Positions 1 to 64,000 of a stretch of 64,000 bases of DNA are shown here, piece after piece. This DNA is from Solirubrobacter ginsenosidimutans. GTDB lineage: Bacteria; Actinomycetota; Thermoleophilia; Solirubrobacterales; Solirubrobacteraceae. Numbering within the stretch: the first letter of the stretch is position 1; each line of letters opens with the position of its first letter. Location: the NCBI RefSeq assembly GCF_027587205.1, contig NZ_JAPDOD010000033.1, forward strand, positions 1 to 64,000. The letters run 5' to 3'. The position numbers and the translations under genes were made by a program. The notes under the pieces were generated by a model. The model was given only the letters and a program-made list of their open reading frames with translations, made no database searches and was not told the origin of the DNA.

Positions 1-312
1 GGCCGCGCCTGCGCCACCGGCCGCGCCACCGCCACCGCCACCGCCACCGCCGTTGCCGGGGTCGCCGCTGTTGGCGGAGGGCCCGGCCGGGGCGGTGGGG
101 GCTCCGCCGTCGCCGGCTCCCGTCCCGCCCGGGCCCGGGCTCCCCGGGCCGCCGTCGTCGCCGGACAGCGGCGCATCGTGGCGACCGTCTCCGGAGCGGT
201 CGTAGGAGGACTGCTGCGCGGCCCGTGATGCGTGGCCGAAATGGGGTGCGAACTGCGCCGTCAGCGCGAGCGCCGCGGCTACAGCGATCGTGGACCGGTG
301 AATGCCAGGCAT
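1..312 (-). CDS. Secreted glycine-rich protein, N-terminal part (cut by window edge)
   Basis: Reading leftwards from an ATG at 312, an open frame continues to the window edge without a stop (about 104 codons). The first 30 or so residues look like a Sec signal peptide: a short charged start (MPGIHRST), an alanine/leucine-rich core (IAVAAALALTAQFAP) and an AxA-like end (HASRA). What follows is low complexity, rich in Gly, Pro, Asp and Ser, ending in a run of nine glycines. No domain is recognisable and the function is unknown; the rest of the protein lies outside the window. It is divergent from the large kinase gene, with about 110 bp between the two starts, so both promoters should lie there. 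No good Shine-Dalgarno precedes the ATG, so the start is uncertain. GC-rich low-complexity DNA can produce spurious frames, hence the modest confidence. Confidence 0.45.
   Translation of the reverse strand, partial: MPGIHRSTIAVAAALALTAQFAPHFGHASRAAQQSSYDRSGDGRHDAPLSGDDGGPGSPGPGGTGAGDGGAPTAPAGPSANSGDPGNGGGGGGGGGAAGGAGAA
25..51. repeat. GCCACC hexamer microsatellite
   Basis: Four and a half perfect tandem copies of the hexamer GCCACC. On the minus strand it encodes part of the polyglycine tract of the exported protein described for 1-312. Such tracts are prone to slippage, which would change the length of the glycine run in steps of two residues without shifting the frame. Confidence 0.8.
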
Positions 313-423
313 GGACTCAGGCTGGGCGCGGGCGGGCGTCCGGCGCGCTGTCCACCGGAACAGTGTGGTCTGGCCTCCTCGAGCGTGAAGAAGGCATACG
401 ATGCGCATGAGAGGCAAGCGCGT

Positions 424-3400
424 ATGACCCTCGACGGGACCGAACCGCCCGCGCACACGCAAACGCTGCACGCGGACGCCCGCACGCGGGTCAGCCGGCT
501 GCACTTCTCCGAGCGCACGGTCATCCGCAAGGAACCGGTGGGGCCCGACGCGGAGGCACGCCTGGCCCACGAGACGGCCATCCTGGAGCGCCTGCGCGGG
601 GCGGAGGGGGTGGCGCAGTTGCTCGATATCCCGCGCTACCCGGGATCGATGGTGCTGGCGGACGCGGGTCGTGAGACCCTCGCCGGCCGTGCGACGCCGC
701 TCGAGCCGGGTGAACTCGTCGAGCTCGCGACCCGGCTGGCACGGGCGGTGGCGGCCATGCACGCCCGGGGCGTGGTCCACCGCGACATCCACCCGGCGAA
801 CATCGTGTGGTCAGCGGGCGGCGCTGCGACCCTCGTCGGTTTCTCGGTGGCGACGACGTTCGCCGAGATGCGCCCGGAGTTCGCGCACCCGTCCGAGATC
901 ATCGGCGCGCTGGCGTACGTGGCGCCGGAGCAGACCGGGCGAACGGGCCGCTCGGTCGACCACCGGGCCGACCTGTACGCGCTGGGCTCCACCCTCTATG
1001 AGGCGGCGACCGGGAGCCCGCCGTTCGGGGTCGGCGAGCCCCTGCGCCTGATCCACGACCACCTCGCGCGCGTGCCGACTCCGCCGGCGGCGATCAACCC
1101 GGCGGTGCCGCCGCTCGTCTCCGGAGTCGTGATGCACCTGCTGGAGAAGGAGCCTGACAAGCGCTACCAGACGGCGGACGGGGTCCTCCACGACCTGACC
1201 GCCCGGCCGGCGGCGGGGGCCGGCGATCTCGGCCGGCACGATGTTCCCCTCAGGCTGCTCGCACCGTCGCGCCTGGTGGGGCGCGACGGCGAGGTCGGCG
1301 CACTGCGCGACGCCTTTCGCGGGGCGCTCGACGGCCGCTATCGCGGGCTGCTCATCAGCGGTGCGCCGGGCGTCGGCAAGACCGCGCTGATCGAAGAGCT
1401 GCGCTCGGAGGTGGCCGACGCGGACGGCTGGTTCGTCACCGGCAAGTTCGATCAGTACCGGCGCGACCTCGAGTTCGATGCCGGATACCAGGCGTTCCGT
1501 GCTCTGGGACGGCTCCTGCTGGCCGAGCCGGAGAGCGAGCTGGACCGGCTGCGAGATCGATTGCTCACGGCCCTCGCGTACAACGCCGGTCTACTGGCCG
1601 CCGTGCTGCCGGAGTTCGCGTCCCTGCTCGGGGTGACGCCTGAGCCGGGTGATCCGCTGACCGCCCAGGCACGCGCACAGCGAGCCGCCGCCGACGCGCT
1701 GCGCGCCGTCGCGGACCCGCAGCGCCCGCTGGTGCTCGTGATGGACGACCTGCAGTGGGCAGGGCGGACCCCGCTCGGGTTCATCGATGTCGTCTTGAGT
1801 GAGCGGCCGATCGACGGTCTGTTGTTCGTCGGCGCCTACCGCGCCGAGGCGGTGGACGCGGCGCATCCGCTCGCGGCGCCGCTCGCGCGGTGGAGCGAGC
1901 AGCCCACCGTCTGGCAGTTGCGGCTCGAGAACCTTCCGGCGAGCCTGCTCGCCGCGCTCGTCGCGGAGATCCTCCGCGTGGACGTCGCCACGGCAGCACG
2001 GCTCGCCGCGGTGATCGAGCCGCACACCGGCGGCAACCCCTACGAGACGATCGAGCTGCTCAACGCGGTTCGCCGCGGCGGGCTGCTGGCCGTGGCCTCG
2101 GAAGGCTGGCGATGGGATGAGGCGGCCGTTCGCGCGCATCTCGGACGCTCCGAGGTCGACGCCTTGCTCGGGGCGCGCGTCGCCGCGATGCCCCCGGCGT
2201 CCCGTCGCCTGGTCGAGTCGATGGCGTGCTTGGGCGGGCGCGTGGGGGTGAGCGTCCTGGAGGTCGCTTGCGGCCTGTCGGCAACCGCCGTCGAGGCCGC
2301 GCTGGTACCCGCGCTCGAAGAGGGTCTGCTGTTGATGGATCCCGGCGCCGTGCGCTTCCGCCACGACCGGATCCGCGATGCGGTGCTGCGCGAGCTGAGC
2401 GCCGAGCAGCGGAACGCGCTGCAGCTCGTTCTGGCGCGGCGGCTCGCCCAGGCGCCTGCGCTCTTCGCGGTCGCGGCCGAGCAGTACATGCCGGTGGTCG
2501 ATGCCGTCGAGGCCGCGGACGAGCGGCATCAGGTCGTGGATCTGCTCAAGCGCGCCGCGGACCAGGCGACGCTGATCGGTGACCACGTGCTCGTCAGCGG
2601 GTTGATGACGGCCGCGCTCCAACTGGTCGGCGAAGACGACGAAGACTCGCTCGTCGAGGTGCGCACGGCTCGTCACGCCGCGCTGGTCAGCCTGGGACAG
2701 TTCGAAGAGGCAGATGTCGACTACGGCGCGATCGAGGCGCTGCGCCGCGCCGCGGACGAGCGGCCGCTCGCGACGCCGTCGCAGGTCCGCAGCCTCACGC
2801 ACCGCGGACGTCTGGCCGAGGCGACCGAGCTGGGGCTTCGCGCACTGCGCGAGTGCGGCGTCGACGTGCCGGCCGAAGACCAGCTCCAAGCGCGGTTGGA
2901 CCGGCGGCTCGAGACCCTGTTCCGCTGGCTCAACGAGACCGACGACGCGGACGATCTGGCCAAGCCCGACGTCACCGATCCGAAGCTGCTGACCGCGGGC
3001 CGCCTGCTCGATGCGTTGCTGGCCCCGACCTTCTTCCTCGGCGACCTGCGCATGTACTCATGGGTGTCCCTGGAGGCACTGCACATCTGGTCCGAGCACG
3101 GGCCCGCGGCGACGCTGACCGGCACCGCCGCGAACGCGGCCGCCCAATTCGTCACCGAGCGCGGCGACTATGCCGCCACCTACCGGGCGTCGCGCCGGAT
3201 CCTCAGACAGGGCGAAGCGCGCGGATACGAGCCCGGGACGTCGCACGCCCGCAACGTGTTCTCCTTGCACAACTGCTGGTTCGAGCCGCTCGAGAACGCC
3301 ATGGCGGAGTCCCGGCGGGCGTTCGAGGGCCTGATCGCGGGCGGCGACCTGGCCAACGGCGGCTACTCGCTGCATGGGTTCATCGCGGCGTCACTCGACT

Positions 3401-5748
3401 GCGCAGCGTCGCTGGACGAGCTGATCGCGGCGGTCGACGAAGGGCTGGCGTTCGAGCAGCGCACGGGCGGCGAGCAGGCCGGCCTGTGGCTCAACGAGTA
3501 CCAGTGGCTGGTCGCGGTCCTGCGCGGCACGCTCCCGCGCGCGGCCGGAGCCGCGGCTCCCGCCAGCCGCCATGCCGGCAATCCGCTGGCACTCAACCAC
3601 CTGTACGTGGTGCGCGCGGTGGCCGCCGCGATCTTCGGCGACGCCGAGAGCCTGGACCGGCACACCGCGCCGTTGCCGTCGCTCGCTCCCACGCTGGTCG
3701 CCTGGTCGGTCAGCGCGCTGGCCTACCCGCTCCGCGGGCTGGCGCTGGCCTGGCAGCTGCGGGAGCGTCCCGCCGACGCCGACCTGCTGCGCGAAGCCGA
3801 CGCGGTGCTGCGCTGGCTCGTCGCCCGCGCCGCCGACGCTCCCGACAACTTCCTGCATCTGCTGCACCTCGTGGAGGCCGAGCTGGCGTGGACGCGGGGG
3901 GACTTCCACGCCGCCGCGGTGAACTTCGATGCGGCGCTGCGCGAGGTCCGCGATGGCCGGCGCCCGTGGCACCGGCCGCTGATCGAGGAGCGCGCGGCGC
4001 GCTTCTTCCTGACCCACGGACTCGAGCACGTCGGCTACGACCTCCTCGCGCGGGCTCGGCGCAGCTATCTCGCGTGGGGCGCGACGGCGAAGGCCGACGA
4101 GCTCGATTGGTCGCATCCGAGCCTGCCGACCGCGGCCGCGGCCGGCGACCCCGTCGCCGCCGGCACCGTCGACCTCGTCGGCATCCTGTCCGCCTCGCAG
4201 GCGCTGAGCTCGGAGACGAACCTGGAGCGGTTGCACCACCGCGTGACCGAAGTGGTGAGCGCGATGACCGGCGCCACCGAAGTCCGCCTGCTGGAGATCA
4301 GCGACGAGCGCGAGGGCTTCAGGATGGCGTCCGAAGGCGACGAGCCCGCGGCGCCCGAGACGGTGCTGCGCTACGTTCACCGGACCGGCGAGCCGCTGGT
4401 CGTCCGCGATGTCGTCGCCGACCCACGGTTCGCCCGCGACCCGTACTTCGCCGGGCTGGACCTGTGCTCGCTGCTGGCGCTGCCGGTCTTCAGCCGCGGC
4501 AGCCTGCGGGCGGTGCTGCTGCTCGAGAACCGGCTGATCCGAGGCGCGTTCGCCGCCGAGCGGCTGGACTCCGTCAGCCTGATCGGCGGGCAGCTGGCGG
4601 TCTCGCTGGACAACGCGCAGCTGTACGCCAGGTTTCGCGTCGTCGCGGACGAGCAGGCCGCGCTACGACGAGTGGCGACCCTCGTGGCGCAAGGCGCGGC
4701 TCCCGCCGCCGTGTTCGGTGCCGCGGCCGACGAGCTCGCCGGGCTGCTCGGCGCGGATGGGATCACGTTGTGCCGGTATGAGCCCGGTGACGAGCTGACC
4801 ATCCTCGCCCACCGCGGCCTGCACGTGGACCGGCTGCGGCCCGGCACGCGGATACCCCACGACGGGACGAGCGTCGTGGCGACCGTCCGACGTACCCGCC
4901 GGCCGGCCCGGATCAACGCCTACGTCGATACCGACGGTCGGATCGGCGAGCTGATCGAGGACCTCGGATTCCGTTCCGGGGTGGGTGCACCGATCATCGT
5001 GGAGGGCCGCCTCTGGGGAGCCACGATCGCCAACTGGGCGGACGAGACGCCTCCCGCTCCCAACACCGAGCAGCGCATGGCCCAGTTCACGCAGCTCCTC
5101 GAGACGGCGATCGCCAATGCCGACAGCCGGGATCAGCTCAACGCCTCTCGGGCGCGCCTGCTCACCGAGGCCGACGACGCCCGCCGCCGCGTCGTCAGGG
5201 ACCTGCACGACGGTGCGCAGCAGCGCTTGGTGCACGCGATCGTGTCGTTGAAGCTGGCACAGCGAGCGTTGCTTCAGGACCGCGACGGGGCGGCGTCGCT
5301 GATCGCCGAGGCGATCGAGCACGCCGAGCGGGGAAACGCCGAGCTGCGCGAGCTCGCGCACGGGATGCTGCCCGCGGTGCTCGCGCACGGTGGGATTCGT
5401 GCCGGCGTCGAGACGGTCGCGGCGCGTCTGGACCTGCCGGTGCGGCTCGATCTCCTTGCCGAGCGGTTCCCGGCCGAGGTCGAGGCGAGCGCGTACTTCA
5501 TCGTCGCCGAGGCCCTCACGAACGTCGTCAAGCACGCGCAGGCGTCCGAAGCCGCGGTGCGAGCCCACGCCGAGCGCGGGGCGCTGCAGATCGAGGTGCG
5601 CGACGACGGCGTCGGCGGAGCCGACCCGAGCGGCCATGGATTGGTCGGGATGAACGACCGCGTGACCGCGCTCGGCGGCCGGCTGGAGATCGAGAGCCCG
5701 CCTGGCGGCGGAACCCGGCTGCTCGCCACGCTGCCGCTGGCCGACTGA
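424..5748 (+). CDS. Hybrid Ser/Thr-kinase-like / AAA ATPase / GAF / histidine kinase signalling protein
   Basis: A 1774-residue multi-domain sensor kinase of the family often called multi-sensor signal transduction multi-kinase. Order: protein-kinase-like domain (about 25-260) with HRD at 119-121 and N126; AAA_16-type ATPase with Walker A GAPGVGKT at 313-320 and Walker B VMDD around 439-442; long TPR-like helical region (about 620-1240); two GAF-like domains (about 1260-1560); HisKA_3 dimerisation helix with phosphoacceptor H1595 in DLHDGAQQR; HATPase_c with N-box N1700 and glycine boxes DDGVGG and GHGLVGM. The DFG motif expected after the HRD loop reads GFS (139-141), so the metal-binding Asp is missing and the kinase domain may be catalytically dead. 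The frame is open further upstream, but the ATG at 424, after a GAGAGGC stretch, begins the recognisable protein. No transmembrane segment, so it is probably cytoplasmic. No response regulator gene is adjacent; the nearest is at 17210-17875. Confidence 0.9.
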   Translation: MTLDGTEPPAHTQTLHADARTRVSRLHFSERTVIRKEPVGPDAEARLAHETAILERLRGAEGVAQLLDIPRYPGSMVLADAGRETLAGRATPLEPGELVELATRLARAVAAMHARGVVHRDIHPANIVWSAGGAATLVGFSVATTFAEMRPEFAHPSEIIGALAYVAPEQTGRTGRSVDHRADLYALGSTLYEAATGSPPFGVGEPLRLIHDHLARVPTPPAAINPAVPPLVSGVVMHLLEKEPDKRYQTADGVLHDLTARPAAGAGDLGRHDVPLRLLAPSRLVGRDGEVGALRDAFRGALDGRYRGLLISGAPGVGKTALIEELRSEVADADGWFVTGKFDQYRRDLEFDAGYQAFRALGRLLLAEPESELDRLRDRLLTALAYNAGLLAAVLPEFASLLGVTPEPGDPLTAQARAQRAAADALRAVADPQRPLVLVMDDLQWAGRTPLGFIDVVLSERPIDGLLFVGAYRAEAVDAAHPLAAPLARWSEQPTVWQLRLENLPASLLAALVAEILRVDVATAARLAAVIEPHTGGNPYETIELLNAVRRGGLLAVASEGWRWDEAAVRAHLGRSEVDALLGARVAAMPPASRRLVESMACLGGRVGVSVLEVACGLSATAVEAALVPALEEGLLLMDPGAVRFRHDRIRDAVLRELSAEQRNALQLVLARRLAQAPALFAVAAEQYMPVVDAVEAADERHQVVDLLKRAADQATLIGDHVLVSGLMTAALQLVGEDDEDSLVEVRTARHAALVSLGQFEEADVDYGAIEALRRAADERPLATPSQVRSLTHRGRLAEATELGLRALRECGVDVPAEDQLQARLDRRLETLFRWLNETDDADDLAKPDVTDPKLLTAGRLLDALLAPTFFLGDLRMYSWVSLEALHIWSEHGPAATLTGTAANAAAQFVTERGDYAATYRASRRILRQGEARGYEPGTSHARNVFSLHNCWFEPLENAMAESRRAFEGLIAGGDLANGGYSLHGFIAASLDCAASLDELIAAVDEGLAFEQRTGGEQAGLWLNEYQWLVAVLRGTLPRAAGAAAPASRHAGNPLALNHLYVVRAVAAAIFGDAESLDRHTAPLPSLAPTLVAWSVSALAYPLRGLALAWQLRERPADADLLREADAVLRWLVARAADAPDNFLHLLHLVEAELAWTRGDFHAAAVNFDAALREVRDGRRPWHRPLIEERAARFFLTHGLEHVGYDLLARARRSYLAWGATAKADELDWSHPSLPTAAAAGDPVAAGTVDLVGILSASQALSSETNLERLHHRVTEVVSAMTGATEVRLLEISDEREGFRMASEGDEPAAPETVLRYVHRTGEPLVVRDVVADPRFARDPYFAGLDLCSLLALPVFSRGSLRAVLLLENRLIRGAFAAERLDSVSLIGGQLAVSLDNAQLYARFRVVADEQAALRRVATLVAQGAAPAAVFGAAADELAGLLGADGITLCRYEPGDELTILAHRGLHVDRLRPGTRIPHDGTSVVATVRRTRRPARINAYVDTDGRIGELIEDLGFRSGVGAPIIVEGRLWGATIANWADETPPAPNTEQRMAQFTQLLETAIANADSRDQLNASRARLLTEADDARRRVVRDLHDGAQQRLVHAIVSLKLAQRALLQDRDGAASLIAEAIEHAERGNAELRELAHGMLPAVLAHGGIRAGVETVAARLDLPVRLDLLAERFPAEVEASAYFIVAEALTNVVKHAQASEAAVRAHAERGALQIEVRDDGVGGADPSGHGLVGMNDRVTALGGRLEIESPPGGGTRLLATLPLAD

Positions 5749-5767
5749 CGACCCGCGAGGCGCGCGC

Positions 5768-6016
5768 TCAGCGTTCGATCAGACCGCGGACCGTCGTGAC
5801 GTACGTGTCCGCGCACTCGCGCCAGATCGCGGCGTGACTCTCGGCGAGCGGCAGCAGCGCGAGCAGCTTGGTCGCCCGCACCGCCTCGACATGCGCATCG
5901 GCGAGGCGATCCACGGTCGCGGAGTAGAGCTCGAGGTGGCGATGGGTGAGGGTGAGCGCGGTCTGTTGCCAGCGCTCGAGCACAAGCCCGGAGTCGGACG
6001 CGGTGTCGAACGGCAT
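5768..6016 (-). CDS. Small helical protein, possible phasin-like partner of PHA synthase
   Basis: An 82-residue protein of unknown family, predicted almost entirely alpha-helical (for example QTALTLTHRHLELYSATVDR), with no signal peptide or membrane segment. The start is set by a strong Shine-Dalgarno (AGGGAGGA, minus strand of about 6024-6033) eight bases before ATG 6016; an in-frame ATG at 6043 lies upstream of that ribosome site and is less likely. It is divergent from the PHA synthase gene, with 153 bp between. Phasins and PhaR/PhaE-type PHA synthase partners are helical amphipathic proteins often encoded beside phaC, so a granule-associated role is a reasonable inference. No phasin signature was recognised directly and the protein is shorter than typical phasins. 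Confidence 0.6.
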   Translation of the reverse strand: MPFDTASDSGLVLERWQQTALTLTHRHLELYSATVDRLADAHVEAVRATKLLALLPLAESHAAIWRECADTYVTTVRGLIER

Positions 6017-6169
6017 GTGGACATTCCTCCCTTGGCTGGGCATGATCGGGTCGACGGTAGGTGTTGCGGTGAGCGGTTGCGAACGCGGCGGTCGTCAGCT
6101 CGCCCGTTCGGGTAGTCGCACCCGCCCAAACGTGGACCGCCTCCGCGACGCGCGGCTACAAGCGACTGG

Positions 6170-7753
6170 ATGCTTGCCGCCTTTGCCGACCTCGCCGCTC
6201 CCCACGCGCTCGCCGCGGAATCCCTCCGCTCCGGCCGCGAGCTCCTGCGCATCGTGCTCGGAGCGTCCGACGTCGAACCGCCCCCCGGCGACCGGCGCTT
6301 CGACGATCCCGCCTGGACGCTGCACCCCGTCTACCGCCGCTGGGCGCAGGCCTATCTGACCTGGACGGGCGCACTCGAGCGTCTCGCGGAGGCCCCGGGT
6401 CCCGGCGGCGACTGGCGGCGATCCGAACGCGCGCGCTTCGCGGCGAAGCTCCTCGCCGACGCGACGGCCCCCACGAACCTGCTGGCCGGCAATCCCGCCG
6501 CGCTCAAGCATGCGTTCGACACGGGCGGCACGAGCCTGCTGCGCGGCACGCGCAACGCCGCGCGCGACATCGCGCGCAACCGCGGGCTGCCCACACAGGT
6601 CGACCGCCGCGGCTTCGTCCTCGGCGAGAACCTCGCGGCCACCCCGGGCGCGGTGGTCTATCGCGACGACGCGTTCGAGCTCGTCCAGTACGCGCCCACG
6701 ACCGGACGCGTGCGCGCCCTGCCGCTCCTGATGATCCCGCCGCAGGTCAACAAGCACTACTTCCTCGATCTCGCGCCGGGCCGCAGCCTGGTCGAGTACC
6801 TCGTCGGTCGCGGACTGCAGTTCTTCACGGTCGTCTGGCGCAACCCGTCCGCCGATGACGGCGGCCGCGCCATCGACGACTACGTGGCGGCGCAGCTGCG
6901 TGCCGTCGACGTCGTCCGCGAGATCGCGGGCTGCGAGCAGCTCGGGCTGCTCGGCGTCTGCGCCGGCGGGCTGACCACCGCGCTGATGCTCGGGCACCTG
7001 GCAGCCGCGGGCGAGGCCGAACTCGCAAGCTCGGCCACGTTCGCGATCTCGATGCTCGACACCCGCCATCCGAACCCGATGGGCCGGCTCGCCACCGCCG
7101 ATGTGCTGCGCGACGTCGCGCGCGATGCGGAGGCCGCGCGCGTGTACGACCGCCGGCGGATCGGCCGCGCCTTCGCATGGCTGCGACCCGACGACCTGGT
7201 GTTCAACTACGTCGTCAACGGCTGGCTGATGGGCAATGACGCGCCGGCGTTCGACATCCTCGCCTGGAACGACGACGGCTCGGACCTGCCGGCGCGCTTC
7301 TTCTGGGAGATGCTCGACCTCTACGTGCACAACCGCGCCGCCGAGCCCGGAGCCCTGCGAGTGCTCGACGCACCGGTCGACCTCGGGCGCGTGTCGTGCG
7401 ACAGCTTCGTCGTCTCGGGCACCCGGGATCACATCACACCGTGGGACTGCGGCTATGAGACCAGCCGCCTGCTCGGCGGCGAGAGCGAGGTCGTGGTGAC
7501 CACGACCGGACACATCCAGACGATGGTCAACCCGCCTGGCAAAGCACGTGCGCGCTACTTCGCCGGTGCCGAGCCGGGCCCCGAGCCGCACGAATGGCTG
7601 GCCGCCGCGACCGCCCATGAGGGCTCGTGGTGGCCGCGCTACGCGGACTGGCTGCTGGCCCGCTCCGGGGAGGAAGTCGAGCCCCCGGCCAAGCTTGGCA
7701 GCGGCCGCCACCGGCCGATCGAGCCCGCACCCGGACGGTATGTCCACGGCTGA
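6170..7753 (+). CDS. phaC: Polyhydroxyalkanoate synthase (PhaC-like)
   Basis: A 527-residue alpha/beta-hydrolase-fold protein matching class I/II poly(3-hydroxyalkanoate) polymerases in length and layout. PhaC links hydroxyacyl-CoA monomers into a polyester on storage granules. The N-terminal half holds the PhaC-type helical domain (HPVYRRWAQAYLTW, about residues 55-68). The lipase-like box is LGVCAGG with nucleophile Cys264, the Cys that distinguishes PhaC from ordinary lipases; the triad is completed by Asp420 (GTRDHITPW) and His448 (TGHIQTM). VVWRNP (about 221-226) is also typical of the family. Start ATG 6170 has no obvious Shine-Dalgarno. A small helical protein is divergently encoded upstream. 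No phaA, phaB or PHA depolymerase is visible nearby, so monomer supply must come from elsewhere. A secreted depolymerase is unlikely, because there is no signal peptide and the nucleophile is Cys. Confidence 0.9.
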   Translation: MLAAFADLAAPHALAAESLRSGRELLRIVLGASDVEPPPGDRRFDDPAWTLHPVYRRWAQAYLTWTGALERLAEAPGPGGDWRRSERARFAAKLLADATAPTNLLAGNPAALKHAFDTGGTSLLRGTRNAARDIARNRGLPTQVDRRGFVLGENLAATPGAVVYRDDAFELVQYAPTTGRVRALPLLMIPPQVNKHYFLDLAPGRSLVEYLVGRGLQFFTVVWRNPSADDGGRAIDDYVAAQLRAVDVVREIAGCEQLGLLGVCAGGLTTALMLGHLAAAGEAELASSATFAISMLDTRHPNPMGRLATADVLRDVARDAEAARVYDRRRIGRAFAWLRPDDLVFNYVVNGWLMGNDAPAFDILAWNDDGSDLPARFFWEMLDLYVHNRAAEPGALRVLDAPVDLGRVSCDSFVVSGTRDHITPWDCGYETSRLLGGESEVVVTTTGHIQTMVNPPGKARARYFAGAEPGPEPHEWLAAATAHEGSWWPRYADWLLARSGEEVEPPAKLGSGRHRPIEPAPGRYVHG

Positions 7754-7967
7754 CCGCGCGTTCGGCGTGGGTGAGCCGGCGGCCTGGTGGCACCGGCGGC
7801 CGCGGGAGCGGCGGGTCCGGGACGTTGTCGGCGTCCCGGAGCGCCCAGGCGCCGACGAAGATCGCCGCCGCGACGAGCGCGACGGCGATGAAGGCCAGCA
7901 GCAGCTCCAAGCGCGGCGGGGCGGAGGCGCGACCCGAGGTCGCGCGCTCCGCCTGCCGTGGGTTCAC
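7527..7967 (-). CDS. Possible small single-pass membrane protein, coupled to the repeat protein
   Basis: A GTG start at 7967 overlaps the TGA of the upstream repeat protein (GTGA), a common sign of translational coupling in this window. The first 60 residues look real: a polar basic N-terminus, then a clear transmembrane helix (LLLAFIAVALVAAAIFVGAW), then a short proline-rich stretch (PPLPRPPVPP). Beyond that the frame runs antisense into the 3-prime end of the PHA synthase gene and the sequence becomes arginine-rich, as expected of a shadow frame. So either the gene has an unusually long antisense tail or a nearer stop was lost. No family is recognised. If real, it would encode a membrane-anchored companion of the exported repeat protein. 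Confidence 0.4.
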   Translation of the reverse strand: MNPRQAERATSGRASAPPRLELLLAFIAVALVAAAIFVGAWALRDADNVPDPPLPRPPVPPGRRLTHAERAVSRGHTVRVRARSAGGGRCQAWPGARLPPRSGPAASPRSAATTSPHGRSRRPAIRAARGPARHRRSSAHVLCQAG

Positions 7968-8296
7968 CGTCGCGGCGCGACCTGCGTCGGCTGGGACGGG
8001 GCGAACCAGGTCTGCCAGACGGACGCCGCGGCGTCCGCGCCGGCCTGCCAGCCCGCGCGGCCGGCTTCCGCACCGGCCTGCCAGCCCGCGCGGCCGGCCT
8101 CCCAGCCCTGACGTGCCGCGTCCGCGCCGGCCTGCCAGCCCGCCATGCCGGCCTCCCAGCCGGTCTGGTAGGCATCGGCACCGGCCTGCCAGTCGGAGGA
8201 CGGCGCCGTGGCGGCACCGGCACCGGCGACCGGTCCGAACGCCCCGATCGCTGCGACCGCGGCCGCAACGGCTGCGATGCGCTTTGGCGTCAACAT
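7964..8296 (-). CDS. Exported tryptophan/glycine repeat protein (WQAG repeats)
   Basis: A 110-residue exported protein of unknown function. ATG 8296 is chosen because AAGGAG lies eight bases upstream (minus strand of 8304-8310). Residues 1-28 form a signal peptide (MLTPKRI, then an alanine/glycine core ending AGAGAA). The mature part is built of a repeated W-[QE]-A-G unit in alternating 11- and 7-residue steps: WQAGADAYQTG, WEAGMAG, WQAGADAARQG, WEAGRAG, WQAGAEAGRAG, WQAGADAAASV, then WQTWFAPSQP. Tryptophans therefore recur every 18 residues in pairs, which on a helix would make an aromatic stripe. There are no cysteines. The stop overlaps the start of a possible small membrane protein. I recognise no named family; the protein could be structural, cell-wall or lipid-associated. 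Confidence 0.75.
   Translation of the reverse strand: MLTPKRIAAVAAAVAAIGAFGPVAGAGAATAPSSDWQAGADAYQTGWEAGMAGWQAGADAARQGWEAGRAGWQAGAEAGRAGWQAGADAAASVWQTWFAPSQPTQVAPRR
8014..8191. repeat. Tandem repeats encoding WQAG/WEAG units
   Basis: Imperfect tandem repetition of about 54 bp (18 codons), readable on the plus strand as recurring gccggcctgccagcc and gccggcctcccagcc elements. It encodes the tryptophan repeats of the exported protein at 7964-8296. Copies differ mainly at codons outside the W-x-A-G core, so the repeat is old enough to have diverged while the core was kept. Confidence 0.75.
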
Positions 8297-8590
8297 GAAT
8301 GCATCTCCTTTCGCCGCGCCGCCCTGAGGGCGGGACGCGGCGTTCGTCGATTTCAACGTCGATGCTGATGACCCCCGCCGGGCCGGACGCCTGTACCGGC
8401 GGCCGGTGTGCGCTGACGCTTAGGAGCCGGTTGACGAATTCCGGTGCGCCCGCTGCGGCACATCCGCGGCGCCTCGCGCCACCCACGCTGCTCACGTGCC
8501 AGAGGCACGCATCGCGAGCGCGTGCGGCCCGAGGCACTGGCGGCTGCACCACATCGGTCGGACCGACCATTCGTCAACAGACTCCCCCCG

Positions 8591-9394
8591 TCAGCGCGGA
8601 TCGTGACGATCGAGGAAGTGCCCGATCGCCCGGTCCGCCTCGGGCTCGTCGGTGACATAGAGATGCCCGGCCTCGGGCCAGATCGCGAGCTCGGCGCCGT
8701 TGATGGCACTCGCGAGCAGCTGGGCGTTGCGCGGAGCCTGCAACTGGTCCTGGCCGCCGTGCACGACGAGCGTGGGCGCGGTGATCTCACCCAGCCGCGA
8801 CTGCGTGCTGTGGGTGGCCGCGGCCGCGACCTGGTGCAGATAGGCCGACGCGTCCGGGGCGCGGCGCAACCGCCGCGCGATGTCTTCGGCGATCCGGTTG
8901 CCGTGGTCGCGGCGCGTGCGGAGCCCGTAGCTGTAGGGCACCGCGGCCCACTCGGCCTCTTCCGCGCCCATCGCGCCGACACGCGCGTAGAACGTGAGCA
9001 CGCGCGCGTTCATCGGGACGGCGCGCGGACCGCCGGCGGTGGTCGCACCGAGCACCAGCGACTGGACACGGTCGCGATGGCGCAGCGCGACCTCCTGCGC
9101 GATCATGCCCCCGAGCGAGATCCCGTAGATGTGCGCGCGCCGCTCACCGGCGGCGTCGAGCACCGCGATCGCGTCGTGCGCGAGCTGCGGGACGAGGTAG
9201 GGGAAGAGCGCACGATCGCTGCGGCCCATGTCGCGGTTGTCGAACGCGAGCACGCGGAAGCGGCCGCTCAGCGCCTCGACCGTGCGCCAGCCGGCCTCCA
9301 GCGACATGCCCTGGCCGAGGATGAGCAAGACCGGCGGGCCCTCCCCGGCGCTCTCGTAGTACACACGCAGGGAACCACTACGGGCGTAGGCCAT
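8591..9394 (-). CDS. Alpha/beta hydrolase
   Basis: A 267-residue cytoplasmic alpha/beta hydrolase with an intact Ser-Asp-His triad: Ser93 in GISLGG, Asp216 in GGQDQL and His244 in EAGHLY. The oxyanion region is LGQGMSLE (about 26-33), where most relatives have HG. DNRDMGRSD (52-60) is typical of the haloperoxidase/esterase group. The substrate is unknown; it is probably an ester or lactone. It is the last gene of an apparent operon: it starts six bases after the acyltransferase gene, which itself follows the LuxR-type ATPase regulator. It is a clear paralogue of the hydrolase at 18959-19783: both have GISLG at the same residue, LAHDA.AVLD and EWAAVPY/QWAAVPY. Confidence 0.85.
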   Translation of the reverse strand: MAYARSGSLRVYYESAGEGPPVLLILGQGMSLEAGWRTVEALSGRFRVLAFDNRDMGRSDRALFPYLVPQLAHDAIAVLDAAGERRAHIYGISLGGMIAQEVALRHRDRVQSLVLGATTAGGPRAVPMNARVLTFYARVGAMGAEEAEWAAVPYSYGLRTRRDHGNRIAEDIARRLRRAPDASAYLHQVAAAATHSTQSRLGEITAPTLVVHGGQDQLQAPRNAQLLASAINGAELAIWPEAGHLYVTDEPEADRAIGHFLDRHDPR

Positions 9395-9400
9395 CGCCGC

Positions 9401-10690
9401 TCACGCGTCGGTCGGCCACGCGAGGACCCCGCGGAAGAGCGCCAGGAACTGCCTCGCCGCGGCACGGTCGAACTGCGCATGGCGATAGCGGAGCGTGAGG
9501 TGCAGGGATCCGCCGTGCGCGACGACGCCGATCGCCGCGCCGAGCGGCATGCGGCCGGGCGGCGAGAACCACACCGCGCGCACGTCTCCTGGCAATGGCT
9601 CCAGCACACCGAGGTTGGACAGGCTCGCCGTGTCGACCACGACGTCGCCGGTCAGCGGGATCAGATCCGCCATCCGGCGCTTGACCGCGATCATCTGCAT
9701 GCTCGGGGCGTCGAGCAGGTCGACGACGGTGCCCGCGAGGCGATCGCGCTTGATCGCCCGCGTCTGGCGCGCGACGGATTCGGTCGCGCGCCGCACGTCG
9801 CGCGCCGAAGCGCCGACGACGACGCTCACATACGACGCGAAGTTGCCGACGACCTCGTCGCGCCACTCCTCCGGGCGCAGGTTGACCGGCATCGTCAGGG
9901 CGATCGGCGCCACACGCCGTCCGTACGCGGCGTTCCAGCGCCGCGCCGTCACCGCGAGCGCGCCGAGCAGGAAGTCGTTGATCGTCGCTCCCGCCGGGCG
10001 AGCCGTGTCAAGCGCGCGGGTCTCCTCCCGCGTCAGTGCCGTGTGCACGACGCCGTAGCCCGCGTGGTCGCGGCCGCCGCGGCGCGCCAACCGCGCGGGC
10101 GGAATCACGCGCGCGGCCGCCTGCCGCACGAGTGCGCGCCAGCGCATGCGGCGCTCGGCGCGCGTGGTCGCACCCGCGAGCGCCTGCACGTCACGCGCCG
10201 TGAGCGGGTCCACCGGCGGCGCCGGGTCGTCCTCGCCGGCGTAGGCGAGCAGGATCGAGCGCATCAGCCGTGCCGCCGCGATCCCGTCGCCGGCGGCGTG
10301 GTGGAGGCTGAGCACGAGCGCGTCGCCGTCGGCGGTGTGCGCGAGCAGCACCGCGAACGGCGGCGGTGCCGCGAGTCCGGGGCTGACCCGCAGCAGCGCC
10401 TCGCGCGCGATGTCGAGCTCCTGCTCGTCCGCGCAGTTCGCGACGGCCAGCGGTACCGCGGGGGCGTCGGCGATCCGCCAGTGATAGCGGCGCTCGTATC
10501 CGCGCCAGTCAGACAGCGACGCGCGGGCGATCGGGTGCCGCTGCATGGCGGCGGCGATCGCGCCGGCGAGCCGCTCCGCGTCCAGCCGCCCGGCCACGTG
10601 GACCTCGAAGTGGACGTTCCACGGCTCTGCCTCCCGGTCGAGGCCGAGGAAGTGCTCGTCGAGCCGGTCGAGTACGACGGTCGTCTCCAT
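9401..10690 (-). CDS. WS/DGAT-like or condensation-domain acyltransferase
   Basis: A 429-residue member of the CoA-dependent acyltransferase (condensation/WS-DGAT) superfamily. The catalytic HHxxxDG motif is HHAAGDG at 130-136 and the later structural motif LSNLGV sits around residue 350. Relatives join fatty acyl-CoA to alcohols, diacylglycerol or other acceptors: wax ester synthases, mycobacterial Pap proteins, alcohol acetyltransferases. The start region (DRLDEHFLGLDR) resembles the WS/DGAT and Pap opening. It lies between the LuxR ATPase regulator and a downstream alpha/beta hydrolase, all on one strand with short gaps, suggesting that an ester is made and cut under one regulator. With phaC 2 kb away, a storage-lipid role is possible; acylation of a secondary metabolite is the main alternative. 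Confidence 0.75.
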   Translation of the reverse strand: METTVVLDRLDEHFLGLDREAEPWNVHFEVHVAGRLDAERLAGAIAAAMQRHPIARASLSDWRGYERRYHWRIADAPAVPLAVANCADEQELDIAREALLRVSPGLAAPPPFAVLLAHTADGDALVLSLHHAAGDGIAAARLMRSILLAYAGEDDPAPPVDPLTARDVQALAGATTRAERRMRWRALVRQAAARVIPPARLARRGGRDHAGYGVVHTALTREETRALDTARPAGATINDFLLGALAVTARRWNAAYGRRVAPIALTMPVNLRPEEWRDEVVGNFASYVSVVVGASARDVRRATESVARQTRAIKRDRLAGTVVDLLDAPSMQMIAVKRRMADLIPLTGDVVVDTASLSNLGVLEPLPGDVRAVWFSPPGRMPLGAAIGVVAHGGSLHLTLRYRHAQFDRAAARQFLALFRGVLAWPTDA

Positions 10691-10772
10691 CGATCCAGCG
10701 TGGTCGCGTCAGGGTCCGGACGCACCTGAACCACGGAACGCGCATCGCCGTACGCCCGGCCGGGGCGCTGCG

Positions 10773-13460
10773 TCAGCCGCTCGGCTGTGGCAGCGGAGCG
10801 CGCCGCACGTCTTCCGGGATCGCGTCGGCGATCTGCGCGCGCGAGCTGATCTCGAGCTTGGCGAAGATCTTGCTGAGGTGGTATTCGACCGTCCGGGGAC
10901 TGATGAACAGCCGCGTGCCGATCTCGGCGTTGGCCAGCCCCGCGCCCGCGAAGCGCGCGATCTCCTGTTCGCGTTCGGTGAGCCCGTCGCGCAGCTCCGG
11001 CTTGCGCGCTCGCGCGTTCTTGCCCGCGGCGCGCAACTCGCGGGCGCAGCGCTCGGCGAACGCGTGCGCGCCGAGCGCCGTGAACGTTCCGTGCGCGCGC
11101 AGCAGCATGTCGCGGGCGTCCCGCCGGCGCCGCTCGCGGCGCAGCCATTCGCCGTAGAGCAGCTGGGCGCGCGCCAGCATCCCGGTGAGGCGGGCTCGCG
11201 CGAGGCACTCGATCGCGGCGCGGTAGCGCGCGTCCGCGCTGGGGCCGTCGAGGACGAGCGCCTCGGCGACGGCTTGCGCCCCGCGCGCCCAGTCGGTGTC
11301 GGCGGCGTCGGTGGTCGCCGTCAGCCGCACGAGCGCCAGCTCGGCGCGCGTGCGATCACCGGTGCGCACCGCCGCCTCGACGAACTCGCACAGCGCCCAG
11401 GCGGCGTACGGTCCGTGTGCCGCCCGCTCGGCGACGCGCAGTGCTTCGGCGTAGTCGCCGCGCGCGTTGTGCGCCAGCGCGGCCGCGAAGCCGGCGGTGC
11501 CGGGTCCGGCGCCCTCGGTGAGCGCTGCGGTGTCGCACTCCCCGCCACTCCAGGCCGCCACCACGAGCGGCCAGTCGAGCGTGAGCCGGTTGGGCGCCAC
11601 GGCGGCGATCGTGGTCAGCTCGTCCGCGAGCGCCCGCGCGCCCGCGAGATCGCCCGCGACGACGCGCACGCCGATGCGGGCGTCGAGCGCATCGGGGAGC
11701 AGGCCGAGCGCGCCGGTCTCGCGCGCGAGGACGTATTGCCGTGCCGACAGCGCGTCCCACGCCTCGTAGTCCCACAGGTCCACGGCGACGCGCGTGGCCA
11801 GCGGCAGCCAGGACAGCTCGTCCTCGCGGGTCGCGCGGCCGTGGACGAACTCGCGGACGGCGCGCCGGTTCGCGTCGGCGCCGGCCGCGAAGCCTGACGA
11901 CCAGCGGCGCGTGAGGCCGTCGAGCAGGAGGCCGCCCGCGTCGGGCGAGGGTTCGCCCGCGGCCGCACGTGCGTCCGCGGCGATCGTCGCGCCGCCCGAG
12001 CCGGCGCCCAGCGCGGCGCCGTAGGCCTCGAGGTAGCAGTCGCGCGCGATCTGCGGGGCCAGCGGCTGGATCCGCCGCGCCGTCTGCAGCAGCAGCGGCT
12101 CGGCGTCCCCGCCGTCGGCGACGATGGCCTGCGCCCGCAGCAGGTCGGCCTGCGCGCGGTCGACCTCGCTCAGCGGCCCGGCGTCGGCGACGGCCAGCAT
12201 GTGGAGCATGGCGTCGACCGCGCCGGCGCGATGCAGCATGCGCGCCGCGGCGAGCGCCCGTGCGGCGTGTTTGGAGGGCGTCGACGTGAGCGCGGTCGCG
12301 CGCTCGAGGAAGGCCCCGGCCGCCGGGAACCCTCCATGCGCCTGGGCGCGCCCGGCCGAGCGTTCGAGCTCGTCGGCGACGGCGTCATCCGGTCCCGCCG
12401 TCGCGAGCGCGTGATGCCAGGCCCGCATCTCGGGCGCGGCCGCCGGGTCCGTCGCCGCGGCGAGCGCGCGGTGGGCGGCGGAGCGCTGATCCGCGGTGGC
12501 CAGGGCGTAGATGGCCGACCGGATACGCGGATGCCGGAAGCGCACGTGCCCATTGAACTCCGCCAGGCCGGCCGCGGCGTCGACGGCGTCCGGGCCGACG
12601 CCGAGCTCCGCCGCTGCGCGCCGCACGAGCCGCGCGTCGCCGACGGGCTCCGCCGCCGCGATCAGGAGCAGCTGACGCGTATCCGCGGGCAGGGCGTGAA
12701 TCCGTCGCGTGCTCGCGTCGCAAGGCCGCCGAGCGGTGATCGTGCGCGGGACGCCGAAGCCTCCGGCCAGCTCCGCCGCCGTGAGGCCGCGGCTGAGTTC
12801 CAGCAGCGCCCGCGGGTTGCCCTGCGTCTCGTCGGCCAGCCGCTCCGCGATCCGCTCGTCGAGCGGCCCGGCGACCGCGGACCGCAACAGGGCGCACGCG
12901 TCGGCGCGGGCGAGCCCGCCGACGGTGAGCGTCGGCAACCCGTGCAGTCCGCGCCTGAGGCTGGTGGCGGCGAGCACCAGCCCGACCTGCTCGTGCCCGA
13001 CGCGGCGGGCGACGAAGCCGAGGACGTCGGCTGAAGCGCGATCGAGCCACTGCGCGTCGTCGATGAGGCACAGCAGCGGCCGCTCGGCCGCGGCCTCTAC
13101 GAGCAGCCCGAGCGCCGCCAGGGAGACGAGAAACCCAGGAGGCGCCGGGCCGCCGCGCATGCCGAAGGCCGTGGCGAGCGCGTCACGGCGCGGCTCAGGC
13201 AGACGGTCGAGGCTGTCGAGCAGCGAGGCGCACAGCTGATGCAGGCCCGCGAACGGCAGGTCCATCTCCTGCTGCACGCCGACGGCGCGCACGACACGAC
13301 AGCTGGACTCGCCCCGGGCAAGACGCTCGAGCAGCACCGTCTTGCCGGCGCCGCGGTCGCCGCGCAGAACGAGCGCGCCGCCGTGGCGGCGACGGATGTC
13401 GGCGACGAGCCGATCCAATGTCCCGCACTCACGCTCGCGCCCGCGCAGCACCGCATCCAC
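10773..13460 (-). CDS. LuxR-family transcriptional regulator with AAA ATPase domain (LAL type)
   Basis: An 895-residue large ATP-binding LuxR regulator. Residues 5-300 are an AAA_16/NB-ARC-like ATPase with Walker A GDRGAGKT (34-41) and Walker B CLIDDAQWLD (131-140). The middle (about 330-800) is a helical TPR-like region likely to bind a ligand or partner protein. The C-terminus (about 824-885) is a LuxR/GerE helix-turn-helix (LTEREQEIARFAGAGLANAE, then ISPRTVEYHLSKIF). GTG start at 13460. It precedes the acyltransferase and hydrolase genes on the same strand (82 bp gap), which are its likely targets or co-transcribed partners. Closest relatives in the window are the regulators at 28873 and 37203, which share the YGEWLRRERRR and TVEYHL motifs. 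The inducer is unknown. Confidence 0.9.
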   Translation of the reverse strand: MDAVLRGRERECGTLDRLVADIRRRHGGALVLRGDRGAGKTVLLERLARGESSCRVVRAVGVQQEMDLPFAGLHQLCASLLDSLDRLPEPRRDALATAFGMRGGPAPPGFLVSLAALGLLVEAAAERPLLCLIDDAQWLDRASADVLGFVARRVGHEQVGLVLAATSLRRGLHGLPTLTVGGLARADACALLRSAVAGPLDERIAERLADETQGNPRALLELSRGLTAAELAGGFGVPRTITARRPCDASTRRIHALPADTRQLLLIAAAEPVGDARLVRRAAAELGVGPDAVDAAAGLAEFNGHVRFRHPRIRSAIYALATADQRSAAHRALAAATDPAAAPEMRAWHHALATAGPDDAVADELERSAGRAQAHGGFPAAGAFLERATALTSTPSKHAARALAAARMLHRAGAVDAMLHMLAVADAGPLSEVDRAQADLLRAQAIVADGGDAEPLLLQTARRIQPLAPQIARDCYLEAYGAALGAGSGGATIAADARAAAGEPSPDAGGLLLDGLTRRWSSGFAAGADANRRAVREFVHGRATREDELSWLPLATRVAVDLWDYEAWDALSARQYVLARETGALGLLPDALDARIGVRVVAGDLAGARALADELTTIAAVAPNRLTLDWPLVVAAWSGGECDTAALTEGAGPGTAGFAAALAHNARGDYAEALRVAERAAHGPYAAWALCEFVEAAVRTGDRTRAELALVRLTATTDAADTDWARGAQAVAEALVLDGPSADARYRAAIECLARARLTGMLARAQLLYGEWLRRERRRRDARDMLLRAHGTFTALGAHAFAERCARELRAAGKNARARKPELRDGLTEREQEIARFAGAGLANAEIGTRLFISPRTVEYHLSKIFAKLEISSRAQIADAIPEDVRRAPLPQPSG

Positions 13461-13614
13461 CTACCTCGCGGGACCGGCCGGGAAAGACGAGAACATCGCC
13501 TTCAATGGTGCCGTCTCGTCGTGTTGACGTCATCGGCCTAGAGTCGACGATCGGGCCTGCATCGGAAGGCTGACGCCGGCAGTCGCGCATACGCCTGGAG
13601 GCGACCGCGCCGCT

Positions 13615-13848
13615 TCAGGTCGTCGGCGTGCCGAGGCCGAGCAACCCGCTTACGAAGGAGAACGGGAACGGGAACGGCCACGGCACCCACGGCTTGCCGT
13701 CGGGACCGCACCACGCCGGGAACGGGTAACACGGGATCGCCGAGCCCGGGTTGGATGGAGTGGTCGCGGCGGGGGCCGCGGCGACGGGGCCGGCGAGCGC
13801 GAGCGCGAGGCTCACGGGCGCGATCACAGCAAGCTTGCGAAGGGTCAT
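13615..13848 (-). CDS. Small secreted protein with a Cys pair and Pro/Phe/Trp-rich tail
   Basis: A 77-residue protein with a textbook signal peptide (MTLRKLAVIAPVSLALALAG, with an AAAP-type cleavage site around residue 25). ATG 13848 is preceded by AGGAGA (13855-13860, minus strand) at seven bases; an in-frame upstream ATG at 14067 has no such support. The mature peptide is about 50 residues: two cysteines (40 and 47) bracket YPFPAW and could form a small disulfide loop, followed by an aromatic proline-rich segment (VPWPFPFPFSF) and a hydrophobic glycine/leucine end. No family is recognised. Its size, disulfide and aromatic character would suit an exported peptide, for instance a surface, signalling or membrane-active one, but no immunity or processing gene is evident. 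Confidence 0.65.
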   Translation of the reverse strand: MTLRKLAVIAPVSLALALAGPVAAAPAATTPSNPGSAIPCYPFPAWCGPDGKPWVPWPFPFPFSFVSGLLGLGTPTT

Positions 13849-14334
13849 GTGGCATCTCCTGGATCGAAGCCGGGCGCTTGCCCGGCGCGGGAGATACTCC
13901 GCCCGTGCACGGCGTGCATGGGCTGCCCCGTCGTCGCATTCGCGCTGGCCCTTGGTCGTTCGCCCCCACGCCGCACCGAAGGTCGTCACGGTCTGGCATC
14001 TCGACCAGCTTGTGGTGACCGCGACGGCGGCGATGCTGCTCGCCGCGAATCGCCCCGACGGCATCACGCCGTCATGCTCGCGTCGCTGCCGTCAATCAGC
14101 GGCGCGACGTCCTCGGCGATCCGCGACCAGCGGTACCCAGCCACGCAACCGGGGGCGGACTCGCCAGACGGCGGTCCGCTCCCGGGACCAGGTCCACAGG
14201 ACGGTGCGCGCGGCGGATGTCTCTCGTGGCGGCTCACGCAGCCGCCGCGCCGCTGCGTGCTGTCCTTCAGGACAGGGACGACCGGCCCTTGGACGCCCGG
14301 GCGCACCCCTACGCGCGGGGGGAGGATATGTCGC
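13849..14334. other. Intergenic stretch without a supported gene
   Basis: About 486 bp between the start of the small secreted protein and the zinc-ribbon gene. Long open frames exist on both strands, but their translations are arginine/alanine-rich, lack ribosome sites and match no family. The promoter of the secreted protein should lie next to 13860, and that of the zinc-ribbon gene just before 14320. Confidence 0.5.
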
Positions 14335-14577
14335 ATGCCGATGGTCCACTGTCCACACTGCGCGTTACGCCAGTACGCCGCGGCCTCGCACGCGATGCGC
14401 GGCCAGTGCGTCTGCTGCGACGGCACGATGATCGTGGCCAGCGCACTCCCTAGGGTGCGCGGCGCGGTGTCGACTAGGGGCGGCGACTGGGGTCCCCCAG
14501 ATGCGAAGGGCCCGGACGGCGAGGAGTCTCGTCAGCCGAGCCCCCATGAATACGATCAACGCTGCAACCACATCTGA
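14335..14577 (+). CDS. Possible small zinc-ribbon protein
   Basis: An 80-residue frame starting at ATG 14335, about nine bases after a strong GGGGGGAGGA ribosome site. The N-terminal half carries a zinc-ribbon pattern: C6-x2-C9 (CPHC) and C25-x-C27-C28 (CVCC), separated by a basic histidine-containing loop. The second half is polar and of low complexity (GPPDAKGPDGEESRQPS). Its 3-prime end overlaps the start of the next gene by about 32 bp in another frame. Function is unknown; such mini-ribbons act as nucleic-acid or protein-binding modules. The motif plus ribosome site favour a real gene, while the overlap and short length keep confidence moderate. Confidence 0.5.
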   Translation: MPMVHCPHCALRQYAAASHAMRGQCVCCDGTMIVASALPRVRGAVSTRGGDWGPPDAKGPDGEESRQPSPHEYDQRCNHI

Positions 14578-16012
14578 ATCGCTTGTTCATCCGCTCCCGG
14601 CGCTGCGGTCCGTCCCGACTTGGACCGCTGCGCTCGGCCCCGACTCGACGGATCTCGGCGCGCTGGCCGCGCTCGTGACGGCTTCGGCCGTGGACGTCGC
14701 CGACCGTGCTCGAACCGTCCTCGCGCCGTTGCTGGCGCACGACGCCCTCGTGCTGGTGACGCCGAGCGCCGCCGAGCTGCCGGTGCAGATCGCCGGGCCG
14801 CGTGGCCTGAGCGAAGGCCTCACCGCCGTCGATTGGCGGCGCGCGGTCGAGGACGACGTCGTGCCCCCCGACGGCGCGGCGACGCGCCTGCGTCTCGGGA
14901 GCCTCGACTGCGGACTCGAGGTCGCCGGCTGGACCGCGACCACGGGCCGCGTGAGCGTCTCACTGGTCGTCGCCTCGCGCGGACGGCTCGAGCCGACGCC
15001 GGCCGCCGAGCGCGCCGCGATGCTGGTGGCGATGCTGGCCGCGGTACGCATGCGCCGCGTCGACGATGATCCGCCGCCCGGCACGCTCGCGTTCTCGCGG
15101 GCGGTCAGCCGCGAGCGCGAGCGGGTTCGCGCGGAGCTCAATACGCGCCACGCCGCCACGCTCTCCGGGATCCTGCAGACCCTGCGAAGTGCCACCTGGG
15201 CGGGCGGCTCGCGCAGCGCCCCGCCGGCGGTCACCGAGGCGATCGACCGCGCGTCGCATGCCCTGCTGGACCTCGAGGCCCTCAACGCGCTCCACGACGA
15301 GGCCGACCGCGTCGCGCTGCACAAGACGTTCGCGGACACCGAGAGCGAGGTGCGGGGCATCGTCCACGCGGCTCGCCTGCGCGTGCTCGCGGATCTCGAT
15401 GCCCGCGACGAGTTCCAGGTACCGCGCGCGATCGCGCAGGCGGCCCGGTTCGTCACCGCCGGCGCCGCCCTGCGCGCCGCCCGCGACTCCGGGGGAGACC
15501 GTCTGCGCGTCCTGTGGCGGCTGACGGATTCCTCGCTGGCGGTCATCGTCGCCGACAACGGCGCGGGTCCCTCGGGCGACGAGGCCTCGATGCTGCTCGC
15601 CGAGCTCGAGCGCCGGATCGGCGGCCTCGGCGCCCAGCTCGAGTTCGACTCGCGTTCGCACTGGGGCACGACGTTGACGTGCCGGCTTCCGCTGCACGAC
15701 TCCGCCGCGTCGCCCGAGACGCCGGCGGTCAAGCGCCTGGCCGAGTTGCGCGACCGCGAGCGCGAAGTGCTCGAGCTGATGATCGCCGGGTTGCGCAACC
15801 GCGAGATCGCCGACCGCCTCTTCATCAGCGTGCGGACGGTCAAGTTCCACGTGTCGAACGTGCTGCGCAAGCTCGACGTCGATTCCCGCACCGCGGCGAT
15901 CGCGCTCGCGCACTCGGCCGGCGTCAGTGCGCCCACGGCCGCGCTGGAACCCGAGCCCGAGCCGGCGCCGGTGAGCGCCGCACGCCCGACGTCGCTGCGC
16001 GCGGCCCGCTGA
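14546..16012 (+). CDS. Histidine-kinase-like ATPase fused to a LuxR DNA-binding domain
   Basis: A 488-residue protein with an unusual layout. An N-terminal sensor-like region (about 1-180) is followed by a coiled-coil region resembling a DHp helix pair (SRERERVRAELNTRHAATL), then a HATPase_c-like domain whose glycine box VADNGAG is visible at about 335-341 and whose final strand is TLTCRLPL. The C-terminus is a LuxR/NarL helix-turn-helix (LRDREREVLELMIAGLRNRE, then SVRTVKFHVSNVLRKL). Normally the ATPase and the DNA-binding part sit on a separate kinase and response regulator; here they are joined without a receiver domain. The usual His-Asp phosphoacceptor motif and N-box are not intact, so it may act as an ATP-binding regulator rather than a phosphodonor. 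ATG 14546 is preferred; an in-frame ATG at 14501 is possible. The downstream lipase starts three bases after its stop. Confidence 0.75.
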   Translation: MNTINAATTSESLVHPLPALRSVPTWTAALGPDSTDLGALAALVTASAVDVADRARTVLAPLLAHDALVLVTPSAAELPVQIAGPRGLSEGLTAVDWRRAVEDDVVPPDGAATRLRLGSLDCGLEVAGWTATTGRVSVSLVVASRGRLEPTPAAERAAMLVAMLAAVRMRRVDDDPPPGTLAFSRAVSRERERVRAELNTRHAATLSGILQTLRSATWAGGSRSAPPAVTEAIDRASHALLDLEALNALHDEADRVALHKTFADTESEVRGIVHAARLRVLADLDARDEFQVPRAIAQAARFVTAGAALRAARDSGGDRLRVLWRLTDSSLAVIVADNGAGPSGDEASMLLAELERRIGGLGAQLEFDSRSHWGTTLTCRLPLHDSAASPETPAVKRLAELRDREREVLELMIAGLRNREIADRLFISVRTVKFHVSNVLRKLDVDSRTAAIALAHSAGVSAPTAALEPEPEPAPVSAARPTSLRAAR

Positions 16013-16015
16013 CGC

Positions 16016-16813
16016 GTGACGCTCAGGCGAGCTCCGGCGCTGCTCGCGGCGCTGGTCCTCGCCGGCTGCGGGGGCGCCCCCAAGCGGGCGGCCCCCGCGC
16101 CGGCGACGGTCATCGACTCCTCGTCGTGCCGGCCACAGAAGCAGCACCCGAACCCGGTGGTGCTCGTCCACGGCACGTTCGCAGTGACATCGTGGGCGAC
16201 GATCGGCCCGGCGCTGGCGCGACGGGGCTACTGCGTGTTCACGTTCTCCTACGGCGACGCCGGCACCGCTGACATCGTCGCCTCCGCACGCGCGCTCCGC
16301 GCGTTCGTCGCGCGGGTGCTCGCGCGTACGCACGCCCAGCGCGTATCGATCGTCGGTCACTCCGAGGGCGGGATGATGCCGCGCTACTACATCCGCTTCC
16401 TGGGTGGCGCGGCCAAGGTCGAGGACCTCGTGGGGCTGGCGCCGTCCAACCATGGGACGGACAATCCGCTGGCGCTGGCGGGCGCGTTCGCCGGCTGCAC
16501 GGCGTGCGGGCAGCAGCTCGCGTGGGGCTCGCGGTTTCTCGCCGTGCTCAACGCGGGTGACGAGACGCCCGGGCCGGTCGACTACACGGCGCTCCAGACG
16601 AGCTACGACGCGGTGGTCGTCCCGTACACGTCGGCGTTCCTGGACGGACCCGTCGCACGGGTCACGAACGTCGTCCTGCAGACGGCCTGTCCTTCAGACG
16701 TCAGCGGGCATCTCGGCATCGCGACCGATCCGGTCGCGCTGCAGTGGGTCGAGAACGCGCTCAACCGGCCCGGGCCGGCCGATCCGTCGTTCCAGCCCGG
16801 CTGCGAGTCGTAA
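16016..16813 (+). CDS. Lipoprotein lipase/esterase, alpha/beta hydrolase (lipase class 2 type)
   Basis: A 265-residue secreted lipase-like protein. The N-terminus is a lipoprotein signal peptide with lipobox LAGC, Cys18 becoming the lipidated residue, so it should be anchored to the outer face of the membrane. The oxyanion region is VLVHGTF (49-55) and the nucleophile Ser116 lies in VGHSEGG, as in EstA/LipA-type class 2 lipases; YYIRFLGG just after it is typical of that group. A likely catalytic His is in SGHLGI near residue 233. Several cysteines may form disulfides. It starts with GTG three bases after the ATPase-LuxR gene, so the two are almost certainly cotranscribed, and that regulator may respond to its products. 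Confidence 0.85.
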   Translation: MTLRRAPALLAALVLAGCGGAPKRAAPAPATVIDSSSCRPQKQHPNPVVLVHGTFAVTSWATIGPALARRGYCVFTFSYGDAGTADIVASARALRAFVARVLARTHAQRVSIVGHSEGGMMPRYYIRFLGGAAKVEDLVGLAPSNHGTDNPLALAGAFAGCTACGQQLAWGSRFLAVLNAGDETPGPVDYTALQTSYDAVVVPYTSAFLDGPVARVTNVVLQTACPSDVSGHLGIATDPVALQWVENALNRPGPADPSFQPGCES

Positions 16814-16966
16814 CCGGACGGTAGTGTCAGCCCGACCTCCCTATCGGGACGGTAGGACATCAGACTCGGGTGTGTGGGGATGGGCGCGCGGGGGTCGCGG
16901 CGGGACACTCGAGTAGTCGGGCCGCGCGGCACGGAGCGCGGCCACCTCAGACCGAGGAGCACCACC

Positions 16967-17209
16967 ATGTCCACACGGCACATGATCCGTCCCACGTGGC
17001 GAGTCCTTTGGGGATGCGCCGCCGACGATCCTTACAGCGCGTGGTTCAACGCTGAGCATCGCTGCGGGGAAGCGCTGCAGGCCTGGCGCGACGCGCAGGG
17101 CGCGAGCGCACGTGCCACGGCGTATCTCGCCTACTGCTTCGCGATCGACGTCGAGGAGCGGGCTGCCGCGCAGCTGGCGCGAGCGGTGGCGGCCCCGCTC
17201 GCGGCGTGA
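16967..17209 (+). CDS. Small protein of unknown function
   Basis: An 80-residue protein starting at ATG 16967, seven bases after GAGGAG (16954-16959). It is mostly helical, with one tryptophan-rich opening (PTWRVLWGC) and a long amphipathic C-terminal half (ATAYLAYCFAIDVEERAAAQ). It has three cysteines and no signal peptide. Not recognised. It is convergent with the response regulator gene, the two stops being adjacent (17209/17210). Two copies of the 9-mer GGACGGTAG (16816-16824 and 16847-16855) lie in the 150 bp upstream. Confidence 0.6.
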   Translation: MSTRHMIRPTWRVLWGCAADDPYSAWFNAEHRCGEALQAWRDAQGASARATAYLAYCFAIDVEERAAAQLARAVAAPLAA

Positions 17210-17875
17210 CTAGCGTTTCTCGTCGCGCAGGAAGGCGAGCACCGCGAGCACGCGGCGGTGCTCGGTGGACGTCTGCGGGAGCTCGAGCTTCTGGAAGATG
17301 CTGGTCACGTGCTTCGAGACCGCCGCCTCGGTCACGAACAGCGCCGCGGCGATGCCCTGGTTGGACTTGCCCTCGGCCATCGCCGCGAGCACCTCGCGCT
17401 CGCGTGCGGTGAGCTCGGCGACCCGGCTGCCGGCGGCACGCCGTCCGAGCATGCGCGCCACGACCTCCGGGTCGAGCACGCTTCCGCCGGCGGCGACGCG
17501 GTTGACGGCCTCGACGAACGCGTCGACGTCGCCTACGCGCTCCTTGAGCAGATAGCCGACACCTTCGCTGCGCTCGGCGACGAGGTCGAGCGCGAACCGC
17601 GGCTCGTAGTACTGCGAGAGCACGAGCACGGCGGTCTCGGGACGCAGGCGCCGCAACTCGATCGCGGCGCGCAGCCCGTCATCGGTGCGCGACGGCGGCA
17701 TCCTGACGTCGACCACCGCCACGTCGGCGTCGTGCGCCAACGCCTCGTCGAGGAGCGTCTCGGCGTCCCCGGCCTGAGCCGCGACCTCGAAGCCCGCCTC
17801 GGTCAACAGCCGCGCGATCGCTTCCCGGAGGAGCACGTCGTCCTCGCCGATGACCACGCGGACGGGCTCGTGCAT
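17210..17875 (-). CDS. NarL/LuxR-family response regulator
   Basis: A 221-residue two-component response regulator. Receiver domain (1-125): acidic pocket E11, D12, D13, phosphoacceptor D56 in VVDVRMPP and conserved K111 in YLLKERVG. The LuxR/GerE helix-turn-helix is at about 153-215 (LTAREREVLAAMAEGKSNQG, then VTEAAVSKHVTSIF). The receiver is of the DesR/LiaR-like subgroup that normally pairs with HisKA_3 kinases. No kinase gene is adjacent, so it is an orphan here; the HisKA_3 kinase at 424-5748 is the only complete candidate partner in the window, and that pairing is only a guess. Convergent with the small gene at 16967. Confidence 0.93.
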   Translation of the reverse strand: MHEPVRVVIGEDDVLLREAIARLLTEAGFEVAAQAGDAETLLDEALAHDADVAVVDVRMPPSRTDDGLRAAIELRRLRPETAVLVLSQYYEPRFALDLVAERSEGVGYLLKERVGDVDAFVEAVNRVAAGGSVLDPEVVARMLGRRAAGSRVAELTAREREVLAAMAEGKSNQGIAAALFVTEAAVSKHVTSIFQKLELPQTSTEHRRVLAVLAFLRDEKR

Positions 17876-17964
17876 CTGGTCAACCTACTCCCCTCGCGAT
17901 GTCCGCCTTACTTACATCCGGCGTTTTGGGGAAGTGTTCGCCCGCTGTCAGGGCGCCAGGAGCG

Positions 17965-18843
17965 TCACGCGACGCCCAGCAAATCGGCGCGCTGGGCGAC
18001 GAGGACGTCGCGCAAAGTGACCGGCGAGCGCCCTGTGAGGCGCTCAAACGCGTGACCCGCGACGTCGAAGTACCCGTGCCGGACGGCGCGGCCGAAGCCG
18101 GTGATGGCCAGTGAGGTGGACACGGGTGTGCCGATCGCGACGAGCATCGACTGCATGATCGCATCGGTCAGCGTGACGACCTTTACCGACTTCCCGCTGA
18201 CCTCCGCGTACAGCGCCGCGAGGCCGGTCGGGGCCAACGCTTCGGGGCCCACGATGTCGTAGGTCTTGTGACTGCGGCCGTCGGTCGTCAGGGCCACCGC
18301 CGCCGCCTCCGCGCAATCGGCGCGCGAGATCGGGGCCATCCGCCCGCGGCCGCTGTTCGTGACGAGCTGGCCGTTCTTGACCGCCGTCGCGGCGTGCGGC
18401 AGCCAGAGCTCCGCGAACGTCCCGAACCGCAGCGAGGTCCACGCCAGCCCGCTGCGCTCCAGCATCGACTCGGTCATGCCCTGCTCCCAGGCGTTGGCGC
18501 CGAGCGGGTTGGCCGCGACCGGGTTGACGATCGACGTGAACACGACGTGTCGCACGCCGGCCGCCGCCGCGGCGTCGATGGCGGCGCGGTGCTGGCGGAC
18601 ACGGTGCCCGACGGCATCGGTGCTGATCAGCAGCATGCGTTCGCCGCCGGCGAACGCAGCGCGCAGCGAGTGCTGACGATCGAAGTCGCCGTAGCGGACG
18701 TCCGCGCCGCGGGCGCCCAACTCGCGCAAGGCGTCGGGACGGCGCGTGACGAGGATCAGGTCCTCTGGCGGCACGCGGGTCAGCAGACGCTCGGTGACGA
18801 GGCGGCCCAGGTGGCCCGCCGCTCCTGTGACGATGAGGCTCAT
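17965..18843 (-). CDS. NAD(P)-binding NmrA/QorB-like oxidoreductase
   Basis: A 292-residue atypical short-chain dehydrogenase of the NmrA/NAD(P)H:quinone oxidoreductase 2 (QorB) type. Cofactor motif TGAAGHLGR is at 5-13; the residues expected in QorB relatives (VFTSIVNP, and a substrate-cap region with RFGTFAELWLP) are present, and the family typically lacks the SDR YxxxK. Members reduce quinones with NADPH or act as redox sensors. The start is ATG 18843; a GTG three codons upstream is equally open, and neither has a good ribosome site. It is transcribed away from the hydrolase at 18959, with 115 bp between the starts. Confidence 0.85.
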   Translation of the reverse strand: MSLIVTGAAGHLGRLVTERLLTRVPPEDLILVTRRPDALRELGARGADVRYGDFDRQHSLRAAFAGGERMLLISTDAVGHRVRQHRAAIDAAAAAGVRHVVFTSIVNPVAANPLGANAWEQGMTESMLERSGLAWTSLRFGTFAELWLPHAATAVKNGQLVTNSGRGRMAPISRADCAEAAAVALTTDGRSHKTYDIVGPEALAPTGLAALYAEVSGKSVKVVTLTDAIMQSMLVAIGTPVSTSLAITGFGRAVRHGYFDVAGHAFERLTGRSPVTLRDVLVAQRADLLGVA

Positions 18844-18958
18844 TCTGTGCACATGAACTTACGCGTCCGCGGGAGCCAGACTGGCCGCTCCGAAGCAAAG
18901 CTCTGACCGTACGAGAGGCCAGCGGATCGCCGCCGTCGAAGGGCTTGACTGAAGTCGC

Positions 18959-19783
18959 ATGCCCTTCGCGACTAACGGCGCCGTCAGGCTGCACTGGGAG
19001 AGTTCCGGTGCCGGCCCCGCCGTTCTGCTCCTCCCCGGACAGGGGATGACCGCCCAAGCCTGGTGGTCGACGATCCCGGTCCTCTCGCGCTCGTTCCGGG
19101 TGATCGCCTTCGATTACCGTGACACCGGCCGCAGCGGTCGCTCGCGCTTCCCCTATTCGGTCGCGCAGCTGGCCCACGACGCGGTGGCGGTCCTCGATTC
19201 GGCCGGCGAGCGGCGAGCCCACGTGTACGGGATCTCGCTCGGCAGCCTCGTGGCCCAGGAACTCGCCCTGCGCCATCCGGACCGCGTCCAGGCGCTCGTC
19301 CTCGGCTCCAGCTCGGCCGGCGGATTCGCCGCGTACAAGCCCGCGTCCTCGTCCTTCGCGCAGACCTTCCTCGTTCGCGCGGGGAGCATGGGGCCGGAGG
19401 AGGCGCAGTGGGCCGCGGTGCCGTACACCTACGCCGAACGGACCCGTCGCGAGCACCCCGACCGCATCGCCACGGACATCGCCCACCGCCTGGCGGGCGA
19501 GGCCGGACCGTTCGCCTACGTGCATCAGGCGGCGGCCGTCGCGAGCCATGACGCCTACGAGCGGCTCAACCGCGTGCGCTCTCCCACGCTGGTCGTCCAC
19601 GGCGAGCAGGACGTCTTCGTCCCGCCCGCCAACGCGCTCGTGCTCGCCGAGCGCATCCCTGGAGCGCGGTTGCGACTGTGGCCGGACGCCGCCCACGTGT
19701 ACCCGATCGACGAGCCGCTGGCCGACCCTGAGATCGCGCGCTTCCTGTCTGAGCAGTCGGACGTCTTGGCCGCCGCGGCGTGA
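18959..19783 (+). CDS. Alpha/beta hydrolase
   Basis: A 274-residue alpha/beta hydrolase with triad Ser93 (GISLGS), Asp218 (GEQDVF) and His246 (DAAHVY). The oxyanion region LPGQGMTAQ and the DYRDTGRSG loop match those of the paralogue at 8591-9394, with similarity along the whole length. Substrate unknown, probably an ester. ATG 18959 gives the MPFATNG start; no strong ribosome site is visible. Its stop overlaps the GTG of the next gene (GTGA), so the membrane protein downstream is translationally coupled to it. A strong hairpin terminator closes the pair. Confidence 0.87.
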   Translation: MPFATNGAVRLHWESSGAGPAVLLLPGQGMTAQAWWSTIPVLSRSFRVIAFDYRDTGRSGRSRFPYSVAQLAHDAVAVLDSAGERRAHVYGISLGSLVAQELALRHPDRVQALVLGSSSAGGFAAYKPASSSFAQTFLVRAGSMGPEEAQWAAVPYTYAERTRREHPDRIATDIAHRLAGEAGPFAYVHQAAAVASHDAYERLNRVRSPTLVVHGEQDVFVPPANALVLAERIPGARLRLWPDAAHVYPIDEPLADPEIARFLSEQSDVLAAAA

Positions 19784-20184
19784 ACGCTCCGCGGATCACG
19801 CGCGCCGCGCTCTGGATCCTGGCGGCTGAGGCCGCCGTGGTCGCGGTGCCGGCGCTGCTGGCGCCGCGGTACTTCTACGACAGCTTCCCGTTCGGCGCGT
19901 CCTGGGTCGATAGGCTGCCGCCGTTCAATCGCCATCTCGTCAGCGACGTCGGCGGCTTCTATCTCGCCTTCGCGCTGCTGTTCGCGTGGGCGGCGGTCAC
20001 GCTGCGGCGCGCCCTGATCGTGCCGTTGTGCAGCGCCTGGGGGATCGCCGCGCTCGTGCACTTCATCTACCACGTGACGCACCTGGACGGATGGGACGCC
20101 GGCGACGCCATCGCCCAGACCGTCAGCCTCGCGATCGTGCTCGCACTCCCCGCCGTCGCCATAGCCGCCGCGCCTCAGGACTGA
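19780..20184 (+). CDS. Small integral membrane protein, four predicted helices
   Basis: A 134-residue membrane protein with four hydrophobic segments, at about 8-28, 55-72 (GGFYLAFALLFAWAAV), 78-97 and 108-128. Conserved-looking polar positions are HLVSDVGG (51-58) and FIYHVTHLD near residue 95. It resembles uncharacterised small actinobacterial membrane proteins; no function is known. GTG start at 19780 overlaps the upstream hydrolase stop (GTGA), indicating coupled translation, so the two products may act together at the membrane. The stop codon lies inside the terminator stem. Confidence 0.8.
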   Translation: MNAPRITRAALWILAAEAAVVAVPALLAPRYFYDSFPFGASWVDRLPPFNRHLVSDVGGFYLAFALLFAWAAVTLRRALIVPLCSAWGIAALVHFIYHVTHLDGWDAGDAIAQTVSLAIVLALPAVAIAAAPQD

Positions 20185-20204
20185 GGCGCGGCGGTTTCAT
20201 TTTC
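20165..20204 (+). terminator. Rho-independent terminator overlapping a stop codon
   Basis: A perfect 13-bp GC-rich stem (20165-20177 pairing with 20182-20194) with a GGAC loop, followed by TTTCATTTT. The TGA of the membrane protein gene (20182-20184) forms the first bases of the right arm. It ends the operon of hydrolase and membrane protein. The next gene comes from the opposite direction with its stop at 20213, so the hairpin sits in a tail-to-tail junction; the minus strand lacks a matching T tract. Confidence 0.85.
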
Positions 20205-20212
20205 GGTGTGCG

Positions 20213-21154
20213 CTACCCGGCCATGCGGCGGATCGTGCCGGTGGCGGCTTCGATCGCCGTCGCGACGCGCCGAGGGCCTGGCCCGGCGCCCATGACCAGC
20301 GTGTAGTGGTTCACCCCTGGCACGGCCTCGATCTGCACCGAGGGGTGCGCAGCCGCGAAGGCGCGCAGGTCGGCAGCGGTGATCAGCGCGGCGTCGGGTT
20401 CATTGAACAATCCTCGCTCGGCCCGGAGGAGGTAGACCGGGCACTGCACGCGCTCCAGCGCCGTCCGCGTCACGGGGTCGCTGACCAGTTCCTCGGTGTC
20501 TGCGCGGACGGCCGCGGGGTTGCAGACGCACCGCGCCACGCTCCCGTTGAGGGCGAGGTCGTAGCGGGCGTACGCCTCGATGTCCTCATCCCATGCGTCC
20601 GCGAACGCCGGATGCGCGCGCCAGCCCTCGAGGTATCGCGCGGCAGACGGGAACGTGATCGACAGGCGCATGATCACGTTGGCAACGGCTGCTTCGAGCG
20701 TGTCCTCGAGATCCGTCACCGGGGGAAGCGGCAGGCCGGCGTCGAGTGCGACAAGGGCCCGGGCGCGCTCGGGGTGCTCGGCGGCAAGGCGCGCGAGGAC
20801 GTACGCGCCCATTGAATGCCCCACCAGCACGGCGGAGGAGACGCCGGTGGCGTCGAGCACCCCGAGCAGATCGGTCACGTGCGCGGCGATGCCGTAGGGG
20901 CCGGGGAGCTCGGCGCTATGGCCGCGGCCGCGCAGGTCTGGGGCGAGCAGGCACACGTCGTCTCCGAGCACGCGTGCCAGCGAGCGCCAGGTCATCAGCG
21001 AGGCGGTTACGCCGTGCGCCGCGAGGACGACCGCGGCGCTCGCCTCCGGCGGCGGCCCCGCACGCGCGACTTGCAATGTGCCGCCGTTCACTCCCACCTC
21101 GAAGTGGTCGCTGAACGGGTCGGACAGGATGGCCTTTCCGGCGTTTGACTGCAT
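20213..21154 (-). CDS. Alpha/beta hydrolase
   Basis: A 313-residue alpha/beta hydrolase with nucleophile in VGHSMGAYV, oxyanion region LAAHGVTAS, the DLRGRGHS loop typical of epoxide-hydrolase/esterase-like members, and the putative catalytic His in PGVNHYTLVMG. It is strongly similar over its whole length to the hydrolase at 59616-60587: GG.L.VARAG, DLRGRG.SA.LP.PYG and VNH.TLV...GPRRVA all match. Both have the unusual tail GPGPRRVATAIEA or similar. I chose ATG 21154; the frame is open to 21241, but the extra 29 residues are arginine-rich and absent from the paralogue. The 9-mer CTACCGTCC lies just upstream (21166-21174). Substrate unknown. Confidence 0.85.
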   Translation of the reverse strand: MQSNAGKAILSDPFSDHFEVGVNGGTLQVARAGPPPEASAAVVLAAHGVTASLMTWRSLARVLGDDVCLLAPDLRGRGHSAELPGPYGIAAHVTDLLGVLDATGVSSAVLVGHSMGAYVLARLAAEHPERARALVALDAGLPLPPVTDLEDTLEAAVANVIMRLSITFPSAARYLEGWRAHPAFADAWDEDIEAYARYDLALNGSVARCVCNPAAVRADTEELVSDPVTRTALERVQCPVYLLRAERGLFNEPDAALITAADLRAFAAAHPSVQIEAVPGVNHYTLVMGAGPGPRRVATAIEAATGTIRRMAG

Positions 21155-21231
21155 CGCCTTAAGGGCTACCGTCCGCTCGCTTGCGGAGGCCGTCCTACGG
21201 ACCGGCATCGCCTGGTCCGATCGCCAGATCC

Positions 21232-21651
21232 TCAGTTGCACGAGTGCAGGGGCGCGCCGAGCACGACGGCGTCGTAGTCGCGCGCGGCGAGCTCCGCCAC
21301 GATCGCGGGCTCGGGCTTGCCGTGGCGGATCGCGGTGACGACCGGAATGTCGGGCGGGATGCGCAGGACGGTGTCGTGCAGCCGCTGGTGCGCGTCGGTG
21401 TCGGCCGCCTCCTGCAGGTGGGCCGGGTACGGGACGCCGGGCTGGATCGTGGCGCAGCGCCTCGCGTCGCCGACGATGTCGGGCACGACGGCCAGAAGCG
21501 TGATCGTGGCGTGGTGGCGGCGGGCTTCGGCGATGGCCGCCGCGAGCGTGATCTCCGTGTTCGGCGAGGCGTCGACCAGGACCAGCTGGCGGCGCGGACG
21601 CAGCTCGTCGAGTACCTCTGTGGGCTGCGCAGCCATGGCGGTGGCGGTCAT
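21232..21651 (-). CDS. Universal stress protein-like (UspA fold), short C-terminus
   Basis: A 139-residue UspA-like protein. It has the USP beta-alpha layout (RQLVLVDASPNTEITLAAAI, then ATITLLAVVPD, then a helical stretch, IPVVTAIRHGKP and YDAVVLGAP). The usual final ATP-binding motif (GSxG...GSVS) is absent: the protein ends after VVLGAPLHSCN, so it may be a non-ATP-binding or truncated form. ATG 21651 is preceded by AAGGGAG at seven bases. It follows the membrane protein gene at 21683-22075 by 31 bp on the same strand, and the two probably form an operon. Confidence 0.65.
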   Translation of the reverse strand: MTATAMAAQPTEVLDELRPRRQLVLVDASPNTEITLAAAIAEARRHHATITLLAVVPDIVGDARRCATIQPGVPYPAHLQEAADTDAHQRLHDTVLRIPPDIPVVTAIRHGKPEPAIVAELAARDYDAVVLGAPLHSCN

Positions 21652-21682
21652 GGGGCTACTCCCTTCGGGGTGCCGGCGGTGA

Positions 21683-22075
21683 CTAGGAGGCGAACGCGCT
21701 GGAGCGTGCGGTGACGGGCGTCGTCACCTGCAGCTCGTGCACGACCCGTTCAGTGGACATCTCGTGATCGATGAGCCCGGCGATGGCGAGCAGTCCGGCG
21801 CCCACCGCGGTCGCGAACGAAACCCACATCAGCGTGTCACCGGTGAAGATGACGGCGAGGACGATGCTCCAGATTCCCACGATCGCGACGATGCCCCCGA
21901 GCGCACGCTGGCGTGAGGTGCCCGCGACGCCTGGTGCCGCGGCGAGCACCACCATGACGAGGCCGCCGGCGATGAACAGCCATTGGAGCGTGTCGCCCGA
22001 CCACACCTGAGAGGCAACGACCAGGACGGCGGCGACCACGAGCAGGGCCAAGCGCGAGAAGAACTCGATGCGCAT
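21683..22075 (-). CDS. Small membrane protein with two repeated GDTLxW segments
   Basis: A 130-residue integral membrane protein with four hydrophobic helices in two halves. Each half contains a matching element: SGDTLQWLFIAGGLV (about 26-40) and TGDTLMWVSFATAVG (about 78-92), which indicates an internal duplication reminiscent of SPW-repeat membrane proteins, though the SPW tripeptide itself is not present. ATG 22075 is supported by AAAGGA eight bases upstream; an upstream in-frame ATG at 22129 lacks this. The C-terminus is polar (HEMSTERVVHELQVTTP) and probably cytoplasmic. Likely cotranscribed with the stress protein gene. Function unknown. Confidence 0.72.
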   Translation of the reverse strand: MRIEFFSRLALLVVAAVLVVASQVWSGDTLQWLFIAGGLVMVVLAAAPGVAGTSRQRALGGIVAIVGIWSIVLAVIFTGDTLMWVSFATAVGAGLLAIAGLIDHEMSTERVVHELQVTTPVTARSSAFAS

Positions 22076-22167
22076 CTGTGGATTCCTTTCATTCGTCTGG
22101 ATGACGTCGGGTAGCGTCGCGTCAGGCACGGTGATCGCACATCACATGAAACGTGTGATCTGCGTGA

Positions 22168-24798
22168 TCAGCGCCTGCGCGATGACGTCGCCAGCAGCCC
22201 GAGGTCGCGGCCGCGCTGGACGGCATCGGCGCGCCGATGCACGCCGAGCTTGGCGTAGAGGTGGCGCATATGGGTGCGAATCGTGTTCTCCGAGACGAAC
22301 AGCTCGGAGGCGATCTCCGTGGCGTGCAGGTTGGTCGGCAGGTAGCGCAGCACGCGCAGCTCGCTCTCGCTCAGCGGGTCCCGCAGCGGCTCCACGTCGC
22401 GCGGGCGGCCCGCCCCCGCCTGCCCGGCGAGCAGATCGAGGAGCTCTGCCACCAGCGCCGCGTGGGCCGTCCGGGCACGCGCATGGCGCTCGAGCAGGTC
22501 CGGCGCCGGGAACAGCAGGAAGGGCAGGAGCAGGCCGCTGCGCTCGCCCAGGTCGAGCGCGCGCTCCAGCGCGCGTGACGCGGCGCCGGCGTCGCCGCGG
22601 GCATCGTCCGCGAGCGCGCTGAGCAGGAGGGCCGACATCGGGGCTTCGGTGCGGGACGGCTCGACTCCCGCGAGCAGCTCGGCGGCGGTGTCGGCATCGT
22701 CGCGCGCGAGCGCCAGCGCGGCCGCGACGATCGCCATCTCAGCGCTGCCGTCCAGGGCTGGCTCGACCGCTTCCCAGTGGCCGGCCCGGATCTGGGCCAG
22801 CAAACGGTGCACGCGCACGCGCGCCGCCAGCACGTGCGTCGGCAGCAGGGCGTGGACGGCCTCGGCGGCGGCGAACTCGCTCAGCGCTTCGTCGACCCGG
22901 CCGCGGACGAGCTCCAGCAACCCGCGCGAGCCGTGGAACATCACGGCGACGGCCGGTTCGACCTCGGGCAGCACGGCCTGCTCGCCGCGTTTGAGCCACA
23001 CGTCCGCCTCCTCCAGGCGTCCCTGCCAGAGCATGCTCGAGCCCAGGACGGTGTACACCACGCCGACGAACGGCTTGTCCTCCCAACCGTTGGCGCGCGC
23101 GAGCGCGAACGCCTGCAGCTCGGCCTCGTCCGCAGTGCCGGTGCCGCGCAGGGCCGCGGCCAGGCCCGAGTAGGCCAAGGCCCCGAGCTCGAACACCGGC
23201 CGGTCGATCCGGCGCGCCAAGGTGACGGCCATGTTCAGGTGGCGCTCGGCCTCTTCGAGCTGCCCGGTCCAGATGTTGGTGATGCCGAGCTCGTGCAGCG
23301 TGAGGGTGCGCAGGTCGTCGCTCAGCGCGACGTGCGCGGTGCCGCCCTCGGCCGGCACGAGCAGACGCTCGGCGAACGCCGCGACGCCGTCGAGATCCAT
23401 GCGCCTGCGCGCCAGCGAGAGCCGCATCGCGGCCACATAGACCTCCAGTCGCTCGCGCCGCTCGCTGGGCAGCGACGGCGCCCCGCGGTCGGCGAGCGTG
23501 AGGTAGCGTTCGGCGGCGTCGAGCGAGCCCATGGTGAGCTGGTCGATCGCGGCCACCGCCGCGAGCTCGGGGTCGGCGGTGGCCGTACCGGACGGGAACA
23601 GCGCGAGCAGCTCGCGCGTGGTGGTGGCGCGGCCGTCGAGGTACAGGCTGTAGAAGCTTTCGGCGAGCAGCCGCGCGCCCTGGGTCCAGTCCTCCGCCGC
23701 CAGCGCGTGGCGGACGGCCTCGACCGGGTGGCCGTTGGCCGCCAGCCACTCGCTCGCGGTCGCGTGCAGCGCCTGCAGCTCGTCTCCCGACTGGCGCCGG
23801 AGCTCGAGCGCCAGCAGGTCGGCGAACAGGTTGTGGTAGCGAAACCACGTGCGCTGCGGGTCCAGGGACACGACGAAGGCCTGCTCGTCCTCGAGCTCGG
23901 TGAGAATGCGCTGCGCCCCGGTCCCGCCCGTCAGCCGGTCGGCGAGCGGGCCGCTCACGCGCTCCAGGATCGACGTGCGCAGCAGCAGCCGCGTGACCTC
24001 GGCCGGCTGGCGGTCGAGCACTTCCGCCAGCAGGTACTCGGCCACCGTGCGCTCGCTGCCCGAGAACTCCGCGGCGAAGCGCTCCGGGTCCGGGTGGTGG
24101 ACGAGCGAGAGCGCGGCCAGGCGCAGACCCGCGGCCCAGCCCTCGGTCCGCGCGACCAGGGCGTCCAGCGCCGCGTCCGACAACCGCGTCCCCGTGGCCT
24201 CGATCAATGCGCGCGCCTCCTCGCGCGAGAAGCGCAGGTCGGCACCTCGGAGTTCGGTGAGCTCGCCCTGCAGGCGCAGGCGGTGCAGGCCCAACGGCAG
24301 GTCGACCCGTGTGAGCAGGATCAGCCGCATCGGAGGCGGCGCATCCGCCACGAGCCGGCTGAGCTGCTCCAGCGTGTCGCGGCCCGCGAGCTCCTGCACG
24401 TCGTCGAGCACGAGCCAGAGCGGCTGGGCCAGCGGACGCAGGTCCTTCAGCAGCCCATCCACGATGTTCCAGACATCGAGGTCCGGGGCGGCGGTCAAGG
24501 CGCCGACGAGCGCTGATCCCGGGCGCGTGGCCCGCACCGCGTCCAGCACAGAGAGCCAGAACCGCTCCGCGTCGTGTTCATCGCGGCCCACGGAGACCCA
24601 GGCCGCGTCGTCGGACAGGTTCGCCTCGGCGATCCACGTGCGCACCAGCAACGTCTTACCGCTACCCGCTCCGGCCGAGATCTGCGTGACGCGCCCGGCA
24701 CCCGCGAGCACCGCGAACAGACCCGGGCGCACAACCGCTCCGGTGCCGCCACGCGCGGCGGCATGACCGGCGGCTCGCGATCCGCTCCGCGATTTCAT
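22168..24798 (-). CDS. MalT-like LuxR-family ATPase regulator
   Basis: An 876-residue large regulator of the MalT subgroup. Walker A GAGSGKT (43-49), Walker B WLVLDDVQEL near 145-155, the MalT-type stretch RTEGWAAGLRLAALSL near 245 and WFRYHNLFADLL near 330, then a TPR-like region, and a C-terminal LuxR helix-turn-helix (LSESELRVLRYLPTNLHATE, then VSENTIRTHMRHLY). The frame is also open to ATG 24837 and GTG 24867; 24798 is a conservative start that leaves space for a promoter facing the divergent small gene at 24851. Its closest relative in the window is at 40778-43381, down to the LRVLRYLPTNL motif in the helix-turn-helix. Both regulators neighbour the same small unknown protein. The inducer is unknown. 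Confidence 0.9.
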   Translation of the reverse strand: MKSRSGSRAAGHAAARGGTGAVVRPGLFAVLAGAGRVTQISAGAGSGKTLLVRTWIAEANLSDDAAWVSVGRDEHDAERFWLSVLDAVRATRPGSALVGALTAAPDLDVWNIVDGLLKDLRPLAQPLWLVLDDVQELAGRDTLEQLSRLVADAPPPMRLILLTRVDLPLGLHRLRLQGELTELRGADLRFSREEARALIEATGTRLSDAALDALVARTEGWAAGLRLAALSLVHHPDPERFAAEFSGSERTVAEYLLAEVLDRQPAEVTRLLLRTSILERVSGPLADRLTGGTGAQRILTELEDEQAFVVSLDPQRTWFRYHNLFADLLALELRRQSGDELQALHATASEWLAANGHPVEAVRHALAAEDWTQGARLLAESFYSLYLDGRATTTRELLALFPSGTATADPELAAVAAIDQLTMGSLDAAERYLTLADRGAPSLPSERRERLEVYVAAMRLSLARRRMDLDGVAAFAERLLVPAEGGTAHVALSDDLRTLTLHELGITNIWTGQLEEAERHLNMAVTLARRIDRPVFELGALAYSGLAAALRGTGTADEAELQAFALARANGWEDKPFVGVVYTVLGSSMLWQGRLEEADVWLKRGEQAVLPEVEPAVAVMFHGSRGLLELVRGRVDEALSEFAAAEAVHALLPTHVLAARVRVHRLLAQIRAGHWEAVEPALDGSAEMAIVAAALALARDDADTAAELLAGVEPSRTEAPMSALLLSALADDARGDAGAASRALERALDLGERSGLLLPFLLFPAPDLLERHARARTAHAALVAELLDLLAGQAGAGRPRDVEPLRDPLSESELRVLRYLPTNLHATEIASELFVSENTIRTHMRHLYAKLGVHRRADAVQRGRDLGLLATSSRRR

Positions 24799-24850
24799 CC
24801 GAAAACGGTGACGCCGACTCACCGGCCCGGCAATCATCCTGTTGACCAGG

Positions 24851-25129
24851 ATGTCCGAGCCTTTCACCAGACCTCACTACGAGATCCGTGTCCGCGGCCG
24901 GCTCGGCCCCACGCTGCTTGAAGCGTTCCCTTCACTGGCCGCGGAACCGTCCGAGGGTGAGACCGTGCTCGCCGGCGCGCTACCCGACCAATCCGCGCTC
25001 TACGGCGTTTTGCGCCAGCTCGAGGCCCTCGGTCTCGAGCTGGTCGAGGTGCGCCGGTTCGACCGTATGCCGGGCGGTCCCGAGCTCGTGGTCCGGCGGG
25101 TGAACGGTTCCCCGCCGCCCGGCGAGTGA
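24851..25129 (+). CDS. Small conserved partner protein of MalT-like regulators
   Basis: A 92-residue protein without a named family that I can assign. It opens with YEIRVRGRLGPTLLEAFPSL, followed by GETVLAGALPDQSALYGVL and a helix LEALGLELVEVRR: two beta strands, a helix and an ACT/ferredoxin-like rhythm that suggests a small ligand-binding or dimerising domain. It is divergent from the MalT-like regulator at 22168. The protein at 43437-43688 is clearly homologous and lies directly downstream of the other MalT-like regulator. This repeated pairing suggests that it modulates, or is regulated by, these ATPase regulators. ATG 24851 is used; a TTG at 24842 is an alternative. Confidence 0.8.
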   Translation: MSEPFTRPHYEIRVRGRLGPTLLEAFPSLAAEPSEGETVLAGALPDQSALYGVLRQLEALGLELVEVRRFDRMPGGPELVVRRVNGSPPPGE

Positions 25130-25213
25130 CGACGGCGTCGGGGCCCGAAGGCCAGCGGCAACGGGCTGTGAGGACAGCGGGTCGCGGCGCGCCCGACACG
25201 ACCCTTTGGTCAG

Positions 25214-25774
25214 ATGCTCGACGACCGCGAACTCGACGCGCCACAGCCCATCACGATGCCGGCGACCGTCAAGGTCGACCCCGTGTGCTTCTGGCTGGCG
25301 GTGGCGAGCGCGCTCGGCGTGATCATCGGCGCCGTCGGCCCGTGGACGACCGCCTGGGGCATGGTTCAGGTGAGCGGCACGGGCATGCACGGCTGGCGCG
25401 AGGTCGCCGTCGGCGTCGTCGCGCTCGCGCTGCTCGCCGTCCACCGCCGGCGCGGCGGGGCGCTCGAGCTCCTGCTCGCGGCCGCCGACGGCGTGGTCGG
25501 CGCGTCGGGCGCCGCCGTGGCCCTGTCGAAGATCAACGCGAACGACACGCTGTCGGTCCTCGGCTTCCACTACACGTTCCTCGATCCCGCCTGGGGCATC
25601 TACCTCGTCCTCGGCGGCGCGATCCTGCTCACCTGCTGCGCCTCCACGCTGGCCTGGCGCAGCGCCCGCCGAGCGCGGTCCGATCGCAGACCGCGTGCGA
25701 CGTACTCCTCCGGGAGTACGCCGAAGACTGTCCTTGAGACCGATGACGGGAGCGCGCCGCTCGCCGATCATTGA
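25214..25774 (+). CDS. Membrane protein of unknown function
   Basis: A 186-residue protein with four hydrophobic segments (about 25-48, 66-80, 85-105 and 128-150) and a basic, polar C-terminal tail that is probably cytoplasmic. Segment one, WLAVASALGVIIGAVGPW, is followed by a TTAW...GTGMHGW loop; LSKINANDTLSVLGFHYTFL links helices three and four. It resembles uncharacterised actinobacterial four-helix membrane proteins. ATG 25214 is used; a second ATG at 25256 would remove only a polar lead. A strong terminator lies about 90 bp downstream. Confidence 0.72.
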   Translation: MLDDRELDAPQPITMPATVKVDPVCFWLAVASALGVIIGAVGPWTTAWGMVQVSGTGMHGWREVAVGVVALALLAVHRRRGGALELLLAAADGVVGASGAAVALSKINANDTLSVLGFHYTFLDPAWGIYLVLGGAILLTCCASTLAWRSARRARSDRRPRATYSSGSTPKTVLETDDGSAPLADH

Positions 25775-25866
25775 GGACGTTGGCGCTACGCCCTCCTCCG
25801 GCGCTCAACCAGGGCCCGCCCCGCGTTCCCATCGCGAGCCCACATCCCGGCGCTGACCCCGCCGAC

Positions 25867-25901
25867 GCGAAGACCCCGGCCCCCCGGGGTCTTCGCCTTT
25901 T
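25867..25901 (+). terminator. Rho-independent terminator
   Basis: A perfect 13-bp stem, GCGAAGACCCCGG (25867-25879) pairing with CCGGGGTCTTCGC (25884-25896), with a four-cytosine loop, followed by CTTTT. It should end transcription of the membrane protein gene at 25214-25774. Confidence 0.85.
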
Positions 25902-25963
25902 CGGCGGCCAAGTCATCGACGAGCTGCAGCGAACGCTTGCCCCTCCACGCCACAGGTGATGGT

Positions 25964-26098
25964 CTATTTCAACGCTCGCTTTTTCGCGATCGCGTGGCAC
26001 GCCGCGAACACCCACGCGGCGACAGCGCCCGCAGCGAGGTCGAGTACGCGTATCCGATGACGTGTGTTCGAGAGGTGCTCGTCGATGCGCTTGTGCAC
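25964..26098 (-). CDS. Possible 44-residue membrane peptide
   Basis: A short frame starting at GTG 26098, five bases after the stop of the Lrp-family gene. It has a charged N-terminal half (HKRIDEHLSNTRHRIR), one hydrophobic helix (LDLAAGAVAAWVFAACHAI) and a lysine-rich end. The pattern fits a small single-pass membrane protein, and the location fits a downstream cistron. There is no clear ribosome site, so this is a weak call. Confidence 0.25.
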   Translation of the reverse strand: MHKRIDEHLSNTRHRIRVLDLAAGAVAAWVFAACHAIAKKRALK

Positions 26099-26103
26099 CG
26101 CGA

Positions 26104-26550
26104 CTAAGAGTCGGTGAAGTCGGTCATCGAGATGTAGGTGACGAACTGCGCGACGTTGTGGAGCGCGGCGAGCTGGTCGGCGTGGAAGCGCTCGAAGGCG
26201 GGGAGGTCTGACACCTCGACGCGCAGGAGGTAGTCGAACGTGCCGGTGACGTGGTGGCACTCGGTGATCTCGGGTACCTCGCGGGCGCCGGCCTGGAAGC
26301 GCTGGATGTGTTCGCGCTGATGGCGGGCGAGTCGCACGGCGACGAAGGCGGTCAGGCCGCGGCCTTCGGCCTTGGGGTCGATGATCGCCGTGTAGCCGCG
26401 GATGACGCGAGTGTCTTCGAGGCGCCGGAGGCGGCGCGAGCAGGCCGACGCCGACAGGCCGGTGGTGACCGCGAGTTCAGAGACCGTCGCTCGTCCATCG
26501 CGGCGCAGGTGGTCGAGGATCGCGCGATCGGCGTCGTCGAGGTCGGTCAT
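26104..26550 (-). CDS. Lrp/AsnC-family transcriptional regulator
   Basis: A 148-residue feast/famine regulator of normal length. The N-terminal helix-turn-helix (LDDADRAILDHLRRDGRATV, then TTGLSASACSRRLRRLE) is followed by the RAM ligand-binding domain (AFVAVRLARHQREHIQRF, then GTFDYLLRVEVSDLPAFE). ATG 26550 is supported by AAGGA nine bases upstream. It is divergent from the PLP enzyme gene (26661) with 110 bp between. Lrp-family proteins usually control their divergent neighbour in response to an amino acid, so the likely targets are the gamma-lyase-like and cyclodeaminase-like genes and the ligand one of their substrates. Confidence 0.93.
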   Translation of the reverse strand: MTDLDDADRAILDHLRRDGRATVSELAVTTGLSASACSRRLRRLEDTRVIRGYTAIIDPKAEGRGLTAFVAVRLARHQREHIQRFQAGAREVPEITECHHVTGTFDYLLRVEVSDLPAFERFHADQLAALHNVAQFVTYISMTDFTDS

Positions 26551-26660
26551 CGGTGTTGGTCCTTGCATCGAGATCATCGGAATCGCAATGATCGTGCAAG
26601 TTCGAACACCATCTTGCCGAATGATTGCGGACTGGCGATCCCGTGTGCAGGATCTGGCGC

Positions 26661-27839
26661 ATGGCTGATCCTCGTCGCAGGGCCGCAACGGCGGCGATCC
26701 ACACGCGGCGGGCGGCAACGCCGGCGCGGCCCGTGTCGTCGCCGATCTTCCAGTCCACGGCCTTCGCCGCCGCGTCGGCGGACGCGCTGGCTCGCGTCGC
26801 GGTCGAGGTCGCGACGCCGGACTTCTACACCCGTCACGGCAACCCGAACCACGCCGAGCTGGCGGATGCGGTCGCGACACTCGAGCGGGCCGAGGCCGGT
26901 CTCGTGTTCGGGTCAGGGATGGGTGCGCTGACGACGACCGTGCTGTCGCTGGTGGGCAGCGGCCAGCACATCGTGGCGCAGCGCAGCATGTACGGCGGCA
27001 CCTTGAGCCTCGTCCAGAAGCTCCTGCCGCGCTTCGGGGTGGAGTACACGCTCGTCGATCAAGCCGACACGGGCGCGTGGGCGGAGGCGATCACGCCCGC
27101 GACGCGCGTGTTGCTCATCGAGTCGCCGAGCAACCCGCGGCTGGAGATCACCGATCTGCGCGCGGTCGCCGAGCTCGCCCGTGCGCGCGGCATCGTCACC
27201 GTGGCCGACAACACGTTTGCGACCCCGGTCAACCAGCGGCCGGTCGAAGCCGGCATCGACCTGGTCTGGCACAGCGCGACGAAGTACCTGGCCGGGCATT
27301 CCGATGCGTCGGCGGGCGTGGTGGTGGGACGGGCCGAGCTCATCGAGACGATCTGGAACACGGCGCTGAACGTCGGCGCCGTCCTCGGACCGATCGACGC
27401 CTGGCTCGTCACCCGCGGCATCCGCACGCTCGACCTCCGCGTCGGCCGGCACAACGCCACGGCCGTCGCGCTCGCCGAACACCTTCGCAAGCATCCCGCG
27501 GTCAAGGTCGTGCACTACCCGGGATTGCCAAGCCACCCGTCGCACGCCCTCGCGGCTCGCCAGATGACCGGGTTCGGCGGCGTCCTGAGCATCGAGCTCC
27601 GCGGTGACCGCGCGACGGCAGTGCGAACGATCGAGCGCCTCGAGCTCTTCCAGCTCTCGGCCAGCCTGGGCAGCGTGGAGAGCCTCGTGGTCCACCCGGC
27701 CTCCATGTGGGGCGCGATGCTGACCGAGGAGCAGATGTCCGCCGCAGGCGTCCAGCCCGGACTCGTGCGCCTGGCCTGTGGGTTGGAGGACGCCGCCGAT
27801 CTGATCGACGACCTCGACCGAGCGCTCGAAGGAGCATGA
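26661..27839 (+). CDS. PLP-dependent Cys/Met metabolism enzyme (gamma-lyase / cystathionine gamma-synthase type)
   Basis: A 392-residue member of the Cys/Met-metabolism PLP family. The cofactor lysine is K208 in SATKYLAGHSD; other signatures are YTRHGNPN (active-site Tyr and Arg), FGSGMGA (phosphate loop) and VADNTFATP. Members are cystathionine gamma-synthase, cystathionine beta- or gamma-lyase and methionine gamma-lyase; sequence alone does not separate them. The divergent Lrp regulator and the coupled cyclodeaminase-like gene favour a catabolic gamma-lyase. ATG 26661 is used, with AGGA nine bases upstream; the frame is open to 26625. The stop is followed immediately by the GTG of the next gene, whose ribosome site (AAGGAG) lies inside this one. 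Confidence 0.88.
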   Translation: MADPRRRAATAAIHTRRAATPARPVSSPIFQSTAFAAASADALARVAVEVATPDFYTRHGNPNHAELADAVATLERAEAGLVFGSGMGALTTTVLSLVGSGQHIVAQRSMYGGTLSLVQKLLPRFGVEYTLVDQADTGAWAEAITPATRVLLIESPSNPRLEITDLRAVAELARARGIVTVADNTFATPVNQRPVEAGIDLVWHSATKYLAGHSDASAGVVVGRAELIETIWNTALNVGAVLGPIDAWLVTRGIRTLDLRVGRHNATAVALAEHLRKHPAVKVVHYPGLPSHPSHALAARQMTGFGGVLSIELRGDRATAVRTIERLELFQLSASLGSVESLVVHPASMWGAMLTEEQMSAAGVQPGLVRLACGLEDAADLIDDLDRALEGA

Positions 27840-27840
27840 C

Positions 27841-28839
27841 GTGCCACAACCTGCCGTATCCCTGATCTCCCGCGGCGACATCGCCCGCTACCTGTCCATC
27901 TCGCGCAGCCTGGAGCTGGCCAGGATCGCCTACGCCGCGACCGCGACCGGTGACGCCCTGCACAGCTCACTCGGTCATGTCGCGGCCCCCGACGGCGAGT
28001 TCCACATCAAGGGCAGCGGACTCGTCGTCGACGGCCGGCTCTTCGCGGCCGTCAAGGTCGTGGCCTACTTCCCCGAGCGGACCACCACTCTCAAGCTGCC
28101 GAGCATCGTCGGCCTGATCGAGCTCTTCGATGGTGCCAACGGGCAACCGCTCGCCGTGATGGAGTCGGAGCTGATCACCAAGCTGCGGACCGCCGCGGGG
28201 ACCGCCGTCGCCCTCGATCAACTCGCCCGCCCCGACGCCCGCCGGCTGCTCGTCTGCGGAACCGGCGCCCAGGCACTCCCGCACATCGAGGCCGTCGCCG
28301 CGATCCGCGATCTCGAGTCCGTGCACCTGTGGGGCCGCAGCCTCGAGCGCGCCCGGGCGACGCTGGCGGAACTGCGCGAGCGCTTCCCGGACCTCCGGAG
28401 CGACATCGCGCAGGACGTCAGCGCCGCCGCCGGACGCGCCGACCTCATCGTGTGCCTGACCGCGGCCACGAAGCCATACCTGCATCCCGGCGACGTGCGA
28501 CCCGGCACGACGATCGCCGCGGTCGGCTCGGACACCCCGGAAAAGCAGGAGCTCTCGACTGACCTCCTCGCGTCGGCGACGCTCGTCTGCGACGTCACCC
28601 ACCAGTGCGCCCACGCCGGAGAGCTTCACCACGCCCTCGAGGCCGGCGTGATGACCCGCGCCGACGTCCGCGGCGAGATCGGCGAGGTGATCGCCGGCCA
28701 GCGCGACGGCCGCCGGACCCAAGACGAGATCGTGGTCTTCGACTCGACCGGCACCGCGGTCCAGGACACGGCTCCCGCCGCCGCCCTGTACCTGGCGACC
28801 ACGAACGCGCCCACCGCCGACCTCTGGGCGATGATGTAG
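27841..28839 (+). CDS. Ornithine cyclodeaminase / mu-crystallin family protein
   Basis: A 332-residue member of the ornithine cyclodeaminase/mu-crystallin family, which includes ornithine cyclodeaminase, alanine dehydrogenase and ketimine (pyrroline-2-carboxylate) reductases. Visible features: substrate-binding lysine in FAAVKVVAYFP, the ESELITKLRTAA motif, Rossmann motif VCGTGAQA (about 139-146) and the catalytic-region VGSDTPEKQEL. GTG start, with AAGGAG six bases upstream, two bases after the PLP enzyme stop. The gene pair suggests that the PLP enzyme releases a keto acid or imine that this enzyme reduces or cyclises. The exact substrate cannot be read from the sequence. Confidence 0.88.
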   Translation: MPQPAVSLISRGDIARYLSISRSLELARIAYAATATGDALHSSLGHVAAPDGEFHIKGSGLVVDGRLFAAVKVVAYFPERTTTLKLPSIVGLIELFDGANGQPLAVMESELITKLRTAAGTAVALDQLARPDARRLLVCGTGAQALPHIEAVAAIRDLESVHLWGRSLERARATLAELRERFPDLRSDIAQDVSAAAGRADLIVCLTAATKPYLHPGDVRPGTTIAAVGSDTPEKQELSTDLLASATLVCDVTHQCAHAGELHHALEAGVMTRADVRGEIGEVIAGQRDGRRTQDEIVVFDSTGTAVQDTAPAAALYLATTNAPTADLWAMM

Positions 28840-28872
28840 CGCCGACCGCCGCGACCACGGCGCGCGGTCGGC

Positions 28873-31632
28873 ATGAGTCATGCTCTCGGGATGGTCACGA
28901 GGCTGCCCGGAGCTCAGTTGTTCGGGCGCGAGCTCGAGCGCGAGGCGCTCGAGCGGCTTCTGGACCAGGTGCGCAGCGGCCATTCTGCCGTGTTGGTCGT
29001 GCACGGCGAGCCGGGCGCCGGGAAGACCGCGTTGCTCCGGTACGCGGTCGAGGCCGCGCCGGACTTTCGCGTCGCGAGAACGGTCGGAGTCGACGGCGAG
29101 ATGGGGTTCGCGTTCGCGGCGCTGCAGCGGCTCTGTGCGCCGTTGCTCGAGCTCGCCGAGCGGCTCCCGCCTCCTCAACGCGACGCGTTGGCCGTGGCGT
29201 TCGGACTGCGTTCCGGGACCGCGCCGAATCCGTTCCTCGTCGGGCTGGCAGTCCTCGGGGTGTTGTCGGAGGCCGCGGAGGAGCAGCCGCTGCTCTGCCT
29301 GGTCGACGATGCGCAGTGGCTCGATCGTGCGTCAGCGCGCTCGCTGGCGTTCCTCGGCCGCCGCCTGCTGGCAGAGCGGATCGCGCTCGTGTTCGCGACC
29401 CGCGAGTTGGGCGACGCGACGGCGGGCCTGCCGGAGCTCAGCGTCCAGCCCCTGGGGCGGCGCGATGCGCGAGCGCTCTTGGAGTCCGAGCTGCCGGCGC
29501 CGCTTGACGAACGGGTGCTCGAGCGGATCGTGTCCGAGACGCGCGGCAACCCGCTCGCCCTGTTGGAGCTGCCGCGCGGGCTGACGCCCGCGCAGCTCGC
29601 GGGTGGGTTCGGCCTGCCCGCCGCGGCGCCGCTCTCCGCGAGCATCGAGGAGAGCTTCGCGCGGCGGCTGGCGAAGCTTCCGCACGATGCCCGGCGGCTG
29701 TTGCTGCTGGCCGCGGCCGACCCGGTCGGTGACCCGGCGCTCGTCTGGCGCGCAGCCGAGTCCCTCGGGATTCCCGATGCGGCGGCGGAGACGGTCGAGG
29801 CGCAGGGCCTTCTCGCCTTCGCCCCGCATGTGGTGTTCCGTCACTCGCTCGTGCGGTCGGCCGTCTACGGAGCGGCCGGGCTGGGGGAGCGGCGTGAGAT
29901 GCATCGCGCGCTCGCCGACGCCACCGATCCCGCGATCGATCCGGATCGCCGGGCGTGGCACCGCGCGCAGGCGGCGGCCAGGCCCGACGAGACGATCGCC
30001 ACCGACCTCGAGCGGTCAGCGGCGCGCGCGCAGGCGCGCGGCGGGTTCGCCGCCGCCGCGGCCTTCCTCGAGCGCGCGGCCGTACTCACCACCGACCAGG
30101 CGCGCCGGGCGCGACGTCAGTTGGCCGCCGCACAGGCGATGTTCCGCTCCGGGGCGCTCGCCGAGGCGCTCGAGCTGCTCACGTGGGCCGAGGCGGGAGG
30201 ACTCGACGAGTTCGAGCAGGCGCAGGCCGAGTTGCTGCGCGCTCGTATCGCGTTCGTCTCGTCGCACGGCAGCGACGCGCCGCCGCTGCTGCTCGGGGCC
30301 GCCCGCCGGCTGCAGCCGCTCGATCCGCCCCTCGCGCGCGAGATCTATCTCGAGGCGATGTCCGCCGCGATGTTCGCGGGGCGCCTCGCCTCGCCCGGCG
30401 GCAGCGCACGGGAGGTGGCGCAGGCGGCACGCGCGGCGCCCGCACCGGCCGTGGCGCGCGGTCCCGACCTGTTGCTCGACGGGCTGGCGACGATCTTCGG
30501 TGAGAGCTACAGCGCTGCCGCACCGGCGCTGCGGCGCGCGCAGGATGCGTTCGATGTCGCGGATATGCCTGCGACCGAGCAGCTGCGTTGGAAGTGGCTG
30601 GCAACCGTATCGGCCGTGCATCTCTGGGACGACGAGCGATGGCTGGCGCTCTCGGAGCGCCATGTCCAGATCGCCCGCGAGGCGGGCGCGCTCGCCGAGC
30701 TCCCGCTTGCGCTCAGCCAGCGCATCTACGTGCACCTCTTCGCGGGTGAGCTGACGGCCGCGGCCGCGCTGGTCCAGGAGATCGAGGCCGCCACGGAAGC
30801 GACCGGCACCGACCTCGCTCCGTACGGCGCGGTCGGACTTCTCGCCCTGCAGGGGAACGTCGCCGAGGCGACGCACCTGATCGATCGCAGCCGCACCGAT
30901 GTGGCACGACGCGGTGAAGGCATCGGGCTCTCCGCGCTCGACTGGGCCGAGGCCGTCCTCTACAACGGACTCGGGCGCTACGAAGACGCGCGCGCCGCGG
31001 CGCTTCGGGTCACTCAGCATCCGCACGACTTGAACACCTCGAGCTGGGGTCTGGCCGAGCTCGTCGAGGCCTCGGTTCGCGCCGGCACCCCGGAACTGGC
31101 CGCCGGCGCTCAGGTCCGCCTCGCGGAGATCGCGCGAGCGACCGGTACGGACTGGGCGCTCGGGATCGCGGCACGCTCGCAGGCACTCCTCGTCGAAGGC
31201 AGGCAGGCCGAGGAGCGCTACCGGGAGGCCGTCGATCGGCTGGCCCGAACCCGGATCGCGGTCGACCTCGCCCGCGCCCACCTGCTCTACGGGGAGTGGC
31301 TGCGGCGCGAACGCCGGCGCACGGACGCGCGTGCGGAGCTGCGCCGCGCACACGACCGCTTCTCGGGCTTCGGGATGACAGCGTTCGCGGAGCGGGCGCG
31401 GATCGAGCTCGAGGCCACCGGCGAGCGGGCGCGCAGGCGCACGGCGGACGCGATCGACCAGCTCACGCCGCAGGAGGCGCAGATCTCCCGCCTCGCCGGG
31501 CAGGGACACTCCAACCGCGAGATCGCCGCTCAGCTGTTCATCAGCCCGAGCACCGTCGAGTACCACCTCCGCAAGGTGTTCCGCAAGCTCGACGTCAAGT
31601 CGCGGACGCAGCTCGCTCACCGCATGTCGTAG
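28873..31632 (+). CDS. LuxR-family transcriptional regulator with AAA ATPase domain (LAL type)
   Basis: A 919-residue LAL regulator. Walker A GEPGAGKT (45-52), Walker B CLVDDAQWLD (142-151), ATPase lid and sensor region to about 310, TPR-like middle, and C-terminal LuxR helix-turn-helix at about 861-919 (LTPQEAQISRLAGQGHSNRE, then SPSTVEYHLRKVFRKL). It is a close paralogue of the regulator at 37203-39929: near-identical motifs DEPRGLTP/LELPRGL, SAARAQARGG and TGERARRRT/TGERARKRT. It heads a same-strand set with the isochorismatase-like and amidohydrolase genes (66 bp gap), its likely targets. ATG 28873 is used; ATG 28891 is also possible. No ribosome site is evident at either. Confidence 0.9.
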   Translation: MSHALGMVTRLPGAQLFGRELEREALERLLDQVRSGHSAVLVVHGEPGAGKTALLRYAVEAAPDFRVARTVGVDGEMGFAFAALQRLCAPLLELAERLPPPQRDALAVAFGLRSGTAPNPFLVGLAVLGVLSEAAEEQPLLCLVDDAQWLDRASARSLAFLGRRLLAERIALVFATRELGDATAGLPELSVQPLGRRDARALLESELPAPLDERVLERIVSETRGNPLALLELPRGLTPAQLAGGFGLPAAAPLSASIEESFARRLAKLPHDARRLLLLAAADPVGDPALVWRAAESLGIPDAAAETVEAQGLLAFAPHVVFRHSLVRSAVYGAAGLGERREMHRALADATDPAIDPDRRAWHRAQAAARPDETIATDLERSAARAQARGGFAAAAAFLERAAVLTTDQARRARRQLAAAQAMFRSGALAEALELLTWAEAGGLDEFEQAQAELLRARIAFVSSHGSDAPPLLLGAARRLQPLDPPLAREIYLEAMSAAMFAGRLASPGGSAREVAQAARAAPAPAVARGPDLLLDGLATIFGESYSAAAPALRRAQDAFDVADMPATEQLRWKWLATVSAVHLWDDERWLALSERHVQIAREAGALAELPLALSQRIYVHLFAGELTAAAALVQEIEAATEATGTDLAPYGAVGLLALQGNVAEATHLIDRSRTDVARRGEGIGLSALDWAEAVLYNGLGRYEDARAAALRVTQHPHDLNTSSWGLAELVEASVRAGTPELAAGAQVRLAEIARATGTDWALGIAARSQALLVEGRQAEERYREAVDRLARTRIAVDLARAHLLYGEWLRRERRRTDARAELRRAHDRFSGFGMTAFAERARIELEATGERARRRTADAIDQLTPQEAQISRLAGQGHSNREIAAQLFISPSTVEYHLRKVFRKLDVKSRTQLAHRMS

Positions 31633-31698
31633 TCGCTTGAGCCAACCGCCGGGATCAGGTGATGCGGACTCACCAGATCAACGACGAGCTTTGCGCAG

Positions 31699-32313
31699 AT
31701 GACCAGCCAAGCGATTCGGGACCCGTTCGCAGACCATCTGATCACGCCGCAGAACGCGGCGTTCGTCCTCATCGACTACCAGCGCGAACAACTCGCCGCG
31801 GTCAGATCGATGGAGCACGAGCTGCTGATGAAGAACGCCGTCTCCACGCTGCGAGCGGTCAAGGCGTTCGGCGTGCCGATCATCCACTCGACCGTGAACG
31901 TCGCCTCGGGTCAGGTCGGCCCGACGCTGCCCGAGCTCGCGGAGCTCTTGACGGACGACCCGCCGCTCGACCGCACCACCGTGAACTCGTGGGAGGACAC
32001 GGAGTTCGTGCGGGCGGTCCGCGCGACGGGGCGCCGGAAGCTGATCTTCTGCGCGCTGTGGACCGAGGTCTGCATGGCGTTCGCGGCGCTCGACGCGCTG
32101 CGCGAGGGCTACGAGGTCTATCCGGTGGTGGACGCGATCGGCGGGACGTCGGTGGAGGCGCACCGCGCCGGGCTGGAGCGGGTCGCCCAGGCCGGGGGAC
32201 AGCCGATCAGCTGGGTGTCGCTCGCCTGCGAGCTGCAGCGTGATTGGGCGCGCGTCGAGACCGTTCCCGCGATCGTGGAGATCGTGCTCACCGACCGGCT
32301 GTTGCAGGAATGA
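31699..32313 (+). CDS. Isochorismatase-family cysteine hydrolase
   Basis: A 204-residue isochorismatase-fold hydrolase. The Asp-Lys-Cys triad is visible: D26 in LIDYQRE, K114 in GRRKLIFC and C125 in WTEVCMAF. Relatives include nicotinamidase, N-carbamoylsarcosine amidase, ureidoacrylate hydrolase and uncharacterised YcaC-like enzymes; the WTEVC variant resembles YcaC-like members. It is followed, with an ATGA overlap at 32310-32313, by the amidohydrolase gene, so both were probably made together to act in succession on an amide or carbamate. No signal peptide, so cytoplasmic. Confidence 0.9.
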   Translation: MTSQAIRDPFADHLITPQNAAFVLIDYQREQLAAVRSMEHELLMKNAVSTLRAVKAFGVPIIHSTVNVASGQVGPTLPELAELLTDDPPLDRTTVNSWEDTEFVRAVRATGRRKLIFCALWTEVCMAFAALDALREGYEVYPVVDAIGGTSVEAHRAGLERVAQAGGQPISWVSLACELQRDWARVETVPAIVEIVLTDRLLQE

Positions 32314-33252
32314 GCCGCACGATCGATCTCCACCAGCACGTCATCCCGGACTTCTATTGGCAGGCGTCCAACGAGGACGGCAACGCCGCCGGCGGGATCA
32401 ATCCCCCGCGCTGGAGCCTGGACAGCGCGATCGCGTATCTGGACGCGGCAGAGATCGATGTGGCCGTACCGTCGATCAGCACCCCGGGCGTGCATTTCGG
32501 CGACGACGCGGCGGCGCGGACGCTCGCGCGGCGCGTCAACGAATATCTCGCGGAGATCCGGCGCGATCGCTCGGACCGGTTCGGTGGGTTCGCGGCACTG
32601 CCGCTCCCCGATGTGGAAGGGTCGCTCGAAGCGCTTGCGTACGCCCTCGACGTGCTCAACCTCGACGGGGTGTCGTTGATGACGAACGCCGGCGGGAGCT
32701 ATCTGGGAGACACCCGCTTCGATCCGATCTTCGCCGAGTTGCAGCGGCGCGCCGCGCTGGTGTTCGTCCATCCGACCGCGTCGCCTGACCCGATCGCGCA
32801 CTCGCTCGGCCTGCCCGACGCGCTGCTCGACTACCCGGTCGACACCTCGCGGGCGATCGCCAAGCTGCACTACAGCAACACGTTCGCGCGGACGCCGGAC
32901 GTCAAGTACGTGTTCTCCCACGCCGGCGGGACGGTTCCGTACCTCGCGTCGCGCTTCGGGATCGTCGACGCGATGGACGTCATCGCAGGGGCGGACGAGC
33001 GCGGGTCGTTCGCCGACACGGCAACACGCCTGTACTGGGACACCGCCTCCGCGTTCAGCGACCCCGTGCTCCGCCTGCTGCGATCGGGTGACCGGCCTGC
33101 AGAACGTCGTGTTCGGGACCGACTACCCGTATCCGCACGACGAGATCTCGATCGGCGGGCTGCGGATGCTGCGACGCACGGCCGAGCTCTCCGGCGAGGA
33201 GCGCGCGGCCGTGCTCGGCGACACCGCGTCGCGGTTGATTACTCCGCGGTGA
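32310..33252 (+). pseudogene. Amidohydrolase (amidohydrolase_2 / ACMSD-like) interrupted by a frameshift
   Basis: A metal-dependent amidohydrolase of about 313 codons that reads in two frames. From ATG 32310 (overlapping the upstream stop, ATGA) it has the metal-binding DLHQH (6-10), VFVHPTASPDP, the VFSHAGGTVPY region and WDTASAFSDPVLRLLRS. At about 33086-33088, in a run of three guanines, the reading frame must shift by one base. The continuation in the second frame is clearly the native C-terminus: VTGLQNVVFGTDYPYPHDE carries the conserved Asp (GTDYP), followed by LSGEERAAVLGDTASRLI, ending at TGA 33252. Without the shift the first frame continues into an arginine-rich tail to 33335. This is either a real inactivating insertion or a sequencing error. 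Its 3-prime end overlaps the convergent esterase by 14 bp. Confidence 0.85.
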
Positions 33253-34153
33253 CGGTTTCCGCGGCGGCGAGATGCGCCGAGAGGAGCCGCCCCGCTCGGT
33301 CGAGCGCGGCGGCTCCTTCGTCGAGGATCGCGTGATAGGCCTGGAAGACGTGGGGCACGCCGGGGGTGATGTCGAGCGTGACCTCGACGTCGGCGGCGAC
33401 GGCTCGTTGCGCGAGGCGGACGGCGTCGTCGAGCAGGACCTCATGCGTTCCGGCCTGGATGATCAGGGGCGGCAGGCCGGACAGATCGGCGAACACGGGG
33501 CTGATGAGGCCGAGCGCGGCGTCGTGTCCCGCCGTGTAGTCGGGGACCCGCGCCTGGAGGGCTTCGGGGCTGAGCAGCGGGTCGGCGTCGCGCCTGGTCT
33601 CCATGGTCGTCCCGGCCAGCGTGAGATCGACATACGGCGACATGACGAAGGCCGCCGCCGGCAAGGGCAGCCCGCGATCGCGGGCGTTGATCAGCGTCGC
33701 GATCGCGAGGCCGCCGCCGGCGGACTCTCCCGCGAACACGATGTCCGAGGGGGCGACGCCGTCGCGCAGCAGCGTTTCGTAGGCGGCGAGGGCGTCGTCG
33801 ACCGCCGCCGGATAGGGGTGCTCAGGGGCGAGCCGGTAGTCGACCGAGATCGCCGTGGCGTCCGCCCGCCGGGCGACCTGCGAGGCCAGGTCGGCGGCGA
33901 GGAAGGCGTCTCCCATGACGTACACGCCGCCGTGGAAGTACAGCACGACGTGGCGTCCTTCGATGCCGTCGACGGTGATCTCGGCGGTGGCAACCCCGCC
34001 CAATGTGCCTGCCGTCACGGTGATCTCGGGCGGCAGCGGCTGCGAAGAGAGCAGCGCTCGGAGGAGCCGCCGCTGCTCGTTGACGTCGCTGCCGGCGGGG
34101 AACGCCGATTGCCGCAGAATCGCGTCGAGGGTCTCTCGTTGCTCGATGCTCAT
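33239..34153 (-). CDS. HSL-type alpha/beta hydrolase (carboxylesterase)
   Basis: A 304-residue esterase of the hormone-sensitive lipase family (bacterial family IV). Oxyanion motif HGG at 74-76 (YFHGGVYVM), nucleophile Ser144 in GESAGGG, acid residue D242 in HEVLLDD and His268 in GVPHVFQ; DYRLAPEHPYPAA is the standard family signature. Start ATG 34153 has AAGGAG eight bases upstream and overlaps the stop of the MFS gene (ATGA). It is the last gene of the set LuxR ATPase, GMC oxidoreductase, MFS exporter, esterase. It probably hydrolyses a short-chain ester in the cytoplasm. Confidence 0.93.
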   Translation of the reverse strand: MSIEQRETLDAILRQSAFPAGSDVNEQRRLLRALLSSQPLPPEITVTAGTLGGVATAEITVDGIEGRHVVLYFHGGVYVMGDAFLAADLASQVARRADATAISVDYRLAPEHPYPAAVDDALAAYETLLRDGVAPSDIVFAGESAGGGLAIATLINARDRGLPLPAAAFVMSPYVDLTLAGTTMETRRDADPLLSPEALQARVPDYTAGHDAALGLISPVFADLSGLPPLIIQAGTHEVLLDDAVRLAQRAVAADVEVTLDITPGVPHVFQAYHAILDEGAAALDRAGRLLSAHLAAAETVTAE

Positions 34154-35661
34154 TGAGGAATCTCCTTCGGGTGGGTTGGCTTGAAGCGCGCGACGAGGCG
34201 CGCCAGGTGGCCGCAGTAGGGCGCGCCGGGACAGCGCGCGAAGGCCATCGCGGCGGTCGCCGCGTCCCGGTGCTCCTGACGGCGCCCGGGGAGCAGGACG
34301 AGGGCCAGCAGCGCGGCGGCGGCGCACAGGATCGCGGCCACGGTGAACGCTCCGGTGAAGCCGTGCGTCAGCGCGGCGGCCGGCGTCGCTCCGGCGTCCA
34401 GCTCGCTCGTGATCCGCGACGTCGAGATCGCCGACAGGACGGCCAGGCCCAGCGACCCCCCGACCTGCTGGGTCGTGTTGAGCAAGCCCGAGGCGAGGCC
34501 GGAGTCCTCGGCCGCGACGCCGGTCGTCGCGGCGATCGTGACCGGCACGAAGACCATGCCGAGCCCGACGGCCATGACGACCATCGCGGGGAGCACCTGA
34601 CCGGCGTAGCTCCCGTCGGGTTGCAGGCGGGTGAAGAGCGCGAAGCCCACCGTGGCGATCAGCAGGCCGAGGACGAGCACCGGCTTCGGGGTGAAGCGAT
34701 CGACGACCTGCGAGGCGAGCGCGGAGCTGGCGATGAGCGTGAGGCTGAGCGGCAGGTAGGCGACGCCGGTCTTCAGCGCGTTGTAGCCGCGCACCTGCTG
34801 CAGGTACAGCGTGCAGAAGAAGAACACGCAGAAGAGCGCGGCGGCGACGAGCAGCATCGTCGCGTCGGCGGCGGCGAGGCTGCGGTTGGAGAAGATGCGC
34901 AGCGGGACGAGGGGGTTCTCGTGCCGGCGCTCGATCCACACGAACCCGACCAGCAGCACGGCGGCGATCGCAAGGCCGGCGAGCGTCCGCGTCGATCCCC
35001 AGCCCCAGTCGTTGGACTTGATGAGCGTGAAGACCAGCGCCATCGTGCCCAGCGTGATGGCGCTCGCGCCCTCGAGGTCGTAGCCGCCCCGGACGCGCTC
35101 GGCCCGGCTCTCGGCGAGGATCCGGGGCGCCAGCAGCAGGACCGCCGCGCCGATCGGCAGGTTGACGAAGAAGACCCAGCGCCAGCTGAGCAGTTCGACG
35201 ATCGCTCCCCCGAGCAGGAGCCCGACCGCGCCGCCGGCGCCGGCGATCGCACCCCACACGGCGAGCGCCCGGTTGCGCTCGCTGCCCTCCGCGAACGTCG
35301 TGAGGATGATCGACAGCGCCGCGGGGGAGACGAGCGCGCCGCCGAGGCCCTGCGCGCCGCGGCCGATCAGCAGCGTGGCCTCCGACCGCGACACGCCGCA
35401 GACGAGCGACGCGCCCGCGAACAGCGCGATGCCGGCCATGAACAGGCGACGGCGACCGAGTCGATCGGCGGCGCGCCCGCCGAGCAGCAGGAACCCGCCG
35501 AAGATCAGCGTGTAGGCGTTGAGCACCCACGACAGGTTCTGCTCGGAGAAGCCGACGTCGCGCTGGATGCTCGGCAGCGCGACGTTCACGACACTCGCGT
35601 CGAGCACCACCATGAACTGGGCCACGGCGACGACACCGAGCACCGCGCCCGCGCGGGCCAT
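34150..35661 (-). CDS. MFS drug:H+ antiporter-2 (DHA2/EmrB-QacA) family transporter
   Basis: A 503-residue transporter with about 14 predicted transmembrane helices. Family signatures: FMVVLDASVVNVALPSIQ in the first helix (DHA2 motif), motif A GRAADRLGRRR in the loop between helices 2 and 3, and GAIAGAGGAVGLLLGG as the antiporter motif C-like stretch. It probably exports a toxic or signalling small molecule using the proton gradient. Start ATG 35661 shares one base with the stop of the GMC oxidoreductase gene (TGATG), and its own stop overlaps the esterase start, so all three genes are translationally coupled. The substrate is presumably linked to the oxidase and esterase products. Confidence 0.93.
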   Translation of the reverse strand: MARAGAVLGVVAVAQFMVVLDASVVNVALPSIQRDVGFSEQNLSWVLNAYTLIFGGFLLLGGRAADRLGRRRLFMAGIALFAGASLVCGVSRSEATLLIGRGAQGLGGALVSPAALSIILTTFAEGSERNRALAVWGAIAGAGGAVGLLLGGAIVELLSWRWVFFVNLPIGAAVLLLAPRILAESRAERVRGGYDLEGASAITLGTMALVFTLIKSNDWGWGSTRTLAGLAIAAVLLVGFVWIERRHENPLVPLRIFSNRSLAAADATMLLVAAALFCVFFFCTLYLQQVRGYNALKTGVAYLPLSLTLIASSALASQVVDRFTPKPVLVLGLLIATVGFALFTRLQPDGSYAGQVLPAMVVMAVGLGMVFVPVTIAATTGVAAEDSGLASGLLNTTQQVGGSLGLAVLSAISTSRITSELDAGATPAAALTHGFTGAFTVAAILCAAAALLALVLLPGRRQEHRDAATAAMAFARCPGAPYCGHLARLVARFKPTHPKEIPQ

Positions 35662-37157
35662 CACGCGGCCTTCGCGATCCGTTCGGCGATCATGATCGTC
35701 GTGGGGTTGATCGCCACCGACGGAACGTCCGGGATGATCGATGCGTCGACCACGCGGAGCGCATCGATCCCGCGCACCGCGCCACGGGAATCCACCACCG
35801 CCCACGGGTCATCGGCACCGCCCATGGGCGCTGTCGCCGTGGGGTGGCCGTAGGAGGCGAGGTTGGACGCGATCGCGTCGGCGAGCTGGTCGTCTCCGAC
35901 CGCGTCGCCCGGCAGGATCTCGAGCTCGAGGAACTGCGCGAGCGCCGGGTTGCGACCGATTCTGCGGGCGAGCTTCACGCCTTCGAGCATCCGGCGCGCG
36001 TCACGGCCTTCGGCGAGGAAGTTGCAGTCGATCTCAGGCTGCTCGCGCGGGTCGCGGCTGCGCAGGGTGAGCGTTCCGCGCGAGTCGGGCTTGGCGACGG
36101 CGACGCTCAGCGCGATCGATCCTCCGGTCGGGCTGTACTGGGTCGGCATCAGGTGCGTCACCGCGATGTGGAGGTCCAACTCGTCGCCGCGAGCTTCGCT
36201 GGACGCCGTCCAGAGCAGGGCGCCGACCGCCGGCCGCATGTCGAGCGCGCCCGTCTTCAGGGCGTAGGCGTTGTAGTAGAAGGGCTGGTCGTGCAGACGC
36301 TGGCCGACGGACAGATCGGCCACGACCTCGATGCCGAGCTGCGCCAGGTCGGCCGCCGGACCGACGCCGGACCGCAGCAGGATCGCCGGGCTCCCGTAGG
36401 CGCCGCCGCAGAGGATCACCTCGGCTGCCGGGATCTCGGTGCCGCTTGCCGTCAGGACTCCGGTCGCGCGGCGCCCCTCGAAAAGCACGCGATCCACGAG
36501 CACGTCGCCGGAGAGCGTGAGGTTGGGGCGGTTGCGAACCTCCTCGGTGAGATACACCAGGCCCGTGTTCTGCCGCACGCCGTCGATGACGTTGACCGGG
36601 GACGCGCCGACGCCGCGCGGATCCGGCCCATTGAGATCCTCGACGCGGGTGAACCCCTCCGCGACCGTCGCGTCGATGAACCCGCGCAACGAGGCGGTCA
36701 GATCGCCGTAGCGCTGCTGCCGGATCGGGAACGGCCCCGTGCGCCCGCGGTCGGCGTCGTCGCCGTCGGGCGTGTTCTCCATGGCTCTGTAGGTCGCGTA
36801 GACGTCCTCGATCGTCCAATCGGGGAGTCCGTGACGTTGCCAATCGAGGATGTCGCCCGGTCGTGCCCGCATCGCCACCGTCGCGTTGTGCGCCGAGCAG
36901 CCGCCGAGCACCTTTGCCCGCGCGGCCGAGATCTCCGGTGAGGCCGCTCCGCCGCGGGCGGTGAAGCCCCACTCGTGCTCGGGGTTGGCCGGCACGTGTG
37001 CCGCATCCCGCAGATCGTCTGGATAGCCGTCGACGCCGTAGGCCCGGCCTGCCTCGAGCAACAGCACCGAGCGGGTCGGATCTTCGCTGAGCCGATTCGC
37101 GAGGACGGCCCCCGCCGAGCCTCCTCCCACGATGAGCACGTCGTGCATGGACGGCAT
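35661..37157 (-). CDS. GMC-family FAD-dependent oxidoreductase
   Basis: A 498-residue glucose-methanol-choline oxidoreductase. FAD-binding motif VGGGSAGAVLANRL near the N-terminus, the second GMC signature region AKVLGGCSAHNATVAMR (about 82-98), ILCGGAYGSPAILLRSGVG (about 250-268) and the catalytic histidine region SYGHPTATAPMGG, ending with the FAD-binding tail VDASIIPDVPSVAINPTT. Members oxidise alcohols, choline, sugars or long-chain substrates; the specific alcohol is not readable. It lies 45 bp after the LuxR ATPase regulator at 37203 on the same strand and heads the enzyme part of the operon. ATG 37157 is used; ATG 37148 is also possible. Confidence 0.93.
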   Translation of the reverse strand: MPSMHDVLIVGGGSAGAVLANRLSEDPTRSVLLLEAGRAYGVDGYPDDLRDAAHVPANPEHEWGFTARGGAASPEISAARAKVLGGCSAHNATVAMRARPGDILDWQRHGLPDWTIEDVYATYRAMENTPDGDDADRGRTGPFPIRQQRYGDLTASLRGFIDATVAEGFTRVEDLNGPDPRGVGASPVNVIDGVRQNTGLVYLTEEVRNRPNLTLSGDVLVDRVLFEGRRATGVLTASGTEIPAAEVILCGGAYGSPAILLRSGVGPAADLAQLGIEVVADLSVGQRLHDQPFYYNAYALKTGALDMRPAVGALLWTASSEARGDELDLHIAVTHLMPTQYSPTGGSIALSVAVAKPDSRGTLTLRSRDPREQPEIDCNFLAEGRDARRMLEGVKLARRIGRNPALAQFLELEILPGDAVGDDQLADAIASNLASYGHPTATAPMGGADDPWAVVDSRGAVRGIDALRVVDASIIPDVPSVAINPTTIMIAERIAKAA

Positions 37158-37202
37158 CGTGCGCGGAGAGCGGGTGACGCGCCCATCGCCGGATTCCGGT
37201 GA

Positions 37203-39929
37203 CTACGACAGTCGTTCCGCGAGCTGCGTCCGTGACTTGACGCCGAGCTTGCGGAACGCCTTGCGCAGGTGATACTCGACGGTGCTGGCGCTGATGAACA
37301 GCTGCGCCGCGATGGCCCGGTTGGTCTCACCCTGTGCCGCCAGGCGAGCGATCTGCGTCTCCTGCGGTGTCAGCTGGTCGAGGGTGTCGACGGTCCGCTT
37401 GCGGGCCCGCTCACCCGTGGCCTCCAGTTCGAGCCGTGCCCGCTCGGCGAACGCGTCCATCCCGGCGTCTCGGAAGAACTCGTGGGCGATTCGCAGTTGT
37501 TCGCGAGCATCGAGCCGCCGGCGCTCCCGCCGCAGCCACTCGCCGTAGAGGAGGTGGGTGCGCGCGAGCTGAACGCGGATGCGTGTGCGACCGAGCCGGC
37601 TGATGGCCTCCCGGTAGAGCGCATCGGCAGCGTCGCCGTCGCTGAGCAAGGCGAGCAGGCGAGCCTCGATCCCCAGCGCCCAGTCGGTGCCGGCGGCGCG
37701 CGTTGTCTCTCTGACCCGCTCGAAGGCGCGCCGGGCACGCTCCGGCTGGCCGAGCCGAACGGCCGCCTCGATCAGCTCGGTCAGCGCCCAGATCGCCGGC
37801 CCTTCCCTGTAGAAGCGCTCGGCGGGTGCGACTGCGGCCAGCGCGGCCTCGTAGCGGCCGAGCGCGTTGTAGAGGCCTCCGCTGAGAAACTCGGCGTTCG
37901 TCAGGGCGATCCCCTCCCCCCGAGCCTCAGCGTCGCCGAGCGTGGTTCGGATCAACTCCGCGAACTCGGCCTCGCGACCGCGCAGCGCAGCCAGCGACAG
38001 CGCGCCACTCGGGTCCGCGGCAACGCCGATCGCCTCGGTTGCCGCCCGCTGTTCCTCCGCGAGGATCGCGGCGGTTCTCAGCTCACCGAAGAACGCGTAC
38101 ACCGCGATGGCGGAACCCAGATGGAACGCCAGCGCCGAGAGGGCACCGGTTCGGCGCGCGAGCTCGAGCTGCCGGGTGGACAGCGCCAACCAGGCGTCGT
38201 CGTCCCACATGAACAACGCGATCACGCTGGCGAACCACAGCCACCGTGCGTCATTCGGCGACAGGTCCTCCTCGCGCTGGAAGGCGTCCAGCGCCGCCTG
38301 GAGCAATGGCGCCGCGGGCGCATATCCCTCGGTGGCTTGCACCGCGAGTCCCCGCAGGAGCAGGTCAGACGGCTGCGGCTGGTCAGGCGGCGGGCCGGCC
38401 AGCGCCGCCTCGCTGATCTCGACCAGGCCGCCGCCTCCGATCAGGCGCCCCGCGAACGTCGCCGCAGACAGGGCGTCGAGGTAGGTCGCCCGTGCGAGGC
38501 CGGGATCCACCGCCTGAAGCTCGCGCGCGGCCGCGAGCAGCAGCGGGGCGGCGTCGCTGCCTCGCCGCGCCGCGAACGCGACCTGGGCACGCAACAGGTG
38601 CGCGTGGGCACGCAGTCCGTCGTCGACCGCCGAGCCGGACTCCGCGGTCTTCAGCAGCTCGAGCGCCTCGTCGAGCGCCCCGGCCTGGAGTTTCGTCTCC
38701 GCGGCGATCAGCGCGCGTCGCGCGCGGCTCATCGGGTCGGGCGAAAGGGCGACCGCGCGCTCGAGGAAGGCTCCGGCGGCGGCGAGACCGCCGCGGGCCT
38801 GCGCGCGTGCGGCCGAGCGTTCGAGCTCGGCGGCGACCTCCTCGTCCGGCTTGCCCGCGGCCTGCGCGCGGTGCCAGGCGCGGCGATCCGGGTCGATGTC
38901 CCGGTCGGTCGCCTCCGCGAGGGCGCGGTGGACCTCGCGACGGGCATTCGGCTCGGCGGACCCGTAGACGGCCGAGCGAACCAGTGGGTGGCGGAACGCC
39001 ACGCGGGGAGACAGCGAGAGCAGCTGCTCCGATTCGACGGCGTCGGCCGCCGACTCGGGGATCCCGAGCCGTTCGGCCGCCCGCCAGACCAGCGCCGGAT
39101 CGCCCACGGGGTCCGCGGCCGCGACGAGCAGCAAGCGCCGCGCGTCGGGCGGCAGCGTCGCCAGCCGGCGGGTGTAGCGGTCCTCGATCCCGGCGGACAG
39201 CGGCGCCGTGGTCGGCAGGCCGAACCCCCCGGCGAGCTGGGTCGGGCTCAGCCCGCGAGGCAGCTCCAGCAGGGCGAGCGGGTTCCCGCGCGTCTCGGCG
39301 ACGATCCGCTCGAGCACGCGTTCATCCAGCCGAACGGGCAGGACCGAATCCAGCAGCGTACGCGCGTCCGTGCGGTCCAGCGGGGCGACGTGGAGCTCCG
39401 GCAAGCCCGAGAGCGTCTCGCCGAGCTCGCGTGTCGCGAACACGAGGGCGATCTTCTCGGCGACGAGCCGGCGCGCCACGAAGGCCAGGGTGCGCGCGGA
39501 CGCACTGTCGAGCCATTGCGCATCGTCGACGGCGCAGGCGAGTGCCTGCTCCTCGGCGGCTTCGGCGAGCAGGCCGAGGACCGCCAGGCCGACCAGGAAT
39601 CGATCCGGTGCGGGTCCCGTCCTGCGTCCGAAGGCGACCTCGAGCGCGTCGTGCTGGGGTTGCGGCAACCGGTCCATGAGGTACAGGAACGGTGCACACA
39701 GCTGCTGCACCGCCGCGAACGGGAGCTCCATCTCCGCCTCGACCCCGACGGTGCGGGCGATCCGGAACTCAGGTCCAGCCTCGACCGCGTACTCGAGCAG
39801 CGCGGTCTTGCCAACGCCGGGCTCGCCGTGTATCACGAGCACGCCGCCTCGCCCGGCGCGCACGCCGTCCAGCAGCCGGTCGAGCGCGTCGCGTTCGCGT
39901 TCGCGGCCGACCAATGTCCTCCCGCTCAT
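37203..39929 (-). CDS. LuxR-family transcriptional regulator with AAA ATPase domain (LAL type)
   Basis: A 908-residue LAL regulator. Walker A GEPGVGKT (35-42), Walker B CAVDDAQWLD (132-141), TPR-like middle, and C-terminal LuxR helix-turn-helix (LTPQETQIARLAAQGETNRA, then SASTVEYHLRKAFRKLGVKS). Nearest relative in the window is 28873-31632. It is followed on the same strand by the coupled GMC oxidoreductase, MFS and esterase genes (45 bp gap), so one promoter upstream of 39929 may serve all four. Four copies of the element ATCCTT or a one-base variant lie just upstream of the start (minus strand of 39937-39966), a possible operator. It is divergent from the SDR gene at 39994. Confidence 0.92.
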   Translation of the reverse strand: MSGRTLVGRERERDALDRLLDGVRAGRGGVLVIHGEPGVGKTALLEYAVEAGPEFRIARTVGVEAEMELPFAAVQQLCAPFLYLMDRLPQPQHDALEVAFGRRTGPAPDRFLVGLAVLGLLAEAAEEQALACAVDDAQWLDSASARTLAFVARRLVAEKIALVFATRELGETLSGLPELHVAPLDRTDARTLLDSVLPVRLDERVLERIVAETRGNPLALLELPRGLSPTQLAGGFGLPTTAPLSAGIEDRYTRRLATLPPDARRLLLVAAADPVGDPALVWRAAERLGIPESAADAVESEQLLSLSPRVAFRHPLVRSAVYGSAEPNARREVHRALAEATDRDIDPDRRAWHRAQAAGKPDEEVAAELERSAARAQARGGLAAAGAFLERAVALSPDPMSRARRALIAAETKLQAGALDEALELLKTAESGSAVDDGLRAHAHLLRAQVAFAARRGSDAAPLLLAAARELQAVDPGLARATYLDALSAATFAGRLIGGGGLVEISEAALAGPPPDQPQPSDLLLRGLAVQATEGYAPAAPLLQAALDAFQREEDLSPNDARWLWFASVIALFMWDDDAWLALSTRQLELARRTGALSALAFHLGSAIAVYAFFGELRTAAILAEEQRAATEAIGVAADPSGALSLAALRGREAEFAELIRTTLGDAEARGEGIALTNAEFLSGGLYNALGRYEAALAAVAPAERFYREGPAIWALTELIEAAVRLGQPERARRAFERVRETTRAAGTDWALGIEARLLALLSDGDAADALYREAISRLGRTRIRVQLARTHLLYGEWLRRERRRLDAREQLRIAHEFFRDAGMDAFAERARLELEATGERARKRTVDTLDQLTPQETQIARLAAQGETNRAIAAQLFISASTVEYHLRKAFRKLGVKSRTQLAERLS

Positions 39930-39936
39930 CCTGCCT

Positions 39937-39966
39937 AAGGATGAAGGACTAAGGATTCAAGGATTC
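39937..39966. repeat. Short direct repeats (AAGGAT-type) in a divergent promoter region
   Basis: In the 64 bp between the divergent LuxR ATPase (start 39929) and SDR (start 39994) genes, the element AAGGAT recurs: 39937-39942, a variant at 39944-39948, then two perfect tandem AAGGATTC copies at 39951-39966. Spacing is 7 to 8 bp. The region is notably AT-richer than its surroundings. Direct repeats at a divergent promoter suggest an operator or a promoter up-element. Confidence 0.55.
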
Positions 39967-39993
39967 GAACGCCCGGCGACAGCGCCACGATCC

Positions 39994-40767
39994 ATGGCCG
40001 TGGATGACAGAGCGCGGCTCTTGGGAAAGGTGTGCGTCATCACCGGCACGGGTGGCAGCATGGGCCGCGCGACGGCTCTGGCGTTCGCTCGCGAGGGCGC
40101 GTCGGTCGTCGGCTGCGACGTCGCCGTCGAGGCCGCCGAGTCGACCGTCGAGATGGTCCGCGGCGCCGGGGGAGAGATGGTCTCCAGGCAGCCCTGCCGC
40201 CTCGACGATCCGTCCGAGTGCGACGCACTCATCGAGCTGGCGCTGCGCACCTACGGCAAGATCGACGTGCTGTTCAACCTCGCCGCGGTCTCGTCCTTCA
40301 ACTGGCTCGAGGACATCACGGATGAGGAGTGGGATCAGGCCCGCTGGGGCGAGGTCGACCTGGTCTTCTACCTCACGCGCGCGGCGTGGCCGCATTTGAA
40401 GGCGAGCGGTGGCGTGGTCGTGAACATGGCGTCGCTGAACGCGTCACTGAGCTTCAAAGTCCTTCCGTCACTCGCCCACACGACGAACAAGGCCGGGATC
40501 ATCGGCATGACGCGACAGCTGGCGATGGAGGGCCGCGAGCATGGGATCCGCGCGAACTCGATCTCGCCAGGCCTGATCGAGAGCAACGCGACACGCGAGC
40601 AGCTCGAGGACCCGGAGTGGGCGAATGCCATGCTCGGCAAGACGTTGCTCGGTCGCCTCGGCCGGCCCGAAGAGGTCGCGAGCGTCGCGCTGTTTCTGGC
40701 CTCGGACGAGAGCTCGTATGTCACGGGCGTCGACATCGTGGTCGACGGCGGGATGAAGGTCTGGTGA
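39994..40767 (+). CDS. Short-chain dehydrogenase/reductase with His in place of catalytic Tyr
   Basis: A 257-residue classical-type SDR. Cofactor motif TGTGGSMGRA (18-27) after the first strand, acidic D42 in VGCDV suggesting NAD preference, NLAAVS (95-100) for the NNAG motif, and catalytic Ser147 in VVNMASLN. The expected YxxxK reads HTTNK: H162 replaces the tyrosine while K166 is kept. The C-terminal SPGLIESN and GVDIVVDGGM match the family. If truly lacking Tyr, the enzyme may use another mechanism or have become a binding protein. ATG 39994 is chosen; GTG two codons later is an alternative. The MalT-like regulator gene begins 10 bp after its stop, so the two are cotranscribed. Confidence 0.87.
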   Translation: MAVDDRARLLGKVCVITGTGGSMGRATALAFAREGASVVGCDVAVEAAESTVEMVRGAGGEMVSRQPCRLDDPSECDALIELALRTYGKIDVLFNLAAVSSFNWLEDITDEEWDQARWGEVDLVFYLTRAAWPHLKASGGVVVNMASLNASLSFKVLPSLAHTTNKAGIIGMTRQLAMEGREHGIRANSISPGLIESNATREQLEDPEWANAMLGKTLLGRLGRPEEVASVALFLASDESSYVTGVDIVVDGGMKVW

Positions 40768-40777
40768 ACGGAGCGGA

Positions 40778-43381
40778 GTGCAACTGATCTCCACCGACGC
40801 CTCGGCCGCCCGGGGCCTGCTGGATCGCGACGACCTCCTCCAGGTCCTGGATCGCGCCGTCAGCCGGCGCGTGACGATCATCTCGGCGCCGCCTGGAAGT
40901 GGCAAGACCTCGCTCTTGCGCGCATGGGCAGAGCGCGCGACCACCGTTCGTCACGTCACGTTCGTGTCCGTCGACCGCGACCAGCAGGATGCCCAGCAGT
41001 TCTGGTGCACCGTCCTGGACGCGCTCGCTCCCGAGACGCACCACGCGCCACTCGACGCCGATCAGCTCGTCGAGCTGATCGTCTCGGAGCTCGCCGGACA
41101 CGTCGATCCCGTCCTACTGATCGACGATCTCCACGAGCTGCGGTCCGCTGACGCCCTCAGGCAGCTCGAGCAGGTGCTGGCGGTGCTTCCGAGCTCTGCG
41201 CGCGTGGTGCTGTCGTCTCGCCGGGATCCGGCGATCAGGCTGCACCAGCTCAGGCTCGCGGACGAGATCGCCGAGATCCGAGCCGCCGATCTGCAGTTCA
41301 CCGAGCGCGAGACGCGCGAGCTGCTTGCGAGTGCTGAGGTCAGTCTGTCCGATGGCGGGGCGTCCGCCTTGCACCAGCGCACAGAGGGTTGGGCCGCCGG
41401 CCTGCGTCTCGCGGTGATCTCGCTCAACGGCCACGCCGATCCGGAGCGTTTCGTGGCTGAGTTCTCGGGCACCGACCGGGCGATCGGCGAATACCTGATG
41501 GCCGAGATGCTCGAGCGCCAGCCGAGCGAGGTTCAGCGCATGTTGCTGCGGACCTCGCTCGTCGAACGGCTGAACGGAGAGCTCGCGGACCTGTTGACCG
41601 GCCGCGCGGGCTCCGAGCAGCTGCTGCTGGAACTCGAGGACGCCAACGCGTTCGTCCTGTCGCTCGACGCTGAGCGCACCTGGTTTCGCTACCACCAGCT
41701 CCTAGCGGATTTCCTTCGCCTGGAGCTCCGCCGAACCGCGGCGGATGAGGTTCCCGCCCTCCACCGCCGGGCCGCGCGGTGGTTCGCCGACCGCGGAGAG
41801 GTCGTCGAGGCCGTCCGCCAGACGCTCGCGGCCGGGGACTGGCCCGATGCCGCTCGGCTTGTCGCGGACCACTCGTTCAGGTGGGTGCTCGACGGGCAGG
41901 CCGGAACGATTCGCGAGGTCCTGCAGGCGTTTCCCGAGGGCGCATCGGTCGATCATCCTGACCTCGCGCTGGCACACGCGGCAGCGGAGCTCAACCAAGG
42001 GCGGCTGGAGGAGGCGGCCGCGCAGCTGGCGCTGGCCGAGTCCCACGTCCAGAGCGCCCCGCCGGCGCGCCGCCGGCGCTTGTCGGTGGCGATCGCGTCT
42101 CTGCGGTTGGCGATCGCCCGGCGCAGCGGTCAGTTCAGTGAGGTGGTCGAGCAGGTGAATCTGCTCGATGCTTCGATGGCCGACGAGCCGAGCGAATCGA
42201 TGGCGATGGGGAGTGAGTTGCGCGGAGTCGCGCTGCTGAATCTCGGGATCGTCGAGACCTGGTCCGGGCGACTCGCCGACGCGCAGCGGCACCTCTCCGA
42301 GGGAGCCGCGCTCGCCCAGACGATCGGCCGGCCGTACCTGGAAGTCGCCTGTCGCGCGCATCAGGGGTTCCCGTCGAAGGTCGTCTCGGTTGCCGCCGCA
42401 CGCGAGCGCGGCCGTCAGGCGGTAGCGCTCGCCGAGCGCTACGGCTTGGACGATCGGCCGATACTCGCTCCCGCACTTGGCTCTGTGGGCGGCATGGCGA
42501 TCTGGATGGGCGAGTTCGACGAGGGAGAACGCTGGCTCCAACGCGCCTGGACGGTCGCGTCAACCTCCATCGATCCTGCCGCCGCCGTCCTGCTGCACGT
42601 GGCCACGGGCATGTTGCACGCAGGACGCGGGCACCATCGATCGGCGCTCGAAGCCTTCACGGCGGCAGCGCAGGCGCAGTCGCTGCTCACCGGTGTGCAC
42701 GCTCTCGCGCCCCGGATCACGGGATGGCTCGCGTCGATGCACGCTCGCCTCGGAAGCCTCGATGAGGCGCGCGCGACGCTCGCCGGATTCTCCGCTGACG
42801 CGGCGCGGATGGGTGTCCTCCCGAACGCACGTGCGGTGATCCTCCTGGAGGAAGGGGACCCCGCCGCGGCGGTCGAGGTACTCCGGGACAGCCGATCGTC
42901 CGCGATCGTCTCCCCGTTCACGCACGTGGAAGCGCACCTGCTGGCCGGTACTGGGTACCTGCGTCTGGGCGAGCGGGACGCCGCCGTCGCCGCCGCCGAG
43001 GAAGCGCTCTCGGTCGCCGAGTCCGACCGGCTGATCTTCCCCTTCGCACTGACCGACGCCGCGGAGCTCCTGCACGCGCTCCCCGGTCACCGAACGGCTC
43101 ACGGCGCCCTGCTCGCCGACGTCCTCGACGTGTTGCGCGGCGGGCCTTCACCGCGCCCCGACCAAGAGCCGTTCGACGAGTTGAGCCCGAGCGAGCTGCG
43201 CGTCCTGCGCTACCTCCCGACCAACCTGACACGGCCCGACATCGCGCGCGAGCTCTACGTGTCGATCAACACCGTCAACACGCACATCCGCAACATCTAT
43301 TCCAAGCTCGGTGCGCGTGACCGCTCGTCCGCCGTCGTCCGCGCGCGCGAGCTGCGGCTCCTCTCAGCCGGACGCGCCTGA
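40778..43381 (+). CDS. MalT-like LuxR-family ATPase regulator
   Basis: An 867-residue MalT-like regulator. Walker A APPGSGKT (37-44), Walker B LLIDDLHEL near 109-117, the QRTEGWAAGLRLAVISL stretch near 205, WFRYHQLLADFLRLEL near 303-318, TPR-like region, and LuxR helix-turn-helix (LSPSELRVLRYLPTNLTRPD, then VSINTVNTHIRNIYSKLG). GTG start ten bases after the SDR stop, with GGAGCGGA immediately before it. It is a paralogue of the regulator at 22168-24798. Directly downstream is the small homologue of that regulator's partner gene, then the molybdenum hydroxylase cluster. SDR, regulator, small protein and hydroxylase are all on one strand with short gaps and probably form one transcription unit. 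Confidence 0.9.
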   Translation: MQLISTDASAARGLLDRDDLLQVLDRAVSRRVTIISAPPGSGKTSLLRAWAERATTVRHVTFVSVDRDQQDAQQFWCTVLDALAPETHHAPLDADQLVELIVSELAGHVDPVLLIDDLHELRSADALRQLEQVLAVLPSSARVVLSSRRDPAIRLHQLRLADEIAEIRAADLQFTERETRELLASAEVSLSDGGASALHQRTEGWAAGLRLAVISLNGHADPERFVAEFSGTDRAIGEYLMAEMLERQPSEVQRMLLRTSLVERLNGELADLLTGRAGSEQLLLELEDANAFVLSLDAERTWFRYHQLLADFLRLELRRTAADEVPALHRRAARWFADRGEVVEAVRQTLAAGDWPDAARLVADHSFRWVLDGQAGTIREVLQAFPEGASVDHPDLALAHAAAELNQGRLEEAAAQLALAESHVQSAPPARRRRLSVAIASLRLAIARRSGQFSEVVEQVNLLDASMADEPSESMAMGSELRGVALLNLGIVETWSGRLADAQRHLSEGAALAQTIGRPYLEVACRAHQGFPSKVVSVAAARERGRQAVALAERYGLDDRPILAPALGSVGGMAIWMGEFDEGERWLQRAWTVASTSIDPAAAVLLHVATGMLHAGRGHHRSALEAFTAAAQAQSLLTGVHALAPRITGWLASMHARLGSLDEARATLAGFSADAARMGVLPNARAVILLEEGDPAAAVEVLRDSRSSAIVSPFTHVEAHLLAGTGYLRLGERDAAVAAAEEALSVAESDRLIFPFALTDAAELLHALPGHRTAHGALLADVLDVLRGGPSPRPDQEPFDELSPSELRVLRYLPTNLTRPDIARELYVSINTVNTHIRNIYSKLGARDRSSAVVRARELRLLSAGRA

Positions 43382-43436
43382 ACATCACCGGATCCCGGCG
43401 GTGTCGCCTCACTGGGCCGGGCGGCACGATGCTCGT

Positions 43437-43688
43437 GTGGCCACGCCATTGGGCTTGTACACGATTCGGATACGCGGCCGACTGGGCGCTACCGCCCTGT
43501 CGGCCTTTCCATCGATGGTGTCTGAGCTGAAGGGCGGCGAGACCGTGCTCACCGGCTTGCTCGAGGATCGCTCCGCGGTGTTCGGCGTCGTCGCCCAGAT
43601 CGAGGCGCTCGGACTCGAACTCCTCGAACTCCGGCGGATCCAGCCGAGACCCAAGGCGCCTGAAGGGGGAATCACCGGCATCCGGTGA
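43437..43688 (+). CDS. Small conserved partner protein of MalT-like regulators
   Basis: An 83-residue protein homologous to the one at 24851-25129: YTIRIRGRLGATALSAFPSM matches YEIRVRGRLGPTLLEAFPSL, and the segment from GETVLTGLLEDRSAVFGVV through IEALGLELLELRR matches GETVLAGALPDQSALYGVL and LEALGLELVEVRR. The same strand-helix-strand rhythm suggests a small alpha/beta ligand-binding fold. GTG 43437 is used because it aligns with the paralogue's start; the frame is open back to 43311. It lies 55 bp after the MalT-like regulator and 21 bp before the molybdenum hydroxylase. Function unknown. Confidence 0.8.
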   Translation: MATPLGLYTIRIRGRLGATALSAFPSMVSELKGGETVLTGLLEDRSAVFGVVAQIEALGLELLELRRIQPRPKAPEGGITGIR

Positions 43689-43709
43689 GGACGGCTCACC
43701 TGGGTCGCG

Positions 43710-46322
43710 GTGAGCCTGCAGCGCATGCAACTTGTCGTCAACGGTGCCGCTGCCGAGGTCGATGACCGGCACGCGAAGACCCCGCTGCTGTGGGTTCTGA
43801 GGGATGTCCTCGGCCTGCGTGGCACGAAGTTCGGGTGCGGTGGCGGGTTCTGCGCGGCGTGCACCGTGTTGGTCGACGGGCACAACACGAAGTCCTGCCA
43901 GACACCGGCCGAACGCGCGGCCGGCAAGGCCGTGACGACGGTCGAGGGCGCCGCCGGTCCGGTCGTGGACGCGGTCCGCGACGCGTGGCATCGCGGCAAC
44001 GTCGTGCAGTGCGGCTACTGCCAGCCTGGGCAGACCCTCGCCGCCGTGTCGTTGCTCGAGTCAGACGCCTCCCCCGACGACGCGACGATCGACCAGTGGA
44101 TGAGCGGGAACCTGTGCCGCTGTGGCACCTATCCGCGCATCCGCGCCGCCATTCACCGCGCCGCGGACACCCTCGCGGCGGGCGATGCGCCGGTCGCGCT
44201 GGTCGCGCCGCCCGAACTCGACGTGCGCCGCCTGACGCCTGAGGAGGCGAGCGACCCGGTCCATCCGTACATCCGGATCCACGCCGACGGGACGGTCCTC
44301 GCGTACTCGAGCCAGATCGAGATGGGGCAGGGGATCCACACGGGGCTGGCGACGATCGTCGCCGAGGAGCTCGACGCCGCGTTCGATTCGGTCCGGGTCG
44401 TCAACGCCGCGAACGGGGCGGGGCCGAACGGTGACGTCTACGGGAATCCCGCCGCCGGCGGCGCTCTCCAGCTCACGGGCGCGTCCAATTCGATGCAGGG
44501 GTACTGGATCCGGTACCGGCTGGCCGCCGCTCAAGCGCGGGCGCGGCTCGTGAACGCGGCGGCCGAGGCGTGGGACGTGCCGGCGGCCGAAGTCGAGGTC
44601 GAGGACGGCGTCGTGCGCCATGCGAGCGGGCGCCGGGCGGCGTTCGCCGAGCTCGCCGCGCGAGCCGAGCAGCTCCCGGTTCCGGACGGTGTGCAGCCCA
44701 AGGATGCGGCCGCCTACAAGCTGATCGGGCGCGAAGGCCGGCTGCGGGTCGACGCCGTAGGGAAGATCCTCGGCGCCACCCACTTCACGATCGACCTCAG
44801 CCTTCCGGGGATGCTGACGGCGCTCGTCCTGCACCCGCCGAGGTTCGGCGCCACGGCTGCCGCGATCGATGACCGGGCGGCGCTCGCCGAGGCCGGCGTG
44901 GCCGCGGTCGTCCCGATCGACGAAGGCGTCGCCGTGGTGGCCGAGAACCTCGCCGACGCGCAGCGTGGCCTGCGTGCCCTGGTCGTGGAGTGGGACGATG
45001 CGAACGCCGAGCGGCGCAGCACCGAGGAGCTGCTCGCCGAGCACCTGCGGCTCCTCGAGTCGCGCGAGAAGGCAGTGACGTCTCGGGACGACGGCGATGT
45101 CGACCGCGCCCTCGCCGACGCGGCCTCGACGGTCGACGCGACGTACGTGTTGCCCTACCTCGCCCACGCCGCGATGGAGCCGAACAACGCGGCGTGCCGG
45201 ATGCGCGACGACGGCGTGCTCGACGTCTGGGCCGGGACCGAGGGACCCCAGTACGTGAAGATGAACGCCTCCTCGATCGCCGGGATCGACGTCGAGCAGG
45301 TCGAGGTGCACGTCTCCTTCGTCGGCGGATCGTTCGGTCTGCACTCGAGCGCCGAACACGACCCGGTCGCCGAGGCCGTGCAGATCGCGAAGGCGCTCCG
45401 ATGGGAGCACCCGATCAAGGTGCAGTCACTGCGCGAGGAGGAGTTCAAGGTCGGTCGCTACCGGGCGATGGCCGTCCACCGGGTGCGGGCCGGCGCCGAC
45501 GCGGACGGTCGCCTCACCGCCTGGCATCAGGAGATCGTGGCCGCGCCGACTTCGATCAACCTGCCGTTCGTTCGCGACGTGATGTTCACGAACGGCGTCG
45601 ACTTCTTCACGACGACCGGTGCCGTCGACCCACCGTACGCCGTCGAGAACTTCCGGGTCGACTCGACCAACTTCGAGTCGCGGATCTCGACGATGGTCTG
45701 GCGATCGGTGGGCAACTCGCACACCGAGTTCGCGCGCGAGTCGGCGATCGACGAGCTCGCGCTCGCGGCGGGCCGTGATCCGGTCGACCTCCGTCGCGCG
45801 CTGCTCGCCGGCAGCCCGCGCACGGTGCGCGCGCTCGAGCTCGCGGCGGAGTCTGCAGGCTGGGGATCTCCGCTGCCGGAAGGGCATGCGCGCGGCCTCA
45901 CGTGCTCCGGCTTCCTCGGCCACAGCGCCAACGTGACCGAGGTCTCGCTCGATGCTCGCGGGCGCGTCCGTGTCGACCGGATCGTGTTCGCCCTCGACTG
46001 CGGGCGAAACGTCAACCCCGATCTCATCCGTGCGCAGGTCGAAGGTGGACTGCTGTGGGGGCTGAGCGCCGCGGCGTGGGGCGAGGTCGTCCTCGGCGAA
46101 GGCGGCGAGATCGTCACCCAGAACTTCGACCGCTACCCGATCCTGCGGATGCGCTCCGTCCCGCAGATCGAGATCCACCTGATCGACTCGACCGAGCCGC
46201 CGACCGGCGTCGGCGAGGTCTCCGTGCCCTCGGTCGCTCCCGCCCTGGCGAACGCCATCGCCGCGCTCACCGGGACCCGGATCCGGAATCTGCCCTTCTC
46301 CAAGACCATCAAGATCGCCTAG
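43710..46322 (+). CDS. Single-chain molybdenum hydroxylase (fused 2Fe-2S and molybdopterin subunits, isoquinoline 1-oxidoreductase-like)
   Basis: An 870-residue member of the xanthine oxidase family. Residues 5-160 are the 2Fe-2S subunit: plant-type cluster Cys43, 48, 51 and 63 (GCGGGFCAAC...SC) and the second cluster Cys101, 104, 136 and 138 (CGYC...CRC). Residues about 190-870 are the molybdopterin-binding subunit of the IorB/aldehyde oxidase type (SSQIEMGQGIHTGLATIVAE, FVGGSFGLHSS, and the C-terminal GEVSVPSVAPALANAIAALT). In isoquinoline 1-oxidoreductase and aldehyde dehydrogenase relatives these are two polypeptides; here they are joined and no FAD subunit is present. Such enzymes hydroxylate N-heterocycles or oxidise aldehydes and use cytochrome or other electron acceptors. 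GTG 43710 is used, ATG 43725 possible. The CDGSH and F420-reductase-like genes follow at once. Confidence 0.9.
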   Translation: MSLQRMQLVVNGAAAEVDDRHAKTPLLWVLRDVLGLRGTKFGCGGGFCAACTVLVDGHNTKSCQTPAERAAGKAVTTVEGAAGPVVDAVRDAWHRGNVVQCGYCQPGQTLAAVSLLESDASPDDATIDQWMSGNLCRCGTYPRIRAAIHRAADTLAAGDAPVALVAPPELDVRRLTPEEASDPVHPYIRIHADGTVLAYSSQIEMGQGIHTGLATIVAEELDAAFDSVRVVNAANGAGPNGDVYGNPAAGGALQLTGASNSMQGYWIRYRLAAAQARARLVNAAAEAWDVPAAEVEVEDGVVRHASGRRAAFAELAARAEQLPVPDGVQPKDAAAYKLIGREGRLRVDAVGKILGATHFTIDLSLPGMLTALVLHPPRFGATAAAIDDRAALAEAGVAAVVPIDEGVAVVAENLADAQRGLRALVVEWDDANAERRSTEELLAEHLRLLESREKAVTSRDDGDVDRALADAASTVDATYVLPYLAHAAMEPNNAACRMRDDGVLDVWAGTEGPQYVKMNASSIAGIDVEQVEVHVSFVGGSFGLHSSAEHDPVAEAVQIAKALRWEHPIKVQSLREEEFKVGRYRAMAVHRVRAGADADGRLTAWHQEIVAAPTSINLPFVRDVMFTNGVDFFTTTGAVDPPYAVENFRVDSTNFESRISTMVWRSVGNSHTEFARESAIDELALAAGRDPVDLRRALLAGSPRTVRALELAAESAGWGSPLPEGHARGLTCSGFLGHSANVTEVSLDARGRVRVDRIVFALDCGRNVNPDLIRAQVEGGLLWGLSAAAWGEVVLGEGGEIVTQNFDRYPILRMRSVPQIEIHLIDSTEPPTGVGEVSVPSVAPALANAIAALTGTRIRNLPFSKTIKIA

Positions 46323-46334
46323 GGAGGCCCCGCC

Positions 46335-46532
46335 ATGCCCGACGTCACCATCACCCCCAGCGAAGACGGCCCGTACATCGTCGCCGGCCCGGTCACCCTG
46401 GTCGCGCCCGACGGGCACGTGATCGACCACCCCGATCCGATGGCGATGTGCCGCTGCGGGCACTCGTCGAACAAGCCGTTCTGCGATGGCACACACGCCA
46501 CGATCGACTTCGACGGGACCCTGGCGAACTGA
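46335..46532 (+). CDS. CDGSH iron-sulfur domain protein
   Basis: A 65-residue single-CDGSH protein. The 2Fe-2S ligands are C39, C41, C50 and H54 in the pattern CRCGHSSNKPFCDGTH, exactly the CDGSH consensus. These proteins carry a redox-active, pH-sensitive cluster and are thought to transfer electrons or clusters. ATG 46335 is preceded by GGGAGG. It follows the molybdenum hydroxylase by 12 bp and overlaps the next gene's start (TGATG), so it is a plausible electron carrier or cluster donor for the hydroxylase, which lacks a FAD subunit. Confidence 0.92.
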   Translation: MPDVTITPSEDGPYIVAGPVTLVAPDGHVIDHPDPMAMCRCGHSSNKPFCDGTHATIDFDGTLAN

Positions 46533-47029
46533 TGACCGAGAGCGTCGGGATCATCGGCGCGGGCCGGATCGGCCGGGCGATGGCGCGGATCGCGCGCCGT
46601 GCCGGCCGACCGGTCACGATCGCCAACCGGCGAGGGCCACAGTCGCTGATGTGGCCGGACGTTCCGAAGGCCGTCGACGGGTTGGCATGGGAGGGACGGA
46701 CCGTGATCGACCCGACCAACGCCTTCGATCCAAGCGACCTCGACGGGCGCACTTCCAGCGAGCTCGTCGCCGATCTCGTCACGCCGGCCCGGGTGGTCAA
46801 GACCGCCAACAACTTCGCGGCCGACGTGCTCGCGTCGGACCCGCACCAAGCGGGTGGGCGGCGGGTCATGTTCCTGTCGGGAGAGGACGCCGGCGCCAAA
46901 GCTGAAGTGGGCGAGCTGTTCGAGGCCGCCGGCTTCTTCGCCATCGACCTCGGTGGGCTCCGCGACGGCGGACAACTGCAGCAGTTCGGCGGCCCGCTCG
47001 CCGGCCAGAACCTGATTCGTCTCGCCTGA
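46532..47029 (+). CDS. NADPH:F420 reductase-like protein with internal deletion
   Basis: A 165-residue protein of the NADP-dependent F420 oxidoreductase-like family, shorter than the usual 200-220. The Rossmann start GIIGAGRIGRAMAR (6-19) and ANRRGP (31-36) are intact, and the second half (VIDPTNAF, SSELVADL, ARVVKTANNFAADVL, VMFLSGEDAGAKAEV) matches well. Between GPQSLM (to residue 40) and WPDVPKAV (from 41) the expected segment of roughly 35-40 residues, including the strand with VVVLAVP, is missing without frame loss. The missing piece covers the nicotinamide-binding half of the Rossmann fold, so activity is doubtful. ATG 46532 overlaps the CDGSH stop (TGATG). Confidence 0.8.
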   Translation: MTESVGIIGAGRIGRAMARIARRAGRPVTIANRRGPQSLMWPDVPKAVDGLAWEGRTVIDPTNAFDPSDLDGRTSSELVADLVTPARVVKTANNFAADVLASDPHQAGGRRVMFLSGEDAGAKAEVGELFEAAGFFAIDLGGLRDGGQLQQFGGPLAGQNLIRLA

Positions 47030-47042
47030 GTGGATCACCAGC

Positions 47043-47504
47043 ATGATCCACATTGAGATCACACATGCCGAGCAGGCCGACCGGCTGGCCATCCGCGAGC
47101 TGATCGACGCCTACGCGCACTGCGCCGACCGCCGCGACGCCGAGGGCCAGAAGTCGCTGTTCACGGACGACACGCACTTCGTCGTCTACATGGAGGGCGA
47201 GCGTTCCACCCCGACGCAGGCGCTCGACGGCCGCGAGGCATTGACGCCCGTCTTCGCCGCCCTGAACACCTACGAGACGACGATGCACTTCAACGGCCAG
47301 AGCACGGTCGAGCTCGCCGGCGATCGGGCAACGGGCGAGACCTACTGCATCGCTCATCACCTGTTCACGACGGACGGGAAGCGCCAATTGATGGTGGCCT
47401 TCCTGCGCTACCACGACACGTTCGTCAAGCGTGACGGGACCTGGTTGTTCGCCGCGCGTGAGCTCTACGTCGACTGGACCGAGACCAGGGCGTCGCAGCC
47501 CTGA
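47043..47504 (+). CDS. SnoaL-like / NTF2-fold protein
   Basis: A 153-residue SnoaL_4-type protein. Typical features: AIRELIDAYAHCADRRDAEG for the first helices, LFTDDTHFVVY for the first strand and LRYHDTFVKRDGTWLFAARE for the final hairpin. NTF2-like proteins of this group act as cyclases, dehydratases, isomerases or ring-hydroxylating accessory subunits, and many are uncharacterised. It begins 13 bp after the F420-reductase-like gene and probably belongs to the same operon as the molybdenum hydroxylase. A second family member is at 62174-62674. Confidence 0.87.
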   Translation: MIHIEITHAEQADRLAIRELIDAYAHCADRRDAEGQKSLFTDDTHFVVYMEGERSTPTQALDGREALTPVFAALNTYETTMHFNGQSTVELAGDRATGETYCIAHHLFTTDGKRQLMVAFLRYHDTFVKRDGTWLFAARELYVDWTETRASQP

Positions 47505-47536
47505 ATCAACGAGCGAGAGGTTGGAGAGTGGGGGCC

Positions 47537-48256
47537 ATGTCGGCAGATGCTGTTCAGAACGCTCCGGGCGCCGTCGATTCGAGGCACCTGCTGGTGGTCG
47601 GGACCGGCCCGGGGCTGGGTGCGTCCGTCGCGCGCCGCTTCGCGCGCGAGGGGTATCGCCTGACGCTCGTTGCCCGGTCGCCGGCGACGTTGGCCGCGCT
47701 CGCCGATGCGTTGCGCGCCGCGAGCACCGACGTCACGATCGTCGCTGCGGACGCCGGTGACCCTGATCGCCTGAGTGCCGCCCTCGCACCGCTGTTCGCC
47801 GGGCCCGGGGCGCCGGGCGTCGTGATCTACAGCGCGGCCTTGGCGGCATCCGACGAACTGCTGAGCGTCACGCCGCAGCAGCTCGCCGCGGCTTACGCCG
47901 TCAATGTGATCGGCGCGGTGGTGACGGCACAGCTCGCCGTGCCCGCAATGCGCGCGGCGGGTGGCGGAACGCTCCTGTTCACCGGCGGCGGCTTCGCAGA
48001 CGCGCTCCCGGAATCGCTGACCACGCTCTCACTCGGCAAGCTCACCCTGCGCGGGGTCGCGACGATGCTCGCGCGCCAGGTGCGCGACGACAACATCCAC
48101 TCCGGCAGCCTCACGATCCGCGGGCAGATCGCCGCGGGCACCCCGTTCGCCCCGGACCGGATCGCCGACGCGTATTGGGCGATCCACAACGAGGACCGTG
48201 ACGGTTGGCGCGAGGAATATCGCTTCGACGGCGCTGTCGCGACCACGGACGCCTGA
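47537..48256 (+). CDS. SDR-family protein of the GTGPGLG / LSLGK type
   Basis: A 239-residue SDR-like protein. Cofactor motif VVGTGPGLGASVARRFA follows a 13-residue lead. SAALAA replaces NNAG, and the active-site region reads TTLSLGKLTL, so the Tyr of YxxxK is Leu here while the Lys is kept; as I recall, this LSLGK variant is shared by a group of actinobacterial SDR-like proteins rather than being a local mutation. The protein is short after the active-site helix (SLTIRGQIAAGTPFAPDRIA), also as in that group. Substrate unknown. ATG 47537 is preferred over GTG 47528. Likely the last gene of the hydroxylase cluster. Confidence 0.82.
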   Translation: MSADAVQNAPGAVDSRHLLVVGTGPGLGASVARRFAREGYRLTLVARSPATLAALADALRAASTDVTIVAADAGDPDRLSAALAPLFAGPGAPGVVIYSAALAASDELLSVTPQQLAAAYAVNVIGAVVTAQLAVPAMRAAGGGTLLFTGGGFADALPESLTTLSLGKLTLRGVATMLARQVRDDNIHSGSLTIRGQIAAGTPFAPDRIADAYWAIHNEDRDGWREEYRFDGAVATTDA

Positions 48257-48376
48257 CCCGGCTGAAGCCACCGCCCGGAGTTAAGTCGATCGCCCGATGC
48301 CGCGGCCGCCGATGGCGGATACGCGGCGTCGGATGACAGGCGCGCCCGGCAGGCCGATCGGCGTCAATACTCGATC

Positions 48377-49273
48377 GTGGAACTCCGCCATCTGCGCGTG
48401 TTCGTCACCCTCGCGGAGGAGCTGCACTTCGGGCGGACGGCGCTTCGTCTGCACCTGACGCAGCCCTCTGTCAGCGGGCAGTTGCGCCAGCTCGAAGCCG
48501 ACTTGGGTGTCCGGTTGATCCGTCGCAACGCGCGCCAGGTGACGTTGACCGACGTGGGGGTGGGGTTTCTGCGCGATGCCCGCCGCGTGCTCGAGCAAGC
48601 GGACGCAGCGGCGGGCGGCGTCCGGCGGTTTCAGGACGGCGTCCGAGCCAGCCTCAGAATCGGCTACCTCTGCGACGCGGTCCCTGAGCGATTCCCGTTG
48701 GCACTCCGGCGCACCGCGCACGGCTTTCCCCCGACGCGCGTGGTGCTCAGCACCGGGGAGCCGCAGAAGCTCCTCGAGGACCTCCGCGATGACCTGCTCG
48801 ACGTCGCGGTGGTCTCGCTCCCCGCTCCGGTCGCCGGCCTCCGGGTGACACGGGTGGGCTTTGAGCGTGCGGTCGCCGCCGTCCCCTCCAACCTCGACCG
48901 CGACGACGCGTCACCGCTCGAGCTGCTCGCGCAGCACACGCTGTTGACGCTTCCTCGCCGGCGCAATCCGGCGTTCTATGACGCGCTGATCGCGGCGCTG
49001 CGGTCGGCGGGGCTTCCGGGATCGCTCGTAGAGGTCGAGGCCGCGTCGATCGAGCCGTTGCTGATGGAGGTCGCATGCGGTGCGGGTTGCGCTCTCGTGC
49101 CGGAGTCCGTGATGCTTCGCTGGCGCGCCCCCGGAGTGACGTTTCGCCGGGTGGCCGGCGACACGGCGGTCGGGTGCGACATGGCGGCCGTGACCCCGGA
49201 CGCCGCGCGGACCCCGGCCCTGTCGGCGTTCATCGCCGGGCTCGTCCGCGAGCGGGCACTCGTGGCGGCCTGA
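48377..49273 (+). CDS. LysR-family transcriptional regulator
   Basis: A 298-residue LysR-type regulator. The winged helix-turn-helix is at 1-60 (LRVFVTLAEELHFGRTALRL, then LTQPSVSGQLRQLEADLGVR), followed by a linker helix and a periplasmic-binding-protein-like effector domain (SLRIGYLCDAVPERFPLALR). GTG start 48377. It lies 120 bp downstream of the SDR gene on the same strand, so it may regulate that cluster, although LysR regulators more often face their targets. Its stop is two bases from the stop of the convergent LuxR ATPase gene. Confidence 0.93.
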   Translation: MELRHLRVFVTLAEELHFGRTALRLHLTQPSVSGQLRQLEADLGVRLIRRNARQVTLTDVGVGFLRDARRVLEQADAAAGGVRRFQDGVRASLRIGYLCDAVPERFPLALRRTAHGFPPTRVVLSTGEPQKLLEDLRDDLLDVAVVSLPAPVAGLRVTRVGFERAVAAVPSNLDRDDASPLELLAQHTLLTLPRRRNPAFYDALIAALRSAGLPGSLVEVEAASIEPLLMEVACGAGCALVPESVMLRWRAPGVTFRRVAGDTAVGCDMAAVTPDAARTPALSAFIAGLVRERALVAA

Positions 49274-49275
49274 GC

Positions 49276-52008
49276 TCAGCGGCTGGAAGCGTTGAGTGAG
49301 TCGCGCAGCTGCGCGCGCGTGGTGACCCCGAGCTTGGGGAAGATCCGGTACAGGTGCGAGCCGACGGTCCGCGGAGAGAGCAGCAGGCGTTCGGCGATCT
49401 CGCGGTTGGAGAGTCCCTGTGCGGCCAGCTCCGCGATCTGGCGCTCCTGGACGGTCAGGCCGGTTCGCTCGTCCGCCGGAGAACGCGTCCGATCGCCTGT
49501 CGCCCGGAGCTCGTGACGTGCGCGCTGCTCCCACCCCGATGCGCCGAGCGCGGCGAACTGATCCGCCGCGGCGCGCAGGGGAGTCCGAGCATCGGCGCTC
49601 CGGCGATGGCGGCGTAGCCAACGGCCCTGTGCGAACAGCGTCCGTGCCCGCAGGAGCGGGTAGCCGGACAGGTCCGCCTCCAGCGCGGCGGCGAACCGTT
49701 CCTCGGCGGCAGCGTCATCGGCCACGAGCGGGCGGGCACACAGCACTCCCGCTCGCAGGACCGGCGGACCATCCACGCCGGCGATCGCCGCGAGCGTTTC
49801 CAGCACCGCACCCGCCACGTCGTGGCGACCGCAGCCGACGGCCGCTTCGACCACATCAAGGACGGCGGGCCAGCGCATGAAGCCGTGAAAGACCGGCGAT
49901 GCTTCGTCGAACACCGGCCACAGATGCGCGAAGGCCTCATCGTGCCGGCCATCGCCAAGGGCCGCGGCACCGCGTGCCAGGTGAGCGGGTGCCAGCAGCG
50001 GCCCGCCGCCGAGCGCGAGCAGCTTCGCTTCGGGAACGGAGAGCATCGCGTCGATCTGGGTCTCGGATCCGGTCGTGGCGGTCGCCAGCGCGGCCATCAG
50101 TCGCGCCGTCAGCCCGAATTGCGGTTGGCGTGTCTCTTGCGCGAGCGCCGACGCTTCGCGCCCGGACTCGACGGCGGCCTGCCAATCGCCGGTGTAGGTC
50201 GCGACCCAGGCGTAATGGACCAGCGCCTGGGTGAGCATGCCGAGCGCGCCCTGCTCGCGGAGCTGCTCGACCGCGCGCCCGAGCCGGTGTGCTCCGGCGA
50301 CGAAGTCCCCGGCCTTCTCGGCGGCGATCCCGCGGTAGGTCTCGCCGAGTGGATCGGCCAGCCGTGCGCTCGGAAGCCGCGCCAGCCGCCGTCGCACCTC
50401 GAGCCCCGTGGTCTCAGGGTCGGCCAACGCGATCACCGCCAGCAGCCGTGAATCGTCATCGTCCGCGGCGACCCGGCGCGCCGCGTCGACGAGATAGCTC
50501 CTCGTCCGCGGCTTTGAGCGGACCCACCAGCAGCGATGCGCGATCGGGACCAGCGACCGCAGCGCCATGTCCGGGTCTCCGGCCTCGGCCATCTGCTCGG
50601 CGATCGTCACGAACGTCCGCGTTGCTCCGGCCTGTGACCAGAAGTCGCCGGCGATCATCTGTCGCAGCCATTCCAGACGGGCGGCTTCCAACGGCCCGAC
50701 CGCGATGGATTCGGCCTGAGCGAGGAGCCGCCGGACGAGCTCGACGTGACCGAGCTCGTAGGCCACTTCCGCCGCGCGCACCAGCCGCTCGCCGCGGCGA
50801 AGCGGGTCAGAGGTCAGCTCGGCGGCGCGCTCCAGCGCCGCCGCGGCGGCGATCATCGCCCCCCGACGGCGGGCGACGGCGGCATGGGCGTCGAGGGCGT
50901 CGGCGAGCGTGTCATCGAGGCCGAGCGTGGCTCGCGCGCGGTGCCACAACCCGCGTTCGGGGTCGGCGACGACCTCGGCGAGGGCGCCGTAGGTCGCCAG
51001 CAGCTCGGCGGGGAGGGCGGACTGCGAGACGGCCGTGCGGATCAGCGGGTGGCGGAAGCGCAGCTCGTCCCCCCGGATGTCGATCAGGCCGGTGAACACC
51101 GCGGGATCGAGGACGGAAGGCCCGACGGTCCGACCGTGGATTCGGCTGACCGCTGCGATGACGTCTCGCAGGGATGCCTGCTGGTCGAGCGCCGCCACCA
51201 GGAGCGCTTCACGGGTCTCCGCTCCCAGCTCGTCCAGTCTCGCCGCGAAGGCCCGCTGCAGGCGCTCGGTCAGCGTGATCGAGGAGAACATGGGTGCGTC
51301 ACCCGATGGGGCGGACGGCTGCAGCGTCCGGCCCAGCTCGATCAGCGCGAGCGGATTTCCGGCCGCTTCCGCGAGTACACGCGCGCGAGCTCCGGGGCGG
51401 AGCTCGGGGGTCGAGCGGTCGAGCAGATGCCCGGCGGCATCGAGATCCAGCGGCCCGAGGCTCAAGGTCGGTAGGCGAGCGTCCTCGAGCGGCGTCGAAT
51501 AGCCGTCGCGGCACGCGGCGAGGAGCACCACCGGCTCACGGGCGAGCCGGCGGGCGATGAACGCGAGAACGCCCAGGCTGGACCGATCGAGCCAGTGCGC
51601 ATCGTCTGCGACCAGCAACAGCGGGGCGGAGGCGGTGGCGCCGATCACGAGCTCATAGGCAGCGAGCGCGACCAGGAACGGATCGGGCTCGTCGTCTCCG
51701 GTCATGCCGAAGGCGGCCTGCAGCGCCCGTCGCTGCGGCGCGGGCAAGGTCTCGACCCCGCCGCGGATGGGCCGCAGGAGCTGATGCAATCCGGCGAACG
51801 CGAGCTCGGCCTCGGACTCCACGCCCTCGGCGGCCAGCGTTTCGATGCCGTGCTCGGCGGCGTGGCTCTGGACCTCGCCGAGCAAGGCCGACTTGCCGAT
51901 CCCCGGAGCGCCCTTGACGAGCAGGGCACCGCCCGCCCCGGGCAGACGATCGACCAGTGCCTCGGCACGCGCGACCTCGGCGTCTCGTCCGAGGAGTGAG
52001 GACCCCAC
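49276..52008 (-). CDS. LuxR-family transcriptional regulator with AAA ATPase domain (LAL type)
   Basis: A 910-residue LAL regulator. Walker A GAPGIGKS (33-40), Walker B LLLVADDAHWLD (129-140; His replaces the Gln of DAQW), TPR-like middle, and LuxR helix-turn-helix (LTVQERQIAELAAQGLSNRE, then SPRTVGSHLYRIFPKLGVTT). Its helix-turn-helix (SHLYRIFPKLG) makes it a sister of the regulator at 56342. GTG start at 52008. It is divergent from the alpha/beta hydrolase at 52117 with about 108 bp between, the probable shared control region. Tail-to-tail with the LysR gene. Confidence 0.9.
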   Translation of the reverse strand: MGSSLLGRDAEVARAEALVDRLPGAGGALLVKGAPGIGKSALLGEVQSHAAEHGIETLAAEGVESEAELAFAGLHQLLRPIRGGVETLPAPQRRALQAAFGMTGDDEPDPFLVALAAYELVIGATASAPLLLVADDAHWLDRSSLGVLAFIARRLAREPVVLLAACRDGYSTPLEDARLPTLSLGPLDLDAAGHLLDRSTPELRPGARARVLAEAAGNPLALIELGRTLQPSAPSGDAPMFSSITLTERLQRAFAARLDELGAETREALLVAALDQQASLRDVIAAVSRIHGRTVGPSVLDPAVFTGLIDIRGDELRFRHPLIRTAVSQSALPAELLATYGALAEVVADPERGLWHRARATLGLDDTLADALDAHAAVARRRGAMIAAAAALERAAELTSDPLRRGERLVRAAEVAYELGHVELVRRLLAQAESIAVGPLEAARLEWLRQMIAGDFWSQAGATRTFVTIAEQMAEAGDPDMALRSLVPIAHRCWWVRSKPRTRSYLVDAARRVAADDDDSRLLAVIALADPETTGLEVRRRLARLPSARLADPLGETYRGIAAEKAGDFVAGAHRLGRAVEQLREQGALGMLTQALVHYAWVATYTGDWQAAVESGREASALAQETRQPQFGLTARLMAALATATTGSETQIDAMLSVPEAKLLALGGGPLLAPAHLARGAAALGDGRHDEAFAHLWPVFDEASPVFHGFMRWPAVLDVVEAAVGCGRHDVAGAVLETLAAIAGVDGPPVLRAGVLCARPLVADDAAAEERFAAALEADLSGYPLLRARTLFAQGRWLRRHRRSADARTPLRAAADQFAALGASGWEQRARHELRATGDRTRSPADERTGLTVQERQIAELAAQGLSNREIAERLLLSPRTVGSHLYRIFPKLGVTTRAQLRDSLNASSR

Positions 52009-52116
52009 GGAGCCATTCTGCCAGCCACATCACGCGCCCTGATCGATCGATTCAGAATCGGGCTGGATTTTCGTGGCCGATGGCGGACGATGGGTGCGAC
52101 TGCGAAAGGAGCACAC

Positions 52117-52980
52117 GTGTCCGGCACCCTGGTCGAGAACTACGTCGACGCTGAAACCCAAGTGCTCGGCGCCGCCAACGGCGTTGACTACGCCTACCGC
52201 GCCACGGGGGACCCCGACACGATGCCGATCGTGGCGTTGCAGCACTTCCGCGGCAATCTCGACAACTGGGATCCCGCGCTGATCGACGCGCTGGCCACCG
52301 GCCGCCGGGTGATCACCTTCGATAACCGCGGCGTCGCGGCTTCAACCGGGACGACGCCGAGCACGATCGCGCAGATGGCCCTCGATGCGATCGACTTCAT
52401 CGACGCGCTCGGGCTGGGAGCGGTCGATCTGCTCGGGTTCTCGATCGGCAGCTTCGTGGCCCAGGAGATCGCGCTCGTACGTCCCTCGGCCGTGCGCAAG
52501 CTGGTCCTCGCCTCCTCGGCACCGCAGGGCGCCACCGGAATGCATGGCTGGCCCCCGGAGGTCATCGGCGCCGTGGGGAAGCCCGAGACCTCACCCGGGG
52601 AGTACCTGAGCGTCTTCTTCGCGAGCTCTGACGCGAGTCGGGCGGCGGGGCAAGCGGTCCTCGGCCGCGTGTATGGGGCACGCACGGCCGATCGCGACGC
52701 GACGACCAGCTGGCAGACCCGGCTGGCGCAATACGACGCGGTCTGCGCGTGGGGACAGCCGAACCATGCCCTGCTCCAGCGCGTCTCGGCCATCGACAAG
52801 CCCGTGTTCGTCGCCAACGGCGACAGCGACCCGATGATCCTCCCGCGCTACTCCTACCTGCTGGCCGGGCTGATCCCCGACGCGCGCCTCAAGCTCTACC
52901 CGGACGCGGCCCACGGCTTCCTCTTCCAACACCACGAGGCGTTCGCCGGCGACGTTCACGCGTTCCTGGCCGGGGCGTAG
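52117..52980 (+). CDS. Alpha/beta hydrolase
   Basis: A 287-residue alpha/beta hydrolase. Nucleophile Ser109 in LGFSIGSFVAQE, acid residue in NGDSDPMI, histidine in DAAHGFLFQHH. The oxyanion region reads LQHFRGNLDNWDP (about 41-53), where the usual HG is replaced, and DNRGVAAS is the following loop; this form is common in AB hydrolases near tetR/luxR genes. GTG 52117 is chosen because AAAGGAG lies five bases upstream; the frame is open to 52090. It is divergent from the LuxR ATPase at 49276, a likely regulator. The 3-prime end overlaps the convergent esterase gene by 25 bp. Confidence 0.87.
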   Translation: MSGTLVENYVDAETQVLGAANGVDYAYRATGDPDTMPIVALQHFRGNLDNWDPALIDALATGRRVITFDNRGVAASTGTTPSTIAQMALDAIDFIDALGLGAVDLLGFSIGSFVAQEIALVRPSAVRKLVLASSAPQGATGMHGWPPEVIGAVGKPETSPGEYLSVFFASSDASRAAGQAVLGRVYGARTADRDATTSWQTRLAQYDAVCAWGQPNHALLQRVSAIDKPVFVANGDSDPMILPRYSYLLAGLIPDARLKLYPDAAHGFLFQHHEAFAGDVHAFLAGA

Positions 52981-53597
52981 GCGGTGAGCCAGGCCGCCGC
53001 CAGCTCGGTCCATGCCTCGGCCTCACCGGCGCCACGCGCAAGCCCCAGGCTGTGCGGCCCGCGCGAGAAGACGTGCAGCGCGTGTGGGATGCCGTGCGCG
53101 GCGAGCGCTGCCGCCAGGCGGTAGCTGTGCTCGACGGGGACGTACGGATCCTCGGCCGTGTGCCAGATGAAGAACGGCGGGGCAGCCGCGGTCACGAGCG
53201 CGTCCAGCGAGGTCGCTCGGCGCAGCTCCGGCGACGCGCCTTCGCCGAGCAGGATCAGCCGCGCCAGCCGGTAGGTCTCCAGCTCCATCGATGTGATCGC
53301 GTAGCCGAGCACGGCCAGGTCGATCGAGGCATCCGACAGGGCGGCGTGACCGGCGAGATGCCCGCCGGCGGAGAAGCCGATCAGGCCGATGCGCCGCACC
53401 CCCGTGGCGCGCAGCCGGCGCACCTCCGATCGGACGGCGTCCAACGGGATCGGGTGGCGCGCGTTCAGCGGGTAGCGCAGGACCGACGCCGGGATGCCCA
53501 ACCCCTCCAGCCACTCGCGGATCGGCTCCGCCTCGTTCTCGGCATGCGCCGCGTACCCGCCTCCGGGGAGCACCACGAAGTGCGTCGGTGAGCTCAT
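52956..53597 (-). CDS. Small alpha/beta hydrolase (BD-FAE / acetyl-esterase-like)
   Basis: A 213-residue compact esterase. Oxyanion region VVLPGGGYAAHAENEA (about 8-23), nucleophile Ser76 in IGFSAGGHLAGH, acid residue in TAEDPYVP and His in RGPHSLGL. The pattern matches the BD-FAE/acetylxylan-esterase-like cytoplasmic group (dienelactone-hydrolase-like size), without signal peptide. Start ATG 53597 overlaps the tautomerase stop (ATGA). It is the last gene of a coupled set: Asp-nucleophile hydrolase, tautomerase, this esterase. It may cleave a lactone or ester produced by the first two. Confidence 0.87.
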   Translation of the reverse strand: MSSPTHFVVLPGGGYAAHAENEAEPIREWLEGLGIPASVLRYPLNARHPIPLDAVRSEVRRLRATGVRRIGLIGFSAGGHLAGHAALSDASIDLAVLGYAITSMELETYRLARLILLGEGASPELRRATSLDALVTAAAPPFFIWHTAEDPYVPVEHSYRLAAALAAHGIPHALHVFSRGPHSLGLARGAGEAEAWTELAAAWLTAYAPARNA

Positions 53598-54034
53598 CCG
53601 CCGCCCCCTCCGGACAGCTTCGCCGCCTCCGCCCGCGCCGCCGCGACGAGCTCCGCGTTGGTGTGGGCGTGTCCCCAGAGCCCCCAGCCGCCGTCCGGAG
53701 CTTCGGTGAGCAGCACCCACGTGCGCTCCCGCAGCTCGGGACGTCCCGCGGCATCGGCGACGATGCCGGTGAACTGCTCGACGACGGCCAACTGCTTGGG
53801 GCGATCCAGGGCTCCCAGGTTCGTGAGCACCTGGACGCGGACGTAGTCGCCCTCGCCCTCGACGTTGGCGATGGCGCCGGCCGGGAGTGCGTGCACGAAC
53901 GCGGCCGTGTTGTTCCGGAACATCGGCAACGCCGGAACCTCCTCGATGCGCATCAGCGTCGCTGCCAGGCGCTGGGCGAGCGAGCCCGGATCGGCGAATG
54001 TGCCGGCGGCCGCGTAGACGTCGATCATCGGCAT
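53594..54034 (-). CDS. Tautomerase-superfamily protein (N-terminal proline)
   Basis: A 146-residue protein whose start MPMIDVYAAAGTF exposes proline as residue 1 after Met removal, the catalytic base of the tautomerase superfamily. The length matches the fused two-unit members such as cis-3-chloroacrylic acid dehalogenase and its homologues rather than the 60-residue 4-oxalocrotonate tautomerase. RVQVLTNLGALD and ERTWVLLTEAPDGGWG resemble the two beta-alpha-beta halves. I choose ATG 54034 over the codon before it, because only this start puts Pro at position 1. Its stop overlaps the downstream esterase start, and its start shares a base with the upstream stop (TGATG). Confidence 0.75.
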   Translation of the reverse strand: MPMIDVYAAAGTFADPGSLAQRLAATLMRIEEVPALPMFRNNTAAFVHALPAGAIANVEGEGDYVRVQVLTNLGALDRPKQLAVVEQFTGIVADAAGRPELRERTWVLLTEAPDGGWGLWGHAHTNAELVAAARAEAAKLSGGGGG

Positions 54035-54879
54035 CACGCATCACCGCCGACGCGTGTGTAGCCGCCGTCCAGCCACGCCAGGGCGGCGTCGCCCCACGCC
54101 TCGGCGCCGTCCTCCCACGCGAAGTGGCCGAGGTCGAGCACCGTCAGTTCGCAGTGCGGCAGGCGCTCGGTCAGATAGGTGGCGTTGCTGAGCGGAACCA
54201 TCGGATCGTGGTCGCCGGCGATGATCTTCACCGGCGTCTCGATCCGGGGCAGGAGACCCTCCAGCAGCGCCAGGTCGGTCGGGTAGTTGCGGACGAACCG
54301 CGCCGACTCGCCGAAGCGACTGCCGGCGTACCCGGTGACATAGTCCTCCAGAGCCGCCGCGGAGACGGTGTAGGTCTCGTGCATCGTCATCGACTGCCTG
54401 ACGATCTCGGCGCCGTCGAGCGCGAGCAGCGACTCGAAGTCGGGGTTGTCGATCAGGTCCTTCAGCGTGCCGTCCACTTCGAGCGGATACGACGTCGCAC
54501 CGTTGCCGATGACTGCGCTGAGGAGCGACGAGGGAGATTCCGCGGCGGCGAAGAGCGCGGTCGGCGCGCCGACGTCCGGGCCGAAGACATGCGGCGCTCC
54601 GAGCTCCCACTCCTCGATCAATCCGACGAGGAACCGGCCCATGGCCTGCGGCGAGAAGAGGTCGGCGCGCGCCTGCGAATGGCCGAAGCCCGGCAGGTCG
54701 ATCGCGAGCACATGTCCCGCTGCGCTCAGGCGCGGCCAGAGCTGCTCCCAGGCGTAGATGGTCTCGGGCCACGGGTTGAGCAGCAGCAACGTCGGCTCGG
54801 CACCGGCGTTCCATTCGGCGTAGCGGATCTCGAGGCCGTCGGCCTTCCGCGTCGACACCTTCTCCATTTGCGGTCGCAT
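54034..54879 (-). CDS. Alpha/beta hydrolase with Asp nucleophile (haloalkane dehalogenase / epoxide hydrolase-like)
   Basis: A 281-residue alpha/beta hydrolase in which the nucleophile elbow reads FGPDVGAPT, placing Asp102 where esterases have Ser. Asp nucleophiles are characteristic of haloalkane dehalogenases, haloacetate dehalogenases and epoxide hydrolases. The oxyanion region LLLNPWPETIYAWEQ (about 32-46) has N and W positions used for halide or oxyanion binding in that group; the catalytic His is in LDLGHFAWED and an acid in AGDHDPMVP. ATG 54879; ATG 54867 is also possible. It is the first gene of the coupled tautomerase/esterase set, and a TACCGT element lies about 10 bp before the start, suggesting a leaderless transcript. 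Confidence 0.82.
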   Translation of the reverse strand: MRPQMEKVSTRKADGLEIRYAEWNAGAEPTLLLLNPWPETIYAWEQLWPRLSAAGHVLAIDLPGFGHSQARADLFSPQAMGRFLVGLIEEWELGAPHVFGPDVGAPTALFAAAESPSSLLSAVIGNGATSYPLEVDGTLKDLIDNPDFESLLALDGAEIVRQSMTMHETYTVSAAALEDYVTGYAGSRFGESARFVRNYPTDLALLEGLLPRIETPVKIIAGDHDPMVPLSNATYLTERLPHCELTVLDLGHFAWEDGAEAWGDAALAWLDGGYTRVGGDA

Positions 54880-54958
54880 GTCGCGGACGGTAGGTCCCCG
54901 GTGGCGGCGTCGCGATCGGCGATCGGCATCGTTCGATCACGCCTCGTGCCACGGCGAG

Positions 54959-55438
54959 CTAATCGACCAGCTGTCCGCGCAGCATCCAGAGCTGGTCCTC
55001 GAGCGTGCCCTGCACGCCGAGGAGCGCGTGATGTGACACTGCGTCCAGCGCGGCGAGCCGGTCGGCGCGCTGGCGGACCCGGAGCGCGACGTCCCAGACC
55101 TGCAGGCAGAGCCGTTCGATCGCGGCTCCGGCTTCGGTGAAGCCCGGCTCCAGCGGCCGGTGGTCGTCGAGCTCGATGACCGCGGCAGCCGATCCGTCGA
55201 GCGCCATCCCGATCGCGGCCGCGCGCCCGGCGACGACGTCCTGGAGTGCTCGCCACTCGTCCACGAGCCGGCCGAGGTAGCCATGGACGCTGACGAGGTC
55301 GCGGCCGTAGCACGTCCACTGCAGCTGCTTGCCCGCGAGCGACAGGGCGATCAGTTCGACGAGGGTGAGCTGGAACTGCTTGCCGATCTCCTCGCACGCC
55401 TCGTCCGGGAGCGGCGAGTTCGGCGCCCTTGAGGACAT
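54959..55438 (-). CDS. Dps/ferritin-like protein with degraded ferroxidase site
   Basis: A 159-residue Dps-like four-helix protein. The segment LIALSLAGKQLQWTCYGRDL, VHGYLGRLVDEW and LQDVVAGRAAAIG aligns without gaps with E. coli Dps. Against the five ferroxidase ligands (H51, H63, D67, D78, E82), this protein has Q40, H52, G56, D67 and G71, so three of five are lost. It probably keeps the dodecamer-forming fold but not iron oxidation; a structural or DNA-binding role is possible, although no basic tail is obvious at the N-terminus. ATG 55438 has GGAG six bases upstream. It stands alone between the dehalogenase-like set and an alpha/beta hydrolase. Confidence 0.8.
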   Translation of the reverse strand: MSSRAPNSPLPDEACEEIGKQFQLTLVELIALSLAGKQLQWTCYGRDLVSVHGYLGRLVDEWRALQDVVAGRAAAIGMALDGSAAAVIELDDHRPLEPGFTEAGAAIERLCLQVWDVALRVRQRADRLAALDAVSHHALLGVQGTLEDQLWMLRGQLVD

Positions 55439-55502
55439 GGTGATCTCCGATCCGTCGCCGGGCCGGCAGGACCGCGAGCGTCCTGCCGGCCGGGCGGCAC
55501 GT

Positions 55503-56213
55503 TCAGGCGACGGCCTTCGCGGCGGCGAGCGCCTGCTGTGCGGCGGTCTTGATCAGGTCGGCGGTCGCGCGTGGTTGGGAGACGTAGATCGAGTGGCTGG
55601 CGGGTGCTTCGGCGACGGTGGCGCCGGCGCGCTCGGACATGGCTCGCTGGGCGGGCGGCGGGATCATCCGGTCGTCGCTGGCGACGAGGTACCAGCTGGG
55701 CTTGCTGCGCCACGCGGGTTCGGTGATGGCGCCGCCGAGCGCGTCGACGCCCCACGGGACCTGGGAGTCGGCCATGAACGCGGCGTCGTCGGCGGCGAGG
55801 TCGGCGGCGAAGGAGGCGGCGAACTTGTCGCGGTCGAGGAACAGGAATCCGTCGACGGGCGGCAGGATCGGCGGCACCGGGGCGCCTGGGGGCGGGTCGG
55901 CGATCAGCGTGTTGACGGACTCGCCGGCGTCGGGGGCGAACGCGGCGATGTAGGCGAGTCCGGCGACGCGTTCGTGGCGGCCGGCTTCGGTGATGACGGC
56001 GCCGCCGTAGGAGTGCCCGACGAGGATCGCGGGGCCGTCGAGTTGGTCGAGCACGTGGTGGGTGGTCGCGACGTCGCTCGCGAGCGAGAGCGTCTGGTTC
56101 TGCACGACGCTCACGTTGAATCCGTCGGCCTTCAGCAGGTCGTAGACGCCCCGCCATCCGGAACCGTCCACGAACCCGCCGTGGACCAGGACGACGTTCT
56201 GTACCTCGGTCAT
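55503..56213 (-). CDS. Alpha/beta hydrolase (EstC / RutD-like esterase)
   Basis: A 236-residue alpha/beta hydrolase. Oxyanion region LVHGGFVDGSGW (9-20), nucleophile Ser68 in VGHSYGGAVI, acid residue in ASDDRMIP and His in APASHSIYVSQP. The short length, VHGGFVDGSGWR opening and VGHSYGGAVITEAG match the bacterial relatives of plant methyl-ester esterases/pyrethroid hydrolases. Likely a cytoplasmic esterase. ATG 56213 is supported by GAGGAGG six bases upstream; the frame is open to 56285. It lies 128 bp downstream of the LuxR ATPase at 56342 on the same strand, its probable regulator. Confidence 0.9.
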   Translation of the reverse strand: MTEVQNVVLVHGGFVDGSGWRGVYDLLKADGFNVSVVQNQTLSLASDVATTHHVLDQLDGPAILVGHSYGGAVITEAGRHERVAGLAYIAAFAPDAGESVNTLIADPPPGAPVPPILPPVDGFLFLDRDKFAASFAADLAADDAAFMADSQVPWGVDALGGAITEPAWRSKPSWYLVASDDRMIPPPAQRAMSERAGATVAEAPASHSIYVSQPRATADLIKTAAQQALAAAKAVA

Positions 56214-56341
56214 GGCTGACCTCCTCGGTGTTGGCTTGGTCACTCGTGGACTCTGGCCAGGACGCGAACGCGATACATGCGTCACACGACGACATCTTCG
56301 GCGCGTCGCGTACGTACGTCACGCTCGCCGCGTCGTAGGAG

Positions 56342-59092
56342 CTAGCGCGTCGCGCCCGACGCCAGGGCCGGTCCAAGCTCCGCCCGGGAGGTGATCCCGA
56401 GCTTCGGAAACACGCGATACAAGTGCGTGCTGATCGTGCGGTGCGACAAGAACAGGCGCTGGCCGATCTCACGATTCGACAGCCCCTCGGACGCGAGCTG
56501 GGCGATCTGCAGCTCTTGCGCCGTCAGATCGTCGCGTGCTTCGGGAGCGCGGCGCCGACTGCTCTCGCCCGACGCGCGCAACTCGCGGCGCGCCTGGTCT
56601 CCCCAGCCGGCTGCGCCGATCGCGTCGAACAGACCCCGAGCCTCACGCAGCGGCGCGCGGGAATCCATCACCCGCCGGTGGCGGCGCAGCCACCGGCCGT
56701 GGGCGAGCAGCAGGCGGCCACGCCAGAGCGGCCAGCCGCCGAGATCGGCGCTCAGGGCCTCCTCGAAGCGCACACTCGCTTCGCGATCGTCGTCGGCGAG
56801 CAGGGCTCGGGCATGGCGGAGCGTGATCGCGAGCCACTCGGCCGGTGCGCCACCCACGAGGACCTCGACCTCGGCGAGGCGCTCGCGTGCCGCCTGCGCG
56901 TTCTCGGCGTGGACCGCGGCCTCGGCGAGGTCGCCGATGGCCATGCACGCGAAATGCAGATGGTGCGCCGGATCGCGCGGGTCGAACATCCGCTCCACGA
57001 ACCCGAGTGCCTCGGGATAGCGACTCTGCCCCAGCGCGGAAAGCGTCAATCCCATCTGGGCGAGCGCGACGAGATGGGTCGCGCCCAGCGGCAATGCGAG
57101 CGCGTCGGCACGGGCCGTGGCACGCTCGGTCGCGTCCGGGTCTCCGCGCAGGGCGCCGATCATCGCCACCGCCGTCTCGGCCGTCGCGAGCCAGACCGGC
57201 TGGCCGAGCTCGGTCGCCAGCCGGCGGGCCTCCTCGGCGGCGGGGATCGCGATGTCCCAGTCGGGCAGGCGAACGGCGAGGATCGCCTGCGTCGCCAGCA
57301 GACGGGGGAGAGCGCCGAGGCGCCCTTCTTCGCGGGCACTGTCGATCGCGGCGGTGCAGAACATCAGGCTGTGGTGGAAGGCGCCGATGACCATCCCGGC
57401 CGAGGCGAGGTATCCCGCGGGCACCGCGCCGATCGCGCGGCTGTCGGCGGCCTCGCGCAAGCAGTCGACGATCTTCGACGCGTTGGCATGCGGATCGGCG
57501 TACGCGTGAATCGAGACCAGGCGCGCGTTCGCCGCGGTGGGCGCGCCGGCGCGGTTGGCGGCGTCCACGATCAGCCGGCGGATATCGGGTCCCGGGCTCG
57601 CCCACCACGTCCGCGCGGCGGCGATCCACAACAGGTTGTGATGCAGCTCGAGATCGCCCGCTTCTCCCGCCTGCTCGGCGATGGCGATCAGATCCGCCAC
57701 CCGTGACCGATCCGCCAGCGCGCGGGCGTCCAGCAGCTCGCTGATGAAGCGGGCTCGCGCGACGTCCAGCGGCTCGCGCTGATCCAGGCGCTCGATCTCG
57801 CGCAGCATCGCGGCCGCGATGTCCGGCCGCCCGCCGTCGTAGGCCAGCTCGGCGGTCGCGAGCATCCGAGGAGCCCGATGGCTCGGCTCGCTGAGCTCCA
57901 CGGCGCGCCGCAGCGCCGTCAGGGCGATGTCGACGGCGCCTCGGCGCCGCGCGCGCACCCCGGCCTGCTCGAGTTCGCGCGCGACCTCCTCGTGCGTCCC
58001 GCTCACCAGTGCCGCGCGATGCCACACGCGCCGGTCGGGATCGTCTTCGAGCGTCGCCGCGAGCGCCTCGTGCACACGGCGACGCAGCTGCACGCCGGCG
58101 CTCTGGCGGACCGCAGAGCGAATCAGCGGGTGCCGGAACCGGATGGCATTGACGTCGAGTTCGATGAGCGCCGCGTCGACGGCCGGCTCGAGCGCTTCGA
58201 GATCGACGGGGGTTCCGGCGACGGCGCTCGCGGCCTGCAGGCTTTCGCTCATGGCATCGTCGTCGCTGAGCGCGCTGACCAGCAGGACGAGGCGCGTGAT
58301 CTCCGGCAGATCCGACACGCGGCCCGCGAAGGCCCGCTCGAGGCGCTCGGTCACCGGCACCGCGCCCGGCTGCGCCGGCTCGCCCCTCGCCGCCGGAAGC
58401 TCGAGCAGCGCCAGCGGGTTGCCGGCGGCCTCGCGCAGGACGCTGGTCCGTCGAGTCAGCGACAGATCGGGGACCGCGGCATCGACCAACGCCGCGGCCG
58501 CCACGTCGTCGAGCGCAGCCAGCCGGTGCTCCGCCAGCCCCGCCTCCGTGAGCCCCTCGGGATACCCGTCCCGGGCGGCGGCCAGCAGGAGAATCGGATC
58601 GGACTCGATGCGCCGAGCGACGAACGCCAGCACATCCGCGCTCGGGCGGTCGAGCCACTGCGCGTCATCGACGACGAGCAGCAACGGGCCGTCCGTGGCG
58701 ACCTCCGACACGAGGTCGAGCACGGCCATCGCGATCCGGTAGGGCTCCGGCGCGACATCGGGCGCCAGCCCGAACGCGGCGTCGAGCGCCTCACGCTGGA
58801 TCAGAGGCAGCTCGACGGCGCGCTCTCGTATCGGGCGAAGCAGCTGATGCAACCCGGCGAACGGCAGCTTCGCCTCCGACTGCACGCCGGCGGCGGTGAG
58901 CACGGCCATCCCTCGCTCGCGGGCGCCGCGCGCGGCCTCGGAGAGCAGGCGCGACTTGCCGATCCCCGGCTCCCCACGGAACACCAGCGCGCGGCCACAC
59001 GTCGCGACCTCATCCAACAGCGACGTCAAGAGCCGCAGTTCGCTTTCGCGACCGAGAAGCGGCGCCCCCTCATCACGAACCGTGCCGACCAT
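56342..59092 (-). CDS. LuxR-family transcriptional regulator with AAA ATPase domain (LAL type)
   Basis: A 916-residue LAL regulator. Walker A GEPGIGKS (40-47), Walker B LLVVDDAQWLD (138-148), TPR-like middle, and LuxR helix-turn-helix (LTAQELQIAQLASEGLSNRE, then SHRTISTHLYRVFPKLGITS). Sister of the regulator at 49276 (THLYRVFPKLG versus SHLYRIFPKLG). ATG 59092 is used; the frame is open to a TTG at 59161, which would add 23 low-complexity residues. It precedes the EstC-like esterase gene on the same strand. A 500-bp gene-free region lies upstream. Confidence 0.9.
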   Translation of the reverse strand: MVGTVRDEGAPLLGRESELRLLTSLLDEVATCGRALVFRGEPGIGKSRLLSEAARGARERGMAVLTAAGVQSEAKLPFAGLHQLLRPIRERAVELPLIQREALDAAFGLAPDVAPEPYRIAMAVLDLVSEVATDGPLLLVVDDAQWLDRPSADVLAFVARRIESDPILLLAAARDGYPEGLTEAGLAEHRLAALDDVAAAALVDAAVPDLSLTRRTSVLREAAGNPLALLELPAARGEPAQPGAVPVTERLERAFAGRVSDLPEITRLVLLVSALSDDDAMSESLQAASAVAGTPVDLEALEPAVDAALIELDVNAIRFRHPLIRSAVRQSAGVQLRRRVHEALAATLEDDPDRRVWHRAALVSGTHEEVARELEQAGVRARRRGAVDIALTALRRAVELSEPSHRAPRMLATAELAYDGGRPDIAAAMLREIERLDQREPLDVARARFISELLDARALADRSRVADLIAIAEQAGEAGDLELHHNLLWIAAARTWWASPGPDIRRLIVDAANRAGAPTAANARLVSIHAYADPHANASKIVDCLREAADSRAIGAVPAGYLASAGMVIGAFHHSLMFCTAAIDSAREEGRLGALPRLLATQAILAVRLPDWDIAIPAAEEARRLATELGQPVWLATAETAVAMIGALRGDPDATERATARADALALPLGATHLVALAQMGLTLSALGQSRYPEALGFVERMFDPRDPAHHLHFACMAIGDLAEAAVHAENAQAARERLAEVEVLVGGAPAEWLAITLRHARALLADDDREASVRFEEALSADLGGWPLWRGRLLLAHGRWLRRHRRVMDSRAPLREARGLFDAIGAAGWGDQARRELRASGESSRRRAPEARDDLTAQELQIAQLASEGLSNREIGQRLFLSHRTISTHLYRVFPKLGITSRAELGPALASGATR

Positions 59093-59615
59093 GGGCAGCA
59101 ATGCTGGCACTTCGAGCCGGCTGCCCCCGCCAGACTCGTGGACGGAGGCGCCGACATCCAAAAGTGGGGCTCGACTACCGTGCGCGCGACTTATTGTTAA
59201 CTAGAGCGTCACCTGCGGCGTGATCTGCAACCCGGTGACGCCGCCGACGAGGTACACGAAGGCAGCGTTGCCGACTCGTAGGTCCGACACGACCCCTGGG
59301 GAGCGGTGTATTGGGCCCACCGACCCGCCCGCGTCTCAGAAGGTGAGATACCGCCGTCGCGTCGCGGGGATGCACTCCGCGACGCGAACCATCCGCCCTC
59401 TCATTTCCCTCCCGCGTCGAAATGTCAACCGGCACCGACCTGTCCGATGGCACGGTTGGTTCTGCCCGTTCGTACGTCGGCAACGCTCTGAGCGAAAACA
59501 CACCTCGTACGTGTTTGCCGCCGGAACGGTGAGGGCTGGTATGAGGGGCAGGTCCGACGCGGTTTCGCAGGACTGCACACTGCAGCCCTGACCGATGAAA
59601 CGGAGGCACTTCTAC
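59093..59615. other. Long intergenic region between divergent genes
   Basis: About 523 bp separating the LuxR ATPase (start 59092) and the alpha/beta hydrolase (start 59616). It is visibly less GC-rich than its flanks, with a TTATTGTTAAC segment around 59190-59200. Open frames on both strands (for example 59336-59578 minus) have no ribosome site and no family resemblance. It probably holds both promoters; the excess length leaves room for a small RNA or a lost gene, but nothing specific is seen. Confidence 0.5.
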
Positions 59616-60587
59616 ATGGCTGTGACAGCCGTACACGAGGTTGACGTGAACGCGCCGGAGGCATCTGAGAGCAGCGAGCCGTTCCGCGACGCCGTTGAGG
59701 TTGCCGTGACCGGCGGGATGCTGCGCGTCGCGCGCGCCGGGTCGCCGCCGGAGGAAGCGCAGGGCGTCGTGCTGGCGCTGCACGGGATGACGGGGACCCA
59801 CATGGTCTATCGGACCGTGGCGCGTGAGCTGAGCCGCAACGCTCCCGAGTTGTGTCTGCTCGCTCCCGATCTGCGTGGGCGGGGGGCGAGCGCCGGGCTT
59901 CCCGCGCCCTACGGCATGGGCGTGCACGTGGCGGACCTGATCGCGGTGCTGGACGATGCCGCCGTCGAGCGAGCGGTCGTCGTCGGTCATTCGATGGGCT
60001 GCAACGTCGCAGCACGGCTTGCCGCCGAGCATCCCGAGCGCGTGGCGGCGGTGGTATTGCTCGATGGCGGGCTGCCGCTGCTGCCCGACAACATGATGAG
60101 CGAAGACGACGAGCAGGAGGACGAGTCGCACGAGATCTTCGCTCGGTTCGAGTCGACGTATGCCACGGTCGACGCCTACATGGGCTACTGGCGACAGCAC
60201 CCGGGGCTCGAGCGCGCGTGGGATGAGGACGTCGAGGCCTTCGTCCGGCGTGACTTCAAGCAGGATCGCGACGGCGTGCGCTGCCGGGCCCACCTCGAGG
60301 CCGTGCGTAAGGACGTCGCCGACATCATGCTCGACGGACGCACCTGGACGGCGATCACGCGCGTCAGTGCGCCGGTGCGAGTACTGCGAGCCGAGCGCGG
60401 TTTCTACGACGACGATCCGGTGATCCCGCTGGAACCGCTCGACAAGTTCGTCCGCGACCATCCGCACGTCTCGGTCGAGGTGGTCAGCGACGTCAATCAC
60501 TTCACACTGGTCATCGGAGGCGGTCACGGCCCGCGCCGCGTTGCCGCGACGCTGGCCGCGATGGCCCTCGGCGATACGGCGCGCTAG
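59616..60587 (+). CDS. Alpha/beta hydrolase
   Basis: A 323-residue alpha/beta hydrolase. Oxyanion region LALHGMTG (53-60), nucleophile Ser126 in VGHSMGCNV, DLRGRGASAG loop (85-94) and putative catalytic His in SDVNHFTLVIGG. Paralogue of the hydrolase at 20213-21154 over its whole length. Between them the most variable part is the cap, here with an acidic stretch (MMSEDDEQEDES). ATG 59616 is set by CGGAGG nine bases upstream. The methyltransferase gene starts 10 bp after its stop, so the two form an operon. Substrate unknown. Confidence 0.88.
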   Translation: MAVTAVHEVDVNAPEASESSEPFRDAVEVAVTGGMLRVARAGSPPEEAQGVVLALHGMTGTHMVYRTVARELSRNAPELCLLAPDLRGRGASAGLPAPYGMGVHVADLIAVLDDAAVERAVVVGHSMGCNVAARLAAEHPERVAAVVLLDGGLPLLPDNMMSEDDEQEDESHEIFARFESTYATVDAYMGYWRQHPGLERAWDEDVEAFVRRDFKQDRDGVRCRAHLEAVRKDVADIMLDGRTWTAITRVSAPVRVLRAERGFYDDDPVIPLEPLDKFVRDHPHVSVEVVSDVNHFTLVIGGGHGPRRVAATLAAMALGDTAR

Positions 60588-60597
60588 GGCGCACCAG

Positions 60598-61515
60598 GTG
60601 ACATCGAAACGAACATATTCAGCGGCCGAGGATCGTGACTTCAAGGCCGCGCAGCGCGCCGTGTGGGCGCGGGGCAATTACCACGAGTTCGCGCGGCGCG
60701 CCCTCTGGGGATTCGGGGGCGAGCTCGTCGATGCCTGTGGAATCGGCCCCGGTCAGCGTGTCCTCGACGTGGCCGCGGGAAGCGGCAACGTGGCAATCCG
60801 CGCCGCGCTGGCCGGCGCCGAAGTGGTCGCGTCGGACCTGACGCCCGAGAACTTCGAGGCCGGACGCCGCGAGGCCTCGGCGCACGGCGTGCGGATGGAA
60901 TGGGTGGAGGCCGACGCCGAGGCGCTGCCGTTCGGCGACTCGGAGTTCGACGTCGTCACCTCGGCCTTCGGAGCCGTCTTCGCGCCGCGCCACCAGCTCG
61001 TGGCCGACGAGCTGCTGCGTGTCTGCCGGCCGGGCGGCACGATCGGGCTCACGGTGCCCGCGCTGCCGGAAGGCAAGGCGGCGCGCGTGCCGATCGGCAC
61101 CGACCTGCCGTCGATGTGCGGTCCGGAGTCGGCGCTGCCGTGGGGCGAAGAGCAGCATGTGGCGGAGCTGTTCGGCGAGCGCGTCGACGCGCTCGAAATG
61201 ACCCGCCGGCGCTCGAAGCTCGAGGGCTTCACCAACGAAACCGAGCTGCGCGACTTCCTCAAAGCGAACCACCCGGTGGCGGTCGCGATGTACCGCGAGC
61301 TGCTCGAGGACCCTGAGCTGCGCGACGACGAACGCGAGCTCGCGACGGCGATGCTCGACGACGCGTTTCTCGTGACGGTCAAGCTCTGGTACTCACGCGG
61401 CGACGGCGGCTCGGGGAGCCTCGGCCAGGAGGCGGTGTTCATCGTCGCGCGCAAGCGCAATGCCACGCCGACCCAGACCCGTTTCCGGCTCCGGCCCGTC
61501 GCCCGAACCAGGTGA
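60598..61515 (+). CDS. Class I SAM-dependent methyltransferase
   Basis: A 305-residue methyltransferase of the UbiE/Methyltransf_11 type. Motif I is VLDVAAGSGN (55-64), the acidic end of strand two is ASDLTPENF, motif III-like DAEALPFGDSEFDVVTSAFG and post-motif LLRVCRPGGTIGLTV. The C-terminal part (EGFTNETELRDFLKANHPVA) is a substrate-cap region typical of small-molecule methyltransferases. GTG 60598, with AGGG eight bases upstream, is preferred over an upstream in-frame start that would lie inside the hydrolase gene. Cotranscribed with the hydrolase at 59616, so the pair may methylate and hydrolyse one small molecule. Convergent with the MarR gene. Confidence 0.9.
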   Translation: MTSKRTYSAAEDRDFKAAQRAVWARGNYHEFARRALWGFGGELVDACGIGPGQRVLDVAAGSGNVAIRAALAGAEVVASDLTPENFEAGRREASAHGVRMEWVEADAEALPFGDSEFDVVTSAFGAVFAPRHQLVADELLRVCRPGGTIGLTVPALPEGKAARVPIGTDLPSMCGPESALPWGEEQHVAELFGERVDALEMTRRRSKLEGFTNETELRDFLKANHPVAVAMYRELLEDPELRDDERELATAMLDDAFLVTVKLWYSRGDGGSGSLGQEAVFIVARKRNATPTQTRFRLRPVARTR

Positions 61516-61602
61516 ATCCGGCGTAGTCCACGTGCTTGAACACGAAAGCCCCGCCGGGAGCGATGCGCCGAAGGGACTCGCTGAGCCGAGAGAGTCGCCG
61601 GG
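61516..61602 (-). pseudogene. Possible remnant of a second methyltransferase-like gene
   Basis: In the 87-bp gap between the convergent methyltransferase and MarR genes, the minus strand reads LSRLSESLRRIAPGGAFVFK and then HVDYAGFTWF in one frame. The RIAPGGAFVF pattern resembles the post-motif strand of SAM methyltransferases. There is no start, motif I or ribosome site. It may be a decayed fragment or a chance reading. Confidence 0.2.
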
Positions 61603-62052
61603 TCAGCTCTCCGGCGGCGGCTCGCCGACGATGCGCCACAGCGTTGCGTGGAACGCCGCGCGGTCGGACGGCTGGATGCCCGCGAGGCGGTCGTTGATCG
61701 CCTCCTCGCGCGCGATCGCGACGCGCTCGTAGACCTTCACTCCCTCGGGCGTGATCTTCGGGATCCGCGCGCGGCGGTCGCGCGTGGAGGTCGTCCGGAC
61801 GACCAGGCCGTCGCGCTCCAGCCGGTCGAGGATCGGCACGAGCGTCGAGCGGTCGATCGCGAGGTGCGTCGCGATCTCCAGCTGCGTGCGCTCGGCGTCG
61901 TCGAGCGTCAGCAGCGCGAGGACGAGCCAGTCGCGCAGGTCGGTCAGGCCGGCATCGCGCGAGACCTTGTTGAACGCGGCACCGAGGGCGTCGGCCGCGC
62001 GGTAGGCGAGCCACGTCAGGTCGTCGAAGCCTGGCTTGGCGTCCTCGGTCAT
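61603..62052 (-). CDS. MarR-family transcriptional regulator
   Basis: A 149-residue MarR-type winged-helix regulator. Features: N-terminal dimerisation helix (LTWLAYRAADALGAAFNKVS), LRDWLVLALLTLDDAERTQL, recognition region HLAIDRSTLVPILDRLERDG, the wing VVRTTSTRDRRARIPKITPE and a C-terminal dimer helix. ATG 62052 is preferred over a TTG two codons upstream. It is divergent from the SnoaL-like gene (start 62174). MarR proteins normally repress themselves and the divergent gene until a phenolic or lipophilic ligand binds, so the SnoaL-like and cupin genes are the probable targets. Confidence 0.92.
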   Translation of the reverse strand: MTEDAKPGFDDLTWLAYRAADALGAAFNKVSRDAGLTDLRDWLVLALLTLDDAERTQLEIATHLAIDRSTLVPILDRLERDGLVVRTTSTRDRRARIPKITPEGVKVYERVAIAREEAINDRLAGIQPSDRAAFHATLWRIVGEPPPES

Positions 62053-62173
62053 CGGCAACAGGCTAGCCCAGATCGCCTGGATGTGGTGACGAGAAATTAT
62101 CTTGTATCAGATGATCTTATGCGCAATGATACGGAGCGCCCGTACCTCGAACACCATGAGAGAGGGGTCCCGC
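62053..62173. promoter_or_regulatory. AT-rich divergent control region (MarR / SnoaL-like)
   Basis: The 121 bp between the divergent MarR and SnoaL-like genes contain an AT-rich island (about 62091-62132) that stands out strongly from the surrounding GC-rich DNA. It includes ATCTTGTATCAGATGATCTT, with ATCTT direct repeats and an imperfect dyad (ATC...GAT), the kind of AT-rich site MarR proteins bind, and several TANNNT hexamers able to serve as -10 elements in both directions. The SnoaL-like gene has its ribosome site (AGAGGGG) just before 62174. Confidence 0.5.
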
Positions 62174-62674
62174 ATGACCACCGACCTCGACGCGCGCCTG
62201 CGCCGCCTCGAAGACCGCACCGAGATCAGCGAGCAGGTGATCAAGTACGCCATGGGCGTCGACCGGCGCGACTGGAGCATGTTCGCCGCCTGCTTCACCG
62301 ACTCCGTCTACGCCGACTTCTCGGCCGGCGGGAGACCGGCCGCCACCGTGTCGCGCGACGAGCTGGCGGACAGCGTCTCCGCCGCCCTGGACGGCTTCAC
62401 CGCCACGCAGCACATCAGCCCGAACCACGTCATCGAGTTCGACGCGCACGATCCCAACCGCGCGATCTGCCACTCGTACATGTACGCCCAGCACCTGTTG
62501 CTCGGCGCCGCCGGCGGCGACTACTACCTGCTCCGCGGCTCGTACACCAATCACATGCTGCGCACGGCCGGCGGCTGGCGCATCGAGGGCATCGTGCAGC
62601 ACAGGAGCTGGACCGACGGCAACGACAACGCGGTCGCCGAGGCGATCGCGCGTACGGCACCGGCCGGGACGTAG
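62174..62674 (+). CDS. SnoaL-like / NTF2-fold protein
   Basis: A 166-residue SnoaL_4-type protein. LEDRTEISEQVIKYAMGVDR and DWSMFAACFTDSVYADFS are the usual opening helices and strand; the last hairpin is HMLRTAGGWRIEGIVQHRSW. A His in ATQHISPNHVIEF and a Tyr/His pair in CHSYMYAQHL line the expected pocket. ATG 62174 follows AGAGGGG by six bases; the frame is open upstream to 62102, inside the control region. Divergent from the MarR regulator and 10 bp ahead of the cupin gene. Probably an enzyme or binding protein for an aromatic or polyketide-like ligand; substrate unknown. Confidence 0.87.
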   Translation: MTTDLDARLRRLEDRTEISEQVIKYAMGVDRRDWSMFAACFTDSVYADFSAGGRPAATVSRDELADSVSAALDGFTATQHISPNHVIEFDAHDPNRAICHSYMYAQHLLLGAAGGDYYLLRGSYTNHMLRTAGGWRIEGIVQHRSWTDGNDNAVAEAIARTAPAGT

Positions 62675-62684
62675 TCTGCGGCGG

Positions 62685-63071
62685 ATGTCTGACTACTCGA
62701 TCGTGAACCTACGTGAAGTCGACGATGACACAAAGGGCCGCGTGGACGGCATGCGCGGCGCGTTCGGTCGCAAGTACCTCGACTCTCGTGACCTCGGCGT
62801 CTCGCTCTGGTGCTACGACGCCAACCTCCGCGTCCCGTTTGCCCACTCGCACCGCGAGCAGGAAGAAGCCTACGTCGTGGTTGCCGGCTCCGGCCGCATC
62901 CGCCTCAACGACGAGGTGCGCGAGCTCAAACCCTGGGACGTCGTCCGCGTCGCGCCTGACGTCGTCCGCGGCTTTGAGGCCGGCCCGGACGGGCTCGAGC
63001 TGATCGCCGTCGGCGGCCCGAAGCCCGAGGGCGGCGACGGCGTACCTTCGGACTCGCCCTGGCCCGAGTAG
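62685..63071 (+). CDS. Cupin-domain protein
   Basis: A 128-residue single-cupin protein. Motif 1 is recognisable in FAHSHREQEEAYVVVAGSG (two His and Glu as possible metal ligands) and the second half in LKPWDVVRVAPDVVRGFEAG, where the motif 2 histidine is replaced by Arg (VVRGFE), so metal binding may be incomplete. GRIRLNDEVRELKPWD fits the cupin beta-barrel. It lies 10 bp after the SnoaL-like gene and is probably cotranscribed under MarR control. Members are isomerases, dioxygenases or binding proteins; no specific function is assigned. Confidence 0.87.
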   Translation: MSDYSIVNLREVDDDTKGRVDGMRGAFGRKYLDSRDLGVSLWCYDANLRVPFAHSHREQEEAYVVVAGSGRIRLNDEVRELKPWDVVRVAPDVVRGFEAGPDGLELIAVGGPKPEGGDGVPSDSPWPE

Positions 63072-63226
63072 CGAGCACGCGACATGCCGGCCCGCCGCCG
63101 CCCTGTGGGCGATGCAGCACGACGTCGTCGGCTGAGGAGTCGGCGGCTGGACGCAAGTGGTTCCAACCTTTCGGCGCGCCGAGCGTTGTTCCGTCGAGTT
63201 GTCCAATTTGCTGATGGGAGCGCTCG

Positions 63227-63316
63227 ATGCGCAGATTCGTGATTGTGGCCGCCATGGTCGGCAGCAAGTGTGTGTCCAAGCGCGCCAAGGCGCATAAGGG
63301 CGGCGTCGATTCGTAG
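63227..63316 (+). CDS. Possible 29-residue peptide
   Basis: A short frame with a good ribosome site (GGGAG six bases before ATG 63227) in the 335-bp gap between the cupin and sigma factor genes. The peptide begins hydrophobic (MRRFVIVAAMVG), has one Cys and ends lysine-rich (KRAKAHKGGVDS). It could be a small membrane peptide or a leader peptide for the sigma factor gene that follows. The rest of the gap (63072-63226 and 63317-63406) shows nothing convincing. Confidence 0.3.
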   Translation: MRRFVIVAAMVGSKCVSKRAKAHKGGVDS

Positions 63317-63406
63317 CGCTCTCCAAGGGGTGGGGCCGGCCTGCCGGCGGCCCTGCGCCCGGGGAGCGTGCCGAGATGCCCCGTTCCCGTCGGGAAGCCG
63401 GACTCC

Positions 63407-64000
63407 GTGAGCACCGCGTTGTCCGGGAGCGGCCATTTGGCGTCCGTCGTGCGGCGGTCCGTGACGCGCTCGCCGGCCGCGCGCGGAGACGCCGCGGCGT
63501 TCGCGGAGCTCTACGAGCGCCATCACCAGGCGCTCTATCGCTACTGCGGCTCGATCTTGCACCACGAGCAGGACGCGCAGGATGCGCTGCAGAGCACGAT
63601 GACGCGCGCGTTCGCGGCGCTGCGCGACGAGCCGCGCGACTTCGAGTTGCGCCCCTGGCTCTTCCGGATCGCACACAACGAGGCAATCTCGCTGCTGCGC
63701 CGGCGGCGTCCGACGGACGAGATCGACGAACTGCGCACCACCGAAGCGTCGGTCGAGGACCAAGTCTGCCTGCGCGCCGACCTGGAGGTCCTGCGGCTCG
63801 ACCTCCAGGCGCTCACGGAGCGTCAGCGCGCCGCGCTGGTCTTGCGGGAACTGAACGGTCTCAGCCACCGCGAGATCGCGGAGGCGCTCGAGTGCACCCC
63901 CAACGCCGTCAAGCAATCGATCTTCGAAGCGCGAACCAGGCTGCTCTATGCGCGGGAGGGACGCGAGATGGAATGTGAAACCGTCCGCCGGGCGCTGTCA
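63407..64000 (+). CDS. ECF-type sigma factor with a possible fused zinc-finger tail (cut by window edge)
   Basis: The first 198 codons of an RNA polymerase sigma-70 family (ECF) protein; the frame is still open at the window end. Region 2: AFAELYERHHQALYRYCGSI, then EQDAQDALQSTMTRAFAALR and LRPWLFRIAHNEAISLLRRR. Region 4: LTERQRAALVLRELNGLSHR, then IAEALECTPNAVKQSIFEAR. After region 4 the protein does not stop but continues EMECETVRRALS, which resembles the start of a zf-HC2 anti-sigma zinc-finger domain; fused sigma/zinc-finger proteins are known in actinobacteria. GTG 63407 is the most plausible start. Confidence 0.88.
   Translation, partial: MSTALSGSGHLASVVRRSVTRSPAARGDAAAFAELYERHHQALYRYCGSILHHEQDAQDALQSTMTRAFAALRDEPRDFELRPWLFRIAHNEAISLLRRRRPTDEIDELRTTEASVEDQVCLRADLEVLRLDLQALTERQRAALVLRELNGLSHREIAEALECTPNAVKQSIFEARTRLLYAREGREMECETVRRALS

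Follow-up and report, generated by a model that had tools for sequence, protein, structure and literature searches.

Gene content of the window

The window, which is the whole 64,000-nucleotide stretch of DNA analysed here, has a G+C content of 71.8% and contains two pairings of a large MalT-type STAND/LuxR regulator with a small protein. In the first, the regulator gene (22168..24867, minus strand, 899 aa with a GTG start; recognised from its ORF and its Pfam and NCBIfam matches) stands head to head with the gene of a 92-residue protein (24851..25129, plus strand; recognised from its ORF, its homologue in the window, and an AlphaFold model), and the coordinates and strands of the two ORFs bear out the divergent arrangement described in the initial annotation. 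The ATG at 24851 yields the 92-aa product, and an alternative TTG at 24842 would yield 95 aa. If the GTG at 24867 is taken as the start of the regulator, its gene overlaps the start of the small gene; an in-frame ATG at 24837 or 24798 is the likelier true start, because relatives align only from residue 26–60, and these starts would leave an intergenic gap of 13 bp or 52 bp, respectively. The first small gene is followed by a gene (25214..25774, plus strand, known from its ORF) whose product is hydrophobic by eye and has no Pfam family at E ≤ 0.01.

The second regulator gene (40778..43381, plus strand; 42% identity to the first copy, NCBIfam match) is followed on the same strand, 55 bp past its end, by a gene for an 83-aa small protein (43437..43688, plus strand, GTG start at 43437; tblastn and translation). 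A tblastn search of the window with the first small protein returned the query itself and one homologue at 43458–43664 (plus strand, E = 3e-23, 59% identity over 69 aa), the next best hit having an E of 0.013, which is a chance level; the earlier statement that the only homologue in the window adjoins the other MalT-like regulator therefore stands. Downstream of the second pair lies a gene for a [2Fe-2S]/molybdopterin oxidoreductase (43710..46322, plus strand, Pfam), which, together with 25214..25774, is a candidate regulatory target by position only.

Seven large LuxR-type STAND regulators were observed in the 64 kb (10773–13460, 22168–24867, 28873–31632, 37203–39929, 40778–43381, 49276–52008, and 56342–59161), two of the MalT type and five of the AAA_16 LAL type, a number that looks high to the eye.

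Class of the regulators

The product of 22168 carries a C-terminal LuxR HTH (Pfam GerE, 1.5e-13), a TPR_MalT sensor (46.8 bits, cut-off 45), and a P-loop ATPase in which the motif GAGSGKT is visible and AAA_16 scores just under its cut-off (30.7 bits against 32.6), and thus has the features by which the MalT type is defined. The assignment of 40778 to the same class rests on its 42% identity to 22168 along the full length. Membership in MalT proper was considered and rejected, as the two proteins scored 262.5 and 245.4 bits, respectively, against the PRK04841 equivalog of NCBIfam, for which the curated cut-off is 537. The five other large LuxR-type ATPases (10773, 28873, 37203, 49276, and 56342) match the MalT-type pair at the HTH at best, as judged from the best blastp alignment only, and tblastn placed no copy of the small gene beside any of them. 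PADLOC did not identify the pair as part of a known defence system: neither small protein matched one of its models at E ≤ 0.01, and the MalT-type regulators of the window gave only weak matches, in the HTH to CARF or CasR models and in the ATPase to mad8.

The small-protein family

No Pfam or NCBIfam family reaches its cut-off on the first small protein. At E ≤ 1e-3, a protein set clustered at 90% identity yields 564 homologues of the first copy and 7912 of the second. Across 127 aligned sequences the most conserved positions are D46 (98%), G16 (95%), T38 (94%), G42 and G52 (93%), and L50 and G61 (92%), and the family signature reads T-x-L-x-G-(x3)-D-Q-x-A-L-[HY]-G. AlphaFold, run on the first small protein alone, predicts with good confidence a ferredoxin-like fold with the order beta-alpha-beta-beta-alpha-beta (E9-15, H20-23, E30-34, E37-43, H47-59, E63-70), with block pLDDT values of 86–90 over residues 11–70, a mean pLDDT of 80, and a pTM of 0.60. 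The second copy and nine close homologues, compared pairwise, show purifying selection on the small gene: differences at codon positions 1, 2, and 3 number 687, 540, and 1197, and the median dN/dS over 45 pairs is 0.33, a value that is indicative since dS is high.

The small gene also occurs on plasmids, in three records; at two plasmid loci, L024 and L025, a LuxR regulator lies 3.2 and 3.6 kb from it, and on the latter, plasmid pREC3 of the cyanobacterium Acaryochloris, three DUF6326 genes lie within 2 kb of it. Two family genes or domains occur no more than 2 kb apart in seven loci (L131, L159, L169, L171, L172, L023, and L243), in one of which, L169, both domains reside inside a single ORF; a heterodimer of the two small domains is conceivable in such tandem loci.

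Association with MalT-type genes across genomes

Loci were drawn from one contig scan (23), from plasmids (two), and from genomes found by profile (152 regions), which with the window gave 178 sources and 204 domain matches; 191 of these had E < 1e-3, and 190 were kept after identical ones were dropped. Matches were found in 15 of 199 sampled genomes from the class of a Solirubrobacter, 46 of 197 from the class of a Kribbella, and 32 of 151 from the phylum of a Chloroflexi MAG. MalT-type genes were recognised with a regulator profile built from 23 sequences.

A MalT-type gene was located within 1 kb of 125 of the 190 small domains, and 17 of the remaining 65 sit within 2.5 kb of the end of their stretch. 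The commonest gene order among these 125 pairs is regulator then small gene (84 pairs, with a median gap of 107 bp from regulator stop to small domain), followed by divergent (25), convergent (10), and small gene then regulator (6) arrangements. At one Streptomyces locus (L014), where the MalT-type gene is convergent with the small gene, a separate ORF for a 172-aa LuxR-HTH protein (8326–8844, plus strand) lies between the two.

The full-context set was limited to loci flanked by 7 kb or more on either side, each represented by a single match, and left out the window; it comprised 111 loci. MalT-type genes were present within 300, 500, 1000, 3000, and 6000 bp in 69, 73, 81, 92, and 95 of these, and were missing within 1 kb in 30 and within 6 kb in 16. 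Homologues of the small protein thus do not occur mostly away from MalT-like genes, an outcome that would have told against the two-gene regulatory unit suggested at the outset. The density of MalT-type genes was 0.658 per kb per locus at 0–500 bp versus 0.005–0.050 past 1 kb, and random placement outside MalT-type genes in the same loci gave a mean of 7.4 and a maximum of 16 in 2000 trials, against the 69 loci observed within 300 bp. A profile made from the two regulators of the window alone recovered a MalT-type gene within 500 bp in 72 of the 111 loci. AAA_16-type LAL genes numbered two in the entire set, with none within 1 kb; the small gene pairs with the MalT type and not with the AAA_16 LAL type. 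Viewed from the regulators of six genomes, a small gene lies within 3 kb of 16 of 29 MalT-type genes and is missing from that range in the other 13, and the partner therefore marks a subset of MalT-type regulators.

Distance matrices of the small protein and the regulator are correlated across 112 pairs (r = 0.82; Mantel maximum of 0.075 in 999 permutations). Since species history alone could yield this value, paralogous pairs within one genome were also compared, for which r was 0.65 over 34 comparisons; these are not independent, and the P-value is therefore not to be taken literally. Together with the 81 of 111 loci paired within 1 kb, the correlated distances of the two families strongly support the two-gene unit; the functions suggested for it at the outset, co-sensor or anti-activator, are candidate roles.

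Fusions and neighboring genes

Nineteen ORFs, chosen by eye and all stop-free, join the small domain to other sequence. A Pfam scan covering seven of these identified DUF4386 (L242), DUF6326 (L241), an alpha/beta hydrolase (L265), GNAT (L218), SnoaL (L127), and ABC ATPases (L252 and L273) as partners; the two ABC ATPases (L252:7287–8282 and L273:4867–5442, plus strand; ORF and Pfam) carry the family domain at the C-terminus. Twelve of the 19 follow a same-strand MalT-type gene at a distance of no more than 200 bp (L238, L242, L247, L249, L259, L241, two in L226, L228, one in L243, L265, and L218), with partners that include DUF4386, DUF6326, alpha/beta hydrolase, and GNAT; the five DUF4386 fusions count as one event because they are 76–93% identical to each other. 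In the AlphaFold model of the L242 DUF4386 fusion (mean pLDDT 83), an N-terminal ferredoxin-like domain with the same order of elements as the small protein is predicted, followed by long helices. Six fusions have no MalT-type gene in the stretch sampled, namely L219, L220, and L223 (GNAT-like), L127 (SnoaL), and L252 and L273 (ABC). Small-GNAT fusions were seen in L218 by Pfam and in L219, L220, and L223, alike by eye, with a MalT-type gene in the sampled stretch only for L218. None of the 190 small domains is fused to a MalT-type regulator.

On the side of the small gene away from the regulator, the most frequent families among the 74 next genes, on either strand, are zinc ADH (7), DUF4386 (6), DUF6069 (4), and Abhydrolase_3, molybdopterin oxidoreductase, and DUF6325 (3 each). 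The regulator is the constant neighbor of the small gene, and the cargo gene varies.

Comparison with known systems

Escherichia coli MalT is described as a STAND protein related to NLR and APAF1-type switches (PMC6468293) that is kept inactive through direct binding by MalK, MalY, and Aes, with the MalK determinants in its C-terminal domain (PMC10427625, PMC6468293). The pairs described here resemble that system in combining a MalT-type STAND/LuxR regulator with separate modulators from a transporter or enzyme context (PMC10427625, PMC6468293), a context echoed here by the hydrolase and membrane-protein fusions of the small domain that come right after regulators. They differ in that the small protein, unlike MalK, MalY, and Aes, is about 90 aa long, ferredoxin-like, devoid of a Pfam relation to such enzymes, and encoded beside the regulator. 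For the small protein, inhibition of the regulator is a prediction. No literature on a MalT-type regulator/small protein pair was found among the matches listed.

A second likeness is to DrrA1-3_C (PF13732), as the L252 and L273 proteins carry the family domain where PF13732 matches below cut-off (18.0 and 22.9 bits; E 0.0049 and 1.5e-4, respectively). In profile comparison, the small family and DrrA1-3_C align in register over 66 columns (E 4e-5 to 8e-5), a score that beats those of Lrp RAM, HMA, and 60 column shuffles; DrrA1-3_C compared with HMA itself gives an E of 1.2e-5, and the signal may therefore reflect mere shared superfamily membership. The first small protein does not match PF13732 (gathering score 27.4 bits); a search of 115 family domains, the two ABC pieces included, gave one match, to an unspecified member, at E 0.014 and short of the gathering score; and in a PF13732 search of eight genomes, their small genes were absent, by eye, from the matches listed. 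Unlike DrrA1-3_C, the stand-alone small proteins form no part of an ABC ATPase. The RAM (Lrp/AsnC) and ACT domains have a ferredoxin-like regulatory fold, as is predicted for the small protein; profile comparison shows no sequence relation to RAM, and the likeness to RAM and ACT may go no further than a common fold. On the regulator side, AAA_16-type LAL regulators are, like the MalT type, large STAND ATPases with a C-terminal LuxR HTH, yet they align to the MalT type at the HTH or not at all (best blastp alignment) and are unpaired with the small gene.

Discussion

Across several bacterial phyla the small gene adjoins a MalT-type regulator, and this suggests, without proving it, a joint regulatory role of the pair. 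By analogy with MalK, MalY, and Aes acting on MalT, the reading that we consider somewhat more probable than not is that of a dedicated partner: the small protein would bind its cognate MalT-type STAND regulator and modulate it. Its ferredoxin-like domain would set the activity of this regulator, most likely by maintaining the resting ADP state up to the arrival of a signal. The releasing signal could be a small molecule, or it could be the state of a membrane protein or enzyme that is fused to the domain or encoded nearby. Contact between the two proteins, the inhibitory direction of the effect, the nature of the releasing signal, and the assignment of the neighboring genes to the regulon are all inferred. 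A small partner that is constant, encoded beside the regulator, and in some loci part of a membrane protein or hydrolase would fit the way in which MalK, MalY, and Aes operate, and the reading as a dedicated partner draws on adjacency, the excess over random placement, the distance correlations, the constancy of the regulator, and the fusions right after regulators. Against it stand the lack of any regulator fusion among 190 domains, the 30 of 111 loci unpaired within 1 kb and 13 of 29 MalT-type genes unpaired within 3 kb, and the fusions of the small domain to effector-type proteins or ABC ATPases, which point at least equally to those proteins.

That the fusions go to downstream-type proteins or ABC ATPases and never to the regulator is what would be expected if the small protein instead served the regulated membrane protein or enzyme encoded downstream, as its subunit, adaptor, or chaperone, and were merely the product of the gene that opens the target operon, without ever touching the regulator, and the DUF4386 fusion model, with its ferredoxin-like domain ahead of long helices, agrees with such a role. 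We regard this as rather unlikely, given that the next gene varies widely (zinc ADH, the commonest, accounts for 7 of 74) and the regulator stays the same (81 of 111 loci), that the divergent and convergent arrangements (35 of 125) require no common operon, and that the distance correlation with the regulator persists among paralogues of one genome. The small protein might alternatively be a soluble co-sensor, RAM- or ACT-like, that captures an effector and presents it to the TPR sensor, and would then be an activator rather than an inhibitor, which we hold to be unlikely. A conserved but functionally unlinked small gene could also have travelled with MalT-type genes on horizontally moved segments; its plasmid copies (three records, L024 and L025 among the loci) and its presence in a minority of sampled genomes (15/199, 46/197, and 32/151) accord with this, but the tight spacing in diverged pairs (median 107 bp in 84 pairs), the pairing in four orientations and its retention in diverged lineages, the sharp drop in density past 500 bp, and the purifying selection are ill-suited to passive linkage and make simple co-inheritance highly improbable.

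The dedicated-partner reading may have a wider form, which we put forward tentatively and regard as less likely than not: the small domain may be a portable regulator-docking module, similar to the domain at the C-terminus of ABC ATPases, that serves MalT-type STAND switches alone or fused to the membrane protein or enzyme whose state it reports, across Actinomycetota, Chloroflexota, one Eremiobacterota MAG, and, more loosely, a cyanobacterial plasmid. If true, this would be a general, modular version of the way MalK, Aes, and MalY act on E. coli MalT.

To our knowledge, the signals sensed by most bacterial relatives of MalT are unknown. The small partner, itself from a family of thousands, marks a subset of MalT-type switches and offers a way into the question of what restrains or triggers them; the proteins under their surveillance are suggested by the effector fusions. 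A large family of small proteins, so far unrecognised by Pfam and NCBIfam, thereby gains a testable role.
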